This document shows, piece after piece, positions 1 through 64,000 of a DNA stretch of 64,000 bases. The DNA comes from Thermoflavifilum sp. (GTDB lineage Bacteria; Bacteroidota; Bacteroidia; Chitinophagales; Chitinophagaceae), in assembly GCA_023511875.1 (NCBI GenBank), contig JAIMAQ010000001.1:62001-126000 (forward strand), written 5' to 3'. The notes under the pieces were generated by a model, which worked only from the letters and a program-made list of their open reading frames with translations, was not told the DNA's origin and ran no database searches. Both the position numbers and the translations under genes were made by a program. Each line of letters begins with the position of its first letter. Position 1 is the stretch's first letter.

Positions 1-1146
1 CATCCTGTATCGGGTATGGCTCGTGAGCGAAGCAATTCTGGTGATATATGTACCACGGGCGGAACGGGCTTTGGCATCATGGCGATTTTAGTGGGCATCG
101 AAAGAAATTGGATTTCACGTACAGATGGATTGAATCGTATCCAACAAATTGTGCATTTTCTGAGCACTTCTTGTACGCGTTACCATGGGGCTTTTTCACA
201 TTGGATCAATGGTTCAACGGGTGCTACTATTCCCTTTAGTCGCTTAGATGATGGTGCCGATCTGGTAGAAACAGCTTATCTGATGATGGGCTTGTTGTGT
301 GCACGTCAATATTTTCAATCACCTGATAGCGATGAACAAACTCTTCGTGCGGCCATAGATAGCCTGTGGTATCGTGTAGAATGGACCTGGTTTCAACGCA
401 ATGGTCAATCGGTGTTGTACTGGCATTGGAGCCCCAATTATGGTTGGGCAATGAATTTGCCTATTCAAGGCTGGAATGAAGCATTGATCACTTATGTTTT
501 GGCTGCTAGTTCGCCTACTTATGCGATTAATAAACAAGTATATGATAGTGGCTGGGCAAAAAATGGTGCCATGCGTAACGGTCAAACATATGAAGGCATT
601 CGTTTGCCCTTGGGCCCTGCATTTGGGGGGCCTTTGTTCTTTGCACAATATTCATTTTTAGGCTTAAATCCACACGCATTAAGTGATGCTTATGCAAATT
701 ATTGGGAACAAAATGTGGCACATACACAAATAAATCATCAATATTGTGTAAATAATCCCTTACATTTTAATGGATATAGTACAGATTGTTGGGGGCTTAC
801 AGCAAGCGATGATCCTGCTGGATATGCCGTACATTCACCAACATCCGATAATGGAGTAATTGCGCCTACTGCTGCTATTGCTTCTCTACCGTATACACCC
901 GATGCTTCTATGCGGGCCATTCGTTTTTTCTATTATACCTTAGGTGATCAACTTTGGGGAACATATGGTTTTTACGATGCTTTTGATTTATCACAACCTT
1001 GGTTTGACCATCAATATCTCGCTATAGATCAAGCACCTCAAATCATCATGATTGAAAATGCACGGAGTGGATTGCTGTGGCGTTTGTTCATGAGTTGCCC
1101 CGAAGTGCAACAAGGATTGAAAACATTGGGATTTGTTGTACAATAA
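1..1146 (+). CDS. GH144-type endo-beta-1,2-glucanase-like protein (5' end cut by window)
   Basis: The frame is open from base 1, so the gene enters from outside the window; the internal ATG at 16 is not the start. The 381 visible residues align by eye along their whole length with the complete paralogue at 2911-4284, beginning at about its residue 59 (SGMARER in both). Shared blocks include LYWHWSP, YGWAMN, LITY.LAASSPT, NPLH, GLTAS and the C-terminal SGLLWRLFMSCPEVQ. This is the glucoamylase-like (PF10091) fold of family GH144, whose characterised members are secreted endo-beta-1,2-glucanases. A signal peptide would lie upstream of the window. It is followed after 12 nt by a GH43 gene and then by its paralogue, so the three are probably one transcript. 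The exact substrate is inferred from family membership only. Confidence 0.85.
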   Translation, partial: HPVSGMARERSNSGDICTTGGTGFGIMAILVGIERNWISRTDGLNRIQQIVHFLSTSCTRYHGAFSHWINGSTGATIPFSRLDDGADLVETAYLMMGLLCARQYFQSPDSDEQTLRAAIDSLWYRVEWTWFQRNGQSVLYWHWSPNYGWAMNLPIQGWNEALITYVLAASSPTYAINKQVYDSGWAKNGAMRNGQTYEGIRLPLGPAFGGPLFFAQYSFLGLNPHALSDAYANYWEQNVAHTQINHQYCVNNPLHFNGYSTDCWGLTASDDPAGYAVHSPTSDNGVIAPTAAIASLPYTPDASMRAIRFFYYTLGDQLWGTYGFYDAFDLSQPWFDHQYLAIDQAPQIIMIENARSGLLWRLFMSCPEVQQGLKTLGFVVQ

Positions 1147-1158
1147 ATACAATTTGCC

Positions 1159-2904
1159 ATGCATAAATACTTCATTCTTCTGCTCATCTTCTTGCCTACG
1201 AATATACTTTTCGCACAATCTTATCCACAAAAAACGTATTGCAATCCGTTGAATATAGATTATGGGTATTGCCCTATACCCGATTTTGTACAATGGGGTA
1301 AACATCGAACCACAGCCGATCCGGTGATTGTCAGGTATCAACAAGATTATTATTTGTTTTCAACCAATCAACAAGGATATTGGTGGAGCCATGATTTATC
1401 TCAATGGCATTTTATACATCGATCCTTTTTAAACGATATACAAAAGCAACGCACTTATGATGACCTATGTGCCCCAGCAGTATGGGTAATGGGCGATACC
1501 ATGCTGGTCTTTGGATCTACTTATAGTACTGATTTCCCCATCTGGATGAGTACCAACCCTAAATCAAATGTATGGAAACAGGCTATAGATTCATTTTTAA
1601 TAGGAGGTTGGGATCCCGATTTTTTTCTCGATGATGATGGGCGTTTGTACATGTACAATGGTAGCAGCAATACTTATCCCATTTATGGTGTAGAAATCGA
1701 TCGGCATACATTTAAACCCTTAAGTGCTCGGAAAGAGTTGTTGTTATTACAACCCTGGCGATATGGTTGGCAACGCTTTGGAGAATACAACGATAATATC
1801 TTTTTGGATCCATTTATCGAAGGTGCATGGATGACGAAACATAACGGAAAATATTATTTGCAATTTGCAGCACCTGGTACAGAGTTTAGTGGATATGCCG
1901 ATGGGGTAGCTGTTGGTGATCATCCCTTGGGTCCATTTGTTTTTCAATCCGATCCTTTAAGCTACAAGCCAGGCGGGTTTGCTCGAGGCGCTGGTCATGG
2001 GAGTACCTTTCAGGATCAACAGGGCCGGTGGTGGCATGTATCTACTATTCGCATTGCTGTAAAAAATAACTTTGAGCGACGCATAGGCATATGGCCAGCA
2101 GGATTTGATGAGGATGGTGTGATGTATGGCAATACCTCATTTGGCGATTACCCACATTATTTGCCCGATGCGGGAAATCGAGCCGGCCAGTTTACTGGAT
2201 GGATGTTGCTCAACTATGCTAAGCCCGTGCAAGTATCATCGACCTGGGGTGCGTATTCGGCTAATTTTGCTGTGGATGAAGATATTCGTACTTATTGGAG
2301 TGCAGCTACCGCCGATTCTGGCGAATGGATTATTTCAGATTTGGGAAACTTATCTACGATTCGTGCTATCCAGATCAATTATGCCGATCAAGATGCCCAA
2401 CTGATGGGTAAACAAACGGGTATTTATCATCAATACCAAATCTTCGATTCGCAAGATGGTGTGCATTGGCATTTACTCATCGACAAAAGTAAAAACTTAC
2501 ACGATGTACCACATGACTATGTGGAGTTGGATACGCCAGTGGAGGCTCGTTATATCAAAATGGTGAATATACACATGCCTACAGGCAAATTTGCGTTAAG
2601 CGGGCTACGTGTGTTTGGACATGGGCATGGCGAAAAACCCGATTCGGTAAAGCAATTCATGGTGTTGCGCACTGAAAAAGATAAACGTAGTGCCTGGATT
2701 CGATGGAGCCCTGTAGACAATGCCTATGCCTATCAAATATATTTCGGAACAGATCCACATAAATTATACAATAGCGTTATGGTGTATGCAGATAATCAAT
2801 ATTTCTTTGAAGCTATGGATAGCCAAAAAACTTATTATTTTACTATTGAAGCAATAAATGAAAATGGTGTTTCACCTAGAAAACAATGGATTGAAATAAA
2901 ATAA
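1159..2904 (+). CDS. Secreted GH43 glycosidase with discoidin (F5/8 type C) and FN3 domains
   Basis: 581 residues with an N-terminal signal peptide (cleavage near residue 20, LFAQ). Residues 45-330 form a five-bladed GH43 propeller: general base D54 in TADPVIV, pKa-modulating D152 in GGWDPDFFLDDDG, and general acid E221 in FIEGAW. Residues about 350-487 look like an F5/8 type C carbohydrate-binding domain (FAVDEDIRTYWSA, DLGNLSTIRAIQI, RYIKMVN). Residues about 495-581 form a fibronectin type III domain (WIRWSPVDNAYAYQIYFG). GH43 enzymes act on beta-xylosides, alpha-arabinosides or beta-galactosides; specificity cannot be read here. The gene lies between two GH144 genes with gaps of 12 and 6 nt, which points to one operon and one substrate, probably a beta-glucan with side decorations. 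Confidence 0.88.
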   Translation: MHKYFILLLIFLPTNILFAQSYPQKTYCNPLNIDYGYCPIPDFVQWGKHRTTADPVIVRYQQDYYLFSTNQQGYWWSHDLSQWHFIHRSFLNDIQKQRTYDDLCAPAVWVMGDTMLVFGSTYSTDFPIWMSTNPKSNVWKQAIDSFLIGGWDPDFFLDDDGRLYMYNGSSNTYPIYGVEIDRHTFKPLSARKELLLLQPWRYGWQRFGEYNDNIFLDPFIEGAWMTKHNGKYYLQFAAPGTEFSGYADGVAVGDHPLGPFVFQSDPLSYKPGGFARGAGHGSTFQDQQGRWWHVSTIRIAVKNNFERRIGIWPAGFDEDGVMYGNTSFGDYPHYLPDAGNRAGQFTGWMLLNYAKPVQVSSTWGAYSANFAVDEDIRTYWSAATADSGEWIISDLGNLSTIRAIQINYADQDAQLMGKQTGIYHQYQIFDSQDGVHWHLLIDKSKNLHDVPHDYVELDTPVEARYIKMVNIHMPTGKFALSGLRVFGHGHGEKPDSVKQFMVLRTEKDKRSAWIRWSPVDNAYAYQIYFGTDPHKLYNSVMVYADNQYFFEAMDSQKTYYFTIEAINENGVSPRKQWIEIK

Positions 2905-2910
2905 TGCATC

Positions 2911-4284
2911 ATGAAAAAATGGATTTTACCAGCTTGTATTGGATTCAGCTCGATATTGTTGATCATGGCTTTTGGACAGCGAAATGCAAGCACAATCGTT
3001 TATCAGAATAATGTTGATACGCTTTCTGATGAGGCTTTACTCGATAGTGTAGAGCGGGCTAGTTTTCGTTATTTCTGGGATGGTGCAGAACCTCGTAGTG
3101 GTATGGCTCGAGAGCGTATTCATATTGACGGCGAATATCCTGAACACGATCAAGATGTGATAACCGTTGGTGGAAGTGGGTTTGGCATGATGGCTATTCT
3201 TGCAGGCATTCATCGCGGATATATTACCCGATCGCAAGGTGTGCAACGATTACAACGCATAGTTAACTTTCTTTCTCATGCCGATCGTTTTCACGGAGCA
3301 TGGCCTCATTGGCTTTATCCCGATGGGCGTGTAAAACCATTTAGCCCCAAAGACGATGGTGGAGATATTGTGGAAACAGCATTTCTCATCCAAGGCTTAC
3401 TCAGTGCACGCCAGTTTCTTCGAGATGATCATCCCATCGAAAAACAAATCAAGCAAAGAATAGATTCCTTATGGAAATCGGTGGAATGGAGCTGGTATCA
3501 ACATGGGCAGCAAGTGCTGTATTGGCATTGGAGTCCGCACTATGGTTGGGCAATGAATTTTCCTATTCATGGGTATAATGAATGTTTAATAACTTATATT
3601 CTCGCTGCTTCTTCACCTACCCATCCTATTCCGGCATCTGCCTATCATCAAGGTTGGGCTTCTAATGGGAAAATTGTTTCGCCTTCCTGGCATTATGGAT
3701 ATGAATTGCAACTCTATCATCAAGGCAACGCTACACTTGGCGGCCCTTTATTTTGGGCACATTATTCTTATTTAGGATTAAATCCACATGGACTAAAAGA
3801 TCACTATGCCGATTATGAGAAAGAAAACTTCGACCAAACGATGATTAATTACTTATGGTGTGTCAACAATCCTTTGCATTATAAAGGATATGGCCCGCAC
3901 AATTGGGGATTAACGGCCAGTTATTCTATAGATGGTTATGCCGCTCACGCACCTGGTGAGCATACTGATTTAGGAGTGATCTCTCCCACTGCCGCAGTTT
4001 CGTCTGTGGTATATACACCCGCTCAATCGCTCCAAGCGATGCGATATTGGTTTACCCATCCAGAAATGAAAAATAAATTGTGGGGGCCTTATGGTTTTTA
4101 TGATGCATTTAGTGAAACGGCCAATTGGTATCCTAAGCGCTATTTAGCCATCGATCAAGGTCCTCAAGTGGTGATGATCGAAAATTATCGCAGTGGTTTG
4201 TTGTGGCGCTTGTTTATGAGTTGCCCGGAAGTGCAAAAAGGATTGAAAAAATTGGGATTTCAATATGAGGCGAGAAATAAATAG
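2911..4284 (+). CDS. GH144-type endo-beta-1,2-glucanase-like protein
   Basis: 457 residues, complete. The N-terminus (residues 1-22) is a hydrophobic signal peptide, so the enzyme is exported to the periplasm or beyond. From about residue 50 the (alpha/alpha)6-barrel of the glucoamylase-like PF10091/GH144 family starts (RASFRYFWDGAEPRSG). Typical blocks follow: VGGSGFGMMAIL, DIVETAFLIQGLL, LYWHWSPHYGWAMNFPIHG, LGGPLFWAHYSYLGLNP, CVNNPLHYKGYG, GLTASYSIDGY and SPTAA. Characterised GH144 proteins cleave linear beta-1,2-glucan to sophorooligosaccharides. It is a close paralogue of the truncated gene at the window start and follows the GH43 gene by 6 nt. Why two copies are kept is not visible; they may differ in chain-length preference. 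Confidence 0.88.
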   Translation: MKKWILPACIGFSSILLIMAFGQRNASTIVYQNNVDTLSDEALLDSVERASFRYFWDGAEPRSGMARERIHIDGEYPEHDQDVITVGGSGFGMMAILAGIHRGYITRSQGVQRLQRIVNFLSHADRFHGAWPHWLYPDGRVKPFSPKDDGGDIVETAFLIQGLLSARQFLRDDHPIEKQIKQRIDSLWKSVEWSWYQHGQQVLYWHWSPHYGWAMNFPIHGYNECLITYILAASSPTHPIPASAYHQGWASNGKIVSPSWHYGYELQLYHQGNATLGGPLFWAHYSYLGLNPHGLKDHYADYEKENFDQTMINYLWCVNNPLHYKGYGPHNWGLTASYSIDGYAAHAPGEHTDLGVISPTAAVSSVVYTPAQSLQAMRYWFTHPEMKNKLWGPYGFYDAFSETANWYPKRYLAIDQGPQVVMIENYRSGLLWRLFMSCPEVQKGLKKLGFQYEARNK

Positions 4285-4318
4285 AATCTTGTAGATTTGA
4301 TGGAAATACACCATTTCC

Positions 4319-4990
4319 ATGCGACGCCTGATATTGCTGGCTATTTTATGTGTTTGTGCATTTCTTTCAAATACCACTCATGCACAGCAAGAAAATTGGC
4401 CTTTTGAGAATGAAATTCGGCAATTTCAACACCAGGATAGTCTTCAAACACCACCTGAACATGCTATTTTATTTATAGGTAGTTCTTCATTTCGTATGTG
4501 GAAAACATTGCCCAAAGATTTTCCCGAGTTTACGATTATCAACAGAGGCTTTGGTGGATCTACACTTCCCGACATCATCCATTATGCGCATCAAATTATT
4601 TTTCCTTATCAACCCAAGCAAATTATTGTATACGGCGGAGATAATGATGCAGCTTCATCGTCGACCATTACAGTAGATAGCATATATAATCGCTTTGTTC
4701 GTTTATTTTATCTTGTAAGAGAAAAACTACCCAACACGAAAATCAGTTTTGTATCTATTAAGCCCAGCCCCCGAAGGCAACATCTCATGCCATTGATGGA
4801 TGCCGCCAATTGGAAGATTCAACAATTCTTGGCTCATCAGCCGCGAGCCGATTTTATTGATGTATATCATTTAATGTTAGACGAAAAGGGTTTACCAAGA
4901 AAAGATTTATTTCTTGATGACGGACTTCATATGAATCGCCAAGGATATGTAATTTGGATAAATGCCATTAAACCGCATCTGATTCTATAA
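4319..4990 (+). CDS. SGNH/GDSL-family hydrolase, secreted
   Basis: 223 residues with a signal peptide ending near residue 22 (THAQQ). Block I is ILFIGSSSF with the likely nucleophile S56; block II is the glycine in GFGGST; block III is YGGDND in place of the usual GxND; block V is DDGLHMN with D201 and H204 completing the triad. The form resembles the platelet-activating-factor acetylhydrolase-like SGNH group often found in polysaccharide loci as carbohydrate esterases. It follows the second GH144 gene by 34 nt in the same orientation. An acetyl- or succinyl-esterase acting on the glycan is a reasonable inference; succinylated beta-1,2-glucans exist, but this substrate is not shown by the sequence. 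Confidence 0.82.
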   Translation: MRRLILLAILCVCAFLSNTTHAQQENWPFENEIRQFQHQDSLQTPPEHAILFIGSSSFRMWKTLPKDFPEFTIINRGFGGSTLPDIIHYAHQIIFPYQPKQIIVYGGDNDAASSSTITVDSIYNRFVRLFYLVREKLPNTKISFVSIKPSPRRQHLMPLMDAANWKIQQFLAHQPRADFIDVYHLMLDEKGLPRKDLFLDDGLHMNRQGYVIWINAIKPHLIL

Positions 4991-5002
4991 AAAACATACA
5001 AT

Positions 5003-5284
5003 ATGTATTATGTATTGCTATACGATGTAGTAACTGATTATGTGGAACGCCGCAAGCCCTTTCGGGAGGCTCATCTCAAGCTGATACGGGAAATGTATGA
5101 GCAAGGATATGTGGTGATGGCCGGTGCGCTCGATAATCCACCCGATCGAGCGATTTTGGTATTTTATACAGCCGATACATCGATTATCAAGCAATTCATC
5201 GAGCGAGATCCTTATGTGCAAAATGGGCTCGTCACACATTGGGAAATCAGGCCCTGGAATGTGGTAGTGGGTGGAAAAGCATAA
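5003..5284 (+). CDS. YciI-like small protein
   Basis: 93 residues, one alpha/beta domain of the YciI type (PF03795): MYYVLLYDVV strand, conserved RRKPFREAHL helix containing H24, YVVMAGALDNPPDRAILVF, and the signature ERDPYVQNGLV with the conserved Asp. In this ferredoxin-like family the His and Asp line a putative active site, but no general reaction is established. No signal peptide, so cytoplasmic. It starts 12 nt after the SGNH gene and is probably the last gene of the same transcript, although its role in glycan use is unclear. Confidence 0.8.
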   Translation: MYYVLLYDVVTDYVERRKPFREAHLKLIREMYEQGYVVMAGALDNPPDRAILVFYTADTSIIKQFIERDPYVQNGLVTHWEIRPWNVVVGGKA

Positions 5285-5491
5285 GAATAATTTTCGTTTT
5301 TACTGTTGAACAGCAAAATGTCTATTTGATTGCTTATTTCAATAGTGATACGCTATGCTATATGAATGGGATGTTAGAGAAAATCATCATCACTCTTGAA
5401 CTTTCTTAAGTTTCCAGACAAAGAAAGAAGATTACATCATTCTCCATCAAATCAAACATCATCAATCATTTTCATGTCATCCTCTCACATC

Positions 5492-5667
5492 GACCTTCAG
5501 AAAAATGGCGTGAAGAAATGGGCGAACATGAGCGTAAAACGGAAAATGAGGTGAGTTATAGATAAAGTTGAAGTATCAAAAAGCTGATTCAGCATTACAC
5601 AAGCCCATAAGGGTATTTCATTTTCCGTAGCGAAATGGAGCCCATTTTAGCCATTTTTCTGGTAGTC
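5492..5667. repeat. 176-bp imperfect palindromic element, copy 1
   Basis: Left arm 5492-5550 starts GACCTTCAGAAAAATGG; right arm 5616-5667 ends CCATTTTTCTGGTAGTC. The reverse complement of the right arm matches the left arm in four blocks in the same order (CAGAAAAATGG, AAATGGGC, ACGGAAAATGA and short links). The centre, about 65 nt, is not palindromic but is conserved between copies (ATCAAAAAGCTGATTCAG). Copies 2 and 3 have exactly the same length. Confidence 0.85.
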
Positions 5668-5681
5668 TTGAACTTTCTTTG

Positions 5682-5713
5682 CTTCTTTCTTTGTTTCAAG
5701 ACAAAGAAAGAAG
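5682..5713. repeat. 32-bp hairpin repeat, copy 1
   Basis: Perfect inverted repeat: 13-bp arm CTTCTTTCTTTGT, 6-nt loop TTCAAG, then ACAAAGAAAGAAG. One strand of the stem is all pyrimidine except one G. No T-run follows, so it is not an ordinary terminator. It sits 14 nt after the end of palindrome copy 1. Confidence 0.85.
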
Positions 5714-5725
5714 GAACATGCCCCA

Positions 5726-5789
5726 GCTATTTTTCTGGCAGTCTTGAATTTTCTTTGCTTCTTTCTTTGTGTCAAGACAAAGAAAGAAG
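5726..5789. repeat. Duplicated right half-unit (palindrome right tip plus hairpin)
   Basis: The tip CTATTTTTCTGGCAGTC (5727-5743) and a complete hairpin (5758-5789, 13-bp stem, loop GTCAAG) repeat the preceding right end at a 76-bp period without a matching left arm. It looks like a local tandem duplication of the right half of the unit. Confidence 0.75.
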
Positions 5790-5849
5790 GATACATCATT
5801 CTTCATCAAATCAAACATCATCAATCTTTTTCATATCTTCTCCCCAAAT

Positions 5850-6025
5850 GACCTTCAGAAAAATGGCGTAAAGAAATGGGCGAACATGAGCGTGAAACGG
5901 AAAATGAGATGGGATGTAGATAAGAGTTGAAATATCAAAAAGCTGATTCAGTATATACAAGCTCATAAGAATGTTTCATTTTCCGTAGCGAAATGAAGCC
6001 CATTTTAGCCATTTTTCTGACAGTC
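5850..6025. repeat. 176-bp imperfect palindromic element, copy 2
   Basis: Starts GACCTTCAGAAAAATGG and ends CCATTTTTCTGACAGTC, 176 bp as in copy 1. Differences are mostly substitutions, with compensating one-base indels in the centre (TAAGAGTTGA; GTATATACAA). The arms and the CTGATTCAG centre are kept. Hairpin copy 6040-6071 follows after 14 nt. Confidence 0.85.
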
Positions 6026-6039
6026 TTGAATTTTCTTTG

Positions 6040-6071
6040 CTTCTTTCTTTGTTTCAAGACAAAGAAAGAAG
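6040..6071. repeat. 32-bp hairpin repeat, copy 3
   Basis: Identical stem and loop to the copy at 5682-5713 (13-bp arms, loop TTCAAG), at the same 14-nt distance from its palindrome. Confidence 0.85.
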
Positions 6072-6121
6072 ACTACAACGTTCTCTATAAAATCAAACAT
6101 CATCAATCATCTTCTCACATT

Positions 6122-6150
6122 GACCTTCAGAAAAATGGCGTGAAGAAATT
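6122..6150. repeat. Solo left end of the 176-bp element
   Basis: GACCTTCAGAAAAATGG and about 12 following bases match the left arm, then the sequence diverges 70 nt before the metG stop. It is a truncated copy. Confidence 0.7.
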
Positions 6151-6222
6151 AGCAAATCTTCGTTTATTAAAATTAATATTCAGATAGTGCTGTTGCTTTT
6201 CCCGTTCACTTCGATACCATGT

Positions 6223-8316
6223 TCAGCTCACTTTTCCTCCTGGTGGAATGTTGTCGCTAGGAGTCACGAAATGGAGTTTTCCTTGATCATCTTCGGCCAT
6301 CAAGATCATGCCTTGTGAGACAATGCCTTTGAGCTTGCGTGGTGCCAGGTTGGCCACTACCACTACTTGTTGACCAATAATTTGATCGGGTTGAAAATAT
6401 TGGGCTATACCCGATACGATAGTACGTTGCTCGAAGCCCAGGTCGACCGTGAGTTGCAAGAGCTTATCGGCTTGTTTTACTTTTTCTGCGGCAATGATAG
6501 TGCCCACGCGCAAGTCGAGTTTATCAAAATCATCATAGTTGATGGTGGGTTTTACGGTGGCTTGGGTGGGTTGGGGCGTGGAAACTGCAGTGGAGGTGGC
6601 TGAAGCTTGTTCGGCTGTTTGCAACTTTTGGATTTGTTTTTCGATTTCTGCATCTTCAATTTTTCGGAACAGCAGCTCGGGAGCTCGTAAGCTATAGCCT
6701 ACGCTCAGTAGTTTCAGGCTACCGGCATTTTCCCATTCCAACATGCGATCCACCACTTTCAATAAGTAACAGATTTTGCGAGCAGTGGCAGGTAAAAATG
6801 GATTTAAGAAGATGGCTAAGTTGGCCGTTAGCTGCAGGCACATGAAAATAGTATTGTCGATGATGGGCTGGTTGACCAGCTGTGTGGCTTGATCTTTGGC
6901 TAGCAGCCAGGGGGCTTTTTCTTGCAGATATTTATTGCCTTCGCGAGCTACATTCATCACTTCCATTAATGCGTCGCGAAAATGAAATTGTTCGATAGCA
7001 TTTTCGATGTTATGCTTGGCTTTCTGGAGATAAGCGTAGAGGTGCTGATCGGCTTCATCCTGCACTTCTTCATGAAAAGGTGGCACCTTACCCTTGCAGA
7101 GTTTGTGCATCAATACCAGAGTGCGGTTCACAAAATTGCCCAAGATTGCGACCAATTCGTTGTTGTTTCGGTCTTGAAAATCCTTCCAAGTGAAATCGTT
7201 GTCTTTCGTTTCGGGCATATTGGCACAGAGCACATAGCGAAGTACATCTTGGCCACGTTGTTCGGGAGGGAAGTCATGGATATATTCATGCACCCATACA
7301 GCCCAATTGCGGCTGGTAGACACTTTTTGACCTTCTATGTTGAGAAATTCATTGGCAGGTACGTTGTCGGGCAATACAAAATCGCCATGAGCCTTTAGCA
7401 TGGCTGGGAAAATGATGCAATGAAACACGATATTGTCCTTACCAATGAAGTGGATCAGCCGGGTATCCTCGCGTTGCCACCAATCTTTCCAGGTATCGGG
7501 CAACAATTCTTTAGTAGCGGAAATATACCCAATAGGCGCATCAAACCACACATACAGTACTTTTCCCTCAGCCTCTGGCAGGGGTACTTTCACGCCCCAC
7601 TGGCTATCGCGTGTCATAGCGCGCGGTTGTAAGCCATGATCGAGCCAGCTTTTGCATTGCCCATACACATTGGCCTTCCATTCCCGATGTTGTTCCAGGA
7701 TCCATTTGCGCAGCCAAGGTTCAAACCGCTGCAAGGGCATGTACCAATGCTTGGTTTTCCGTTTCAAGGGCACTGAGTCGCTCAAGGCCGAGCGGGGATT
7801 AATGAGTTCATCTGGGCTAAGCGAGGAACCACATTTTTCGCATTGGTCGCCATAAGCTTTTTCGTAGCCACATACGGGGCAGGTGCCCACAATGTAGCGG
7901 TCGGCCAGGAACATTTGTTTTTCTTCGTCGTAAAATTGCTCGGTTTCTTTTACTTCAAAATATCCTTCGTTGTAAAGTTTTTTAAAAAAAGCCTGAGCCG
8001 TTTCGTGGTGAATGGGTTTGGAGGTACGAGAAAAAATATCAAACGAAATATCTACCGCAGCAAAGCTATCGCGGATCAGGGTATGGTAATGGTCTACGAT
8101 AGCTTGAGGCGTAGTGTTTTCTTGCAAAGCTTTGATGGTGATGGGTACGCCGTGCTCGTCGGTACCGCAAATAAATTTTACAGGCAATTTTTTCGCTCGC
8201 AAGTATCTCACATAAATATCGGCTGGCAAATAACATCCTGCTAAATGACCAATATGAATAGGACCATTGGCATATGGCAAAGCGGCAGTAACCAAGTATC
8301 GTTTAAATTCAGGCAT
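6223..8316 (-). CDS. metG: Methionyl-tRNA synthetase
   Basis: 697 residues; charges tRNA-Met with methionine in the cytoplasm. Class I signature HIGH at residues 21-24 ([10 protein letters not shown]), a zinc knuckle with C146, C149, C159 and C162 (CPVCG and CEKCG), and the KMSKS-equivalent KVSTS at 331-335. An anticodon-binding helical domain follows. Residues about 590-697 form a C-terminal Trbp111-like tRNA-binding domain ([11 protein letters not shown]), present in dimeric bacterial MetRS. The linker at 565-590 is rich in Thr, Ala and Gln. Length is normal for this type. A TAATTTTG element lies 7 nt before the ATG, implying a very short or absent leader. The gene is convergent with the glycan locus across the repeat cluster. 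Confidence 0.97.
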
Positions 8317-8323
8317 AGTGGCA

Positions 8324-8331
8324 CAAAATTA
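8324..8331 (-). promoter_or_regulatory. Bacteroidota -7 promoter element for metG
   Basis: TAATTTTG on the minus strand matches TAnnTTTG; only 7 nt separate it from the metG ATG. No TTG at the usual distance upstream was found. Confidence 0.5.
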
Positions 8332-8430
8332 CAGGAATAGATTGGCTTGTAGGGTTTTAGCAGATGAGGAATGATCAAAAACTTGCAAAGTAGAGCAAGA
8401 GTCCAGAAATTGCCCTATTAAATTTTCATT

Positions 8431-9381
8431 ATGCGTATACCACCATATTTACAACCGGGCGATCGCATTGGGATATGTTGTCCAGCCAGTAAGATGCAGG
8501 CGAGTGTGGCGTTGTATGCAGCCGAAGTGGTTCAGGGTTGGGGTTTTGAAGTGATTTTGGGAGAAACGGTGGGCACTTCTTATCACAATTTTTCTGCGCC
8601 TGATGCCGTTAGGCTGCGCGATTTACAACGCATGTTAGACGATGATTCCATACGCGCAATATGGTTTGGCCGAGGGGGATATGGCACTATTCGCATCTTG
8701 GATCAGCTCAATTTTCAGCACTTCATAGAGGCTCCTAAATGGCTTTGTGGGTATAGCGATATTACTGCATTACACATGCATGTACATCGGCATTATCAAA
8801 TTGCCAGTTTGCATGCGTTGATGTGTAGTGGTATCACGGAACAAACGAGAGAAGATCCTTATGTGCAGAGCCTGCGACAGGCCTGGCTGGGAATACCGCA
8901 ACGATATACTTGTAATGCCCATCCACTCAATCGCCTGGGGCAAGCCAGTGGAGTGCTTATTGGAGGCAATTTATCGTTATTGGTCAATCTTTCAGGCACG
9001 CGTTCACAACCCAATACAGCTGGTAAGATTTTGTTTCTTGAAGATGTGGGCGAATATACATATCATATTGACCGTATGTTGTACAACTTGAAAAGAGCCG
9101 GTTGGCTACATGAATTGGCCGGACTGATTGTGGGGGCTTTTACTGATTTAAAAGACACAGAGGAACCATTTGGCCAGTCTGTAGAAGAAATCATTTATGC
9201 ACAGGTCAAAGATTACCAATATCCTGTAGCTTTTGGTTTCCCCGTTGGGCATCAACCAGCCAATTATGCGTTAAAAATAGGGTGCCCGTATGTGTTGAAG
9301 GTAACTGATCAAGGTGTTGAGCTGAGGGAAATAGATCATTTAGGAAATTCTTCGTTAGAAAATGCTGTAGAATCGCTTTAA
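8431..9381 (+). CDS. LD-carboxypeptidase (peptidase family S66)
   Basis: 316 residues. Family S66 serine peptidases remove the terminal D-Ala from murein tetrapeptides during cell-wall recycling; MccF-like members cleave microcin C7. Seen here: nucleophile S109 in CGYSDITALH, E204 in LFLEDVGEYTYHIDRML and H274 in GFPVGHQPANYALKIG, which together form the Ser-Glu-His triad; also the conserved WFGRGGYG block near residue 78. No signal peptide, consistent with a cytoplasmic recycling enzyme. Length is typical for LdcA. It is transcribed alone and its stop overlaps the stop of the convergent histidine kinase by 4 nt. Confidence 0.92.
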   Translation: MRIPPYLQPGDRIGICCPASKMQASVALYAAEVVQGWGFEVILGETVGTSYHNFSAPDAVRLRDLQRMLDDDSIRAIWFGRGGYGTIRILDQLNFQHFIEAPKWLCGYSDITALHMHVHRHYQIASLHALMCSGITEQTREDPYVQSLRQAWLGIPQRYTCNAHPLNRLGQASGVLIGGNLSLLVNLSGTRSQPNTAGKILFLEDVGEYTYHIDRMLYNLKRAGWLHELAGLIVGAFTDLKDTEEPFGQSVEEIIYAQVKDYQYPVAFGFPVGHQPANYALKIGCPYVLKVTDQGVELREIDHLGNSSLENAVESL

Positions 9382-10721
9382 TGATTTGAAGAAATCTCAT
9401 CGGCAAGTGTGCATACAATTTCAAATTTGGTGCCTTTACCGAGAGCACTTTCTACCTTAATTTTCCAGCCATGTGCATCTACAATTGATTTTACATATGA
9501 TAAACCCAAACCAAATCCTTTCACGTCGTGCAAGTTGCCGGAATGTGCGCGATAAAATTTTTCGAAGATATGTTTTACCGTTTGCTTATTCATGCCCACA
9601 CCTTTATCTGCTATGCTTAAGATGAGTTGATGATGAGAATGGTTGCGAGTACGAATATCGATGAAAGGTTTCCCTTTAGAATATTTTAACGCGTTATCGA
9701 TTAAGTTGGAAAGCATGTGGATGAAATGGTTTTGATCGGTAAGCACGAGAGAAGAACTCGCTTCTAATGCTGTGTGTACTTCAGCTTGACGACTTTGGAA
9801 CTGAAGTGCAAAGCTATTTAAGGTTTGTTGAATCAATTGATGGATATCGTGAGGCTGCAGGTTGAGTTCTAATTCATGCCTATCGAGTGCCGAAGATTCG
9901 AGCACGGTTTCTATATGTTTATACATCTTTTGGCTTTCTTCTTTAATCACACTTGCCAGTGGCTTGATTTTTTGCGGATCAGAAAGAATTTTTTCGTTGC
10001 AAATGGTATCGAGGGCCAGATTGATGGTAGCCAGCGGAGTTTTGAGTTCGTGAGAAATATTGTTGATAAAATCAGATTTGATTTCAGAGATTTTCTTTTG
10101 TCGTATTAAGGCATAAATGGTTAAGGCAAAGGCTGTAATGATGATGAGGGTAAACAAGATTGATCCTGTGATCATCCAACCCATTGAGCGGGCAATGCTC
10201 ACCTGCGTAACTGGAATGGTGATGACCAGAGTTTCTGCGCTAGGGATAAAGCCAGCTGCATCGGAGAGCTGGATGAGGCATTGAATATTGTGCAAGGTGT
10301 CTTGAATCGTTTGTATGATATGCGGAGAGCGCACCAAATAAGAAGGAAACATGCTGAGGTTGGAAATCACTGCAAATTCGTAGGGTGTATGCAAGCCTTT
10401 TTTTTCAAAAACCTGATGGATAACGGCACTAATCTCGTCGGCCGTGAATTTTTGGCTTACGGGAATTTGGCTATTGAAGCGATTGGCCAACATTTGCCAG
10501 GGCGAATCATCGCTATCGGTATGCGTAGATAAAACGGTTAATCCATTTCCGCTGCCGTGGACGAGCTGTTCGCGGATGGCATCGGTTGCTTCAACTAATT
10601 TTTGCCGCAGTTCTTCTTTTTTAATTAAAGCAGCATTCTTGATCCAGCTCATCTGGATGTAAATGATCCCAAGCAACGAAAGCGTAATGAGTATGACGAT
10701 AGCAGGGAACAAGCGTTTCAT
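9378..10721 (-). CDS. Membrane sensor histidine kinase, orphan
   Basis: 447 residues. Two membrane segments (about 4-25 and 182-206) flank a periplasmic sensor region of about 150 residues. There is no clear HAMP domain; the HisKA helix begins directly after a short linker. Phospho-acceptor H224 in NISHELKTPLATI, N box with N343 (SNLIDNALKYS), G1 box D372KGVGM, F box FEKFYRA and G2 box GFGLGLSYV at 402-410 are all intact, so the kinase should be active. No response regulator is next to it in the window, unlike many two-component pairs. TAAATTTG lies 5 nt before the ATG. A non-coding stretch with repeats lies upstream. Confidence 0.92.
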   Translation of the reverse strand: MKRLFPAIVILITLSLLGIIYIQMSWIKNAALIKKEELRQKLVEATDAIREQLVHGSGNGLTVLSTHTDSDDSPWQMLANRFNSQIPVSQKFTADEISAVIHQVFEKKGLHTPYEFAVISNLSMFPSYLVRSPHIIQTIQDTLHNIQCLIQLSDAAGFIPSAETLVITIPVTQVSIARSMGWMITGSILFTLIIITAFALTIYALIRQKKISEIKSDFINNISHELKTPLATINLALDTICNEKILSDPQKIKPLASVIKEESQKMYKHIETVLESSALDRHELELNLQPHDIHQLIQQTLNSFALQFQSRQAEVHTALEASSSLVLTDQNHFIHMLSNLIDNALKYSKGKPFIDIRTRNHSHHQLILSIADKGVGMNKQTVKHIFEKFYRAHSGNLHDVKGFGLGLSYVKSIVDAHGWKIKVESALGKGTKFEIVCTLADEISSNH

Positions 10722-10726
10722 CTACA

Positions 10727-10734
10727 CAAATTTA
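10727..10734 (-). promoter_or_regulatory. Bacteroidota -7 promoter element for the histidine kinase
   Basis: TAAATTTG on the minus strand, exact TAnnTTTG match, 5 nt before the ATG; implies a leaderless or nearly leaderless mRNA. No upstream TTG at normal distance. Confidence 0.5.
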
Positions 10735-10830
10735 CTGGCTTAGGTGAGTTTATTCCTATGCTCGATTTCTGGGTGAAATGATTTAACGTGGTCTTAACTG
10801 GTTAGTTGCACGAAATTTGCACCTTATAGG

Positions 10831-10899
10831 ATGGATTTTCATACAGTTGGATTTTGGTTGATATGGAGGCCTTTGGCCTCCTTTTTTGTGTATGGGTAG
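10831..10899 (+). CDS. Possible 22-residue small ORF in front of a terminator
   Basis: ATG at 10831 to TAG at 10899. The terminator stem at 10865-10881 lies inside the frame, which would suit a leader peptide or simply a short non-coding transcript ending there. No good ribosome binding site and no known family. Likely function unknown; it may be a chance frame. Confidence 0.2.
   Translation: MDFHTVGFWLIWRPLASFFVYG
10865..10887 (+). terminator. Rho-independent terminator-like hairpin
   Basis: GGAGGCC stem, TTT loop, GGCCTCC, then six T. On the plus strand this is a classical intrinsic terminator, yet no plus-strand gene ends just upstream (the nearest, the LD-carboxypeptidase, ends 1.5 kb earlier). 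It suggests a short plus-strand RNA starting after about 10735. Confidence 0.6.
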
Positions 10900-10981
10900 T
10901 GCGTTTGCAGGGTAATTCTTAGAGCAAATTTGTGGGATAATCGGTAATGTTGTCGTATGAAATAATGGCTTTTCTCCAACC

Positions 10982-11016
10982 GACCTTCAAAAAAATTACC
11001 CATTTTTCTGGCAGTC
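10982..11016. repeat. Collapsed copy of the palindromic element (both tips only)
   Basis: The left tip GACCTTCA and A-run are joined directly to the right tip CCATTTTTCTGGCAGTC, with the 140-nt middle missing. A degenerate hairpin half (about 11017-11057) follows. Confidence 0.65.
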
Positions 11017-11117
11017 TTGAACTTTCTTAAGTTTTCAGAGAAATAAAATAAAGAAGAATATAACGTTCTCCATCAAATCAAACTTCCAGTAATCTTTTTC
11101 ATATCTTCTCCCCAAAT

Positions 11118-11293
11118 GACCTTCAGAAAAATGGCGTGAAGAAATGGGCGAACATGAGCGTGAAACGGAAAATGAGGTGGGATGTAGATAAAGTTGAAGT
11201 ATCAAAAAGCTGATTCAGCATTACATAAGTCCATAGGGGTGTTTCATTTTCCGTAGCGAAATGGAGCCCATTTCAGCCATTTTTCTGACAGTC
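11118..11293. repeat. 176-bp imperfect palindromic element, copy 3
   Basis: Starts GACCTTCAGAAAAATGG, ends CCATTTTTCTGACAGTC, 176 bp and in the same orientation as copies 1 and 2. The centre keeps ATCAAAAAGCTGATTCAGC. It is very close to copies 1 and 2, although 5 kb away. Confidence 0.85.
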
Positions 11294-11307
11294 TTGAATT
11301 TTCTTTG

Positions 11308-11339
11308 CTTCTTTCTTTGTTTCAAGACAAAGAAAGAAG
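11308..11339. repeat. 32-bp hairpin repeat, copy 4
   Basis: Same 13-bp stem and TTCAAG loop, 14 nt after palindrome copy 3. A degraded second right half-unit follows (about 11350-11406), as after copy 1. Confidence 0.85.
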
Positions 11340-11440
11340 GAACATACCCTGGCTATTTTTTCTAACAATCTTGAATTTTCTTAAGTTTCCAGACAAAGAA
11401 AGAAAGCCATAGATAAAGCTTTCTCGACCATATCCATTAT

Positions 11441-13924
11441 TTAAACGGGATCTACATCCGGGATGATTCGAACGGCTTTGAATTCTTTATTTTCTTGTAG
11501 AGATGCACAGCGGGCTAAAATATGTTCTTTATATGCTTGCAAGCGAGATAACTGGCGAGGTAATCGAATCAAAATCTCTTGCAAATATTGATTGCGAATG
11601 CGACTCACCGGTGGTGATGCTGGGCCAATAATAGGCTGATATGCAAGGTAAGATTCTTGTGCAAATACTTCATGAAGACTACGTGCAAGCGTATAAGCAG
11701 CAGCTATCACTTTTTCCTGCTGAGCATGCTTCAGCATAATCTTCATGAGCCGCACAAATGGTGGGTAAGCAAATTGTTCACGTGTTTCAATCTCCGTTTG
11801 AAAAAAAGCAGCATAATCGTGAGACATGACCCATTGTAATACGGGATGCTGAAGTCTATATGCTTGAATAATCACCATTCCTTTCTCCCCTTTTCTGCCA
11901 GCACGCCCACTTACTTGCTCCATGAGTTGAAAAGCCCGTTCATTTACCCGAAAATCAGGATAACTGAGTAAGCTATCGGCCAGTAAAATCCCTACTAATC
12001 CAACAGATTCAAAATCCAATCCTTTTACCACCATTTGCGTACCCACCAATATATCGATACGACGTTGTTCAAATTGGGTAATCAAACGGTGAAAACTATC
12101 TTTTCTCCGCATGGTATCTAAGTCCATACGAGCGATACTGGCTTTAGGAAACAACATATGTAATTCATCTTCCACTTTTTCGGTGCCAAAACTTTTATCG
12201 ATCATAGCATGACTACCACAGGCCTGGCATTGCTTGATGGGAGCATATTGTCGACCACAATAATGACATATTAGCTTGTTTTCTGCTTTATGATAAGTTA
12301 ATGCCACATCACACTGTTGGCAATGTGGTATCCAGCCACACACCTGGCAAATCTGTGAAGGCGCATAGCCCCTGCGGTTTTGAAATAAAATCACCTGTTT
12401 ATTATCCTGCAAGGTTCGGCGAATATGCTCTTCTAACAATGGAGTAATATGTCGATCTTGTCGTTGTTGCTTAGCAATAGTGCGCATATCGGCCAATACC
12501 ATATCAGGCAGTGCGATTTGTCCATATCGTTCGCGCAATGCCACATATCCGTATTTACCTTGTTGTGCTTGAAAATAAGTTTCTACTGCTGGGGTGGCCG
12601 ATCCTAAGATCACTTTTGCTTGTAACAGATGGGCATAATAGATGGCCGCATCACGCGCATGGTAGCGTGGTGCAGGATCTTGTTGTTTAAACGAGGCATC
12701 ATGTTCCTCGTCAACAATGATGAGCGACAACTTTATAAAAGGCAACCATAGGGCCGAGCGCGATCCTACAACTACTTGTAACTGACCCGATCTCACTTTA
12801 TTCCACAATTCCACCCTTTCATTAGGATTAAGTCGAGAATGGTAAATACCAATATGAGGACCTAGATATTGTTGAAGCCTGCGAATCATTTGTGCCGTGA
12901 GGGCTATTTCTGGCAACAGGTATAAGACTTGTTCGCCACGGGCTATTGCTTCTTGCATCAACGATACATACAACAAAGTTTTCCCGCTCGATGTAATACC
13001 ATGCAACAACACCACTTGTTTCTCTTGCAAAAAATCTCGTATTTGTTGAAGGCATTTTTGTTGTGCAATGGTCAGGCGAATAGGCTGTATCTCCCCATCA
13101 AATGTAAAAGACAAGCGATCAATAGCTTGTGTATACTCTTGAAAGACACCTTTCTCGATCAATGCATGCAATTGCGCATGAGTCGCTCCTGCTTGCTGGA
13201 GTAAATCTTTTTTCTTCACAAAACCTTCTTTTTGCTTGAGTTCATAAAACTTCATCAACAACTGCAATTGTTTAGGGGCACGTTCGAGAGTATCAAACAA
13301 GCGATGCAAAGCTTGTTCGTCATTATATTCAGGTGACAACGCAACAAAACTTTCCATTTTAGGCCGATACAATTCTTTGAGCGATTCATCGGCAATACAA
13401 ATATGTTGATCGAGTAAACTTTTGATGATGGTATGTGCCGATGCGGTAGAATGATCACTCAAAATTTGTTGTACCTCAGCTATGCTCAAAGCATTTTTCA
13501 TCGACAAAGCCTCTACAACCAAATAAGCTTCATCTGAAAGTTGTGTTGCTAATGCTTGCAAAGCATTGGGGTGAGCATAGGCAGGATCGAGCAGCAAAAC
13601 TGTTTCACTACTCAGCTTTAAATGAGCAGGCAATGCCATATTCATCACCTCGCCTTCGGTGCACGCATAATATTGCGCTACCCATTCCCAAAATTGTAAT
13701 TGATGCTGCCAGACAACAGGGTGATCATCGAGCTGCGACAAAATAGGTTTTACAACATAAGCCTCAGGTGGCCGATGGTGAATATGCTTGACGATAGCTG
13801 CATATTTACGCCGGCTCCCAAATTGCACAATTACACGCATACCAGGTTGTAAATGCATCTCATCTGGAATACGATAGGTGTATAATCGAGGCAAAGACAA
13901 GGGCAAAATGACATCGGCAAACAT
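11441..13924 (-). CDS. priA: Primosomal protein N' (PriA helicase)
   Basis: 827 residues; 3'-5' DNA helicase that restarts collapsed replication forks. N-terminal DNA-binding region (1-100, GMRVIVQFGSRRKYAAIV), Walker A at 309-316 (GITSSGKT), DEEH box with the PriA aromatic-rich loop (SFKQQDPAPRYHARD), and two zinc-binding clusters of Cys pairs (CQVCGWIPHCQQC, CHYCG, CQACG). Helicase motif VSGRAGRKGEKG lies near residue 650. Length is somewhat above E. coli PriA and usual for Bacteroidota. The priA start faces the aminotransferase promoter; TAATTTTA 6 nt before its ATG is close to a -7 element. Confidence 0.96.
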   Translation of the reverse strand: MFADVILPLSLPRLYTYRIPDEMHLQPGMRVIVQFGSRRKYAAIVKHIHHRPPEAYVVKPILSQLDDHPVVWQHQLQFWEWVAQYYACTEGEVMNMALPAHLKLSSETVLLLDPAYAHPNALQALATQLSDEAYLVVEALSMKNALSIAEVQQILSDHSTASAHTIIKSLLDQHICIADESLKELYRPKMESFVALSPEYNDEQALHRLFDTLERAPKQLQLLMKFYELKQKEGFVKKKDLLQQAGATHAQLHALIEKGVFQEYTQAIDRLSFTFDGEIQPIRLTIAQQKCLQQIRDFLQEKQVVLLHGITSSGKTLLYVSLMQEAIARGEQVLYLLPEIALTAQMIRRLQQYLGPHIGIYHSRLNPNERVELWNKVRSGQLQVVVGSRSALWLPFIKLSLIIVDEEHDASFKQQDPAPRYHARDAAIYYAHLLQAKVILGSATPAVETYFQAQQGKYGYVALRERYGQIALPDMVLADMRTIAKQQRQDRHITPLLEEHIRRTLQDNKQVILFQNRRGYAPSQICQVCGWIPHCQQCDVALTYHKAENKLICHYCGRQYAPIKQCQACGSHAMIDKSFGTEKVEDELHMLFPKASIARMDLDTMRRKDSFHRLITQFEQRRIDILVGTQMVVKGLDFESVGLVGILLADSLLSYPDFRVNERAFQLMEQVSGRAGRKGEKGMVIIQAYRLQHPVLQWVMSHDYAAFFQTEIETREQFAYPPFVRLMKIMLKHAQQEKVIAAAYTLARSLHEVFAQESYLAYQPIIGPASPPVSRIRNQYLQEILIRLPRQLSRLQAYKEHILARCASLQENKEFKAVRIIPDVDPV

Positions 13925-14044
13925 GGCCTAAAATTAGGTGAATTCCCTTCCCGATGAACAATGGACAAGTGCCAGAATATGCAAATTGGCCTCTACGATA
14001 AAGGAACAAACATTTTTCGTTTCTCTTGATGCTATATTTATTCC

Positions 14045-14052
14045 TAACTTTG
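14045..14052 (+). promoter_or_regulatory. Promoter of the aminotransferase gene
   Basis: TAACTTTG with TTG at 14026-14028, 16 nt upstream. A start site some 5-10 nt downstream would leave about 30 nt of leader before the ATG at 14088, and it excludes the earlier in-frame start at 13938. Confidence 0.6.
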
Positions 14053-14087
14053 CGCCTGATTTTTTGAACGTTTTTAATGAATTTTCC

Positions 14088-15278
14088 ATGCAGCTTGCAC
14101 AACGTCTAAACCGCATCACCGAATCGCAAACCATTCGAATGACAAAATTGGGGCGTGAGTTGAAGGCTAAGGGCATTGATGTGATCGACTTAAGCATTGG
14201 AGAACCCGATTTCGACACTCCTGCTCCGATTAAGGAAGCCGCCAAAAAGGCTCTCGATGAAGGATACACGCACTACCCACCCGTTCCAGGCTACCCAGAA
14301 CTTCGGAAAGCCATTGCCGAAAAACTTAAAAAAGAAAATCATTGGGAAGTAAGTCCTGAACAAATTGTGGTGTCGAATGGAGCCAAGCAAGCCATTGCCA
14401 ATGTGATGCTCAGCTTGCTCGATCCCGGTGATGAAGTGATTATTCCTACGCCCTATTGGGTCTCGTATGCCGATATTACCAAGCTGGCCGAAGGCACGCC
14501 AGTATTCATTCATTGTGGTTTTGAACAACAATATAAACTTCGCCCCGAACAGCTGGAAAAAGCCATCACTGCAAAAACCAAAGCCATCATCTATTCTTCA
14601 CCCAGTAACCCTACAGGTGCATTGTATAGCAAAGAAGAGCTGGCAGCATTGGCCGAAGTGCTCAGGCATCATCCACAAGTGTTTATCATTTCCGATGAAA
14701 TTTATGAATATATCAATTACGTGGGCAAGCACGAAAGTATTACTCAATTTCAAGACTTGATACCACGAATAATTGTGATCAATGGATTCAGCAAAGGCTT
14801 TGCGATGACGGGTTGGCGATTGGGATATTCGGTATCGCCACTTCCTATTGCTAAGGCTTGCGATACCATTCAGGGGCAGTTTACCTCGGGAGCTAATGCA
14901 TTTGCCCAACGAGGGGCTTTGTTTGCATTAGAAAGCAATCGAGATGCTTGCCAGCACATGGTCAACGCTTTTCGAGAAAGAAGAGATTTTCTGGTTAAAG
15001 CTCTACAAAGCATTCCAGGCTTGCGTTTTCACGTACCAGAAGGTGCATTTTACTTGTTTCCTGAAGTGAAATCTTATTTTGGTAAATCTGATGGCCAGCA
15101 AGTCATTCAAAATGCCGATGATTTAGCTATGTATTTGCTCAATAATGCCTATGTGTCTACGGTCACAGGTAGTGCATTCGGCGAGCCAGATTGTATTCGG
15201 CTTTCTTATGCCAATTCACTCGACAAATTGCAACAAGCCGTAGAACGTATTCAGAAAGCTTTGAAAGCCCTTCACTAA
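14088..15278 (+). CDS. Pyridoxal-phosphate aminotransferase, aspartate aminotransferase-like
   Basis: 396 residues, fold type I class I aminotransferase. Seen: SIGEPDFDTP near residue 36, NGAKQAI at 98 (phosphate site), SPSNPTGALY with N174, SDEIYEYI with D203 and Y206, and Schiff-base K236 in INGFSKGFAMTGWRLGYS. This resembles the Thermus/Bacillus-type aspartate (or prephenate/glutamate) aminotransferases that transfer amino groups between Asp and 2-oxoglutarate. I start at 14088 because the frame's longer start at 13938 would overlap the promoter and has no family counterpart in its first 50 residues. Transcribed alone, divergent from priA. Confidence 0.92.
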   Translation: MQLAQRLNRITESQTIRMTKLGRELKAKGIDVIDLSIGEPDFDTPAPIKEAAKKALDEGYTHYPPVPGYPELRKAIAEKLKKENHWEVSPEQIVVSNGAKQAIANVMLSLLDPGDEVIIPTPYWVSYADITKLAEGTPVFIHCGFEQQYKLRPEQLEKAITAKTKAIIYSSPSNPTGALYSKEELAALAEVLRHHPQVFIISDEIYEYINYVGKHESITQFQDLIPRIIVINGFSKGFAMTGWRLGYSVSPLPIAKACDTIQGQFTSGANAFAQRGALFALESNRDACQHMVNAFRERRDFLVKALQSIPGLRFHVPEGAFYLFPEVKSYFGKSDGQQVIQNADDLAMYLLNNAYVSTVTGSAFGEPDCIRLSYANSLDKLQQAVERIQKALKALH

Positions 15279-15295
15279 TGGGCTATGAAGTGCTT

Positions 15296-16387
15296 TTATG
15301 TTGAAGAATTTGTTTTCTTGATGCGGATTTTTTTCACTCGCATTGGCTTGGTATCGTCGCTTAAAAGAATTGACCAGGCTCGCATGCTATCGATTTGATC
15401 AAAAACGATCTTAGCGATCGCAATCATAGGAATGGCTAAAAACATACCCGCAATACCCCACATCATTTCACCGACAACCACGCCAATGATGGTGATCAAC
15501 ACATTTATCTTTACCTGTGAGCCCACAATTCTGGGCATGAGAAAATTGGCATCGAAAGTATGTACGGCCACCATAGTAATGATGAGTGCCAATGTTTTGC
15601 TCACGCTACCACTAGCAAAAGTGATGAGTGCACAAAGCACCATAGAAGAATAAATTCCCACATAAGGTATGATATTAAGAATAGCCGTTATCACTGCCAG
15701 CAGCCAGGCGTAAGGAATACCCAAAATCCAAAAAACACTTCCGAGAATTACCGCAATAGCCACAATTTCCATGAGTAAACCCAATACATATCTTTTCACT
15801 ACCCGTTCTATTTGCTTCAAAGTATCTCGTACTCGTGAATGATGATCTTCATGAAATAGGTGTAATAAAAATCGGGTGAGTAAACGTCTATAATACAACA
15901 ACAAAAACATGTAAATGGGAATAAAAATGATAAACAATAATGTAGAAGAAACTGATACCACAGTATGACCAATGATAGCGGTCGAAGAAATGTTTTGCGT
16001 AGCAATCTGAATCAAATCTTGACCACTCCGAATTTTCAAATGAAACCTTTTGTTCAACCATTCTTGAACACTTTGTAGTGTGGTAATCAACTGCTGCTGA
16101 AGCGCTGGCCAGTCGCGCGCCATAAGCCTGACTTGTGAGGCCACAAAATATAATACGCCGAGCAATACGCCAATAAATAAAATAATAGAAAGCAATACAG
16201 CCAAGCTCCTGGGTATATGCCATTTCTCCATAAAACGATTAATGGGCAATAGCAACATGGAAAATAGAAAGGCAAATAACAAGGGAGAAAGCAAAGGCTG
16301 CCCTAAATTTATTAAATAACCCATCAATACGATACTCAACAATATGGCTGCAAGCCTAATGAAAAAAGGAGGCGAGGTAGTATTCAT
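15296..16387 (-). CDS. AI-2E family transporter (PF01594)
   Basis: 363 residues, integral membrane. About eight hydrophobic segments: two near residues 8-50, one at 58-85, a soluble stretch of about 60 residues, then a cluster from 145 onward including a glycine/proline-rich block (IPYAWLLAVITAILNIIPYVG) typical of this family. The C-terminal tail is basic (KPMRVKKIRIKK). The family name comes from a proposed autoinducer-2 exporter; other members are Na+/H+ antiporters, so the substrate is unknown. It is the last gene of a probable MlaD-like, OstA-like, AI-2E series, 37 nt behind the OstA-like gene. Confidence 0.88.
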   Translation of the reverse strand: MNTTSPPFFIRLAAILLSIVLMGYLINLGQPLLSPLLFAFLFSMLLLPINRFMEKWHIPRSLAVLLSIILFIGVLLGVLYFVASQVRLMARDWPALQQQLITTLQSVQEWLNKRFHLKIRSGQDLIQIATQNISSTAIIGHTVVSVSSTLLFIIFIPIYMFLLLYYRRLLTRFLLHLFHEDHHSRVRDTLKQIERVVKRYVLGLLMEIVAIAVILGSVFWILGIPYAWLLAVITAILNIIPYVGIYSSMVLCALITFASGSVSKTLALIITMVAVHTFDANFLMPRIVGSQVKINVLITIIGVVVGEMMWGIAGMFLAIPMIAIAKIVFDQIDSMRAWSILLSDDTKPMRVKKIRIKKTNSST

Positions 16388-16424
16388 GATGACCGAAAAT
16401 TATGCCAGTGAATATAGAAAAAGT

Positions 16425-18077
16425 TTATTGATGATGAGTAGTAGCAGAAAAATCAGGATCCAGTATTTCGGTTTTACTACGAGGCCTACGGTCGGCTTGC
16501 CAAGAAAAATTACGCAACAGATAATCTTGTAAACGAATGTTTTTTAATGGGCTCATCGTGCCTGATGGCTCACCCCGAAAAGCTACTCGATATATTTTCT
16601 GATCTCGAAAATAGATATCAATTACTGCACAAGAAATCTTATTCACGCCTATAAAAGCTCCTTGGTCATCTTCTACATAATAAACACTCTCTGCATTGCC
16701 ATTTACATGCATCCAATCTAGATGATTATCTTGAAAATATCCATATATCGTTCGCCCCTTTACTTGGTTGTACATATTTTCACCAATGCGATTGATAATT
16801 ATAGCGTTTTCCAAAAGCTGTAATTCCTTTGCCTCTTGATGTTGGGTGAGCAAATACATCGTATCGCCACTAAGCTGATAGTTGCCGATCCATGCTACAG
16901 GCTGGTAAAAAAATCGAAAAGTGGAATCGGCAAATGAATAAAACATACTATCGGCAACCGCCTGCAACGAATCTGAATATATCCGTACATGATGAAAAGC
17001 GCTGAAATAGCGTGTCTTTGTGGTGTCTTTATTGGAATCGGTGTGAGTAGCTTGGGATGGATTTTTAAGTCGAATACTATCGGCATGAAGTGAATCTGAC
17101 GACGATAAGACGCCAGAAAACATCGTATCTGCTGTGGTATACAGGGTGTCGGTTTTCATTTGATAAATCAATACTGGATGTTGGGTGGCGAGCAAGGTTT
17201 GCGTTTGGTCGTGTGTTTCGGCATAATCAGCCAGTATAGTTGCCTTTCTCACGGTATCTTTCCATATCACATTACCTTTGGCAATACCCAATCCAGTCTT
17301 TCTAAAATAAAATAAACTATCGGCTGTGGTAGTTTGCGAACTATCAGCAATTACCGATCTACTGGCAAACATAGCTGTTTGTTGATCGGTATTATAATAT
17401 CCATCATGTGTATGAATGATCGTACTGCTATCCTGCAAATAGATGATGGTGGGTGAAATAAAATAAGCCGTATGCGTATCGGTATGATATTCTAAAGAAT
17501 CCGTACTTAAAGTGTATTGTGGATCTTTAAGTTTTACGCGTCGTTGAAAAAATGCTTGATGCACATCAGTATAATAGCTGCCTTGTTCACTGGTTAGCAC
17601 GGTTTGCTGGCTCACCAGTCGGCCTCCTTGGGTATATTGTGCTAAGTGTAGATTTAAATCATAAGTCAATGATCGGGTATACAAGGTCATTTGAGCATCT
17701 TTGAGCATCACATTACCGGAAAGTGTGGCCAACTTTTCATTACCCATATAATGCAAATAATCACCATAAGCATGAACGCTATCGGCCTGGTTGATATGGA
17801 TATGCCCATAGGCATCTACAATATTGTGCAGATTGTCTTTATAAGCACTATCGCAAGAAAAAGTAGTATTGCCTTGTTGCAACACCACATGCCCCATGAG
17901 TTGAGTAATATCGGAATCAGGTTTTTGAATACCAATCAATGAATCAGCATGAATGATGTAAATGATTTTCACTGTATCGCGCTGTTGAGCAATTTGTGCC
18001 CTTGCCAGTTGGCTGCTGAAGATCAACAATCCCAACAGAAGAAAACCATTTGATATGCCCGATAACCTGTGCAACAT
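16425..18077 (-). CDS. OstA-like (LptA-family) periplasmic protein
   Basis: 550 residues with an N-terminal signal peptide (cleavage near residue 28, ARAQ). The mature part repeats short beta-strand units rich in GNV, DSL and AD.. patterns (LMGHVVLQQGNTTFSCDSA, LSGNVMLKDAQM, AKGNVIWKDT). This is the OstA/LptA jellyroll of the Bacteroidota OstA_2 group, which probably bridges lipopolysaccharide between inner and outer membrane. It is several times longer than E. coli LptA. An LptD-like gene lies 2.6 kb upstream on the same strand, supporting the role. An exact TAAATTTG element precedes it. Confidence 0.85.
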   Translation of the reverse strand: MLHRLSGISNGFLLLGLLIFSSQLARAQIAQQRDTVKIIYIIHADSLIGIQKPDSDITQLMGHVVLQQGNTTFSCDSAYKDNLHNIVDAYGHIHINQADSVHAYGDYLHYMGNEKLATLSGNVMLKDAQMTLYTRSLTYDLNLHLAQYTQGGRLVSQQTVLTSEQGSYYTDVHQAFFQRRVKLKDPQYTLSTDSLEYHTDTHTAYFISPTIIYLQDSSTIIHTHDGYYNTDQQTAMFASRSVIADSSQTTTADSLFYFRKTGLGIAKGNVIWKDTVRKATILADYAETHDQTQTLLATQHPVLIYQMKTDTLYTTADTMFSGVLSSSDSLHADSIRLKNPSQATHTDSNKDTTKTRYFSAFHHVRIYSDSLQAVADSMFYSFADSTFRFFYQPVAWIGNYQLSGDTMYLLTQHQEAKELQLLENAIIINRIGENMYNQVKGRTIYGYFQDNHLDWMHVNGNAESVYYVEDDQGAFIGVNKISCAVIDIYFRDQKIYRVAFRGEPSGTMSPLKNIRLQDYLLRNFSWQADRRPRSKTEILDPDFSATTHHQ

Positions 18078-18101
18078 ATGCTGATAAGCAGCAAGTTAAG
18101 C

Positions 18102-18109
18102 CAAATTTA
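18102..18109 (-). promoter_or_regulatory. Bacteroidota -7 promoter element for the OstA-like gene
   Basis: TAAATTTG on the minus strand, 24 nt before the ATG, in the 43-nt gap after the MlaD-like gene. It may add an internal start to the operon. Confidence 0.45.
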
Positions 18110-18120
18110 CCTGCAAGTCT

Positions 18121-19107
18121 TTATTTGCTCATGCTACTTTGTGGCAATAGATAAATCGTATCGGGGGTAAGTGGTTGTATTTTAGCTCGGCTGCCAAAAA
18201 TAGAAAAATGTACATATCGGCCTGGATTAAGCCGCAGATCTTCTAACAAGCGATTTAGGTTGAGTGTTGATTGCTGTAAATTTCGATAGAGTTGTGGATT
18301 ATTGACCAGTTCACCCAATGAACCCTGTCCGCGGTTAATCTTGACTAAAATTTGATGTAAAGTATCTAGCGAAGCTTCTAATTGGGTAGAGATTTGCTTC
18401 CATTGCACTTCTGCAAGTTGCCGGGTGATTTGTTGGGTATTTGACAAAATGGTATGCAAGGTATCTTTTTCTGCAGTGAGCCCGGCTATAAATACATTCA
18501 CCCGTTGCATGATTTGATGCGTTTGCGCAGTGGCCGTGTCTAAATGGGCAAGTGATCGCTTTAGGGAAGCAATAGATTGCTGCAAATCTTGACGTGTGCT
18601 GGGCGACAGCAGAGCGTGTACATCGTACAGTACTGTATCTACGCTTGCCAATGTATGCTGCAACTCTTGCGACAGGGGAGAAAGCTGGCGGGTAAGCTCA
18701 CCCGAAATCGAGCTGGGCGGTGCACTCTGTAAGGTGTCTCCACTTTTGAGCATTTGAGCCGCATCGCCCAATTCTATACGAATGCTTTTGGAACCTAATA
18801 GATCAGGACTATAAATGCTAGCAGTAGAATTAATAGGAATGCGTACATTTTTATTGAGGTTGATTTTCACAATCACCACATCGGGATCGGTTGAAGAAAG
18901 CTGCATGGCAGCCACACGCCCTACCAACAAACCATTGATCACTACAGGGCTGGAAACATTAAGCCCTTGCACATCATGAAATCGGACGTAAACATTTTTT
19001 CCCGAACTAAATAAATTATTTCCTTTTAAAATATTAAATCCAATGATCAACAGGGTTACACTGATCACAGTTAATGCACCAATTTTAGTCTCGTTTGAAA
19101 CTTTCAC
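18121..19107 (-). CDS. MlaD/MCE-domain lipid transport protein
   Basis: 328 residues starting with GTG. One N-terminal membrane anchor (about 9-28), then an MCE domain at about 37-115 (VYVRFHDVQGLNVSSPVVINGLLVGRV... written here only in part), with the typical LGSKSIRIELGD end. The rest is helical and rich in Gln, Leu and Ser, consistent with the coiled barrel-lining helices of MCE proteins. MlaD hexamers in the inner membrane carry phospholipids between membranes together with an MlaE permease and MlaF ATPase; those partners would be expected upstream but are not in the adjacent genes, where uracil-DNA glycosylase is divergent. First gene of the MlaD-OstA-AI-2E series. Confidence 0.88.
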   Translation of the reverse strand: MKVSNETKIGALTVISVTLLIIGFNILKGNNLFSSGKNVYVRFHDVQGLNVSSPVVINGLLVGRVAAMQLSSTDPDVVIVKINLNKNVRIPINSTASIYSPDLLGSKSIRIELGDAAQMLKSGDTLQSAPPSSISGELTRQLSPLSQELQHTLASVDTVLYDVHALLSPSTRQDLQQSIASLKRSLAHLDTATAQTHQIMQRVNVFIAGLTAEKDTLHTILSNTQQITRQLAEVQWKQISTQLEASLDTLHQILVKINRGQGSLGELVNNPQLYRNLQQSTLNLNRLLEDLRLNPGRYVHFSIFGSRAKIQPLTPDTIYLLPQSSMSK

Positions 19108-19133
19108 GGAATAAAGCTTTTGATTTAAGTAAA

Positions 19134-19141
19134 CAAACCTA
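19134..19141 (-). promoter_or_regulatory. Bacteroidota -7 promoter element for the MlaD-like gene
   Basis: TAGGTTTG on the minus strand, 26 nt before the GTG start; exact TAnnTTTG match. Confidence 0.5.
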
Positions 19142-19223
19142 CATAAAATTCCTGATAGCCGTTATTTCCCTTTCTTTCTCCTCATCTAGCAAAAATAGCC
19201 ACACATTTTTTGCCAGACTAAAC

Positions 19224-19231
19224 TATCTTTA
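19224..19231 (+). promoter_or_regulatory. Near-consensus -7 element for ung
   Basis: TATCTTTA, one mismatch from TAnnTTTG, 4 nt before the ATG at 19236. Confidence 0.35.
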
Positions 19232-19235
19232 GGCC

Positions 19236-19910
19236 ATGGAGGTAAAAATAGAACCCAGCTGGAAAGCCGTGCTGGCATCTGAATTTGACCAACCTTATTT
19301 TGAACGTATCGTTACCCACCTGAAAACCGAAAAACAAATGGGTAAAATCATTTACCCTCCAGGTAAATATATCTTTAACGCTTTTGAACAAACACCTTTC
19401 GACCGTGTAAAAGTAGTTATACTGGGTCAAGATCCTTATCATGGACCCGGACAAGCACATGGACTATGCTTTTCCGTGCCAGCGGGTATTGCTTTCCCAC
19501 CTTCGCTGATCAACATCTTCAAAGAGCTTCACGACGATCTGGGTGTGCCCATGCCTCGCCATGGCGATCTGACGCCCTGGGCTCAACAAGGTGTACTGCT
19601 GCTCAATGCAATCCTCACCGTGCGTGCAGGAGAGCCAACTTCTCACAGCCAAATCGGCTGGCATTTGTTTACCGACGCCGTTATCCGCAAGTTATCTGCA
19701 AGCAAATCGGGATTGGTATTCTTGCTTTGGGGGAGCTTTGCTCAAAGTAAAGCCCAACTCATCGATGCTCAAAAACATCATATTCTCCGTGCAGCCCACC
19801 CTTCTCCCCGTTCCGCAAATAAAGGCTTCTTTGGCTGTCGGCATTTTTCCAAAACCAATGAGCTCCTCATTCAACAAAAACAATCGCCTATCGACTGGCA
19901 ACTACCTTAA
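19236..19910 (+). CDS. ung: Uracil-DNA glycosylase, family 1
   Basis: 224 residues. Removes uracil from DNA as the first step of base excision repair. The water-activating motif GQDPYHGPGQAHG has catalytic D66; the Pro/Ser loop and uracil-binding LLLNAILTVRAGEPTSH follow; the C-terminal HPSPRSANKG loop with H188 is the minor-groove intercalation motif (HPSPLS in E. coli). Length matches the family. It stands divergent from the MlaD-like gene and 22 nt upstream of plsC. Confidence 0.97.
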   Translation: MEVKIEPSWKAVLASEFDQPYFERIVTHLKTEKQMGKIIYPPGKYIFNAFEQTPFDRVKVVILGQDPYHGPGQAHGLCFSVPAGIAFPPSLINIFKELHDDLGVPMPRHGDLTPWAQQGVLLLNAILTVRAGEPTSHSQIGWHLFTDAVIRKLSASKSGLVFLLWGSFAQSKAQLIDAQKHHILRAAHPSPRSANKGFFGCRHFSKTNELLIQQKQSPIDWQLP

Positions 19911-19932
19911 CTCGGCTTAATTTCGCGCAGTG

Positions 19933-20712
19933 ATGACCCAAGCTTCACGTATACACCTTTTTGCCCGCATCGTATTCGGCCTATTTGCCTTGTATGTGGC
20001 GTTGCTATTTCTCATTACAATGATTCCCACAGCTATTTATGTTGCCCTGTGCAATTTGCTTTTTCGTGAACCGCAACGCATCAAAATGATCTTAAAAGGA
20101 TATCGGGTATGGATGTATGTATTCTTACCCCTGGCTGGTTGTCCATTTCGGATCTCTGGAAAAGAACATGTACAGCAGGGGGGGCCTTTTGTGATCGTGG
20201 CTAATCATCGGTCGTTCATGGATATTCTGGTGATGACCCCCTTTGTACCGGGAGTTAACAAGACACTCGCCAAAAAAGAGTTTGCCTCGATTCCGGTGTT
20301 TAATCTTATTTACAAGGCAGGATCGGTGCTGGTCGACCGAAAAAATCCTGCTAGTCGCGCCAAGAGCCTGGAAGAGATGAAACATGTGCTCGCCCAAGGT
20401 ATGCACATAATTATTTATCCCGAAGGCACCCGCAACATCAGTTCAGAACCGTTACGCTCTTTTCAAGATGGAGCATTTGCCCTAGCCATCGATACACAGC
20501 GCCCTATACTGCCTGCCGTGCTGTTGCACACGGGAAAAATTTTACCACCAAAAGCTGGACTTTATTTTCGACCGCATCACATTGAATTGCATTTTCTTCC
20601 TCCCGTTGCTGTAGAAGGGCTCAACCGCTCACAGATAGGCCAGTTGAAACAACAAGTTTTTGATCTCATGCGGGACTATTACATTCAGCATGAGCAAACG
20701 CATCATCATTGA
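19933..20712 (+). CDS. plsC: 1-acyl-sn-glycerol-3-phosphate acyltransferase
   Basis: About 259 residues; acylates lysophosphatidic acid at the inner membrane in phospholipid synthesis. One N-terminal membrane segment (about 10-40). Motif I NHRSFMD (about residues 91-97) carries the catalytic His and Asp, motif II GSVLVDRKNPASR, motif III IIIYPEGTRN, motif IV ILPAVL. A GTG lies just before the ATG I chose, so the start is uncertain by one codon. Its stop overlaps the stop of the convergent LptD-like gene by 7 nt. Confidence 0.94.
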   Translation: MTQASRIHLFARIVFGLFALYVALLFLITMIPTAIYVALCNLLFREPQRIKMILKGYRVWMYVFLPLAGCPFRISGKEHVQQGGPFVIVANHRSFMDILVMTPFVPGVNKTLAKKEFASIPVFNLIYKAGSVLVDRKNPASRAKSLEEMKHVLAQGMHIIIYPEGTRNISSEPLRSFQDGAFALAIDTQRPILPAVLLHTGKILPPKAGLYFRPHHIELHFLPPVAVEGLNRSQIGQLKQQVFDLMRDYYIQHEQTHHH

Positions 20713-23369
20713 AATAAATCATAAAACTGCCGGGTACGGGTAAACTTAAGATCGTGTAAGACGCCTGCAACAGGATTGATGGTGATGCTAAACGATTTGT
20801 AAAATCCATAGGGAATGATACTGATGTTCATTCGCCAGCAATGCAAATCACGAGTGAGATTAATGGTAGTATAAGTCAATTGTTTCATCCGAAAATCAAA
20901 ACCGCTACTAATGCTGATCTTCCACTTGGGTGTAAGATTGAAATCACCACTAAACATGAGCGATTGGTTAAAGATAGTTGTATCGCGCTTGTAGTCGGGC
21001 GTTCGCGTGCGACTAAAGCTCAACGAATAACTCAAGTTTAAGCTCCAAGGTATACTAAAATCTACCATGTCGGCAAAATTTCGCGGCCTGGCTAGCATTT
21101 GTTGCTCTTGTTGCAAGCTACTGGCCTGCTCTACTTCACCTTCGGTGGGTGAAGAAGTATTGGATTTTTGTTTTTTCTCTTGTGAACGAAAAGAAGTACT
21201 TAAAGCAATATTGCCACTGCGCAATTTGCCTAATGAATATCTACCCGTTTGCCATATATAACGATTGATGTCGCGACCTGTAGAATCCTGCACATAAGGA
21301 TCTATGATACCTCCTGCAGAAAGATTAATCTTATCAAACAAATTGGTACTGGCTGAAAGGGTAATGGGGCTAAGTTTCAGCGAATCGGCATAAAAATTAT
21401 ATGCGCTGTTGATATTAAAACTGTTTAACAACGTGATTTTTTTCTCATGATTAACCGTATCTTTTTTAGAAAAAACTTTCATTTCCAGGTTATTGTTAAT
21501 GCCAAAATTCAATCCTCCAAATCGTCCATATGATGGTGGCCCATAAATTGATCCATCGAATACAGAAACCTGTTGCTTATAACCATTGGTATCGACCTGA
21601 ACGAGATAATAATATCGGCTCCCCAGATCAGGCTGATACGAAATCCCAACAGTCGGTGTCATCACATGCCGGATAGCCTTGATCTTTCCATGCTTAAACT
21701 GTACAAGTCCATACAAACGGGTACTCAAAGACGCACCCGTATTGAGTTGTGTAGTAGGGAAAAAGCCATATTGATAAGTGGTGTCTAGCTTATTCAATTT
21801 AGGGATAAATCTCAAAAACATTTTTCGGGTGTAAAACGTTTGGCTAAAACCTATACTCGGCGTGAAGGTAAAATATTTAAATGCCGGCAGCGAAAGGCTT
21901 ATGGGAATATTGTGTTGGATACCACTTTGAAACTTCTTAAAAAAACTTGGCTTCAAAAACTCTGTATCAATAAAATTCACGCTATTGGCAGCTTGCATGT
22001 TGTAACCAATACCAATTTTTTGATACCATTTAGGAATGCCCGCAAGGTTGCGGGGCTGGAATGGATAAATGGTATTCATGGTAAAAGTGAGCTGAGGAAA
22101 GGAAATATTTACCTGTCGAGTAGAGGTGTTTTGATTATGGCTGGCGCTAAGTGTGAGGTTAAATGGTGATCCCTGCCAGGTTTTGGAAAAAGCAATAGAA
22201 GAAGTCAATGTGTTGTTGAGCCTCACTGCAGGATCTGTAACATTGTACAAATTATAAGTAGATGTGCCCGCATTCACGCTAGCTGAAAAATTCACTCCAG
22301 GATGCAATTTGGGGTCGATACTATGCGACCACATGATCCGAAAATCTTTTGAATGTTGAAAATCGGGCGTTTTAGGATCCCCAAAACGAGTGCTGGCAAT
22401 ACTTAAATTTAAGCTTCCATTATATCGATACCGCTTTCGATAAGTAGGATTAATGGTAAGGTCCCAGCTGCCATATGAATACACATCTCCTCGAATAATC
22501 ATGTCAAAATAGGGTCCCAGACCCAGATAATAACCCAACCCAGTCAAGCCAATACCTTTTTGTTGAGATACGGTGTAAGCTGGTGGTAACAATCCCGTAC
22601 GTTGACCGGTAGAAAGTGGAAAAATAAAAAAAGGCAAATACAAAGGAGTAGGCACCCCCTCAAATGCTAATTCGGCATTGCGCGCCACGATGAGCTTGTT
22701 GGCAATCACTTTGGCTTGGCCAATGTGTATGGCGAAATGTGGCGTATCTAAATCACAAGTCGTATACCATCCCTTGGCACCATACACGGTGTTGTTGTTG
22801 ACAATCTTTGATTTCTCGCTGTGCAAAAAACCTTCTCCTTGTTGTGTGGTGGTATTGACAATATATCCTTTCTTGGTTTTGAAATCATAGCGAATTGTAT
22901 CCGATAAAAACGTCTGATTACCATCTTTAAATACTGGCGCTTCATGTGGCAATCCTGCACTGTCGAGCACATAAAAGGCCGTCACAATCGAAGTGTGCTG
23001 ATTGAGCTGGATCCTATCGGCCTTAAGTTCATAATTCCTATACGTGGTCTTCGCTTGATTAAACAAAAAAATCTTTTGCTGCTGCATGTCCATCACAATA
23101 GAATCGGAGGCCTGATATTGTGCAGGCGCGTCGAGCGCATCTTTGGATAGTCGAATAGCCGTAGTGTCCAACTTCAAGCTGTCTACACCTTGCTCCGTTT
23201 GCAAAGGGCGAATGGCAGGCAAAATAGTATCGGCTACGGAAGAAGTAGACTTACTAGGAAGCTGTGCATAACCTACTGCATGTAGGCCGAGCATGAAACA
23301 ACCAACGAATAACCATGGCAACAGTCCAATGAGTGGCGTTTTTACGTTATTTTTGCTGTATAGTGCCAT
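20706..23369 (-). CDS. Putative LPS assembly protein, LptD-like
   Basis: 887 residues with a signal peptide (about 1-36, GYAQ). Residues about 85-250 are an OstA-like beta domain (IVMDMQQQKIFLFNQAKTTY, ELKADRIQLN, TIRYDFKTKKGYI), followed by LPFFIFPLSTGQRTGLLPP, the hallmark joining an LptD N-domain to its barrel. The remainder consists of alternating beta strands ending in an aromatic residue before the stop (RQFYDLFQ), as in outer-membrane barrels. LptD inserts lipopolysaccharide into the outer leaflet. The Bacteroidota form is more divergent than the proteobacterial one. An exact TAATTTTG lies 7 nt before the ATG. Confidence 0.9.
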   Translation of the reverse strand: MALYSKNNVKTPLIGLLPWLFVGCFMLGLHAVGYAQLPSKSTSSVADTILPAIRPLQTEQGVDSLKLDTTAIRLSKDALDAPAQYQASDSIVMDMQQQKIFLFNQAKTTYRNYELKADRIQLNQHTSIVTAFYVLDSAGLPHEAPVFKDGNQTFLSDTIRYDFKTKKGYIVNTTTQQGEGFLHSEKSKIVNNNTVYGAKGWYTTCDLDTPHFAIHIGQAKVIANKLIVARNAELAFEGVPTPLYLPFFIFPLSTGQRTGLLPPAYTVSQQKGIGLTGLGYYLGLGPYFDMIIRGDVYSYGSWDLTINPTYRKRYRYNGSLNLSIASTRFGDPKTPDFQHSKDFRIMWSHSIDPKLHPGVNFSASVNAGTSTYNLYNVTDPAVRLNNTLTSSIAFSKTWQGSPFNLTLSASHNQNTSTRQVNISFPQLTFTMNTIYPFQPRNLAGIPKWYQKIGIGYNMQAANSVNFIDTEFLKPSFFKKFQSGIQHNIPISLSLPAFKYFTFTPSIGFSQTFYTRKMFLRFIPKLNKLDTTYQYGFFPTTQLNTGASLSTRLYGLVQFKHGKIKAIRHVMTPTVGISYQPDLGSRYYYLVQVDTNGYKQQVSVFDGSIYGPPSYGRFGGLNFGINNNLEMKVFSKKDTVNHEKKITLLNSFNINSAYNFYADSLKLSPITLSASTNLFDKINLSAGGIIDPYVQDSTGRDINRYIWQTGRYSLGKLRSGNIALSTSFRSQEKKQKSNTSSPTEGEVEQASSLQQEQQMLARPRNFADMVDFSIPWSLNLSYSLSFSRTRTPDYKRDTTIFNQSLMFSGDFNLTPKWKISISSGFDFRMKQLTYTTINLTRDLHCWRMNISIIPYGFYKSFSITINPVAGVLHDLKFTRTRQFYDLFQ

Positions 23370-23376
23370 GGCTCGA

Positions 23377-23384
23377 CAAAATTA
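23377..23384 (-). promoter_or_regulatory. Bacteroidota -7 promoter element for the LptD-like gene
   Basis: TAATTTTG on the minus strand, exact match, 7 nt before the ATG. Confidence 0.5.
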
Positions 23385-23447
23385 GGTATATCCGCCATTA
23401 TTCATGGATTTGCTTATTCTAAAGCTTTTTTAAAAAACATTAACATC

Positions 23448-24665
23448 ATGCATACGCCTGCTTGTAAAAGTCTTGTTTTCCTTTTCTGGTTGGTGCTGTG
23501 CTGTATTTGGGGAAATATTCCACAAACAAGTATGGCCCAATCGAATGGCAATCGCAAATTCATTGTTGTGTTGGATGCAGGTCATGGGGGTAGCGATGTG
23601 GGCGCACGCGGAAGTTTTTCTTTGGAAAAAAATGTGGCTCTTGCCATCACCCTTAAACTAGGCGACCTTCTCCAAAAAACTCAACCTGATGTACAAGTTG
23701 TCTATACCCGCACTTCCGATACCTATCCCGCTCTCTATGAACGTGCAGCACTAGCCAATAAAGTACATGCCGATCTATTTATTTCTATTCATTGCAATTC
23801 AATGCCCTACCATCGCGTATTGGTTGGTCATCACTATGTGAAACGCCATGGCAAACGCTATCGCGTGCCCATCTACAAAATGGTAAGATCTGACAGCGAA
23901 ACAGGTACCGAAACTTATGTGCTGGGACTCCATCGTATGGGACAAAAAACACAAGCCATTGAATCTGAAATGGAAGCCGATAGCAACGATGTAGAAGCAC
24001 GTGAGAATGCTTATATCGTGCATGAAAAGAATTATCAACAAAACTATGGTGGATTTGACCCCAGTAAGCCAGAAACCTATATTTTACTGGCTCTTCACTC
24101 CTCCGCTTACCTATCACAAAGTATAGCCTTTGCAGATAGTGTAGAACAAGAATTTAAGCGTGTAGGTCGCCCGAGCCGAGGAGTAAAGCAAAAAGGATTG
24201 GCCGTGTTGGCAGGTACGGCTATGCCAGCCGTATTGATTGAAACAGGATTTATTAATAATCCTACCGAAGAAAAGTATTTGAATTCCCCTTCTGGCCAAT
24301 TGCAAATTGCTCAATGTATTGCGAATGCTATTGAAAAATACAAAGAAGCTGTTTGGAAATACCGTTCACTGGCCAACACCGTCCAAGAATCATTTAGCTC
24401 TACCGATCCTGCTCCTATATACCGCATTCAATTGCTCGTGAGCAGCCAACAATACTCCCCTAACGATCGTATCTTTCAACATATCGATCTACCTATCACC
24501 GTTGAAGATACAATCATCAACCAACAAAAATTATATCGCTATTTAGCTGGTGCATTTACTGAAAGAGATTCGGCCCAACAAAAATTGGATCTCATTCGGC
24601 AAATGGGCTTCAAAGATGCCTTTATCGTTACCTATCGGCAAGGTATACGAACCGATGACCAGTAA
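23448..24665 (+). CDS. N-acetylmuramoyl-L-alanine amidase (Amidase_3) with SPOR-like tail
   Basis: 405 residues with a signal peptide (1-30). Zn ligands H46 (VLDAGHGGSD), E60 (LEKNVA) and H115 (FISIHCN), and the catalytic Glu in VLIETGFINN, define Amidase_3; it cleaves the amide between MurNAc and the stem peptide in the periplasm during cell separation. An insert of about 65 residues (120-190), basic then acidic, lies between the third ligand and the core, where AmiA/B/C carry a regulatory helix. Residues about 327-397 resemble a SPOR domain (YRYLAGAFTERDSAQQKL, MGFKDAFIV), which would target septal glycan. Ends 5 nt from the convergent sulfatase. Confidence 0.92.
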   Translation: MHTPACKSLVFLFWLVLCCIWGNIPQTSMAQSNGNRKFIVVLDAGHGGSDVGARGSFSLEKNVALAITLKLGDLLQKTQPDVQVVYTRTSDTYPALYERAALANKVHADLFISIHCNSMPYHRVLVGHHYVKRHGKRYRVPIYKMVRSDSETGTETYVLGLHRMGQKTQAIESEMEADSNDVEARENAYIVHEKNYQQNYGGFDPSKPETYILLALHSSAYLSQSIAFADSVEQEFKRVGRPSRGVKQKGLAVLAGTAMPAVLIETGFINNPTEEKYLNSPSGQLQIAQCIANAIEKYKEAVWKYRSLANTVQESFSSTDPAPIYRIQLLVSSQQYSPNDRIFQHIDLPITVEDTIINQQKLYRYLAGAFTERDSAQQKLDLIRQMGFKDAFIVTYRQGIRTDDQ

Positions 24666-24670
24666 GTTAT

Positions 24671-26533
24671 TTACGGTTTAAGCTTTAGAAAATCATCATA
24701 AGCTACTTGCTGATAAGCATGAATAACACGAATGTATGCAGGAGTAAGAGTGCTATCGGGCAATTGTGCTATCCAATAACCCGGATGGTGATTGAGCAGA
24801 GACACATAGCCTCGACCTGTGACCAATCCCGAACCGGTGAAATAATTAAAACTTGCAAACTCGGGAGTATACCGATTAAACAGATTCTTACTCCATGGAT
24901 AACGCTTTCTATAGTCTATATGCATTTGCGCTAGCAAGGTAGCCACTATATCGAGCTGCGAGCTGATGCGATGCATGATTTTCCCCCTCCATTCAGGTTT
25001 AATCACTTCTCCAGCTAAAATGAGTGGAATCCGATGACGCAGCTTCTCTTCTAATGCCCGTAATACCTGTGATTCATGGCTATGATCGGCAACAAATATC
25101 CACAACGTATGTTGAAACCAGGGCTCTTGCCTAGCTGCATGAAGCAATTTTCCAATAGCTGCATCGGTATAATGCATAGCATTGATAAAAGGAATTTGAT
25201 AAGGTGAAACCCGTAATGTATCGGGCGCTGGGATATCGTATGGAATATGTGAACTTAAAGTATACCAGCAATAAAAGAATGGGGTATCGGCTCGGCGGAG
25301 TTGCTGTGCAAAAATATCACACATAATCCCATCGGGAATACCCAGAGCTCCTCTGGGCAAGCTTGCAGGAAGATCGTGTCCATCAATCACCCAATCGAAA
25401 TGTTTATTAAATGCATATCCACGTAGATTACCAAAATCAAGCTGTCCACCCTATAAAAATCCTGTATGGTAACCCACTCGTTGCAAATCTTCATTGATGG
25501 CTGGTAAATGCTTAGTCATTTCTGGATCATCACAAACCGAAACCCCACTAGTAGCAGGAAAAGCACTTAAAATAGCTGGAATGCCTTGGTCAGAAACATG
25601 TCCACTTGCATATAAACTATCAAAATAAATCCCCTCATGAATCAAGCTGTCTAATACTGGCGTAATGATGGGATTCACGGCATCTGCTGTAAAACTTTCT
25701 AATATCACCAACACAATATTGGGTCGCGGAGTGCTCAACACTTCAACTGTAGTATCTTTAGGGGTAGCATACAAGCTATCGATAATGTTTCTGGCCTCTG
25801 CATCAGAAAAATACCCATAGGGATTATAGCGCTCATGATCATAATGACTTAGCAAGTTCCTAACAAGGCTCCAGGAAGGATTAACGGCAGCGTCATTCAA
25901 AATACTTTTGGTAGAAAAATAACTGATGCTTTCGCTGATGGGAAAACGCTTCCAACCCCCACGTATACCCGTAAATATGAAGAACCCTCCTATCAACAAA
26001 ATCATACCTCCATTAAAGATTCGTTTACGAAAAGCTTGATGAGTAGCAATGGCAAATACATGAACATATCTGATATACAACCATGTGTAAATCAGATCAA
26101 GCAAAATGGTACAACCAAAGAAGAGAAGCGTGAGTGGCCAGGATGCAGTATGAAACACCTCCGAGGGATGCTGAAAATGTGAAAGCGCTTCATAATTTAA
26201 TTTAGACTGCCACTCAGTATACACGGCTGCTTCTCCATAAGCAATGCTTCCTTGTACAAACAAGATAACTAATGTGAAAATAAGCGCTATTTGATGATAA
26301 AATCTTTTTTGACATACATATCCACAGATCATCAATAAAAAAGGTATGACTAAGGAATAACATGCCGTGGAAATATCGAGTGGAATAGCATAACGAAATG
26401 ATTGAAAAACTTCTTTCGTAGATATATGTCGAAGAAGATCATGATTTACTATGAAAAATACTAACCTATTACAGGCAAATACTAATAACCAGAATAGCAA
26501 ACTTTTAACTAGCCAAACGGCTATCTTTCTCAT
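24671..26533 (-). pseudogene. LTA-synthase-like membrane sulfatase interrupted by one in-frame amber codon
   Basis: Bases 26533-25451 encode 360 residues: about five membrane segments, then the start of an alkaline-phosphatase-type domain (IVLVILESF with metal ligand E279; SGHVSDQGIPA with S314 where a Thr nucleophile is usual). A TAG at 25453-25451 ends it. The next codons in the same frame read GGQLDFGNLRGYAF and continue without break for 259 residues to 24671, including VADHSHES (metal ligands). Relatives usually have Tyr at this place, and TAC or TAT differs from TAG in one base. Restored length would be 620 residues, normal for the family, which transfers phosphoglycerol or phosphoethanolamine-type groups outside the membrane. 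The rest of the gene is undamaged, so the stop is recent, a read error, or read through. Confidence 0.88.
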
Positions 26534-26554
26534 AGGAATGTTGCATCAGGACTG

Positions 26555-26562
26555 CAAAGATA
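26555..26562 (-). promoter_or_regulatory. Promoter of the sulfatase gene
   Basis: TATCTTTG on the minus strand with TTTG (plus-strand CAAA at 26586-26589) 23 nt upstream; 21 nt before the ATG. The intact promoter suggests the gene is still expressed. Confidence 0.5.
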
Positions 26563-26621
26563 TAGCGTTCACATCAAAGTGCGTGCAAACGTAAAGTAAA
26601 CAAGCCCATACTTTGTGTTAG

Positions 26622-27755
26622 CTATGATAGCTCAGCTCCCAGATCAACAACATGCAGAGGCGACACAAGCTGATGTTGACTCGCCACGTGAATATCTCGC
26701 CAGATGTGATTGAGCGGATGATCGATATAAATGGCTGTCATCCCACAAAAAGGATATAATTGCTCTACCAACTTTAGCGCAACTCTTGCTGCTTCATTTG
26801 TGATTTTTTTAATTTTTCCCACATCACTTTCTTCCAGACGATGTGTCTGCACAAATAAATGCCAAGTTGCTTCTATAGTACCAAAATAACGGTTTCGAAC
26901 TTCTTGAAAACGTTCCTGAGCATGATCCAAGGCATCCACTACTGCAGGAATTTTCCCCAATACCGAATCAAAGCCTGCAGGCTTTTTATGAATCAACAAG
27001 TGTTTAAACTCATCCAAAAAATGTTGTGCCATACCCAGCAACATCACCGAAGTCGTGATCTCTGCAAATCTGAGAAAAGGAAATTGATATAAAGACCCCG
27101 AAGCATAAGGCGAAGGATGTAATAAATCAAAACGATAAATTTCAGGCACTTCTACATCGTTTAGCTTAAAATCATGGCTCGACGTGGCCTGCAAGCCCAT
27201 CACTTGCCAGCTGGGTATCAGCTGCACCCGATCTGCTGGTACAGCAAATGAGCTAAACAATTCTTTGCCTTCAATATCATACATAGGCTCTTGCTCTTCA
27301 TCAAGTAAATAAGCATTCAACGTAAACACTGTAGCATGCACGCTACCACTAGCGTATTTCCAATGCCCATTCAACCGATATTTACCTCGCTGTTGCATGG
27401 CCGTTCCACTAATAGCACCACTGCCAGCCGCCCACGCCTTTTCATCATTAAAAAAATAATATGCTGCTTCAGGATGCATATATCCTGCAAACATATTGGC
27501 ACCAGCACCCAAGTTTATTACCCAACCCACGCTTCCTTCAGCCCAAGCAAGCGCTTCTAACAACCTTATGGAATCTGGTAAGGGCATCTCTGCTCCGCCC
27601 ATATCACGCGGAATCCATATGCGTAAATAACCTTGTTGATAAATAATGGAAAGCTGTTTGTGTGTTAATGCTCCTTGCAATTCGGCTTCTCGAGCTTCTG
27701 CACGAAAAAGTTGCACGATATGCTCAGGTAAAATCTCTTTCGGATGCATGCTCAT
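26622..27755 (-). CDS. Acyl-CoA dehydrogenase-like flavoprotein (possibly a flavin-dependent monooxygenase)
   Basis: 377 residues from the ATG at 27755 (a TTG three codons earlier is a less likely start). N-terminal helical domain (PRDMGGAEMPLPDSIRLLEAL), central beta domain with WKYASGSVHATVF, and a C-terminal four-helix domain with IWRDIHVASQH. The YASG and WRD.H patterns fit the class D flavin monooxygenase branch (DszC/HpaB-like, PF08028) more than true acyl-CoA dehydrogenases, whose catalytic Glu I do not see. The substrate is unknown. It lies 36 nt after the amino acid permease on the same strand. Confidence 0.8.
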   Translation of the reverse strand: MSMHPKEILPEHIVQLFRAEAREAELQGALTHKQLSIIYQQGYLRIWIPRDMGGAEMPLPDSIRLLEALAWAEGSVGWVINLGAGANMFAGYMHPEAAYYFFNDEKAWAAGSGAISGTAMQQRGKYRLNGHWKYASGSVHATVFTLNAYLLDEEQEPMYDIEGKELFSSFAVPADRVQLIPSWQVMGLQATSSHDFKLNDVEVPEIYRFDLLHPSPYASGSLYQFPFLRFAEITTSVMLLGMAQHFLDEFKHLLIHKKPAGFDSVLGKIPAVVDALDHAQERFQEVRNRYFGTIEATWHLFVQTHRLEESDVGKIKKITNEAARVALKLVEQLYPFCGMTAIYIDHPLNHIWRDIHVASQHQLVSPLHVVDLGAELS

Positions 27756-27791
27756 GATGCTCAATAATGCAGGTTATACGAAATAAAAAGT

Positions 27792-29528
27792 TTATTCCAT
27801 AACTTGCGAAGTTATATTTTTTTGCAACTTACTGTGCTTTCGACTATAGGTAAAATATACCACCAAACCAATGATAAGCCAAATTAAAAATCTAAGCCAA
27901 TTGGTATATCCTAACTCTGTCATTAAATACAAGCAACTGCTAAACCCTAATACTGGAATCAACGACCAATTTTTTATATAAGTAAATGCACTGATGATAG
28001 CAGCAACCACGATGAATAACAAATAAGGCAAACGCTCACCCACGCTGAGTGGATGGGCATCATCGAATATCCATAATCCAACAATCTGCTTGCGAAAAAC
28101 AATCACGCCCACAATAAACAATATGGGCACAACCCATTTCCCATTGATATACGGTACCCGAAATCGTGCTTGATGATGATCATCGGCAGGTAGAAATAAA
28201 ATGCCCCCACAAACCAGCACAAAGGCAAACAGAGTGCCAATGCTCGTCAGGTCGGTTACTTCTTGCAAGTTCATGAATAAAGCTGGAACAGCCACTACAA
28301 TACCGGTAACAATGGTAGAAAAAGAAGGTGTGCCAAAACGCGGATGAATGCGAGAAAAAGCAGGTGGTAACAAACCATCTCTACTCATACTCATCCAAAT
28401 TCTCGGTTGCCCCATTTGAAACACCAGCAGCACACTAGCCGTAGCAATGACCGCACTGATAGAAATCACATAACTAATATGCGTTAAACCCAAACGTTGA
28501 AACACAAAAGCCAAGGGATCATTAACATTTAACTCATGAAAAGGCACCATGCCCGTTAATACCAGTGAAACCAAAATATACAATATCGTACAAATGAGTA
28601 ACGACAACATCATGCCAAGTGGCAAATCTCTTTGCGGATGTCGACATTCTTCGGCTGTAGTAGAAATGGCATCAAAACCAATATAGGCAAAAAACACTGC
28701 CGACACGCCTTTCATCACTCCTCCCATGCCATTCGGTAAAAATGGCGACCAATTGCTGGGTTGCACATAAAAAAATCCTAACACAATCACTCCAATGATC
28801 ACCAATAGTTTTAAAGCCACCATGAGATTAGTGGCGAGCTTGGTTTCTTTAATACCAATGTATACCAAAAAGGTAATAAATACTACTATAGCTAATGCTG
28901 GTAAATCGGCAATCAGCTTAATACCGCCCGGCAAAGATGGAGCATCGACCCAAGCATGATAAGCGATTTGTATTTGTGCAGGCAAACTATTTAAGGCATG
29001 ACCAGTTGCCATCTCTCGCAAAGCAGCATGGTAACCCCGATAAGCCGAAAGGAAATCCATCGTAAAATAATCGGGTAATTGTATATGAAAGCCTGCTAAC
29101 AAGTTGCTGAAATAACCACTCCAGGAGATAGATACGGCAATATTACCAATAGCATATTCCATCAATAAATCCCAGCCAATGATCCAGGCAACAAGCTCAC
29201 CAAAAGATGCATAGGCATAGGTATAAGCGCTGCCAGAAACAGGAATGCGTGCAGCAAACTCTGCATAACACATTGCCGAAAATCCACAGGTAATGGCCGT
29301 CAATACAAACAAAATCGAAATACCCGGCCCACCTTGATAGGCAGCCTCACCAATGGTAGAAAAAATACCTGCTCCTACTACGGCAGCAATACCCATTGCC
29401 GTAAGATCTTTTACAGTTAACACCCGCTTTAGATGCCCTTGCTTGCCTTCTGATGTACTTTCTGCTTGTGCTTCCTGTAAAATCGCGTCGATAGGTTTTT
29501 TTCGAAGGTATTGACGTAAACCACTCAT
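27792..29528 (-). CDS. APC-superfamily amino acid permease, CAT-like
   Basis: 578 residues, integral membrane protein. The N-terminal TMG motif region (DLTAMGIAAVVGAGIFSTIG) and SGSAYTYAYASFGEL are typical of the cationic amino acid transporter branch (YfnA/CAT) of the APC superfamily. About 12-14 membrane segments; the conserved FFAYIGFDAISTTAEE block is present near residue 285. The C-terminus is basic. Probable proton-coupled amino acid uptake or exchange at the inner membrane; which amino acid is not readable. It starts 3 nt after the polyprenyl synthetase stop, so the two are cotranscribed. Confidence 0.92.
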   Translation of the reverse strand: MSGLRQYLRKKPIDAILQEAQAESTSEGKQGHLKRVLTVKDLTAMGIAAVVGAGIFSTIGEAAYQGGPGISILFVLTAITCGFSAMCYAEFAARIPVSGSAYTYAYASFGELVAWIIGWDLLMEYAIGNIAVSISWSGYFSNLLAGFHIQLPDYFTMDFLSAYRGYHAALREMATGHALNSLPAQIQIAYHAWVDAPSLPGGIKLIADLPALAIVVFITFLVYIGIKETKLATNLMVALKLLVIIGVIVLGFFYVQPSNWSPFLPNGMGGVMKGVSAVFFAYIGFDAISTTAEECRHPQRDLPLGMMLSLLICTILYILVSLVLTGMVPFHELNVNDPLAFVFQRLGLTHISYVISISAVIATASVLLVFQMGQPRIWMSMSRDGLLPPAFSRIHPRFGTPSFSTIVTGIVVAVPALFMNLQEVTDLTSIGTLFAFVLVCGGILFLPADDHHQARFRVPYINGKWVVPILFIVGVIVFRKQIVGLWIFDDAHPLSVGERLPYLLFIVVAAIISAFTYIKNWSLIPVLGFSSCLYLMTELGYTNWLRFLIWLIIGLVVYFTYSRKHSKLQKNITSQVME

Positions 29529-29531
29529 GAA

Positions 29532-30503
29532 TTAGGAAGTTCTATTCAGCAAATATGAAACCAATTCTTCTAAAGGTTTTTTACGAGAAGAGATGACTGC
29601 AATTTCTTCAAGATGATGTAAGGCTTGGTCGGTATATTTTTTCTTTTCGGCCTCCGCCCATTCTTTAATATGCAATTGCTCAAATAGTTCGATCACCCGT
29701 TTCACTTTTTGCTGACCCTGCAGTTGCATACATGCATCCAATTGCTGTCGTTGAGCAGCATCAGCGATTTCATAGGCTTTTACAAGTAAGAATGTTTTCT
29801 TGTTGGCTAAAATATCCCCTCCTTGTTGCTTGCCAAATTTTTCTGGATCACCAAACACATCTAGCCAGTCGTCTTGAATTTGAAAAGCGATACCTAAATG
29901 TTTACCAAACTCATACAAGTGATGAATATTACGATCGCCAGCACCACCAATGAGTGCACCAATTTGCAAGCTTGCAGCAAGTAGCACAGATGTTTTCAGT
30001 GCAATCATGTGCAAATAAGCATCCATGGGAATCTGTGTAGGATGCCTCCGTTCAAACTCCATATCGAGCTGCTGGCCCTCGCATACTAATCGAGCGGCTT
30101 GATTGAAAGCATGTAAAATATCGGGTAATATTTCTGATGAAATATATTTGAGGTGTTCATAAGCTTGAACGAGCATAACATCACCAGCCAAGATAGCCGT
30201 TGGAACACCGTATTTTTCATGCACAGAGATCTGCCTTCTACGTAGAGGAGCCTGATCCATAATATCGTCGTGGATAAGGGTAAAATTGTGAAATAGCTCA
30301 ATAGCTACAGCTGCTTCATATGCATCTTCAACAATATCGTCAAACAATTCATTGCCCATCAAACAAAGTATTGGACGAATGCGTTTCCCCTGAATTTGCA
30401 ACATATGCCGGGCTGCATCGTAAAGCTCTACTGGCTCTTGTGGAAATTGATAGATGTTAAATCTTTTCTCAAATGTTTCCAATAATTCACGAAAGCTATG
30501 CAT
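29532..30503 (-). CDS. Polyprenyl (geranylgeranyl/octaprenyl-type) diphosphate synthase
   Basis: 323 residues. First Asp-rich motif DDIMD (79-83) in LIHDDIMDQAPLRR and second motif FQIQDDWLDVFGD near residue 212 bind Mg2+ and the allylic diphosphate. GKRIRP near 39-44 binds isopentenyl diphosphate. The fold is the all-alpha trans-prenyltransferase. It makes the chain for quinones or related isoprenoids; chain length cannot be settled by eye. It lies 19 nt after the RNase R gene and directly before the permease. Confidence 0.92.
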   Translation of the reverse strand: MHSFRELLETFEKRFNIYQFPQEPVELYDAARHMLQIQGKRIRPILCLMGNELFDDIVEDAYEAAVAIELFHNFTLIHDDIMDQAPLRRRQISVHEKYGVPTAILAGDVMLVQAYEHLKYISSEILPDILHAFNQAARLVCEGQQLDMEFERRHPTQIPMDAYLHMIALKTSVLLAASLQIGALIGGAGDRNIHHLYEFGKHLGIAFQIQDDWLDVFGDPEKFGKQQGGDILANKKTFLLVKAYEIADAAQRQQLDACMQLQGQQKVKRVIELFEQLHIKEWAEAEKKKYTDQALHHLEEIAVISSRKKPLEELVSYLLNRTS

Positions 30504-30522
30504 AGTAAACTGATTATGCTAG

Positions 30523-32571
30523 TTAAGACTTGCTACGTTTTTTGCGTTTAGAGATATGGTGTTGTTCAACGACTTCTACCAACTCATAATCTAGTTGACG
30601 TTTTTGTAAGTTGGCACCAGCTACTAAAATGGTGACGGTATCGCCAAATCGAAACCTGCGCCCCGTATGAATCCCAATGAGTGCATATTCGGTTTCCGAA
30701 TAGCGAAATTCGTCTATACTCAACAAGCTTTGTATGCTAATCATGCCTTCACACTTCGTATCAATCGTTTCTACCCAAAAACCAAAAGGAGCCACACCCG
30801 AAATTACCCCATCAAACACCTCACCAATATGCTGCATCATATATTCAACTTGCTTGTATTTAGTAGCCTCGCGCTCAGCCTCCATGGCATGACGTTCCAT
30901 CTCCGAACAATGCCTACATTTTTTTTCTAATTCTTTGTCGGGTACAATCTTTCCTTCCAGGCATTGTTGAATGATTCGATGCACCATAAGATCGGGATAT
31001 CGACGAATGGGGGAAGTAAAATGGCAATAATGATCAAAGCCCAAGCCATAATGTCCTATGTTTTCCGTGCTATACACCGCTTTTGCCATAGTACGAATGC
31101 CCAAGGATTCCAGTACCTGTTGTTCAGGACGGCCTTGTACCAATGCAAGCATCTTATTGAACGATGCGGCAATACTTTGTGGTGTAGATAAATCAAAACG
31201 ATGACCAAATTTTAAAGCGAAAGCCGAAAATATTTTCAGCTTTTCTTCATCGGGCTGGTCGTGTACCCGATAGGGGAAGGGTATGGGGCGATGTTGATAA
31301 GTGTATTTAGCAGCAAATTCAGCAATCGTGCGATTGGCTAGTAGCATCATTTCTTCAATCAGCTGATGAGCCGCTTTGCTTTCTTTGATGGTGATGCCGA
31401 TGGGAAAAGCCCGTTCGTCCAAGATAAATCGTACTTCCGATGAGCTGAAATTGATAGCGCCATTTGCGATTCTCTCCCTGCGCAATTGCTGAGCAATATG
31501 ATGCAACATCATGATTTCTCCTACAAAAGCTGGCGCATCTTTTTCTTTCAACATCATTTCCGCCTCTTCTGCAGCATGTGCTTCAATGATTTCCTGCACC
31601 TCTTCATATGTAAACCTACGATCGGAGCGGATCACTGTTTTACCAATCCAATGTTTTTTAATCTCGGCATGTGCAGTCACGTGAAAAATCACCGAAAAGC
31701 AAAGCTTATCTTCATGTGGCCGTAAGGAGCACAATTCATTCGAAATTTTCTCTGGCAACATGGGCAACACCCTGTCGGGCAAATAAACAGAGGTTGCTCG
31801 GCGATAAGCTTCTTCATCGAGTGCTGTACCCGGAAGCACATAATAACTTACATCAGCAATATGCACACCAATTTCATACAATCCATTTTTTAACATCTTA
31901 AACGAAAGCGCATCATCAAAATCACGTGCATCAATTGGATCAATGGTAAATGTGGTGATGTTGCGCACATCTTTACGATGAGCGATTTCTTTTTCAGGAA
32001 TATATTCTGGCAAATGCAATAGTTCTTGCATCACCTCATTAGGGAAAACCAATGGAAATCCATGACTAATGAGGATCTCTTTCATTGCTACATCATTAGC
32101 ACTGGTGAGCCCCGGGTCGAGCACCTGGGTAATCTCACCTTCCGGCAAATGATGAGTTCCTTGCCATCGAAGAATCTTTACCACTACCTTATCGCCAGGT
32201 TGAGCATCATGAATATGATCTGCATCGACATGCACTTTGGGCAAATGTTCGTCATCGGGCACTACGAAAGCCTCATGGGCAATGATTTGCAAAACACCTG
32301 TAAACTCTTGCCTTTTCCGACGAATAACTTGAAGCACTTCGCCCTCCATGCGTGCACCCTTTTTGCGACGAGGAATTACTTTTACCAAAACCTCATCGCC
32401 ATGTAATGCAGAATTGAGGTTCTTCTGCCGCACGCGGATATCTTTATCTAACCCTTCTACCATAATATAGGCCATGCCCGATCGCGTCATATCTACCGTG
32501 CCTTGATATTCCCGAGCATGGGAGGTAGAGGAAGGGGGAGATTTCCTTTTACGCTGTTTTTTTCTGGGCAT
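30523..32571 (-). CDS. rnr: Ribonuclease R
   Basis: 682 residues; processive 3'-5' exoribonuclease. A basic N-terminus (KKQRKRKSPPSS) is followed by cold-shock-like OB domains, then the RNB catalytic domain starting near residue 200: IDPIDARDFDDALS holds the clustered Asp residues that bind Mg2+. YLPDRVLPMLP, SSEVRFILDE and HFTSPIRRYPDLMVHR are present. A C-terminal S1 domain (GEVFDGVISGVAPFGFWVE) and basic tail (HISKRKKRSKS) complete it. It is shorter than E. coli RNase R, as usual in this phylum. First of the rnr, polyprenyl synthase, permease series. Confidence 0.95.
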   Translation of the reverse strand: MPRKKQRKRKSPPSSTSHAREYQGTVDMTRSGMAYIMVEGLDKDIRVRQKNLNSALHGDEVLVKVIPRRKKGARMEGEVLQVIRRKRQEFTGVLQIIAHEAFVVPDDEHLPKVHVDADHIHDAQPGDKVVVKILRWQGTHHLPEGEITQVLDPGLTSANDVAMKEILISHGFPLVFPNEVMQELLHLPEYIPEKEIAHRKDVRNITTFTIDPIDARDFDDALSFKMLKNGLYEIGVHIADVSYYVLPGTALDEEAYRRATSVYLPDRVLPMLPEKISNELCSLRPHEDKLCFSVIFHVTAHAEIKKHWIGKTVIRSDRRFTYEEVQEIIEAHAAEEAEMMLKEKDAPAFVGEIMMLHHIAQQLRRERIANGAINFSSSEVRFILDERAFPIGITIKESKAAHQLIEEMMLLANRTIAEFAAKYTYQHRPIPFPYRVHDQPDEEKLKIFSAFALKFGHRFDLSTPQSIAASFNKMLALVQGRPEQQVLESLGIRTMAKAVYSTENIGHYGLGFDHYCHFTSPIRRYPDLMVHRIIQQCLEGKIVPDKELEKKCRHCSEMERHAMEAEREATKYKQVEYMMQHIGEVFDGVISGVAPFGFWVETIDTKCEGMISIQSLLSIDEFRYSETEYALIGIHTGRRFRFGDTVTILVAGANLQKRQLDYELVEVVEQHHISKRKKRSKS

Positions 32572-32663
32572 AAATAAATATTCTTCCTATTGAAGATGCC
32601 TGTTTATTAAAATGTCTTGTGTAAAAATACATGATCCTGAGCAAGTCAACATCAAATACATAA

Positions 32664-33746
32664 TCAAGTAAAAGTTTGCTGAATATATTGATCAATTTGT
32701 TTTAAAAATATTTCTTGTTGGTCAAATAAAAAATAAATTTCTACCGGTTGTACCACCATTTGCCAGCCGAGTTTGCGTATATCTGCTTCCCATGCGCGTA
32801 GCTTCACAGCATCTTTCTCTGTGGTGAGTATTATCCTATGATCGGGGTTAAGGCGTTGATATCGCTCATGCACACGGAATAAATCGGTTGACGAATATCG
32901 ATGATGATCGCTATAAAATAATGTTTCTACTCTCGCAAAGCTATTTTTCCATACCTGTAAAAAGCTCTGTGGGCGTGCAATACCAGCTACTAGCAGAATT
33001 TCAGTTTCTGGAAGAAGCGTTACTGGCTGTTGGGTAAAAAAATCATACGGCTGAGGGTAGCGCAATCCCGTAAAAAAAACTTGTTGCTGAGGTCTAAGCC
33101 GAAGCCGTTGTTGCAAATATTGGGCTTCTTGAAGATCGAGATGATTGGGGCATTTGGTAACGATGATGATATTGGCTCTTTTAGCAGACCCTCGCATATC
33201 GCGCAGATAACCTACTGGGAATAAATGATCATCAATAAAAAGACGATCGTAGGTAGTGAGCAAAATGCTTATTCCTGGCTGCAAGCTGCGATGTTGAAAA
33301 GCATCGTCTAAAACAACCACAAACCGATGATCGGAGAAAGGTTTTTGCTCTCCTGCATCCATTAACAATTGTGGAATAGCCAACGCTCGCTGCTCAGCTA
33401 CTGCCAAGGGTACCTCTGGATGATGCATATGCAACAACATCGGTTCATCGCCAATATCTGCAGCCGTGCTAGCTGCATGGGCATAAAGATAGCCGCTAGT
33501 ACGACGGCCATAACCTCGACTCAAGATCACGGGTTCTGTGTGTTGCTTGAGTTGAGTTACCAACCAATCCACATGAGGCGTTTTGCCCGTACCTCCCATG
33601 GCCAAGTTACCGATAGCAATCACGGGAACATCAAATCGAACAGCGCTCAACAACCCTATATTATACAATAAATTGCGCAACCAGATGCCTACCCCGTAAG
33701 CACAGGCGAAAGGAAATAACAACCAACGAAAAACAGTCAACCGCAT
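32664..33746 (-). CDS. lpxK: Tetraacyldisaccharide 4'-kinase
   Basis: 360 residues; phosphorylates the 4' position of the lipid A disaccharide at the inner membrane. N-terminal hydrophobic helix (7-30), P-loop in VIAIGNLAMGGTGKTP (residues 42-57), ILSRGYGRRTSGY with the catalytic region, and DDAFQHRSL (DDGFQH in most) with a D-H pair typical of LpxK. Its presence agrees with a gram-negative outer membrane with lipid A and with the LptD/OstA genes in the window. It lies 51 nt after the formimidoyltransferase gene. Confidence 0.95.
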   Translation of the reverse strand: MRLTVFRWLLFPFACAYGVGIWLRNLLYNIGLLSAVRFDVPVIAIGNLAMGGTGKTPHVDWLVTQLKQHTEPVILSRGYGRRTSGYLYAHAASTAADIGDEPMLLHMHHPEVPLAVAEQRALAIPQLLMDAGEQKPFSDHRFVVVLDDAFQHRSLQPGISILLTTYDRLFIDDHLFPVGYLRDMRGSAKRANIIIVTKCPNHLDLQEAQYLQQRLRLRPQQQVFFTGLRYPQPYDFFTQQPVTLLPETEILLVAGIARPQSFLQVWKNSFARVETLFYSDHHRYSSTDLFRVHERYQRLNPDHRIILTTEKDAVKLRAWEADIRKLGWQMVVQPVEIYFLFDQQEIFLKQIDQYIQQTFT

Positions 33747-33797
33747 ATTCGTCCAAAAGAAAAGGGCAAGGTAGTAAAATCTGCTCTTCAGATGGCA

Positions 33798-34880
33798 TTA
33801 TGGGTAAATCCCTTCATCCATTTCTTTTTCCAATGAAAGAGGCACATGATGCAACGAAAAAACGTCGGGATATTGTTGCATGACATATTCAAGAATCTTT
33901 TGTTCTGGAAGAAAAGGTTGTAGGGCATTTAATCCTAGTTGAGAAATAGCTAGTTCCACTAAAAAAGATGTGTCATCACGGGAGGTAGAGAGCTGGGCTT
34001 GATGAGCGTAATAAATTCCGGCATTGAGCAAGCAAGCCAGCGGCACCAGTCCGATGATTTCACTGCCTTTCACCTCCAGACCCCATTCCGTGGCTTTTGC
34101 TTTGATGAATTCAAAAGCTTGATGCAAGGGCGTTTGCACCACGTCGGTAATGTTGGTAGAAACTTGTGCAAGGCCATATTCAGCCACATACCAGCCAATA
34201 GCCCTAAGTCCAGGTAAGCCACCAGACTGCGTTTCACGCACGGCTGCCGCAATAGCTTGTGCTTTATTCACATCAGTTGTATTTAGATGTACGTTAAAAG
34301 CCACCAGAAAGGGCCTGGCGCCGATGACTACAGCGCCTGCCGTGGGATGAGGTTGAGCTGGGCCATAATCGGGTTGCCACTCGGCGGCATGCATTTTCTC
34401 AGCCAGCCCTTCAAATTCGCCCTTGCGAATCGTGGCAAGCCGTTTGCGCCTAGCTTGTAAGCGAGCAGCTTCGTAGAGAAAGACGGGTAACTGCAGACTA
34501 TCGGCTACACGCCTGGCCAGCTGGCGCGCTAGATACACGGTTTCCCGCATAGTCATATCTTGTAAAGGAATAAGCGGACACACATCGGTGGCACCTATGC
34601 GAGGATGTACACCTTGATGTTTCCGCATATCAATGAGTGCCGTGGCCTGGCGTATGCCTTGAAAAAGGGCTTCTGTAAGAGCCTCTGGCTGCCCCGCCAA
34701 AGTGATCACCGTACGATTAGCGGCCCATCCACTATCTACATGCAATATCCTCACGCCCTCCCGAAGATTCCCAGAGAAATCATAAGCTATAGCATGCGCT
34801 ATTTGTTCAATCACTCGTTTATCACGTCCTTCACTAAAATTGGGTACGGCTTCTATGATCCGAGAGTCTCGCTGTGCCAT
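33798..34880 (-). CDS. ftcD: Glutamate formimidoyltransferase
   Basis: 360 residues from the ATG at 34880; the upstream ATG at 34907 would overlap bioD by 20 nt. It transfers the formimino group of N-formimino-L-glutamate to tetrahydrofolate in histidine breakdown. Seen: IIEAVPNFSEGRD, KHQGVHPRIGATDVCPLIP with the conserved His residues (88 and 92) of the formiminotransferase N-subdomain, and the C-subdomain GLRAIGWYVAEYGLAQVSTNITD. The bifunctional cyclodeaminase half of mammalian FTCD is absent as a standard domain; the C-terminus (GSEIIGLVPLACLL) is short. No other hut gene is near. Probably cotranscribed with bioD (7-nt gap). Confidence 0.92.
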   Translation of the reverse strand: MAQRDSRIIEAVPNFSEGRDKRVIEQIAHAIAYDFSGNLREGVRILHVDSGWAANRTVITLAGQPEALTEALFQGIRQATALIDMRKHQGVHPRIGATDVCPLIPLQDMTMRETVYLARQLARRVADSLQLPVFLYEAARLQARRKRLATIRKGEFEGLAEKMHAAEWQPDYGPAQPHPTAGAVVIGARPFLVAFNVHLNTTDVNKAQAIAAAVRETQSGGLPGLRAIGWYVAEYGLAQVSTNITDVVQTPLHQAFEFIKAKATEWGLEVKGSEIIGLVPLACLLNAGIYYAHQAQLSTSRDDTSFLVELAISQLGLNALQPFLPEQKILEYVMQQYPDVFSLHHVPLSLEKEMDEGIYP

Positions 34881-34887
34881 TGATCCA

Positions 34888-35529
34888 TTAAGAATTAACC
34901 AGTGCATGACGCAGGCTCAACCGTTGGGCTTGCTGTCGAATCCATTCGTCATCAATGTGTTCTACCCAATCTAAGCTGGCCAATTTAGGCCAGGGCAGCC
35001 ATGCTTCTAGATCGGCTTCATTGCTTTCATAACCACCATTAGCCATCCAGCCTCTTACGGGAATTTGTGCTTGCTCTAAAACACGTGCCGTGAGTAACGT
35101 GTGGTTTAAACTGCCCAGATATTGCCTGGAAACCATTACTACAGGTGTCTGCAGCTGTAATATCAAGTCGAGAAAGGTTTGGTTTTCATTTAGGGGGACC
35201 AACAAGCCTCCTGCTCCTTCGATGATGAGCCAGCGGTTGGGCTTATGTATTCGATGAAAAGCTTTCACAATAGTGGATACATCTATAGATATCCCTTCTT
35301 CCCGCGCTGCTAGATGAGGAGAAACAGCTCTTTTTAACCGATATACCTCTGGATGAACGACAACTGAAGTTCCCAGCCATTGTTGAATGCGCTCAGCATC
35401 TGTACCTTCTTCGGCTCCAGATTGCACAGGCTTCCAATAATCGGCTTGTAGCGCAGCTACCAATATCGCCGAAGCCACGGTTTTCCCTACATCGGTACCA
35501 ATGCCCGTGACAAATAAAACTCCAGACAT
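34888..35529 (-). CDS. bioD: Dethiobiotin synthetase
   Basis: 213 residues; closes the ureido ring of dethiobiotin from diaminopelargonic acid, CO2 and ATP. P-loop FVTGIGTDVGKTVAS (residues 6-20), WKPVQSGAEEGTDAERIQ with the substrate Lys and Gln-Ser-Gly, and IIEGAGGLLVPLN with the Mg-binding Glu. Length is usual. The other biotin genes are not nearby. Promoter TTTG-N18-TAGGTTTG lies upstream. Confidence 0.95.
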   Translation of the reverse strand: MSGVLFVTGIGTDVGKTVASAILVAALQADYWKPVQSGAEEGTDAERIQQWLGTSVVVHPEVYRLKRAVSPHLAAREEGISIDVSTIVKAFHRIHKPNRWLIIEGAGGLLVPLNENQTFLDLILQLQTPVVMVSRQYLGSLNHTLLTARVLEQAQIPVRGWMANGGYESNEADLEAWLPWPKLASLDWVEHIDDEWIRQQAQRLSLRHALVNS

Positions 35530-35546
35530 GTGTGAGCATGTTTTTG

Positions 35547-35576
35547 CAAACCTACGAGAAATAAACGAGCTACAAA
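35547..35576 (-). promoter_or_regulatory. Promoter of bioD
   Basis: Minus strand: TTTG (35576-35573), 18 nt, TAGGTTTG (35554-35547); 17 nt to the ATG at 35529. Both Bacteroidota elements at a normal distance. Confidence 0.6.
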
Positions 35577-35649
35577 TCGTGCATAGCTCTTAAAAAGCCG
35601 CTACATTAGCCAATTTTCGTTTACTTTGCAACAAATCCCTCCAACATCT

Positions 35650-37014
35650 ATGGCTTATTATCAAAACATATTGGAAACCATTGGCAATACCCCATTGGTA
35701 AAACTCAACCGAGTAACTGCCGAATTGCCTTGCGCCGTATTAGCGAAAGTAGAATTTTTCAATCCTGGCCATTCCATTAAAGACCGCATGGCAGTGAAGA
35801 TGATTGAAGATGCAGAAAGAGCTGGGCTGCTCAAGCCAGGTGGTACTATTATTGAAGGCACTTCGGGAAATACAGGCATGGGATTGGCCATGGCCGCCAT
35901 TGTGAAAGGATATAAATGCATTTTTACTATCACCGACAAACAATCAAAAGAAAAAATTGATATCCTTAAAGCTTTAGGCGCCGAAGTAATTGTATGCCCC
36001 ACCAATGTAGAACCTGAAGATCCGCGTTCTTATTATTCTGTGGCTAAACGTTTAGCCAAAGAAATTCCCAATAGCATTTATATCGATCAATACAACAACC
36101 TCTCAAACCGCCAGGCTCATTACGAGACTACTGGTCCAGAAATTTGGGAGCAAACAGAAGGCAAGATTACCCATTTAGTCGTGGGCGCGGGCACGGGTGG
36201 CACCATCACGGGTACGGGCATGTTCTTGAAAGAAAAAAATCCCCATATCCAAGTCTGGGCTATCGACACCTATGGATCTCTGTTGAAGAAATATCACGAT
36301 ACTGGAAAAATAGACATGCGCGAGGTATACCCTTATATCACCGAGGGAATCGGAGAAGACTTTGTTCCAGCCAACTATGATATGCGGGTCATTGATCATT
36401 TCGAAAAAGTAACCGACAAAGATGGGGCTATCATGGCTCGCCGTATTACCAAAGAAGAAGGCATTTTTGTGGGTTATTCTGCGGGAAGTGCCATTGCAGG
36501 GTTGCTGCAATTAAAAGATCGATTAAAGCCCGAACACTTGGTGGTCGTGATCTTCCATGATCATGGTAGTCGTTATGTGGGTAAAATATATAATGATCAA
36601 TGGATGCTGGAACGTGGATTTTTGCATGTAAAAACGGTAAAAGACATGCTAAATGCCCGCTTTAACGATAAGTTGATTGCCATTGATGCACATGAAAAAA
36701 TATCCCATGCCATTGAATTAATGCAACAACACGATATTGGCCAACTACCCGTGATGAAAGATGGTGAACCCATTGGTTCATTATCGGAGAGTGGTATTTT
36801 CAATAAATTATTGCGCGATCATCAAGTGAGAAATGCAATAGCCGAAGAAGCCATGGAAAAGCCTTTCCCTGTGGTGAGTATGGATACCCCAATAGAGCGA
36901 CTCTCGGCTTATATCAACAAAGACAATGGAGCAGTGCTGTGTAAAGATGAAAGCGGGAACTATCACATTATCACCAAATACGATATCATCACAGCACTAG
37001 CAAGCGGATCTTAA
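35650..37014 (+). CDS. Cystathionine beta-synthase with C-terminal CBS pair
   Basis: 454 residues from the ATG at 35650 (a TTG at 35626 is in frame but weaker). PLP fold type II: Schiff-base K44 in NPGHSIKDRMAVKM, GTSGNTGMGLAMA binding the substrate carboxylate, GTGGTITGTGMFLKE binding the cofactor phosphate. Residues about 335-454 contain two CBS motifs (DAHEKISHAIELMQQHDIG and ITKYDIITALA), the usual adenosyl-ligand regulatory pair. It condenses serine or O-acetylserine with homocysteine, or acts as a cysteine synthase; the CBS pair favours the former. No heme-binding N-terminus. Transcribed alone. Confidence 0.92.
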   Translation: MAYYQNILETIGNTPLVKLNRVTAELPCAVLAKVEFFNPGHSIKDRMAVKMIEDAERAGLLKPGGTIIEGTSGNTGMGLAMAAIVKGYKCIFTITDKQSKEKIDILKALGAEVIVCPTNVEPEDPRSYYSVAKRLAKEIPNSIYIDQYNNLSNRQAHYETTGPEIWEQTEGKITHLVVGAGTGGTITGTGMFLKEKNPHIQVWAIDTYGSLLKKYHDTGKIDMREVYPYITEGIGEDFVPANYDMRVIDHFEKVTDKDGAIMARRITKEEGIFVGYSAGSAIAGLLQLKDRLKPEHLVVVIFHDHGSRYVGKIYNDQWMLERGFLHVKTVKDMLNARFNDKLIAIDAHEKISHAIELMQQHDIGQLPVMKDGEPIGSLSESGIFNKLLRDHQVRNAIAEEAMEKPFPVVSMDTPIERLSAYINKDNGAVLCKDESGNYHIITKYDIITALASGS

Positions 37015-37207
37015 ATAACAACCGCCAATAAACAATCTCCACTGTCGCGAGAAAGATTACAGATCATATATGAATCCATTTCTTGAATAACCCTTCATGA
37101 GAGTTATTGCATCATGGTATTGATCAACTGATGTTCAGGAGTATAAACACCGTGCAGCACATGAATATCGATTAGCTTACTGAATTTCATTAAACCTGTT
37201 ATGCATA

Positions 37208-38029
37208 ATGAATAATCAACACACTCGGCTGTTTATTGATCAATTAGGTCGAAAAATTGAGTTACATATTCCCCCAAGTAGAATTATTTCTCTAGTACCT
37301 TCGCAAACAGAATTGCTATTTCATCTGGGTTTAGCCAATGAAGTTGTGGGCATTACGAAGTTTTGCGTACATCCCGAAAATTGGTTTCATACCAAAACAC
37401 GTATAGGTGGCACCAAGCAATTGCATATAGAGAAAATTCGTGCTTTACACCCCGATTTAATCTTGGCCAATAAAGAAGAAAATGAACAATCACAAATCGA
37501 ACAGTTGATGCAGGAGTTTCCCGTATGGATTAGCGATGTGCATACACTAAGCGATGCATTAGAGATGATATATTGGGTAGGTGAAATCACCCAACGTAGA
37601 AGATCTGCCGAGCACATCATCAAGCAGATCAAAGCAGGTTTTGATCAATTAGAAGAATGGGCTCAACCCATCATCCAACAGCAGATCAGAGTAGCTTACC
37701 TGATTTGGTATCGACCCTGGATGGTTGCAGCAAGCGATACATTTATCGACGATATGCTGCATCGATGCGGATTCGTAAATGCCTTTGGTGAGCTTTCTCG
37801 TTATCCACAGATTACAGAAAATATGTGGAGAGAAGCACAACCCGATATAGTTTTACTATCGTCTGAACCCTTTCCTTTTCAACCCAAGCATCAAGCAGCA
37901 TTACAAGCCATTTTACCCCATGCAAAAATGATATTTGTAGATGGGGAAATGTTTTCCTGGTACGGAAGCCGACTCTTACAATCGCCAGCTTATTTTCAAC
38001 AAGTCATCCAAAAAATATCTCAGCTCTAG
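37208..38029 (+). CDS. BtuF-like helical-backbone metal receptor protein without signal peptide
   Basis: 273 residues of the periplasmic-binding-protein class III fold: IISLVPSQTELLFHLGLANEVVG, TRIGGTKQLHIEKIRALHPDLILANKEEN, then a long connecting helix (ITQRRRSAEHIIKQIKAGFDQL) and a C-lobe (VAYLIWYRPWMVAASDTFIDDML). The fold binds cobalamin, heme or siderophore for ABC importers. The N-terminus MNNQHTRLFIDQLGRKIELH has no hydrophobic signal, and no in-frame upstream extension with one is apparent, so it would stay in the cytoplasm. No permease or ATPase gene is adjacent. It could be an intracellular cofactor binder, or be exported unusually. Confidence 0.82.
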   Translation: MNNQHTRLFIDQLGRKIELHIPPSRIISLVPSQTELLFHLGLANEVVGITKFCVHPENWFHTKTRIGGTKQLHIEKIRALHPDLILANKEENEQSQIEQLMQEFPVWISDVHTLSDALEMIYWVGEITQRRRSAEHIIKQIKAGFDQLEEWAQPIIQQQIRVAYLIWYRPWMVAASDTFIDDMLHRCGFVNAFGELSRYPQITENMWREAQPDIVLLSSEPFPFQPKHQAALQAILPHAKMIFVDGEMFSWYGSRLLQSPAYFQQVIQKISQL

Positions 38030-38070
38030 CAACGCAGAATCATTTTTTACCGATATAGGTAGAAAAAAAT

Positions 38071-38490
38071 ATGGAACGCAAAGCATTTCTCCAGTTGCTC
38101 GGCATCGCTGCTGCCGCTGCTTGTGCAGGATGTTTATCTGCTTGTTCAAAATCGAATAATTCGGCTACGCCCAGTGGGAACCCGGATCCATCGGCCATTT
38201 CGATTGATTTAAACAGTCAGTTGCAACAAGTAGGTGATTATGTAGTTACTCATGGGGTGATCATAGCCCGATTATCAGCTGGCAACACACCATCGGCTTT
38301 TGTTGCGCTATCTGCTTATTGTACACATCAAGGTACAATAGTGAGTTATGTAGCCAGTCAACAGTTGTTTTACTGCCCCAATCATGGCAGTGAGTTTTCC
38401 ACAACTGGTGCCGTTTTGCGTGGGCCTGCTGCAAGTCCGTTAAAGCAATATACCGTACAAATCAACAACAATATACTTACAGTAAGCTAA
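38071..38490 (+). CDS. Rieske [2Fe-2S] lipoprotein
   Basis: 139 residues. The N-terminus (RKAFLQLLGIAAAAA) is hydrophobic and ends in LSAC, a lipobox with C25 as the probable lipidation site; a Ser/Asn/Pro linker follows. The Rieske motifs are YCTHQG (C84, H86) and YCPNHGSEF (C102, H105), which bind the cluster, and the end LKQYTVQINNNILTVS is the final beta hairpin. It is a stand-alone electron carrier facing the periplasm, without cytochrome b or oxygenase partners beside it. The upstream BtuF-like gene ends 41 nt before it. Confidence 0.9.
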   Translation: MERKAFLQLLGIAAAAACAGCLSACSKSNNSATPSGNPDPSAISIDLNSQLQQVGDYVVTHGVIIARLSAGNTPSAFVALSAYCTHQGTIVSYVASQQLFYCPNHGSEFSTTGAVLRGPAASPLKQYTVQINNNILTVS

Positions 38491-38520
38491 GACTCGTTGA
38501 GCACAGCCATGCCGAGAAGA

Positions 38521-39471
38521 TTAAATAAATCGCACATGCACCTGTTGCACCGTATGATCTTCCGCCTTATCTAATATGAGTGTGGCTCGGCGGCGTGTAG
38601 GTAAAATATTCTGCAGCAGATTTGGAAGGTTAATGCTTTCCCAGATATCGGTAGCCAGTTGAATGGCTTCTTGGTCGCTCAATGAAGCATATTGATGAAA
38701 ATAGGATTCTGGATGTTGAAATGCCGTTTGGCGAAGCAATAAAAACCGATCAATATACCACTTGCGCAGATAAGGTTCTTCAGCATGAACATATATGGAG
38801 ATATCGAAAAAATCGGAGACAAATAGTGGAGCTAAACGACGCGCACTGGCCTGCCCTACCTGTAATACATTGATCCCCTCCAGAATCACGATATCGGGTT
38901 GATGCAATTCGATGAAACGATCGGGCAATACATCGTAATATAAATGCGAATAAACAGGGGCTTGCACGAGTTCCTTGCCCGATTTCAGTTGCTTCAGAAA
39001 ATCAATCAATTTTTTCACATCATAACTTTCTGGAAAACCTTTTTTGTTGAGTATACCTTTTTCTTCAAGCACAGCATTGGGATACAGAAATCCGTCGGTC
39101 GACACATTTTCTACGCGGGCATGCTGAGGCCATTGCCTGAGCAAAAACTGTAAAGTACGTGAAGCGGTGCTTTTACCCGCCGCTACACTCCCAGCTAGCC
39201 CAATAATATAAGGGGCTTGTGGGTAACAGCCTGGTAAATGTTCATTGAGTTTTTGTCGAAGTTGTTGATAAGCCACAATATGGTCGTGTAGCCAGCAAGC
39301 CAATGGCAGATAGATATCTCGGATTTCTTCAGGAGTGAGGGGTTCGTTTAATGCAGCCAGTTGAGGAATTTGCTGGTCGAGCATGTCGATGAAGGGCAAC
39401 TGATGACCACATTCCCTCCATTGTTCGCGAGAAAAACAACGATATAACTGTTGATCTGGAGCTTGACTCAT
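38521..39471 (-). CDS. coaA: Pantothenate kinase, type I
   Basis: 316 residues; first step of coenzyme A synthesis, ATP-dependent phosphorylation of pantothenate. P-loop GSVAAGKS at 94-101, VSTDGFLYPNAVLEEKGI with the substrate Asp region, KKGFPESYDVKKLI, and APVYSHLYYDVLP are standard for the E. coli-like CoaA. Type I enzymes are feedback inhibited by CoA. Many Bacteroidota use type III CoaX instead, so this is worth recording. It lies 19 nt after ychF, presumably cotranscribed. Confidence 0.95.
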   Translation of the reverse strand: MSQAPDQQLYRCFSREQWRECGHQLPFIDMLDQQIPQLAALNEPLTPEEIRDIYLPLACWLHDHIVAYQQLRQKLNEHLPGCYPQAPYIIGLAGSVAAGKSTASRTLQFLLRQWPQHARVENVSTDGFLYPNAVLEEKGILNKKGFPESYDVKKLIDFLKQLKSGKELVQAPVYSHLYYDVLPDRFIELHQPDIVILEGINVLQVGQASARRLAPLFVSDFFDISIYVHAEEPYLRKWYIDRFLLLRQTAFQHPESYFHQYASLSDQEAIQLATDIWESINLPNLLQNILPTRRRATLILDKAEDHTVQQVHVRFI

Positions 39472-39490
39472 ATTGGGTAGTTATCGCCTG

Positions 39491-40594
39491 TCAAACGTTA
39501 AATTTAAAATGCATCACATCCCCATCCTGTACAACATAATCTTTGCCTTCGATGCGCAGCTTACCATGCTCGCGGCAAGCTGCTTCTGATTTGTATTCAA
39601 TAAAATCGTCAAAGCTAATCACTTCAGCCTTGATAAACCCTTTTTCAAAATCGCTGTGGATGACACCCGCAGCCTGAGGCGCTTTCCATCCGCGCCTGAT
39701 GGTCCAGGCACGCACTTCCTTTTCTCCCGCTGTAAAAAAAGTAATCAGGTTGAGCAAATGATAGGTTGAACGAATCAACCTGTGCAAAGCGGGTTCTTTC
39801 ATCTGATATTCTTCGAGAAACATTTGCCGATCGTCAGGATTATCCATCTCAGCAATTTGCGCTTCAATGCTGTTGTTCATAATCACCATCTCTGCCTCTT
39901 CATCGGCAATGGCTTTTGCCAACGCTTGGGTATATGCGTTCCCACTGTGCATAGAAGCCTCATCAACATTGGCCACATAAATCACAGGCTTGGCAGTGAG
40001 TAGAAATAGATCGGCTATAGCCTGTTTGTCTTCCTCTGATAACCCTAACGTACGAATGTTTTTCCCTTGGAATAGATGCTCCCGGCAACGCAACAACACC
40101 TCATAATCTTTTTTCATTTGCGCATCGGATGTAGATTTCACGATCTTTTCCATGCGCTGAATCTTTTTCTCAACTGTTTCCAAATCCTTGAGCTGTAATT
40201 CCGTGTCGATGATTTCCTTATCGGCTACGGGATTCACGGGGCCTTCCTCTCGAATAATGGCTTCATCATCAAAACAACGCACCACGTGAACAATAGCATC
40301 TACTTCCCGTATATGAGATAGAAACTTATTTCCCAATCCTTCTCCCTGGCTGGCCCCCTTCACCAAACCAGCAATATCGACCCACTCAATCACAGTAGGT
40401 ACGATCTTCTGGGGATGCACACATTCAGCCAGTTGTTGTAAACGTGGATCGGGTACTTCTACCAGGCTCACATTGGGCTCAATGGTACAAAACCGATAAT
40501 TACTGGCTTGTGCTTTTACGCTAGTGCTGACTGCATTGAAAAGGGTTGACTTCCCAACATTGGGCAGGCCCACAATTCCCGCTCGTAGAGGCAT
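39491..40594 (-). CDS. ychF: Redox-regulated ATPase YchF (Obg family)
   Basis: 367 residues. P-loop GLPNVGKST at 9-17, switch I region RFCTIEPNVS, switch II DIAGLVKGASQGEGLGNKFLSHIRE, and a changed G4 motif (NVDE in place of NKxD), which explains the ATP preference of this family. The C-terminal TGS domain runs from about residue 280 (FFTAGEKEVRAWTI to the end). It binds ribosomes and is linked to stress and translation. Length is standard (363 in E. coli). A TATTTTTG element is 16 nt before the ATG; coaA follows. Confidence 0.96.
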   Translation of the reverse strand: MPLRAGIVGLPNVGKSTLFNAVSTSVKAQASNYRFCTIEPNVSLVEVPDPRLQQLAECVHPQKIVPTVIEWVDIAGLVKGASQGEGLGNKFLSHIREVDAIVHVVRCFDDEAIIREEGPVNPVADKEIIDTELQLKDLETVEKKIQRMEKIVKSTSDAQMKKDYEVLLRCREHLFQGKNIRTLGLSEEDKQAIADLFLLTAKPVIYVANVDEASMHSGNAYTQALAKAIADEEAEMVIMNNSIEAQIAEMDNPDDRQMFLEEYQMKEPALHRLIRSTYHLLNLITFFTAGEKEVRAWTIRRGWKAPQAAGVIHSDFEKGFIKAEVISFDDFIEYKSEAACREHGKLRIEGKDYVVQDGDVMHFKFNV

Positions 40595-40610
40595 GCTAAA
40601 AATTTTGCCG

Positions 40611-40618
40611 CAAAAATA
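40611..40618 (-). promoter_or_regulatory. Bacteroidota -7 promoter element for ychF-coaA
   Basis: TATTTTTG on the minus strand, 16 nt before the ychF ATG; exact TAnnTTTG match. No TTG at the usual distance. Confidence 0.45.
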
Positions 40619-40714
40619 CAGATAGTTCGGCTGCTACTTAATCATATTGACCTAGGTTTTTCTTCCATTTGTGTATGCAATGCGTATTTTTACGGTTTTA
40701 AAAAACCTTTTTAC

Positions 40715-41803
40715 ATGATCGATCCGCATATCCAAGGCACAGCCATCATCTTGACCAACGGGGCGTTAAAAGATGGACCCGCAAAAACTGCACATGGACT
40801 GATTAGGGGAACAGATCGTTTTACCATTGTAGGCGTGATTGATCCAGTATGGGCTGGACATGATGCTGGAGAAGTGCTCGACGGCAAACGACGAAATATT
40901 CCCATATTTGCCACTGTTTCTGAAGCGGTGCAAAATATTCGCCAGCCGATTGCTTATGCCTTGGTGGGCATAGCCCCTAAAGGAGGTAGATTGCCCCGAG
41001 AAATGATTACTTTGCTCTTGCAATGCGTGGAAGCAGGTATGCATCTGGTGAGTGGATTGCATCAATATCTCCATGATATCCCCGAGCTGGTGGAAGCCGC
41101 TCAACGTAAGCAAGTTCAATTGATCGATATCCGCAAACCTAAACCCAAAGATCAATTGCATTTTTGGACGGGAAAAATCTTTGATGTGACCTGCCCCATT
41201 GTAGCCGTATTGGGCATGGACACGAAGATTGGCAAGCGCACTACCACCCGCCTATTCACCGAAGCCTGCCAACGTGCAGGCATTCGCGCCGAGATGATCA
41301 GCACCGGACAAACAGGCTGGATGCAAGGTGCTCGCTATGGCTTCGTGCTCGATACCATGTACAACGATTTCGTCTCGGGTGAACTAGAACATGCAATCTA
41401 TAGCTGCTTCGTAGAACAAAACCCCGATATTATTTTTCTCGAAGGCCAGTCGGGCCTCCGCAATCCCACTGGCCCCTGTGGTGCGGAGTTTTTGCTCTCG
41501 GGCAATGCCAAGAAGGTGATCTTGCAATATGCACCTAAGCGGTTTTATTTCGATGACAACCCGGCATGGGGCAAAATTCCAAGCCTGATGAGCGAAATTG
41601 CCCTCATTGGAATGTATGGGGCTGAGGTAATCGCAGTGAGCTTAAACACTGAAAAATGTACACCTCAAGAAGCACTCAATTATCAACAAATCCTCCAACA
41701 ACAAACCGGCTTACCCGTTTTTTTGCCTTTAGAACAAGGCGTAGAATCGGGAATCCCGCTGATACGACAACTCATTGATTCTGAAAAAAACTCTGCTGCA
41801 TGA
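40715..41803 (+). CDS. DUF1611 protein, DgcN-like (probable D-glutamate N-acyltransferase)
   Basis: 362 residues. N-terminal Rossmann-like domain (about 1-130, IILTNGALKDGPAKTAHGLIR, YALVGIAPKGGRLPREM), then a P-loop-like fold with VLGMDTKIGKRTTT near residue 166 in place of GxxxxGKT and LEGQSGLRNPTG near 245. This is the DUF1611 architecture. A characterised member, DgcN, acetylates D-glutamate, and its partner DgcA, an enolase-superfamily enzyme, racemises the product. The next gene here is exactly such an enzyme and overlaps by 4 nt (ATGA), so the assignment is well supported by context; the reaction itself is inferred. Confidence 0.82.
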   Translation: MIDPHIQGTAIILTNGALKDGPAKTAHGLIRGTDRFTIVGVIDPVWAGHDAGEVLDGKRRNIPIFATVSEAVQNIRQPIAYALVGIAPKGGRLPREMITLLLQCVEAGMHLVSGLHQYLHDIPELVEAAQRKQVQLIDIRKPKPKDQLHFWTGKIFDVTCPIVAVLGMDTKIGKRTTTRLFTEACQRAGIRAEMISTGQTGWMQGARYGFVLDTMYNDFVSGELEHAIYSCFVEQNPDIIFLEGQSGLRNPTGPCGAEFLLSGNAKKVILQYAPKRFYFDDNPAWGKIPSLMSEIALIGMYGAEVIAVSLNTEKCTPQEALNYQQILQQQTGLPVFLPLEQGVESGIPLIRQLIDSEKNSAA

Positions 41804-42876
41804 AGATTAGCGAAGTGCATATTTGGAAAGAAGCACTGGGCCTGAAAAGGCCTTATACAATTGCCTATAAAACGGTTACTCATGTGGAAAATGTAATTGT
41901 AAAAATTGTATTAGAGAATGGCCTCACAGGATGGGGTGCAGCCAATCCCAGCAAATATGTTGTGGGCGAAGATGTAGACGATACGCTCCACTGGCTCACC
42001 TTTCAGCATCAAGCATATGATTTATTAACCGGAAAAGACATTCGCCCAATAGGCACACTGTTAAACGACATATACACTCATTCTCATCTACACGCCGGAG
42101 CCTTAGCTGCACTCGACATTGCTCTGCACGATGCGTTTTGCAGGTTGCTCGGCGTACCGTTGGTCAATTGGTTGGGTCGTGTGCACGACAAATGGCTTAC
42201 CTCTGTAACAATTGGTATCTTACCCGTAGCCGAAACGCTGGCTGAAGCCGAAGCTTTGATCGGGCAAGGGTTCCGTTGTTTAAAAATAAAACTCGGGCAC
42301 TCACCTGAAGAAGATGTGGAACGCCTCGTGAAATTGCGAGAACGGTGGAAAGATTTACCCTTGCGAGTAGACGCCAACCAAGGTTATTCTGAACAAGATC
42401 TGCTAAAGGTATACACCCATATCCAAAAATTGAATATCGAACTGATCGAGCAACCATTGCCAGCCGCATCTATTCCTGCATTTCGGCAACTTCCCGATGA
42501 GATAAAGGCTAAAATTGCACTCGATGAATCGCTCATCCACCCCCAAGATGCCTATCAACTTTCTTTGCCTCCAGCAGCCGGGGGTATTTTCAACATCAAA
42601 CTCATGAAATGTGGAGGTATTCGGCAAGCCATGCATATCGCTACCATAGCCCGCCAAGCAGGTATTTCGCTCATGTGGGGGTGTAACGACGAAAGCATCA
42701 TTAGCATCACAGCCGCCCTGCATGCAGCACTGGCCTGCCCGCATACCCGCTATGTCGACCTAGATGGAAGCTTCGATTTGATGAAAGACGTGGTAAGTGG
42801 TGGCTTCCATGTGCAAGATGGATATTTGATGCCTTTACTCGATCGACCAGGCTTGGGCGTAGATCCATTATCCTAA
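41800..42876 (+). CDS. Enolase-superfamily epimerase (dipeptide epimerase or DgcA-type racemase)
   Basis: 358 residues, muconate-lactonising-enzyme subgroup. Catalytic bases K164 (in CLKIKLG) and K267 (in NIKLMKCGG) on opposite barrel faces; Mg ligands D191 (RVDANQGYS), E217 (LIEQPL) and D242 (ALDESL). The end-of-barrel motif is MWGCNDES. Such a pair of lysines supports 1,1-proton transfer, as in L-Ala-D/L-Glu epimerases that recycle murein dipeptides. The close coupling to DUF1611 suggests instead, or in addition, N-acyl-D-glutamate racemisation. Start overlaps the previous stop, so translation is probably coupled. Confidence 0.87.
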   Translation: MKISEVHIWKEALGLKRPYTIAYKTVTHVENVIVKIVLENGLTGWGAANPSKYVVGEDVDDTLHWLTFQHQAYDLLTGKDIRPIGTLLNDIYTHSHLHAGALAALDIALHDAFCRLLGVPLVNWLGRVHDKWLTSVTIGILPVAETLAEAEALIGQGFRCLKIKLGHSPEEDVERLVKLRERWKDLPLRVDANQGYSEQDLLKVYTHIQKLNIELIEQPLPAASIPAFRQLPDEIKAKIALDESLIHPQDAYQLSLPPAAGGIFNIKLMKCGGIRQAMHIATIARQAGISLMWGCNDESIISITAALHAALACPHTRYVDLDGSFDLMKDVVSGGFHVQDGYLMPLLDRPGLGVDPLS

Positions 42877-42898
42877 ACATCACGATCAAACCGTTGTT

Positions 42899-44143
42899 AT
42901 GGCATTAAACATCGTTTGGATTGCATTCTTCGTGATTGCCTTTCTGGTGGCACTTTATAAACTCCTGGTACTGGGCGATACCCATATTTTTCAAGATATG
43001 GTTAACAGCACCTTCGATGCCGCTAAAACCGCTGCTAATATTTCCTTAGGCCTCATTGGCATCATGACCCTATGGTTGGGTATCATGAAAATTGGGGAAC
43101 GAGGCGGAGTGATCCAGGCTTTTTCGCGGCTGGTGAGGCCTTTGTTTAAAAAACTTTTCCCGGAAATTCCGCCCGATCATCCAGCAGGTGGCTCAATCTT
43201 GATGAATTTTTCAGCCAACATGCTTGGCTTAGATAATGCAGCCACTCCGCTTGGACTAAAAGCCATGGAAGAGCTACAAGAGTTAAATCCAGAAAAAGAT
43301 ACCGCTTCTAATGCCATGATCATGTTTCTGGTGCTAAATGCTTCTAGCCTCACCCTGCTACCTATTAGCATCATGGCCTATCGCTCACAAGTAAAAATTC
43401 CTGCAGCCAACCCAGCCGACGTGTTCTTGCCTATCTTGCTCGCAACTTTTTTTTCTACACTCGCCGGACTGATATCGGTAGCCTTCTATCAGCGCATTAA
43501 CCTCTTGCAAAAAGCCATCTTACTACCTCTGGGCGGACTCACGCTTGTCGTTGGCGGATTGCTGTATTTTTTCTCTCAGCTGCCCGCATCACAGGTCAAT
43601 ACCATTAGCGAAGTGTTGAGTAATTTTTTGTTGTTCTCCGTCATCATTGCCTTCATCGTACTGGCCATGATTCGAAAAGTAAATGTGTATACAGCATTTA
43701 TTGATGGAGCCATTGATGGCTTCCAAATAGCTATAAAAATTATCCCTTATCTAGTGGCTATATTGGTTGCCGTAGCGGTATTTCGCGTGTCGGGTTGTAT
43801 GGATTATTTGATTCAAGGTATTGCCTATCTTTTTCATGCATTAGGCGTAAACACAGATTTTGTTCCCGCCTTGCCGGTGGCTCTCATGAAACCCCTTAGC
43901 GGCAGCGGTGCACGCGGATTAATGGTGGAAATCATGAATCAATATGGCGCCGATTCTTTCCCGGGGCGTGTGGCTTGTGTGATACAAGGATCTACCGAAA
44001 CTACTTTTTACGTGCTGGCCGTGTATTTTGGTTCGGTCAATATCAAGAAAACCCGCTATACACTGCAATGTGCATTACTAGCAGAACTGGCCGGTATTAT
44101 CGCTGCCATCATCATTTCCTATATCTTTTTCCATCATTCCTAA
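42899..44143 (+). CDS. SpmA-SpmB fused Gate-domain membrane protein
   Basis: 414 residues with about nine to ten membrane segments. The N-half is SpmA-like (NFSANMLGLDNAATPLGLKAM, ASNAMIMFLVLNASSLTLLP), the C-half SpmB-like (MKPLSGSGARGLMVEIMNQ, VIQGSTETTFYVLAVYFGSV). In Bacillus, SpmA and SpmB are separate and affect spore core dehydration; in non-sporulating Bacteroidota the fused form has unknown function. The Gate domain is shared with nucleoside transporters and related carriers, so transport is likely. It starts 22 nt after the epimerase gene, hinting at uptake or export of D-glutamate, murein peptides or related compounds. Confidence 0.85.
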   Translation: MALNIVWIAFFVIAFLVALYKLLVLGDTHIFQDMVNSTFDAAKTAANISLGLIGIMTLWLGIMKIGERGGVIQAFSRLVRPLFKKLFPEIPPDHPAGGSILMNFSANMLGLDNAATPLGLKAMEELQELNPEKDTASNAMIMFLVLNASSLTLLPISIMAYRSQVKIPAANPADVFLPILLATFFSTLAGLISVAFYQRINLLQKAILLPLGGLTLVVGGLLYFFSQLPASQVNTISEVLSNFLLFSVIIAFIVLAMIRKVNVYTAFIDGAIDGFQIAIKIIPYLVAILVAVAVFRVSGCMDYLIQGIAYLFHALGVNTDFVPALPVALMKPLSGSGARGLMVEIMNQYGADSFPGRVACVIQGSTETTFYVLAVYFGSVNIKKTRYTLQCALLAELAGIIAAIIISYIFFHHS

Positions 44144-44253
44144 AAACAATTCTTAAAAAAAATTCCACAATAAGAAAAAAGTCTGTATTGGATAATTTTT
44201 TTATGTTAAAAAATGATTATCTTTTCGTGTTGTTTTTAAATTTACCAGGAGAT

Positions 44254-45066
44254 ATGGAACCGAATCAAAAATTTGTCTACACCGATGCCGGTGTTACAGC
44301 AGAACATTTGCAATTTTTTGATGCCTTTGGTTTCATCCATTACAAACATTTTTTTAGCCCCCAACAGATTCAACGCGCTATTCAGGCGATAGAAGAATTA
44401 GAAGCTCAATGGATCGCAGAAAAAAAGGATAAGGTATTTGGTACCCCCATCAAGTATGGTAAAGATGAGAGCGGGCGCACAGTAATTCATCGATTTGCTT
44501 TTGCTTCCTTGCATCATCCTTACCTACATGAAATGTTACAAGATCCCCGCCTTCAAGAGTTGAAGAAGTTTTTAGGTGATGTACCTGATGCCCGTATTGC
44601 GGAAAATGAAAAAGATGGACTCGTCATCAACCATTATATTAATACTGGCGAAAGCGAATTCACCAAATTGGGCTGGCATACCGATGGATTACGTGATCTG
44701 GTGCTGAATTTCAAACTTTATCCCATGCTCAACGTGGGTATTTATCTCGATGATTCGCCAGTAGAAAAAGGAGGGTTACGTGTTTTACCGGGTACACACA
44801 AACAGAATTTATATCAGATGATGTTTCGTAAAAAATATTTTGTAGACAACACCCCCGATCCCGATGAATTGATCATTGAAGCTGAAGCAGGCGACCTAAC
44901 AGTACATTCAGGACGCATTTGGCATCGAGTAGCTCTGGCTACGGTACAAGGCGCCGCCAGTAGACGACGAGTAATGTATTTCCCGATTATTAGCGGTAAA
45001 TATAGTCCTAAATCACATCGCAGCCCAACACCTATTTATCATCGCTTTTTGCGCATGATTAAATAG
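44254..45066 (+). CDS. Phytanoyl-CoA dioxygenase-family Fe(II)/2-oxoglutarate enzyme
   Basis: 270 residues from the ATG at 44254, preceded by AGGAG 5 nt upstream. An earlier frame start at 43975 lies inside the SpmA-SpmB gene and is rejected. Iron ligands H142 and D144 in LGWHTDGLRD and a distal His (H224 in RIWHRVA, H218 as alternative) with R after it binding 2-oxoglutarate; YLDDSPVEKGGLRVLPGTHK is the typical middle block. It hydroxylates an unknown substrate. It stands 31 nt upstream of an SDR gene and a sphingomyelin-synthase-like gene on the same strand, so a lipid substrate is plausible. Confidence 0.87.
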   Translation: MEPNQKFVYTDAGVTAEHLQFFDAFGFIHYKHFFSPQQIQRAIQAIEELEAQWIAEKKDKVFGTPIKYGKDESGRTVIHRFAFASLHHPYLHEMLQDPRLQELKKFLGDVPDARIAENEKDGLVINHYINTGESEFTKLGWHTDGLRDLVLNFKLYPMLNVGIYLDDSPVEKGGLRVLPGTHKQNLYQMMFRKKYFVDNTPDPDELIIEAEAGDLTVHSGRIWHRVALATVQGAASRRRVMYFPIISGKYSPKSHRSPTPIYHRFLRMIK

Positions 45067-45097
45067 GTGATTAATTTTATCCATAAATTAAAAATAG

Positions 45098-45874
45098 ATG
45101 GGATATGCATTTGTAACTGGTGCCAGCAGTGGTATTGGAATGGAATTGGCTTATGGGTTAGCTAAACGTAATTGGAATCTCTTGTTGATAGGCCGCCAAC
45201 AACCTGCTTTGCAACAAATCGGGCAGGACATTCAAGCCAAGTACCCTGTTGATGTACGCTATCATCGAGCCGATTTATCGCAGCCTGCAGAAAGGGCTGC
45301 TTGTATAAGCTGGGTTAAATCGTTGAAAGTACCCCTCCAAATTTTAATTAACAATGCCGGATATGGGCTGTGGGGGCGATTCGATGAACTGAGTTGGCAA
45401 GCTCATCAAGATATGTTGCAAGTAAATGTGATGGCACTCATGGAAATCACCCATGCCTTGCTGCCCGAATTAAAACAAAACCCGCCTGCATACATCTTAC
45501 AGGTAGGCAGTATGGCTGGATACTTACCCATCCCCTACATGAATAGCTATGCCGCTTCTAAGGCTTTAGTCAATCAATTTACACGAGCACTTCAACGGGA
45601 GCTGCGACATACAGGCATACATGTGAGTTTGCTAGCACCAGGAGCAGTGCTTACTCGTTTTAACGAAAGGGCTGGATTGGGATGGATGCAAACGGCCAAC
45701 CGCTTCGCTATGCCTGCCCATCGAGTGGCGGAAAAAGCATTGGATGGATTATTTAAACAAAAAAAGCTGATCATCCCGGGAATTTCCAATCGAATTGCCG
45801 TATGCTTCCTGAAACAAATCCCTACTTCATGGGCAATGCGTGCTGCTGAAAAAATCTATCAACCCAAAGACTAA
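45098..45874 (+). CDS. Short-chain dehydrogenase/reductase
   Basis: 258 residues, classical SDR. Cofactor loop GASSGIGME (residues 8-16) with R32 after beta 2 (LLIGRQ), suggesting NADP(H); NNAGYGLWG near 85; catalytic Ser in GSMAGY and YAASK (Tyr-x-x-x-Lys). The C-terminal region lacks a membrane anchor. Relatives include DltE-like and 3-ketosphinganine-reductase-like enzymes, which cannot be separated by eye. It sits between the PhyH and PAP2_C genes, 5 nt before the latter. Confidence 0.9.
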   Translation: MGYAFVTGASSGIGMELAYGLAKRNWNLLLIGRQQPALQQIGQDIQAKYPVDVRYHRADLSQPAERAACISWVKSLKVPLQILINNAGYGLWGRFDELSWQAHQDMLQVNVMALMEITHALLPELKQNPPAYILQVGSMAGYLPIPYMNSYAASKALVNQFTRALQRELRHTGIHVSLLAPGAVLTRFNERAGLGWMQTANRFAMPAHRVAEKALDGLFKQKKLIIPGISNRIAVCFLKQIPTSWAMRAAEKIYQPKD

Positions 45875-45879
45875 AACTT

Positions 45880-46623
45880 ATGTCAGGCAGAAACAGACAG
45901 ATTTGGATGATATTAATGGAAACGCTCCACAAAAAATCATGGAAACAACAAGCTGAAGCTATTCTTCAACCCATACAGTACCAATGGAAAACAGCCTGGC
46001 AAATAGCGCTATTTCGACGTCTTTTTCTAGGTGGTTTCATTTATCTGGTTTGCTTCATTGGCTTTGTACCAAATTATTTTGCTTATGTTCAACAACGTGA
46101 AGGAATAGTTTTGCCCGATCCTCTGCTGGAGTTGATCCCTCCACATGAAGTTTCAACCTACATTTTCGGTATACTTTATCCTACCCTTATTGCCATGTGT
46201 GGAATATGGATTCAATATCCTCGTACATTCTTGCAAGTGCTTATTGGCTTACTCAGTGTACAAACCCTACGACTCATCAGCATCTGGCTCATACCTCTAA
46301 ATCCTCCTACAGGATGCCTGGTATTAGCAGATCCCTTAGTGAACTTTTTTGCATACGCACATCAGCCAATTACCAAAGATTTATTTTTTTCTGGACACGT
46401 GGCAACCATGACGATTTGTTATCTTTCCACACCCAAAAAAAGAAGGTTGATCTTGGGAGCAATTATTTTGATGATCATCATGTTGCTGCTTATGCAACAT
46501 GCCCATTATTCCATCGATATCCTCGGAGCTTTGCTGATCACACCCCTTGCATGGAAGGTTATTGATATTTATTTCAAAAAACATTTATCCACCCTCACCG
46601 ATTGGCGAGAAGCAGAAGCATAA
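45880..46623 (+). CDS. Sphingomyelin-synthase-like PAP2_C membrane protein
   Basis: 247 residues with about six membrane segments. The phosphatase-like active site reads FFSGHVATMTICYL (H173) and HAHYSIDILGAL (H209, D213). The spacing of the HYxID motif matches the His-His-Asp triad of eukaryotic sphingomyelin synthases and the PAP2_C family (PF14360), which move phospho-head groups onto ceramide or diacylglycerol. The N-terminal 40 residues are soluble and basic; an internal start at M13 is possible. It is the third gene of the PhyH-SDR-PAP2_C series. Bacteroidota make sphingolipids, which makes a head-group transferase role credible but unproven. Confidence 0.75.
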   Translation: MSGRNRQIWMILMETLHKKSWKQQAEAILQPIQYQWKTAWQIALFRRLFLGGFIYLVCFIGFVPNYFAYVQQREGIVLPDPLLELIPPHEVSTYIFGILYPTLIAMCGIWIQYPRTFLQVLIGLLSVQTLRLISIWLIPLNPPTGCLVLADPLVNFFAYAHQPITKDLFFSGHVATMTICYLSTPKKRRLILGAIILMIIMLLLMQHAHYSIDILGALLITPLAWKVIDIYFKKHLSTLTDWREAEA

Positions 46624-46850
46624 AACTTATTGATGATTGAAGCCAAATGATAAACATATTGGCATTGATAAAAGGCAACTGTTGGATGTAAATTATCAAT
46701 GAAGTTTGAAAAATAATTTTGGATATCTGAACCTATAGTTTCATAGTTGAAGATGGTGCCTATTAGATGTGTACATGAATAAATAATATTTTCAAAAAAA
46801 TATTCAATTACTCACCTTTAAAATCAAGAATTTTCTAAATGAAAAAGAAT

Positions 46851-46858
46851 TATTTTTG
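46851..46858 (+). promoter_or_regulatory. Bacteroidota -7 promoter element in the 259-nt gap at 46624-46882
   Basis: TATTTTTG, 24 nt before the ATG at 46883. The rest of the gap is AT-rich and shows no gene, hairpin or repeat that I can name. Confidence 0.45.
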
Positions 46859-46882
46859 AATAAAAACCTATAAATATTTTCC

Positions 46883-47623
46883 ATGATGAAGTACTTACAT
46901 AAATTATTTATAGCAACATGCCTGGCAAGCATTTGTATATTCCCCATACATTTCTCCCATGCTCAAGATCACCTGCTTCCAGGAACCTGGGTGCGCATTC
47001 AACCCATGCAACCCAACATACAATGTATCATGTTGTTTGGCGATCGTGTATATATGAAAGCCTGTTTTGATACCACCCATCATCAGCTTCTATTTGCTGA
47101 GGCTGGCCGTTATGAATGGGCTGCAGATACCCTGTATGGCAATGAAGTATGTCAATATCCAAAACCGGCTACAAAGCGATCTTTTGCATATCCAGTCGTA
47201 AGTAAACCAGATCAAATAAGCTTTACCGATGATCAGGGCAACACACAAATATGGAAAAAACTACCAGAGTCTATTACCTCTTTTACTGGCACATGGCGTA
47301 TTATCCAACATCAACAAAATGGACAACTCCGAGATCTTCCACAAACAGGAGATCGTAAGACGTTAAAATTGCTTGCTGGGAGCCACTTTCAATGGGCTGC
47401 CCTCAATTTAGCAAATGGGCAAATTTATGCCACCGGAGGGGGCAGATATACTTTGCAAGATGGGAAGTACATAGAACACATTGAATTCTTTTCACGCGAT
47501 TCAACACGTGTGGGCATGTCTTTGCCATTTGACGATGAAATCAAAGGCGATCTCTGGTATCATAAAGGGAAAACTACTCAGGGCACTCCTAACTATGAAG
47601 TATGGAAACGTGTTGAAGAATGA
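46883..47623 (+). CDS. Secreted lipocalin-like protein with two repeats, unknown function
   Basis: 246 residues with a signal peptide (cleavage near 27, SHAQ). The mature part holds two related modules that each begin with a GTW motif (LLPGTWVRIQ at about 33 and FTGTWRIIQ at about 134) and continue with strands resembling DUF4488/lipocalin-like folds: LFGDRVYMKACF in the first, LAGSHFQWAALN in the second, and GGRYTLQDGKYIEHIEFFS. The two modules look like an internal duplication. Such proteins occur in Bacteroidota as secreted small-ligand binders, but no ligand is known. Own promoter; the M16 peptidase pair follows after about 120 nt. Confidence 0.65.
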   Translation: MMKYLHKLFIATCLASICIFPIHFSHAQDHLLPGTWVRIQPMQPNIQCIMLFGDRVYMKACFDTTHHQLLFAEAGRYEWAADTLYGNEVCQYPKPATKRSFAYPVVSKPDQISFTDDQGNTQIWKKLPESITSFTGTWRIIQHQQNGQLRDLPQTGDRKTLKLLAGSHFQWAALNLANGQIYATGGGRYTLQDGKYIEHIEFFSRDSTRVGMSLPFDDEIKGDLWYHKGKTTQGTPNYEVWKRVEE

Positions 47624-47743
47624 ACTTTTTGGGAAACATATGTGTTATATTATAGTTTGTAATTCATGAATTTTATTTTATTATTTCAATATGAATTTAT
47701 GAAATTGAGATTTGCATTTCTATTTCGGTTAAATAGATTTCTG

Positions 47744-49084
47744 ATGAACAATTTATTCAAGCTTACTTGTTCTTCCCTTTTTCTATTGTTTACCCATGTT
47801 TCACTCGCACAACAACATATTATTCACTTTGAAAGATATCAATTGCCCAATGGCCTAATGGTCATTCTCCACCGTGATACTACCGTACCTGTAGTAGCTG
47901 TAACCATGACGTATCATGTTGGGTCGAAAAATGAAACGCCTGGCCTCACAGGATTTGCTCATTTTTTTGAACATCTTATGTTTGAAGGTTCTACCAATAT
48001 TCCCCGTAAATCATTTGAAAAATATATTACCAATGCAGGAGGTTCATATAATGCCACTACTTCTCAAGATCGCACATTTTATTATGAAGTGTTGCCTTCT
48101 AATCAATTGGCTTTGGGTCTATGGCTGGAAAGTGAACGATTGATGCATTTGAAAATAGATAGTATTGGGGTAAATACCCAACGCGAAGTAGTGAAAGAAG
48201 AAAAACGCATGCGAATAGATAATCAACCCTATGGAACAATCTTTATAGAAGTGCTTAAACGGGCTTTTAGTGGTCCTTATCATTGGGCACCCATTGGTTC
48301 TATGGACGATATTAATCGAGCACAACTGGGTCAGTTTCTACAATTTTATCATACCTATTATGTGCCCAATAATGCCATTCTTTCTATTGCCGGGAACATA
48401 AACATAGATAGCACTAAAAAACTTATTGCTGCATATTTTGGCCCAATTCCTAAAGGAAAAGAGCCTATTCCACGCCCTAATCCCTATGAAGCACCTCTTA
48501 CACACGAAATAAAAGATACTATTTACGATCATATTCAGCTACCTGCAATTATTGAGGCTTATCGCATGCCCAAAGAAACTTCACCAGAGTACTATGCAGC
48601 ACAGGTGCTCGCTACCATACTTTCTGGAGGGCCTTCTTCGCGGTTGAATACTGTAATTAAAGACCAACTTCAATTGGCCGTAGCTGTAGCTTCAATTCCT
48701 TATTTTAACGAAGATGCAGGGCTATTAATCAATTATGGAATTGCCAATATGGGCGTGGATCCCGATAGCTTGCAACGTGCTATGGATGAGGTAGTACATA
48801 AACTAACTACCGAGCTTGTACCAGAAAAAGAATTTGAAAAAGTGTTGAACAAGATTCAAACAGACATCGTCACTAACCATACCACCATGCTGGGCATTGC
48901 TGAAGCATTAGCTGACTACCAGATGTTTTATGGAGATGCTAACCTGATTAATTCAGAACTCAACAAATATAAGCAGGTGACTAGAGCAGATGTATTGCAA
49001 GTAGCCAAAAAATATTTAAGAAAAGATAATCGTGTAGTGTTGTATTACCTGCCTATTTCCGAGAAAAAACAAGCCGGCCAATAA
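47744..49084 (+). CDS. M16 family zinc peptidase, catalytic subunit
   Basis: 446 residues from the ATG at 47744, chosen because it starts a clean signal peptide (FKLTCSSLFLLFTHVSLAQ); ATGs at 47666 and 47699 are in frame upstream. The inverted zinc motif HFFEH (H73, E76, H77) is followed by the distal Glu region REVVKEEKRMR. The C-terminal M16 domain lacks the substrate-binding R/Y pair (IKDQLQLAVAVAS). It is therefore the catalytic half of an M16B heterodimer; the partner follows after 8 nt. Located in the periplasm. Substrate unknown, probably unstructured peptides. Confidence 0.88.
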   Translation: MNNLFKLTCSSLFLLFTHVSLAQQHIIHFERYQLPNGLMVILHRDTTVPVVAVTMTYHVGSKNETPGLTGFAHFFEHLMFEGSTNIPRKSFEKYITNAGGSYNATTSQDRTFYYEVLPSNQLALGLWLESERLMHLKIDSIGVNTQREVVKEEKRMRIDNQPYGTIFIEVLKRAFSGPYHWAPIGSMDDINRAQLGQFLQFYHTYYVPNNAILSIAGNINIDSTKKLIAAYFGPIPKGKEPIPRPNPYEAPLTHEIKDTIYDHIQLPAIIEAYRMPKETSPEYYAAQVLATILSGGPSSRLNTVIKDQLQLAVAVASIPYFNEDAGLLINYGIANMGVDPDSLQRAMDEVVHKLTTELVPEKEFEKVLNKIQTDIVTNHTTMLGIAEALADYQMFYGDANLINSELNKYKQVTRADVLQVAKKYLRKDNRVVLYYLPISEKKQAGQ

Positions 49085-49092
49085 ATTAATTG

Positions 49093-51189
49093 ATGCTTAA
49101 AACTTATCGTATCATGCAAAAAAATTTTTTCGCATTATGGGCTATTGAGATGATATTTTTTAGCCAAATTGGCTTTGCGCAAATCGATAGAACTCACCCT
49201 CCTGCCCCAGGCCCCGCTCCTGAAATTCATATTGGCACACCCGATACCTTCACACTCAATAATGGCTTGCGGGTGTTTGTGGTAGAAAACCATAAACTCC
49301 CCAGTGTAACAGCTTTTTTAATCTTAGATCATACACCCGTTAGAGAAGGCGATAAAGTGGGCTACGTGTCTATGGCAGGTCAATTATTGCGAAGAGGTAC
49401 TACTACCATGAGCAAAAAACAATTGGATGATACCATAGATTTTTTAGGTGGTAACATCAATACAAGTAGCAGCAGTGCAAGTGCTTTTGCTCTTTCTCAA
49501 AATTTTCCCAAGCTATTTGCTATCTTTTCTGATATCGTGTTGCATCCATCCTTTGATACTACTGAAATAGAAAAACTCAGAAAGCAAACTTTATCTGCAC
49601 TTGCTCAGCGAAAAGATGATCCAGATGCTATTCTCTCGCAAGTTACAAACGCACTCATGTATGGCAAGGATCATCCTTATGGAGAGATAGAAACCGAACA
49701 AACCGTGAAACGTATCAATCGAGAAGACTTATTGCATTATTATCATACCTATTGGCGCCCTAATGTGGGTTATTTGGCTTTTGTGGGAGATATCACACCT
49801 ACCGAGGCCAGAAAACTCACTGAGCAATATTTAGCCTCTTGGCAGCCCGCACCTGTACCTAAACATGATTATCCATTTCCCAACCAACCCGATGGCTTGA
49901 GTATCGATATCGTAAACCGCCCCACAGCCGTGCAAAGCAATATTGCATTTGCGAATCCCATATCCCTGAAACCTGGTGATATGCGCAATTTCCCGGCCAG
50001 GGTGATGAATGAAATCTTGGGCGGAGGCTCTAATAGTCGACTGTTTATGGATCTTCGAGAAACGTATGGCTATACCTATGGCGCTTACTCTTCGCTGAAT
50101 GAAGATCCATACGTGGGTAATTTTCGTGCTGTTACAGACGTGCGCACAGAAGTCACCGATAGTGCTATCATGAGGTTGTTACAAGATCTAGAAGACATTC
50201 GCACACATCAAGTAAGTGAAGATGAATTGGCTCGATTCAAAAATGCACTCTCTGGTGAATTTGCTCGCTCACTGGAATTTCCATCGCGCATTGCACAATT
50301 TGCTATCAACATCGAACGCTATCATATGCCCAAAGATTATTATCAACATTATCTGCAATATTTAGCTACAGTAAATGCTGAACAAGTACAAGAAGCTGCT
50401 CAACAATTTATTCAACCGCAACACGCACATTTAGTGATCGTAGGAAAGGCTCAAGATTTTGCAAATAAATTAACATCATACGGAAACATCCATTACTATT
50501 CCATTTACGCTGATCCTGTGCAGCCCGATACGGCTACACAATTGCCAAAAGATTTAACAGCGGCTAAAGTCATTGATCATTACTTGCAAGCGATTGGAGG
50601 AAAAGACAAAGTACAGCAAGTAAAATCAATAAAAATGATAGCTGAAGGAGAAATACAGGGGCAACAAATTCGCCTCACAGAAATGCATATGAACAACGAT
50701 CTATATCTGCAAGAAATTTCTTTACCAGCAACCCATATGATCATCACTAAAGTAGTTAAAAAAGGAAACGATGTTTCTATGCAACAAATGGGTCAACAGG
50801 TTGAGCTTACTCCTACAATGAAAAATCAAATTATCCAGAATGCTCAATGGTGCCCCGAACTCTATTTGTTGGAGAAATCCGATAGTTTACAACTGAAAAC
50901 ATCTACAGACAACGAGGGGAAGCAATTGTATGTGATAAAAGTACAACAACCCGAAGAATCTATCGAATACCAATACGATCCACAAACAGGATTGAAATTA
51001 CACGAAATCCATCAGATCCAACTCAACGGCAGAGAAATGAGTTCTCGTTTTGATTTTGCCGACTATCGCCCTGTTGATGGCCTCCTCATACCTTATAGCA
51101 TCACTACAAACATGGGTCCCCAACAACTTAAGTTGCAAGTAAAAGAAATACAAATCAATCAGGGTGTAGACAAAAGTGATTTTCAGTAA
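49093..51189 (+). CDS. M16 family inactive subunit fused to a LolA-like C-terminal domain
   Basis: 698 residues from the ATG at 49093 (a TTG just before and an ATG at 49114 are alternatives; the signal peptide fits either). The first M16 domain has SMAGQLLRRGT where HxxEH should be, so zinc is not bound. The second M16 domain has the R/Y-type block LRETYGYTYGAYSS. Residues about 490-698 add a domain (DHYLQAIGGKDKVQQVKSIKMIAEGEI, YQYDPQTGLKLHEI, DYRPVDGLLIPYSI) like the LolA/outer-membrane-lipoprotein-sorting fold. It is the partner of the preceding active peptidase; the added domain may bind a lipid or a client. Confidence 0.85.
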   Translation: MLKTYRIMQKNFFALWAIEMIFFSQIGFAQIDRTHPPAPGPAPEIHIGTPDTFTLNNGLRVFVVENHKLPSVTAFLILDHTPVREGDKVGYVSMAGQLLRRGTTTMSKKQLDDTIDFLGGNINTSSSSASAFALSQNFPKLFAIFSDIVLHPSFDTTEIEKLRKQTLSALAQRKDDPDAILSQVTNALMYGKDHPYGEIETEQTVKRINREDLLHYYHTYWRPNVGYLAFVGDITPTEARKLTEQYLASWQPAPVPKHDYPFPNQPDGLSIDIVNRPTAVQSNIAFANPISLKPGDMRNFPARVMNEILGGGSNSRLFMDLRETYGYTYGAYSSLNEDPYVGNFRAVTDVRTEVTDSAIMRLLQDLEDIRTHQVSEDELARFKNALSGEFARSLEFPSRIAQFAINIERYHMPKDYYQHYLQYLATVNAEQVQEAAQQFIQPQHAHLVIVGKAQDFANKLTSYGNIHYYSIYADPVQPDTATQLPKDLTAAKVIDHYLQAIGGKDKVQQVKSIKMIAEGEIQGQQIRLTEMHMNNDLYLQEISLPATHMIITKVVKKGNDVSMQQMGQQVELTPTMKNQIIQNAQWCPELYLLEKSDSLQLKTSTDNEGKQLYVIKVQQPEESIEYQYDPQTGLKLHEIHQIQLNGREMSSRFDFADYRPVDGLLIPYSITTNMGPQQLKLQVKEIQINQGVDKSDFQ

Positions 51190-51252
51190 AGAGAAAAAAC
51201 ATTGCACATTCGATATCTTTCTTTTTAATCATCTTATAAGACCACACAGAGC

Positions 51253-53643
51253 CTAAAAACTAAAATTATAAGTAACACTGGGAATAATCGGAAACAAAGA
51301 TACTTGCTTGGCTTGCACCTGTAAATTACCCATCAATGGGCTTCCAGTTTGATCAAAATATATGAAATACGGATTCAGTCGGCTATATACATTGTAGATA
51401 GAAAACATCCAGCTATGATGAAATCTCTTATGCTTTGGTCTGGGCGTATATACCGCTGCAAAGTCTAACCGGTTGTACGGTTTCATGCGATAACCATTGA
51501 TTTGAGTGTAAGCCTGGCTAAGTGTACCTTCCATGAGATAAAACCGATCGGGTATGGTAACTGCATTACCCGTTGCAAACACAAAATCGGCCGATAGTTG
51601 CCAACGATCATTTAATCGATAACTGGCCACCAAATTTAAATTGTGTCTACGATCGAAGCGGGCAGGATATTTTTGCCCGTGATTTAAATCTGGAAATTTT
51701 CTCCAGGTCCACGAAAGCGTATAGGCCAGCCAACCCGTAAGCTTGCCTTTCAACTTATGTAAAAACCATTCAGCACCATAACTCCATCCTTTACCAAACA
51801 CAAAACTATTTTCTGGATCATCGAGTGAAGGTGTATATCCTTCAGCAAATTCTATTTGATGATACATGTTACGGTAGTATACTTCTACAGATGCCTCCCA
51901 CATTTGTTGCTTCCCATTCATAAAATACCCCAACGAATATTCCCATGCTGTTTGTGGTTGAGTATGGTATGTACTTGGCACCCATAGATCGGTAGGCAAG
52001 GTAGTGCCGGAGTTAGATACCAAATGAATGTATTGAGCAGTGCGTGTAATCGAGGCTTTCAGTGAAGATCGCTCGTTGAATGAATAACGAGCAATAAGCC
52101 TGGGTTCAGGATTAGCATAGGTTTTCACAGCTTGCCAGGATCGATAATGAATGGAATCTTTTTGCTGGCCATCTTGCATTTCAACGCGAGTATAAGGACC
52201 TATTTGTTGAAAAAAGCTATAGCGCAGGCCAATATTCAAGCCCCAATGTTTGTTGAATTGCATGTCATCGAGTAGATATACTGCGCCTTCCTGCGCATAT
52301 TTGGTCAATGGATTATCTGGTTGAAATTGAGATGTATCGGAGTTGCCAGAAGCTGTAGAGGGTTGGAAACGATGATAGATATACACATATCCAAATTGAA
52401 GATGATGATGTGGGTTAAGATAATAATCAGCATCCGATTTCAGGTTCCAATCATGAATGCCCGAATGCAAGCCAACGTGAAAATTCTTTTGTGTAGCGTC
52501 GAATCTAAATCGATAATCATTTATGATCAATGAAGTATTCACAAACCATTTGTCGCTAAATACATGATTCCAGCGAAGCGTGGCAGTGGTATTGCCCCAG
52601 GGTATGCGTGCCTGAAAAGTATGTTCACCACTTTGAAATTGAAATACATCTTGCCCTAAATAAGCACTTAAATACAGTTGATCGCGTTGAGAAAATTGCT
52701 TGTTGATTTTTGCATTTAAATCATAAAAATAATACCCTGACCCATAAAAAGAACTCGACTTGCTCACAAAAGGTTTTACCAACACATCTATGTAAGTACG
52801 ACGAGCAGAAACCATAAAAGAAGATTTGTTTTTTTGAATAGGCCCTTCCAATGAAAATCGTGAAGCAATCAATCCAATTCCACCATTGCCGCGTAGTTGC
52901 TGATTATTGCCATCTTTCATTGAAATATCAATTACCGAAGAAAGCCTACCTCCATAATTGGCTGGAATACCGCCCCTGATAAGGGTTACGTTTTTGATCG
53001 CATCAGCATTAAAAATTGAAAAAAAACCAAACAGATGACCCGTGTTATAAACGGGTGCTTCATCTAACAAAATTAAATTTTGATCAGCGTTTCCCCCACG
53101 AATATACAAGCCTGTACTGCCTTCTCCTGCCGACTGCACGCCAGGCAACAACTGTAAAGTTTTCAACACATCTACTTCGCCAGCAATTACGGGTAATGAT
53201 TTGACCTCCTGAATAGGTAAGCTAATACGCCCTACCTCCTCACTATTCACATGATCATGACGCCTACTCGACACAATCGTTACCTCCTGCGCTTGATAGC
53301 GTAAAGGAATTAATCGAATATTCCATACCAAATCGTGTGTTAATGACACCGAAAAGGAATCTACCCGATAACCTAAATAACTGACATAAACCGTGTACTC
53401 TCCTGCTGGTAAGCTAAGCGAATAAAACCCATAATGATTGCTCACCACGGCATGACTACCTGGCCATACCTGTATACTAGCACCAATAAGCGATTCACCA
53501 CTTAAGCTATCGCGCACATAGCCACTAATGGTATAATGAGGTTGAGAGAATCCTTGCCAAGAAACTCCTATTTCTAAAAAAACAATGCCGATGATTCGAC
53601 ATAACACTCGCTTGAAATGATATACTTGTGTAGCGGAAAGCAT
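51253..53643 (-). CDS. TonB-dependent outer-membrane receptor
   Basis: 796 residues with a signal peptide (about 1-33). Residues 36-115 are a carboxypeptidase-like regulatory domain (YTISGYVRDSLSGESLIGAS), found in Bacteroidota receptors. The plug follows at about 120-245 (VDVLKTLQLLPGVQSAGEG, LYIRGGNADQNLILLDEAPVY, NYGGRLSSVIDIS). The barrel ends with FPIIPSVTYNFSF, the terminal Phe typical of outer-membrane porins. No SusD partner is adjacent, so it is more like a metal-complex or cofactor receptor than a SusC. Transcribed alone, divergent from the ABC-F gene. Confidence 0.93.
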   Translation of the reverse strand: MLSATQVYHFKRVLCRIIGIVFLEIGVSWQGFSQPHYTISGYVRDSLSGESLIGASIQVWPGSHAVVSNHYGFYSLSLPAGEYTVYVSYLGYRVDSFSVSLTHDLVWNIRLIPLRYQAQEVTIVSSRRHDHVNSEEVGRISLPIQEVKSLPVIAGEVDVLKTLQLLPGVQSAGEGSTGLYIRGGNADQNLILLDEAPVYNTGHLFGFFSIFNADAIKNVTLIRGGIPANYGGRLSSVIDISMKDGNNQQLRGNGGIGLIASRFSLEGPIQKNKSSFMVSARRTYIDVLVKPFVSKSSSFYGSGYYFYDLNAKINKQFSQRDQLYLSAYLGQDVFQFQSGEHTFQARIPWGNTTATLRWNHVFSDKWFVNTSLIINDYRFRFDATQKNFHVGLHSGIHDWNLKSDADYYLNPHHHLQFGYVYIYHRFQPSTASGNSDTSQFQPDNPLTKYAQEGAVYLLDDMQFNKHWGLNIGLRYSFFQQIGPYTRVEMQDGQQKDSIHYRSWQAVKTYANPEPRLIARYSFNERSSLKASITRTAQYIHLVSNSGTTLPTDLWVPSTYHTQPQTAWEYSLGYFMNGKQQMWEASVEVYYRNMYHQIEFAEGYTPSLDDPENSFVFGKGWSYGAEWFLHKLKGKLTGWLAYTLSWTWRKFPDLNHGQKYPARFDRRHNLNLVASYRLNDRWQLSADFVFATGNAVTIPDRFYLMEGTLSQAYTQINGYRMKPYNRLDFAAVYTPRPKHKRFHHSWMFSIYNVYSRLNPYFIYFDQTGSPLMGNLQVQAKQVSLFPIIPSVTYNFSF

Positions 53644-53726
53644 GCAATTTCTCTTGCTGCAAGCAATTTAACGAATAATCAATTGTCTCTAATAACATTC
53701 ATAAAAAGGTTAAAAATAAATTTTAA

Positions 53727-53734
53727 TAGCTTTG
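53727..53734 (+). promoter_or_regulatory. Bacteroidota -7 promoter element for the ABC-F gene
   Basis: TAGCTTTG, 8 nt before the ATG at 53743. It decides the start in favour of 53743 over the in-frame start at 53617. Confidence 0.5.
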
Positions 53735-53742
53735 CTCACCCT

Positions 53743-55659
53743 ATGCTGCTCAGCTTGCAACATATACGCATTGAATTTGGTGCTCGATGTATTGTGGATG
53801 ATGCCAATTGGCAAGTTTCACCAGGCGAAAAAATAGGATTAATTGGGCGCAATGGTGCAGGTAAATCTACCCTACTAAAGGTTATTGCAGGCGAACTTGC
53901 ACCACAAGCAGGCACCATTCAACGTCAACAATCGTGTAAAATTGGATTTTTTCATCAGGAGCTACTGAGCTTTCAATCCTCGGCTAGCATGCGCGAAGTA
54001 GCCATGGATGCTTTCCGCGAAGTAACCCGCTGTTGGCATCGCATGCATGAATTGAGCGAACTCATGAGCCATCAGCCCAACAATGAAGCCCTCTTGCAAG
54101 AATATAGCGAAATGTTGCATCGCTTTGAAACGGCCAATGGATATCAACTCAAAGCCATGACCGAAGAAGTACTAGAAGGTCTAGGCTTTCAAACCAGCGA
54201 TCTCGACCGCCCCTACTCCTCCTTTTCTGGCGGCTGGCGCATGCGTGTATTACTGGCACGCTTGCTGTTGCAACAGCCCGACTTACTTTTACTCGATGAA
54301 CCTACCAATCATCTCGACCTGTCGAGCATGCAATGGCTCGAAAACTACCTGCAACAGTCTTCCGCTGCTTGCATCATTGCTTCACACGACAGGTATTTCC
54401 TCGATCGACTGGTACATAAAATCGTGGAAATCGACCAACAACGTCTATCGTTCTACAACGGAAATTATCATTTTTACACCACTCAGAAGCAATTACGTCT
54501 CGAACAACAACAAAGAGATTATGAAAATCAACAAGCTTATATCAAGCAACAACAAGCTTTTGTAGAACGCTTTAGAGCTAAAGCCAGTAAAGCAGCTCAA
54601 GTGCAAAGCGTGGTAAAAAAACTCGAAAAGCTAGATCGCATTGAACCTGTACAAACCTCTACCACCACCCCTCGTTTCCATTTTCATCCACAACGCCAGC
54701 CCGGAAAGCTTATCATGAGCGGTGAAAATATAAGTAAAACGTATGGCCAATTATCTATATTGAAAGAAACTTCTTTCGAAATCTTACGAGGCGATAGAAT
54801 AGCACTCATTGGTGCCAACGGAAAAGGAAAATCAACCCTGCTCCGTATTCTCTGTGGAAAAGAATCTTATACAGGAAAAATTAAACTGGGTCACCAGGTG
54901 ATCATAGCCTATTACGCTCAACATCAAACGGAAGAACTACATCTAGATCATACCATCTTACAGGAAATGGAAGGGCATGCGCCAGCATATACCACTCAAG
55001 AAATTCGCAATATTCTCGGCCAGTTTATGTTTAGCGGTGAGGATGTACTTAAACCCATTCAAGTGCTTTCTGGCGGCGAAAAAGCACGAGTAGCTTTAGC
55101 TAAAATGCTGCTCACCGGAGCTAATTTTCTATTGATAGACGAGCCTACAAATCATCTCGACATTCCTTCTATGGACGCACTTAAACAAGCTTTATTGGAC
55201 TTTCCGGGTTCATTTATTCTGGTGTCGCACGACCGTTATTTTCTGGAAGGACTGGTCAACAAAATCTGGTATATCGAAGATGGACAAATCAAAGAATGGC
55301 CTAAAGATATTGCCTCGTGGATCCGTGAAAAAGCTCACTCACAAGCATCCGCCGAGAGCAATAATAAAAAAGTTGAAAATAAACCCGCTGAGGCCAAACG
55401 CGCCCAACGCAAAGCCTATCAGCAACAAAAACGTCAATTCGAAAAACTCGAAAAACAACTCAATCAACTACAAGATACGCTACGTACACTCGAGCAACAA
55501 CTCGCCGATCCCACTCTATACGCCGACCAACAAGCCTTTCTGCGGGTAGAACAACAATATCGAAGCTACCAAACTCAATATCAGCAATTACATATGGCGT
55601 ATGAACAAGCTTTTGAACAATTGCTCGAAATGGAGCAATTGCTTGCATCGGAGAGTTAA
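53743..55659 (+). CDS. ABC-F family ATPase (Uup/EttA-like)
   Basis: 638 residues with two ATPase domains and no membrane segment. First Walker A GRNGAGKST (35-43), signature SFSGGWRMRVLLARLL, Walker B LLLLDEPTNHLD. Second Walker A GANGKGKST, signature LSGGEKARVALAKM, Walker B LLIDEPTNHLD. The linker between domains is Gln/Lys-rich (P-site tRNA interaction motif region), and residues about 550-630 form a C-terminal coiled coil as in Uup. ABC-F proteins act on the ribosome or, for Uup, on DNA. The family member cannot be fixed by eye. The start is chosen from the promoter position. Confidence 0.93.
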   Translation: MLLSLQHIRIEFGARCIVDDANWQVSPGEKIGLIGRNGAGKSTLLKVIAGELAPQAGTIQRQQSCKIGFFHQELLSFQSSASMREVAMDAFREVTRCWHRMHELSELMSHQPNNEALLQEYSEMLHRFETANGYQLKAMTEEVLEGLGFQTSDLDRPYSSFSGGWRMRVLLARLLLQQPDLLLLDEPTNHLDLSSMQWLENYLQQSSAACIIASHDRYFLDRLVHKIVEIDQQRLSFYNGNYHFYTTQKQLRLEQQQRDYENQQAYIKQQQAFVERFRAKASKAAQVQSVVKKLEKLDRIEPVQTSTTTPRFHFHPQRQPGKLIMSGENISKTYGQLSILKETSFEILRGDRIALIGANGKGKSTLLRILCGKESYTGKIKLGHQVIIAYYAQHQTEELHLDHTILQEMEGHAPAYTTQEIRNILGQFMFSGEDVLKPIQVLSGGEKARVALAKMLLTGANFLLIDEPTNHLDIPSMDALKQALLDFPGSFILVSHDRYFLEGLVNKIWYIEDGQIKEWPKDIASWIREKAHSQASAESNNKKVENKPAEAKRAQRKAYQQQKRQFEKLEKQLNQLQDTLRTLEQQLADPTLYADQQAFLRVEQQYRSYQTQYQQLHMAYEQAFEQLLEMEQLLASES

Positions 55660-55670
55660 AAGATATTGGC

Positions 55671-55678
55671 TAACTTTG
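55671..55678 (+). promoter_or_regulatory. Bacteroidota -7 promoter element for the thiolase
   Basis: TAACTTTG, exact match, 22 nt before the ATG at 55701; it lies in the 41-nt gap after the ABC-F stop. Confidence 0.5.
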
Positions 55679-55700
55679 AATCTTCATTAAACACTCCATC

Positions 55701-56888
55701 ATGCCTGCAAAAGATGTGTTTATCGTATCTGCCGTGCGCACACCCATCGGCAGTTTCCAAGGAACTCTAGCTTCTGTTCCAGCCACTACCTTAGGAGCTA
55801 TTGCCATCCGTGAGGCATTGAAACGTGCACAATTAGCAGCCGAACATGTAGACGAAGTGTATCTAGGCAATGTGCTTCAAGCTGCACTCGGACAAGCACC
55901 TGCTACTCAAGCCAGCCTTAATGCCGGCATCCCTAATACAGTACCAGCCACGCTGGTCAATAAAGTCTGTGCTAGTGGCATGAAGGCCATCATGCTGGGC
56001 GCATTATCTATTCAAGCCAACGATGAACATATCATCGTGGCTGGAGGCATGGAAAATATGAGCCAAACACCCTACTACCTCACTCGTGCGCGCAATGGCT
56101 ATCGGCTCGGACATGGTGAATTGATTGATGGCATGATCTTCGATGGACTTTGGGATCCTTATCACCAGTATCATATGGGTAATGCTGCCGAGCTCTGCGT
56201 CCGCACCTACCACCTCACGCGTGAAGCACAAGATATTTACGCCCGCCAAAGCTATCAACGTGTCGCTCAAGCTTATGCCAACGGCTGGATGCAACCTCAA
56301 CTGGTGGCAGTGGAAGTAAAAGAAGGCAAAAACAACCGCACGGTGAATGAAGATGAAGAATTTCGCCGCGCTAATTTTGAAAAAATGCCTCAACTCAAAC
56401 CCGCCTTCGAACCAGAAGGCACCATCACAGCGGCTAATGCTTCTAAAATCAACGATGGCGCAGCGGCCCTCATCCTCGCTGATCAACAAGCCGTAGACCA
56501 CCATCACTTAAAACCATTAGCCCGCATCGTATCTTTTGCTGATGCAGCTCAAGCACCCGAATGGTTTACAACCACCCCTATTAAAGCCATGGATCGGGCT
56601 TTGCAAAAAGCTGGACTGCGTGTTCAGGATATGGACTTTGTAGAAATCAATGAGGCTTTTTCTTGTGTGGCCATGGTAAATGCAAAAGAAATGGGTATCC
56701 CAGAAGAAAAATTAAATGTTTGGGGTGGTGCAGTGGCACTCGGGCATCCCTTGGGATGCAGCGGTGCACGAATCGTAGTGACCTTGCTGCACATCTTGCA
56801 ACATTATCGTGCACGTTATGGACTAGCAGGTATTTGCAATGGCGGCGGCGGAGCCAGCGCCATGATTATCGAAAACCTGATGTTGTAA
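55701..56888 (+). CDS. Acetyl-CoA C-acetyltransferase (thiolase)
   Basis: 395 residues. Nucleophile C90 in VNKVCASGMKA; catalytic H349 in LGHPLGCSGAR; acid/base C379 in GICNGGGGASAM. Also GGMENMSQTPY and EINEAF, conserved in biosynthetic thiolases. It condenses two acetyl-CoA to acetoacetyl-CoA, or runs in reverse for degradation; degradative thiolases of the FadA type are similar in length. No beta-oxidation partner is adjacent, so the direction is open. Cytoplasmic. Confidence 0.94.
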   Translation: MPAKDVFIVSAVRTPIGSFQGTLASVPATTLGAIAIREALKRAQLAAEHVDEVYLGNVLQAALGQAPATQASLNAGIPNTVPATLVNKVCASGMKAIMLGALSIQANDEHIIVAGGMENMSQTPYYLTRARNGYRLGHGELIDGMIFDGLWDPYHQYHMGNAAELCVRTYHLTREAQDIYARQSYQRVAQAYANGWMQPQLVAVEVKEGKNNRTVNEDEEFRRANFEKMPQLKPAFEPEGTITAANASKINDGAAALILADQQAVDHHHLKPLARIVSFADAAQAPEWFTTTPIKAMDRALQKAGLRVQDMDFVEINEAFSCVAMVNAKEMGIPEEKLNVWGGAVALGHPLGCSGARIVVTLLHILQHYRARYGLAGICNGGGGASAMIIENLML

Positions 56889-57234
56889 GTCCCACCAAAC
56901 TTCTGTTTGCAGTCATGAAAGCAGGAGAATCAGCATACTCATTTATTCCCAACAAATAACTCTATTATGCACGTATAACTAATGCTAAAACCGCTTTGCC
57001 TGAACTCATTAGCAAAGATTTAACCGATCTCTGAAATATTATTCAGATTGTATTCCGATTTGCATTTTAACTTTGTGAAATATAACTTTTATTATTTTTC
57101 CCAAAACCAAATGAAACATGCGAATCGGGAAATATAATCGGTTTCCACATTGTCTCACTCATTCCTTCCTTTCAAAGCTTACTTGCTATTACTTATCAAG
57201 GGGTTACCTATTTAGTCCTTTTTAATCGCATAAG
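56889..57234. other. Intergenic region with the GT87 operon promoter
   Basis: 346 bases. A promoter at 57048-57075 is the only element I can support. CTGAAATATTATTCAG at about 57031-57046 is a weak 5-bp hairpin directly before the -33 TTG. No gene or repeat is visible. Confidence 0.6.
57048..57075 (+). promoter_or_regulatory. Promoter of the GT87-GT2-deacetylase operon
   Basis: TTG at 57048-57050, 17 nt, TAACTTTG at 57068-57075. Predicted leader of about 150 nt before the ATG at 57235, long compared with other genes here. Confidence 0.6.
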
Positions 57235-58500
57235 ATGAAATCTACCCAAAGCCCATCGCTCATGACTCGGCTTATGCCTTTGCTCAGGCACAACTATATG
57301 CGCTGGCTCTGGATAGGCATGGGAGTGATTGCCTTGCTAAGTGAAGTCATTAACCAAAAAGTGAACAACAATTTTTTTGTATTTACCCATGTATTTTTTC
57401 ATCTTACCCATCAACAGCCATTATACATTCCCTACCCAGATGAATATGCCGATGTAAATTTATACGGGCCTGTTTTTGCTTTCATCATTGCGCCATTTGC
57501 CATGCTTCCCATTCCCATTGGTGTAGCTTGTTGGATAATGGCCAGTATTGGATTTCTGTATTTTGCTATAAAACAATTACCAATATCTCATGAAGCACAA
57601 CAGTTTATTATGCTGTTTTCAGCTATGGAACTCTTAATGAATGCACAATGGTTACAATTTAATGCCTTTATTGCAGGTTGCTTGATCTTAAGTTTTGTGC
57701 ATTTCAAACAAGATCGTGTAGCACTAGCCACACTGTGGATTGTATTGGGCAGTTTCACAAAGATCTATGGCATCATGGGACTGGCTTTTTTGTTTTTTAC
57801 ACGAAAACCTATTCAAGCACTTTTGTACTTGTTGATATGGAGTGTAATTGCATGGATTTTACCTATGCTCATTAGCTCCCCTGCATATATTTTAGAAACC
57901 TATCATCAATGGTTTCAGGCCTTAGTAGCCAAGAATGCTAAAAATATGGTTGCTTCTTTAAACAATTATTATCAAGATATTTCAGCCATGGGATTGATAA
58001 AAAGAATTGGACATCTCCCTGCGATGATTGATAAGTGGATAATTTTATTTGGTTGTATGTTGATGTTTATTACTTATTTACCCACAATCAAGTTACGCTA
58101 TCATTCTACATTCCAATGGTTATGGGCAAGTAATATACTGCTGTTTACTGTTTTATTCAGCACAGCCTCAGAATCGCCCACTTATATCATTGCTGTATTA
58201 GGCGTGGCTATCTGGTATGTAACCTATGCCGAACAAAAGCATCCAAAACTTGCTGATCAACTATTGATATTTACTTTTTTGTTAACCAGTATAGCCAGTA
58301 CCGATCTGGTTACTCCCTGGGTACGCGTTCATATTGTGCGACAATATGCACTCAAAGCATTGCCTTGCTTGCTAGTATGGTTCGTGATCATGTATGATTT
58401 ACTCGCTGTTTTTGTAAGGTGGTTGCGGAAAAAACAATCTATCTTAGAAAAAAGTCTGTCCCTCTCGCCTTCAGATGGGGTTGAAACTTATGTTGTTTAA
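57235..58500 (+). CDS. GT87 (DUF2029) integral membrane glycosyltransferase
   Basis: 421 residues with about ten membrane segments. The first extracytoplasmic loop YIPYPDEYADVNLYGPVFAF carries the acidic residues and the YGP motif typical of GT87/GT-C enzymes, which use polyprenyl-phosphate sugars. It transfers a sugar on the outer face of the membrane; mycobacterial members are mannosyltransferases, but the sugar is unknown here. It is the first gene of an operon with a GT2 polyprenyl-phosphate sugar synthase (14 nt downstream) that can supply its donor. Confidence 0.85.
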   Translation: MKSTQSPSLMTRLMPLLRHNYMRWLWIGMGVIALLSEVINQKVNNNFFVFTHVFFHLTHQQPLYIPYPDEYADVNLYGPVFAFIIAPFAMLPIPIGVACWIMASIGFLYFAIKQLPISHEAQQFIMLFSAMELLMNAQWLQFNAFIAGCLILSFVHFKQDRVALATLWIVLGSFTKIYGIMGLAFLFFTRKPIQALLYLLIWSVIAWILPMLISSPAYILETYHQWFQALVAKNAKNMVASLNNYYQDISAMGLIKRIGHLPAMIDKWIILFGCMLMFITYLPTIKLRYHSTFQWLWASNILLFTVLFSTASESPTYIIAVLGVAIWYVTYAEQKHPKLADQLLIFTFLLTSIASTDLVTPWVRVHIVRQYALKALPCLLVWFVIMYDLLAVFVRWLRKKQSILEKSLSLSPSDGVETYVV

Positions 58501-58514
58501 TCAAAAATTATTGT

Positions 58515-59498
58515 ATGAAAAAGCTCATTACATTGGTAGTTCCAGCCTATAATGAGCAACACAACTTACCAAAGTTGATACAAGATTTGGCTGTTTTTTT
58601 TCGACAGCTTTCTCGTTACCAATTCGAATGTATTGTGGTAGATGATGGCAGCACTGATCAGAGTCGAGAAATATTGATAGAACTATCCAGTGCATATCCT
58701 TGGCTATATTATATTTTTCTTTCTAAAAATTTTGGCAAAGATATCGCCATGAAAGCTGGCATCGATCAAGCACGAGGCGATGCAGTGATTACCTTAGATG
58801 CCGATGGCCAACATCCAATCTCACTTATTCCTGTTTTTATTGAGGCATGGGAACAAGGTTATGATATTGTGTATGCTTATCGAGAAGTACCTATTGAATC
58901 ATACAGCTTTATGCAACGTGTGCGTTCGGCTTTGTTTTATAGCATTGCTAGTAAACTCACCGACTTGCACATGGAAAGAGGGCTATCTGATTTTCGTTTG
59001 ATAGATCGCAAAGTAGCCCAGATAGTGAGCACCTTTCAAGATAAAGAATTGTTTTTGAGAGCGGTTTTCAAATGGGTAGGATTCCGACAAAAAGCTATTC
59101 CGTATATGCCTCTTGAACGCCTACATGGCCATACACGCTATACTTTAAGAAGTTTAATTCGATTGTCATTGCAAGGAATCACTTTATTTAGTGTGAAGCC
59201 ATTAAATATGGCTATTTATTTAGGGCTAAGCATATCTCTACTTTCCTCATTATATATTCCATATGTTATTTGGAGTATTTTATATAATCATCCTATCTCT
59301 GGATGGGCATCCATGATTGTCACTATAGCTTTTTTTGGTGGATTACAACTGATGATATTGGGTATTATTGGCATTTACATTGGTAAGCTCTTTATCCAAT
59401 CGCGTTACCAACCGCCGTATATCATTCAGGCAACGAATATAGTATCATCAAGCATTCCTTTATCTTCATCATTTACGAATACCTTGACTTCTAAATAA
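58515..59498 (+). CDS. GT2 polyprenyl-phosphate glycosyltransferase (GtrB/DPM1-like)
   Basis: 327 residues. GT-A fold with LVVPAYNEQHNLPKL, VVDDGSTDQS (D43, D44) and the metal-binding LDADGQHP (D95, D97). GLSDFRLIDRKV and TRYTLRSLIRLSLQG are hallmarks of the GtrB/DPM1 type. Two C-terminal membrane segments (about 233-257 and 267-295). These proteins make a polyprenyl-phosphate sugar from a nucleotide sugar on the cytoplasmic side. It lies between the GT87 gene and the deacetylase, which fits a glycolipid or surface glycan modification route. Confidence 0.93.
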   Translation: MKKLITLVVPAYNEQHNLPKLIQDLAVFFRQLSRYQFECIVVDDGSTDQSREILIELSSAYPWLYYIFLSKNFGKDIAMKAGIDQARGDAVITLDADGQHPISLIPVFIEAWEQGYDIVYAYREVPIESYSFMQRVRSALFYSIASKLTDLHMERGLSDFRLIDRKVAQIVSTFQDKELFLRAVFKWVGFRQKAIPYMPLERLHGHTRYTLRSLIRLSLQGITLFSVKPLNMAIYLGLSISLLSSLYIPYVIWSILYNHPISGWASMIVTIAFFGGLQLMILGIIGIYIGKLFIQSRYQPPYIIQATNIVSSSIPLSSSFTNTLTSK

Positions 59499-59524
59499 AT
59501 CTTTATCGTCAATCACATCCATGT

Positions 59525-60313
59525 ATGTTGTTACTGAGTTTTGATCTAGAAGAATTTGATTTACCTTTAGAATATGGCTACACCATTCCATTGTCTGATC
59601 AGCTAGCGATTACTACAGAAGGTTTACAAAGACTTTTAGAAACACTATCCAAATACGAAATCAAAGCTACTTTTTACACGACTGTACGCTATGCGGCACA
59701 TCGGCCGCAGTGGGTGAACAGGCTTATTCAAGAAAAACATGAGCTTGCCTCACATGGGCTACATCATGGAAAATTGCATCCAGCTGATGTCGCTTTATCG
59801 AGAGAAAAATTATCAACATATTTTGGTGTACCTATTTATGGATTTAGGATGCCACGTATGCAATCTATCGATGAGCGGCTCCTGATTCAATCGGGGTATA
59901 GATATCATTCATCCGTGCATCCCACCTGGATTCCCGGCCGATATTGCCACATAAGCGCGCCTCGGCAAATCACGCGCCATGAGCAACTCATACACATTCC
60001 ACCATCAGTAAGCAGGCATTGGCGTATTCCCCTTTTTTGGCTTTCCTTCCATCTTTTACCTGAAAAAACCTACACGCGTTTATGCAAGCAAACCTTAGAA
60101 ACTGATGGTTATCTTCATTTATATTTTCATCCGTGGGAATGGGGCAGTTGGCCGAAAAAGCTTTACAAACATTTACCGCTTTACCTGCGTGTAGAAAACG
60201 GGTATCAGATGAAAAACAAATTTGATAGATGGATAGAACAAATAAGAACGCCCACTCTTTATGGAAGCACCACTATCGATTGGTTACAAAAGCAATGGGG
60301 GAATATTTCATGA
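59525..60313 (+). CDS. NodB-type polysaccharide deacetylase
   Basis: 262 residues. NodB motif 1 SFDLEEFD with catalytic D7 (DLEE in place of the usual TxDD), motif 2 ASHGLHH with H77 and H81 binding zinc, motif 3 YGFRMPR with the conserved Arg. C-terminal LHLYFHPWEWG carries the last His. There is no signal peptide, so it acts in the cytoplasm or on the cytoplasmic face, like ArnD- or PigL-independent lipid-linked sugar deacetylases. As the third gene of the GT87-GT2 operon it may deacetylate the lipid-linked sugar. Ends overlap the next convergent gene by 6 nt. Confidence 0.88.
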   Translation: MLLLSFDLEEFDLPLEYGYTIPLSDQLAITTEGLQRLLETLSKYEIKATFYTTVRYAAHRPQWVNRLIQEKHELASHGLHHGKLHPADVALSREKLSTYFGVPIYGFRMPRMQSIDERLLIQSGYRYHSSVHPTWIPGRYCHISAPRQITRHEQLIHIPPSVSRHWRIPLFWLSFHLLPEKTYTRLCKQTLETDGYLHLYFHPWEWGSWPKKLYKHLPLYLRVENGYQMKNKFDRWIEQIRTPTLYGSTTIDWLQKQWGNIS

Positions 60314-60733
60314 AGCTTCTTTCTCTTCTTTTTCCAAAAGAATTTTGGTCATGCCATGATAGTGATGTTGAAGTTCATGCGCCGTAAGCGGATGCTCGAT
60401 TTCCCGAGAGTGCTCGCCGTGGCATAATAGCAAGCAATGCGCACGATTGTGCTTATCCGGATAGCGAATGATGAAAGGCCCTTTTACATAAGCCACACCA
60501 TTGGGGCCTGCAATATCTGGATTTTCATTTTTCTCAAATCCAAACGAAAAAAGCTGTTCTTCAGTGAGGGGAATGGGGTCAATCTCACTCGGCTCGTACC
60601 AATATAAATTGTCTTCATTGGTACGCACGCACACTTGCCCATCGGCCAGTTCTTCTACCTGGCCTTCAAGCCTTACTTCATCTACTTCTACATAAACCCA
60701 ATCACCTACTTGTAATTCTTTGTAAGGAATCAT
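60308..60733 (-). CDS. Conserved small protein of unknown function
   Basis: 141 residues, acidic. I do not recognise a named domain, but the layout resembles small Bacteroidota proteins that I recall only from memory: a short SH3-like start (ELQVGDWVYVEVDEVRLEGQ, residues 6-25 in part), EIDPIPLTEEQLFSFGFEKN near 50-70, and a His-rich helix near the C-terminus (TAHELQHHYHGMTKILL) where relatives have VHQLQNLYFALTG. No signal peptide or membrane segment. Encoded alone between convergent and divergent neighbours. No function can be given. Confidence 0.7.
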   Translation of the reverse strand: MIPYKELQVGDWVYVEVDEVRLEGQVEELADGQVCVRTNEDNLYWYEPSEIDPIPLTEEQLFSFGFEKNENPDIAGPNGVAYVKGPFIIRYPDKHNRAHCLLLCHGEHSREIEHPLTAHELQHHYHGMTKILLEKEEKEAS

Positions 60734-60855
60734 AGCAATAACGATTTGTGATGTTGAAATTTCGGAAATTTTTATTGAATAAGCAAGGATGAAACAGATT
60801 TTTTGTATATCTCAGCAGATGTGAAAATTTATCGCTCATCGTGATACAGTTTTGT

Positions 60856-60863
60856 TATCTTTG
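60856..60863 (+). promoter_or_regulatory. Bacteroidota -7 promoter element for the aldolase
   Basis: TATCTTTG, exact TAnnTTTG match, 38 nt before the ATG at 60902. Confidence 0.5.
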
Positions 60864-60901
60864 CCTTCTGGATTTTCTAACTTAGTGAAACATTTACTCC
60901 T

Positions 60902-61972
60902 ATGCAGCAGACTATTTCAGAAGGTCGTATTGTTGATTTATTGGGTGATCAGGCCGAGTATTTGCTTAACCATGTTTGCAAAACTATTGATGCATCGCAA
61001 CTTACCCTTCCCGGACCGGATTATCTGGATAAGGTGTGGCTCAACTCTAATCGGAATAATCAAGTCTTGCGCAGCCTACAGGCTATTTTCAATCATGGAC
61101 GGCTGGCAGGCACCGGATATATCTCCATCTTCCCTGTAGATCAAGGAGTTGAGCACAGTGCGGGGTCAGCATTTGCTCCCAATCCTATGTATTTCGACCC
61201 TGAAAATATTATTCGCCTTGCGATTGAAGGAGGTTGTAATGCAGTAGCCTCTACCTTTGGAGTGCTAGGCATTATGTCGAGAAAATATGCCCATAAGATT
61301 CCCTTTATTGTGAAAATCAATCACAACGAATTCCTGAGCTATCCGAATCGTTACGACCAAACGCTATTTGGAACCGTGAAAAGTGCTTGGAACATGGGAG
61401 CCGTGGCCGTTGGTGCCACCGTGTATTGGGGTTCTGCCGAAAGTAATCGACAGCTCAAGGAAATTGCTGAGGCATTTGAGTTGGCACATGAGCTTGGCAT
61501 GGCCACCATCTTATGGTGTTATACCCGCAATGCAGCCTTTAAAGTCAATAATGTAGATTACCATACAGCTGCCGATTTCACTGGCCAGGCCAATCACCTG
61601 GGCGTGACTATTCAGGCCGATATCATCAAACAAAAACTTCCTACCAACAACGGCGGATACCTGGCCACCAAACATGGTAAAACCAGCCCACTTGTCTATG
61701 AGAAGTTAACCACCGATCATCCTATTGACCTTTGCCGGTATCAGGTGCTGAACTGTTATAGCGGCCGCATTGGGCTCATCAACTCAGGAGGAGAGTCAAA
61801 AGGCCAGTCAGATTTGGTAGAAGCCGTAGCTACAGCTGTGATCAATAAACGAGCCGGTGGTATGGGCCTGATCTTGGGCAGGAAAGCCTTCCAACGGCCT
61901 TTTAAAGAAGGCGTTCAGCTCTTGCATGCCACACAAGACGTTTATCTCGATAAGTCGATCACCATTGCCTAA
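60902..61972 (+). CDS. Fructose-bisphosphate aldolase, class I (DhnA/FbaB type)
   Basis: 356 residues. Metal-independent aldolase that splits fructose 1,6-bisphosphate to dihydroxyacetone phosphate and glyceraldehyde 3-phosphate. Seen: [11 protein letters not shown] near 76, the Schiff-base Lys K243 in [15 protein letters not shown] and [12 protein letters not shown] at the phosphate-binding end. E. coli FbaB has 350 residues, so length fits. Cytoplasmic. Transcribed from its own promoter and followed 117 nt later by accD with a separate promoter. Confidence 0.92.
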
Positions 61973-62027
61973 CCCCGCCACATTGCCTGTGGAATATGTA
62001 AATCTGGCATAAAACCTCGGGCAGTGT

Positions 62028-62035
62028 TATCTTTG
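62028..62035 (+). promoter_or_regulatory. Bacteroidota -7 promoter element for accD-smpB
   Basis: TATCTTTG, exact match, 54 nt before the accD ATG at 62090. Confidence 0.45.
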
Positions 62036-62089
62036 CTCTTGGTATTGACTGGCTTGTAGCGTGTGGAGCAGAGCTAAAAATTGTGTAAT

Positions 62090-62938
62090 ATGGCAAAATG
62101 GTTTGAGCGAATAAAAAAGGGCATTGTCACCTCAACGAGTGAAAAGAAAGAACCTCCCGACGGATTGTGGACAAAATGCCCAAAATGTAAAAAGCTCATC
62201 CTCACCAAAGATCTTCGGGAAAACAACTACGTGTGCGACAAATGCAATTATCATTTCCGCATCAACTCTGCAGAATATTTTGAAATTTTATTCGATACCG
62301 ATCATTCTCATGAGCTTTTTGCAAATATCTACCCGGTAGACATTTTGGGATTTAAAGATGTCAAAACCTATGAAGAACGCCTGCAAGAAGCCCAGAAAAA
62401 AACCGGGCTCGCCGATGCCATTCGGGTAGGTGTGGGTAAGGTAAATGGTTTTGATCTGGTCATCGGTTGTATGGATTTTGATTTCATAGGTGGATCCATG
62501 GGTTCGGTTGTTGGTGAAAAAATTGCCCGAGCAGTAGACTATTGCATAGCCCAGCACGTACCTTTGCTGATCATCTCTAAATCGGGTGGTGCTCGCATGA
62601 TGGAAAGTGCATTTTCTCTCATGCAAATGGCAAAAACTGCAGCTAAGCTCACCCAGCTGGCAGAAGCAAGAATTCCTTACTTCTCGCTCATGACCGACCC
62701 CACCACAGGCGGTGTAACGGCTTCGTTTGCTATGCTCGGCGATATCAATATGGCCGAACCGGGCGCATTAATTGGCTTTGCTGGCCCACGCGTCATCAAA
62801 GAAACCATTAAAAAAGACTTACCCGAGGGATTTCAAACGGCCGAATTTTTACTGGAACACGGATTTCTGGATTTCATTGTTGATCGAAAAGAGCTGAAAA
62901 CCCGCATTAGCGAATTGCTACTTCTATTCAGCAAATAA
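62090..62938 (+). CDS. accD: Acetyl-CoA carboxylase carboxyltransferase, beta subunit
   Basis: 282 residues from the ATG at 62090; a TTG three codons earlier is in frame. Zinc ribbon with C30, C33, C49 and C52 (TKCPKC and VCDKCN), then the crotonase-like carboxyltransferase core with [12 protein letters not shown] and [15 protein letters not shown], binding acetyl-CoA. With the alpha subunit, AccA, encoded elsewhere, it makes malonyl-CoA for fatty acid synthesis. smpB follows after 12 nt and is probably cotranscribed. Confidence 0.96.
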
Positions 62939-62950
62939 TGGCCCACGCGT

Positions 62951-63388
62951 ATGAATATTATCAACCGCGCTGCCCGCTTTCACTATGAAATCATCGATCG
63001 ATATATTGCCGGCATGGTATTAACCGGCCCCGAAATCAAATCCATTCGTGAAGGGAAAGTGAGCTTTAATGATAGCTTTTGTTATTTTCAAGATGATGAA
63101 CTTTATGTAAAAAATCTCCACATCGCAGAATATAAAAATGCCACACATATCCATCAAGATCCCCTTCGTGAAAGGAAATTATTGCTACAAAAACGAGAAC
63201 TGCGCCGCCTGAAAAATGCTATTCAAGAAAAAGGATTTACCATAGTACCCTTGCGTATTTTTATCAATGAAAAAGGTTGGGCAAAAATGGAAATTGCGCT
63301 TGTGAAAGGCAAGAAGATATACGACAAACGTGAAACTATTAAACGAAGAGAGGCCGAAAAAGAAATTCAACGCAGGTGGAAGCGCTAA
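62951..63388 (+). CDS. smpB: SsrA-binding protein SmpB
   Basis: 145 residues; binds tmRNA and helps to free stalled ribosomes (trans-translation). Conserved NRAARFHYEIIDRYIAGM, LTGPEIKSIREGKVS and EKGWAKMEIALVKGKKIYDKRE, ending in a basic tail of lysines, arginines and Glu (RREAEKEIQRRWKR) that enters the mRNA channel. Length is slightly below E. coli SmpB. It is the last plus-strand gene before the convergent sulfatase, 7 nt away. Confidence 0.96.
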   Translation: MNIINRAARFHYEIIDRYIAGMVLTGPEIKSIREGKVSFNDSFCYFQDDELYVKNLHIAEYKNATHIHQDPLRERKLLLQKRELRRLKNAIQEKGFTIVPLRIFINEKGWAKMEIALVKGKKIYDKRETIKRREAEKEIQRRWKR

Positions 63389-63395
63389 TAGCCAG

Positions 63396-64000
63396 CTAAT
63401 GTACCAGCTTTTGCTTTTGATTATGATAAGTCATATAACGTGCTGTTTCATAAAACGCATACAACCATTGGCGCATGGCTTGTAATACGGAATCTGTATA
63501 AGCATTGTGTGGAATAGGATCGTTGTTCACAATCGACACAAATTGATATTCATCAGGATGATGAATAGATTGCTTGAGATAATAATGGCTATTTAAGATA
63601 CCCATCTGATCGTTGTCTCGCTCAATAATAAATGCCATATTCTGCATAGTATCTGCAAGGTGCAGTAAATCTCTTCCTAACGTGTAATCGTGATACGATA
63701 CATTAGCTAAGCCAGCCAATGTTGGCAATACATCTACTTGCGAGGCAATCATGCTATGCCGCTCAGGCTTCAACAATGCTGGTGCAAAGATGATAAATGG
63801 CACATGCTCGCTCGTCAATCGCTGATCAGTCCATGCTCTGGGAAATATATTTCCAGCATCTCCATTTATACCATGGTCTCCTATAAAAGCAAATATGGTA
63901 TGGCGGAAATAAGCTTCTTTGCTGGCGGTGTCGATAAATGTTTTTACACAAAAATCAAAATATCGAAATGCATTTAATTCTTCATTGGAGAAGAAACCAT
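63396..64000 (-). CDS. LTA-synthase-like/alkaline-phosphatase-type sulfatase (5' part outside window)
   Basis: The frame is open to the window edge (first full codon at 63998), so the upstream 5' part is missing; the ATG at 63818 is internal. The about 200 visible residues show FAFIGDHGINGD, the metal-binding Asp-His of the sulfatase/alkaline phosphatase superfamily, then PFIIFAPALLKPERHSMIASQVDVLPTLAGLA, typical of LTA-synthase-like sulfatases. The end MTYHNQKQKL is basic. It is a second member of the group besides the amber-interrupted gene at 24.7-26.5 kb. Membrane segments would be in the missing part. Confidence 0.82.
   Translation of the reverse strand, partial: GFFSNEELNAFRYFDFCVKTFIDTASKEAYFRHTIFAFIGDHGINGDAGNIFPRAWTDQRLTSEHVPFIIFAPALLKPERHSMIASQVDVLPTLAGLANVSYHDYTLGRDLLHLADTMQNMAFIIERDNDQMGILNSHYYLKQSIHHPDEYQFVSIVNNDPIPHNAYTDSVLQAMRQWLYAFYETARYMTYHNQKQKLVH

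Follow-up and report, generated by a model that had tools for sequence, protein, structure and literature searches.

Eukaryotic SINEs share the 3' tail of a LINE, and the attC sites of integrons are imperfect palindromes. MITEs are short, ORF-free, multi-copy and intergenic, and they end in inverted repeats. The REP (or REPIN) sequences are intergenic folded repeats that are thought to be moved in trans by Y1 transposases (RAYTs). In the parts of two papers that we consulted, the REP of a RAYT is a hairpin of 20-40 bp with a GT[AG]G foot (PMC3733652, PMC6006769). Also, the subclass 2.6 genes of Bacteroidetes are described as having "atypical structures" that lack this foot, both adjacent to the gene and genome-wide (PMC6006769, consulted in part). 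Here we describe a family of repeats that resembles each of these systems in part.

The window that we analyzed is a stretch of 64,000 nucleotides from the genome of a Thermoflavifilum species. As originally predicted, its forward strand carries three copies of a 176-bp imperfect palindrome, all in the same orientation, at 5492-5667 (copy 1), 5850-6025 (copy 2), and 11118-11293 (copy 3). Copy 1 shares 94% identity with copy 3 and 90% with copy 2. The repeat unit is longer than 176 bp, however: the palindrome (the head, or A) is followed by a 46-nt 3' module (the tail, or H), for a total of about 222 bp. In copy 1, A has the arms P1, P2, and P3 and a variable apex, and its tail (5667-5713) has the inverted repeat S1 (CTTGAA/TTCAAG) interleaved with S2 (CTTCTTTCTTTGT/ACAAAGAAAGAAG). 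The heads and tails of the other copies were delimited from the sequence and by comparing the repeats; the tails lie at 6025-6071 (copy 2) and 11293-11339 (copy 3). There are also pieces of the unit, all on the forward strand. The 3' end of A with a second H lies at 5725-5789, and A's first 28 nt stand alone at 6122-6149. More degenerate pieces, which we recognized by reading the sequence and which belong to repeat family D3, are an H upstream of copy 1 (5395-5430), a short-headed copy (the ends of A without its centre) with its H (10982-11056), and a 3' arm of A with its H (11350-11405). The copies and pieces lie between ORFs, in the intervals 5285-6222 and 10722-11440, and the copies have no ORF of their own, again as predicted.

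The original prediction also held that such similar neighbors must be either mobile or kept alike by gene conversion. Mobility is probable (see below), but local gene conversion is not required. The nearest relatives of copies 1 and 3 lie elsewhere in the genome, and copy 2 is equally close (0.941) to copy 3 and to a copy on another contig. The likeness of neighbors is not special, so gene conversion between them is possible but unneeded.

When the Thermoflavifilum genome (2.7 Mb in 35 contigs) was searched with copy 1, at least 49 matches were found (E ≤ 0.001), far beyond chance and as the original prediction implied. This is a lower bound, as scoring covered 40 of the 77 candidates from the first look. 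Positions 1-176 are fully covered in 23 of the 49 matches. Several matches touch the ends of contigs. The repeats are probably where the assembly breaks, which is another reason to view the count as a lower bound. In some short-headed copies, the ends of A are kept and its centre is gone, and H is still at the 3' end. Among 21 copies, nucleotide diversity reaches 0.150 for the apex, compared with 0.053 for the internal loops, 0.027 for the stems, and 0.017 for the stem of H. In other words, the stems are conserved while the apex drifts. The centre of the palindrome had been described as conserved, but the apex is its least conserved part.

We then examined the distribution of the family. A search for the unit in 59 genomes matched four of them: the Thermoflavifilum genome itself, G033 (the whole unit, in another genus of the same family), and G017 and G054 (the H part). 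A+H was absent from all four of the congeners searched. A broader, family-wide DNA search (E ≤ 1e-4, with two candidates scored per genome) matched at least 47 of 394 genomes, including Thermoflavifilum's. Finally, we searched with a covariance model of H (R1) under strict filters, scoring no more than 15 candidates in each genome. It matched at least 97 of 395 genomes from the phylum, in 48 of 170 genera (E ≤ 1e-4). About a quarter of the sampled Bacteroidota thus carry H, yet we found neither an Rfam match nor a description in the literature, in line with the original view that no named family has these ends. The elements resemble Rfam RNAs in having conserved stems, internal loops, and a pseudoknot topology, but no family matches them: there was no hit at the gathering score in the window, and at E ≤ 1 in 16 loci there was none over the elements. 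Searching the literature for strings from A+H returned only unrelated papers, and the unit is not described in the parts that we consulted of PMC9723704, PMC3733652, PMC6006769, and PMC12306157.

In other families of Bacteroidota, the letters of A+H have changed and the pairing is kept. Even in distant relatives, the skeleton is legible as GRCC, arm P1, GCGTTAAG, arm P2, a second GTTAA, and P3. This is often followed by CTGTTTGAG, a hairpin, and CGAGTTC. Then come the returning arms (with TTTTAGC and AGCC) and H.

The predicted fold agrees with this conservation. In copy 1, RNAfold pairs the arms as the original prediction described, and of the five cores that we tried, four fold into the same bent hairpin. 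(The fifth, from G360, folds differently with RNA parameters and in the same way with DNA parameters.) The stems also covary between genera, which is the compensatory change that the original prediction looked to. In an alignment of A+H from 12 Chitinophagaceae sequences, 90.8% of cells are paired, versus 45.4-53.3% if the partners are slid, and 28 pairs have changes on both sides, versus 15.4 (standard deviation 2.3) in shuffles. The structure was derived from one of the 12 sequences, which somewhat favors that structure. Conversely, two rows from G033 are mis-ended (one has an extra base and one is shifted by about six bases) and the row from G208 lost one base near its start; these faults lower the pairing counts rather than raise them. 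One helix from RNAfold, helix 3, was refuted: just 22.2% of its cells are paired, and the stretch is a purine-rich internal loop.

H consists of the two interleaved inverted repeats, S1 and S2, in pseudoknot order. Among 92 distinct rows, which were aligned by a model without the S1 pairs, 96.0% of S1 cells and 98.9% of S2 cells are paired, and the last pair of S1 varies freely (31 AU, 20 UA, and 13 CG). (The 20 rows that R1 was built from came mostly from a script that required pairing, so the pairing in the R1 alignment is not independent evidence.) As a complete pseudoknot, H would be geometrically strained, because its 6-nt loop would be wholly paired. S1 and S2 may therefore alternate rather than coexist.

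The same tail is attached to more than one head. By reading the sequences, we found H 3' of at least one head of another kind, the hairpin GGGGAGG...GTTTGCC, and further unlike heads are visible by eye in G743/G480/G610, in G510/G622/G783, and in G124/G290/G247. (These classes rest on reading: a regular expression left 81 of 157 sites unclassified, and many of those are missed copies of A.) We also compared the 24 nt before H to the sequence upstream, using one site from each of 54 genomes. The site's own upstream complement beats all 53 swapped arms in 18 of the 54 genomes, and at most three swapped arms equal it in 28. In the other 26 genomes, the upstream complement is weak or absent, and several of these have a local hairpin inside the 70 nt that were excluded. 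The sites for this test, and for the gene-orientation and strand tests below, were chosen by a script that demanded exact pairing in H, so these tests say nothing independent about that pairing.

Which strand folds? We counted the stem positions that lie one step away from the majority Watson-Crick pair. There are 102 G.T positions and 47 A.C positions (p = 8e-6), although positions and copies within one genome are not independent events. (G646 was dropped from this count as it has fewer than three copies, and G492 had no counted departure.) G.T is ahead in 10 of 11 genomes and tied in the other. By origin, the AT-derived pairs have 62 G.T and 23 A.C, and the GC-derived pairs have 40 and 24 (p = 0.06), so that in the GC-derived class alone the apparent wobble excess is weak. 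On the A-to-H strand, the G.T/A.C counts are 244/147, versus 130/210 on the opposite strand; if G.U is forbidden in the fold, they are 172/103 versus 107/168. Because the excess reverses on the opposite strand, the method does not create it. The groups in the strand test include tandem copies and heads other than A (G480 and G743). An early and smaller count in the Thermoflavifilum genome gave nine to one by cells and five to one by positions; the G033 rows in that count were noisy and misaligned. Statistically, the larger counts support the A-to-H strand as the one that is probably under selection to fold. The simplest reading is that this strand folds while single-stranded, which could be as RNA or as single-stranded DNA alike.

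Copies are also found on a phage contig. Two IMG/VR contigs have the A+H unit (they are 99.98% identical to each other over 5,135 bp), and a third contig has H. The contig L298 encodes a terminase, a head protease, a major head protein, an endolysin, and a tail fibre (from PHROGs). It carries two copies that point the same way and are 89.6% alike across 270 bp, as well as a partial third. Among our pattern scans of viral contigs, one gave three contigs, one gave L298 alone, and two gave none. Using blastn, we found no match for the Thermoflavifilum unit among plasmids or named phages, for the G677 unit among plasmids, or for 2.2 kb of L298 among named phages.

Our best explanation is that A+H is a family of non-autonomous mobile elements, moved in trans by a putative mobiliser that acts through the folded A-to-H strand. 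We would give this reading about an even chance of being correct. It would account for the many copies, for their mostly intergenic placement (82 of 92 sites overlap no predicted ORF of 100 amino acids), for the covariation and the phage copies, and for the fact that the likeness between copies ends where A+H does. Specifically, copies within G710, G034, G646 (just two copies were compared), G739, and G618 resemble each other only within the unit: their likeness sets in roughly where A starts and stops roughly where S2' ends. A different explanation is that A+H is a functional RNA that was dispersed by recombination and kept because it is useful, for instance by protecting the 3' ends of mRNAs or in termination or attenuation. 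The conserved internal loops and the strand-specific tolerance of wobbles would fit, as would the phage copies, because the two copies and the partial third in L298 lie in the late region and follow the direction of the neighboring genes. Indeed, strong pairing could equally serve an RNA function of a host or a phage. But among the 92 sites, we saw no preference for gene direction (52 sense and 48 antisense), which speaks against a role in mRNA. Also, the family's absence from all four congeners is not expected of a useful RNA, and because likeness stops at the start of A, there is no shared upstream promoter in the five genomes that we compared. We consider a functional RNA to be quite unlikely. 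A further reading, that A+H are REP-type repeats of Y1 transposases, perhaps akin to the atypical structures of subclass 2.6, strikes us as very improbable. The phylum and the pattern of copies do fit, and footless structures are known beside subclass 2.6 genes (PMC6006769, consulted in part). H also tends to co-occur with Y1_Tnp (PF01797), if weakly (odds ratio 2.1, p = 0.008), so a role for Y1 proteins in some genomes is conceivable. Y1_Tnp is present in 270 of 395 genomes, but it is missing from 20 of the 97 genomes with H, and the Thermoflavifilum genome has no match to it. Nor did we find H (E ≤ 0.05) within about 1.5 kb of any of 30 Y1 loci, one of which is from a genome, G001, without H in the R1 search. 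The flanks that we read of three genes with subclass 2.6 motifs (L208, L219, and L210) carry other short repeats instead. Furthermore, the units are 164-222 bp, not 20-40 bp, with a two-part build and a shared tail, and the GT[AG]G foot is absent from the unit ends that we read. We conclude that RAYTs are not the general mobiliser, and the original comparison to REPs is not supported.

The remaining alternative is that these are classical MITEs, that is, internally deleted insertion sequences that a DDE transposase moves as double-stranded DNA, with the folded core as a passenger. The original comparison to MITEs does hold in a related genus, g30 (G033 and G149), where A+H is enclosed by terminal inverted repeats and flanked by 9-bp target duplications. 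The frame motif GAATTAGGTATTTA (with at most one mismatch) occurs 53 times in G033 and 17 times in G149, versus 6 times in each for the reversed pattern. Among 15 framed elements, 9 have a perfect 9-bp duplication and 11 match at 8 or more of the 9 positions, while none of 210 swapped pairs of flanks match at 9 bp and none of 10,000 permutations reach the total. Judging from its sequence, the framed g30 element is a genuine MITE. In G579, too, copies are alike beyond the core (from about -259 to +87 around H). Yet 4 of the 15 framed elements have no clear duplication, and no frame of terminal inverted repeats is common to the copies in the five genomes above, where A+H ends with its folded core, or visible by eye in nine flanks from Thermoflavifilum. 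Unlike the interior of a MITE, the core itself seems to be under structural selection on one strand, and a passenger should not maintain compensatory, strand-specific pairing. For the family as a whole, the classical MITE reading is therefore unlikely. As for an autonomous element with the g30 frame, among 30 of the 70 listed motif places (loci L138-L167), there was no inverted pair more than 434 bases apart; the G033 assembly is in about 630 contigs. Two loci, L136 and L057, have long ORFs between two copies, in which we recognized no transposase by eye. We also compared G677 with G710, and found no insertion of a frameless A+H into a known empty site: one copy is ancestral and shared, and is broken in G710, and the other site is too diverged to read. 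Several copies in G033 have GC-rich hairpins nested in their loops.

If A+H is a family moved in trans, we propose that a protein or ribonucleoprotein would recognize the folded A-to-H strand, most likely via H, as H is the part that is shared, and that the recognized strand would be copied to new places. Unlike heads on one tail are expected if the mobiliser sees the tail. The different heads might use H in the way that SINEs borrow the tail of a LINE, and in g30, A+H would also have become enclosed in a DDE-type frame. A tentative and rather doubtful extension of this analogy is that H acts as a ticket for a putative machine that copies the folded strand into new intergenic sites, with phages carrying the elements between species. 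The point of likeness with SINEs is a 3' module that several heads share. A SINE-like element would also need a reverse transcriptase that uses the tail, and A+H is bacterial. If true, H on unlike heads would give bacteria an equivalent of the SINE/LINE relationship. Either way, the family offers an abundant and testable case in which spread may be tied to a folded single strand, with the known Y1 enzymes not nearby.

Numerous copies might grow into arrays. Such clusters of imperfect palindromes in one orientation resemble the attC sites of integrons, but integron arrays have cassettes, and reading L198 and L199 ruled this out. Between neighboring copies there is mostly no ORF of 90 amino acids, and we saw no cassettes: L199 has six H matches at 11845-13385 and no such ORF inside, and L198 has a single one at 8128-9652, which overlaps a copy. 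The arrays may also serve as sites of rearrangement, for which the window is suggestive, no more. Comparing 20 kb of it to three congeners gave five blocks with four breakpoints; two of the breakpoints have no array, and both of the window's arrays fall in the other two.

When positions 1-20000 of the window are compared with three congeners, synteny breakpoints coincide with both arrays of A+H, the ~222-bp repeat unit (176-bp imperfect palindrome head A, then 46-nt tail H), which lie in the gaps between ORFs at 5285-6222 and 10722-11440. Two other synteny breakpoints in this region are without a repeat. Separately, two similar genes lie at 16-1146 and 2911-4284 (repeat families D5 and D7), with another ORF between them. 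In the same genome, several arrays are neighboured by a second dispersed motif that resembles all or part of CACTTCGATACGCTTCGCTACTCAGTGACC (in the flanks of L005, L013, L014, L019, and L020).

H is also preceded by a second class of head, at loci L121, L122, L132-L134, L136, L137, and L172. These heads follow the pattern GGGGAGG.CG..GGC..GGCAAAACG..CGGAG..GGGTTTGCC, or variants of it, and then H.

In G033, a related genome of the Chitinophagaceae, several differing GC-rich hairpins are inserted into the loops of A+H (L072, L081, L083, L085, and L086), and the insertions leave the arms of A+H undestroyed. By their appearance, these hairpins resemble REPs.

The IMG/VR phage contig L298 has two copies of A+H within its late-gene region, with H on the minus strand at 4505-4541 and 6980-7016. 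By eye, a terminator-like hairpin comes after each copy.

The Y1 transposase genes at L208, L210, and L219 are similar to subclass 2.6. (The flanks of those at L208 and L210 contain short inverted repeats, such as GGTGCGAGCATCTTGCTCG.)
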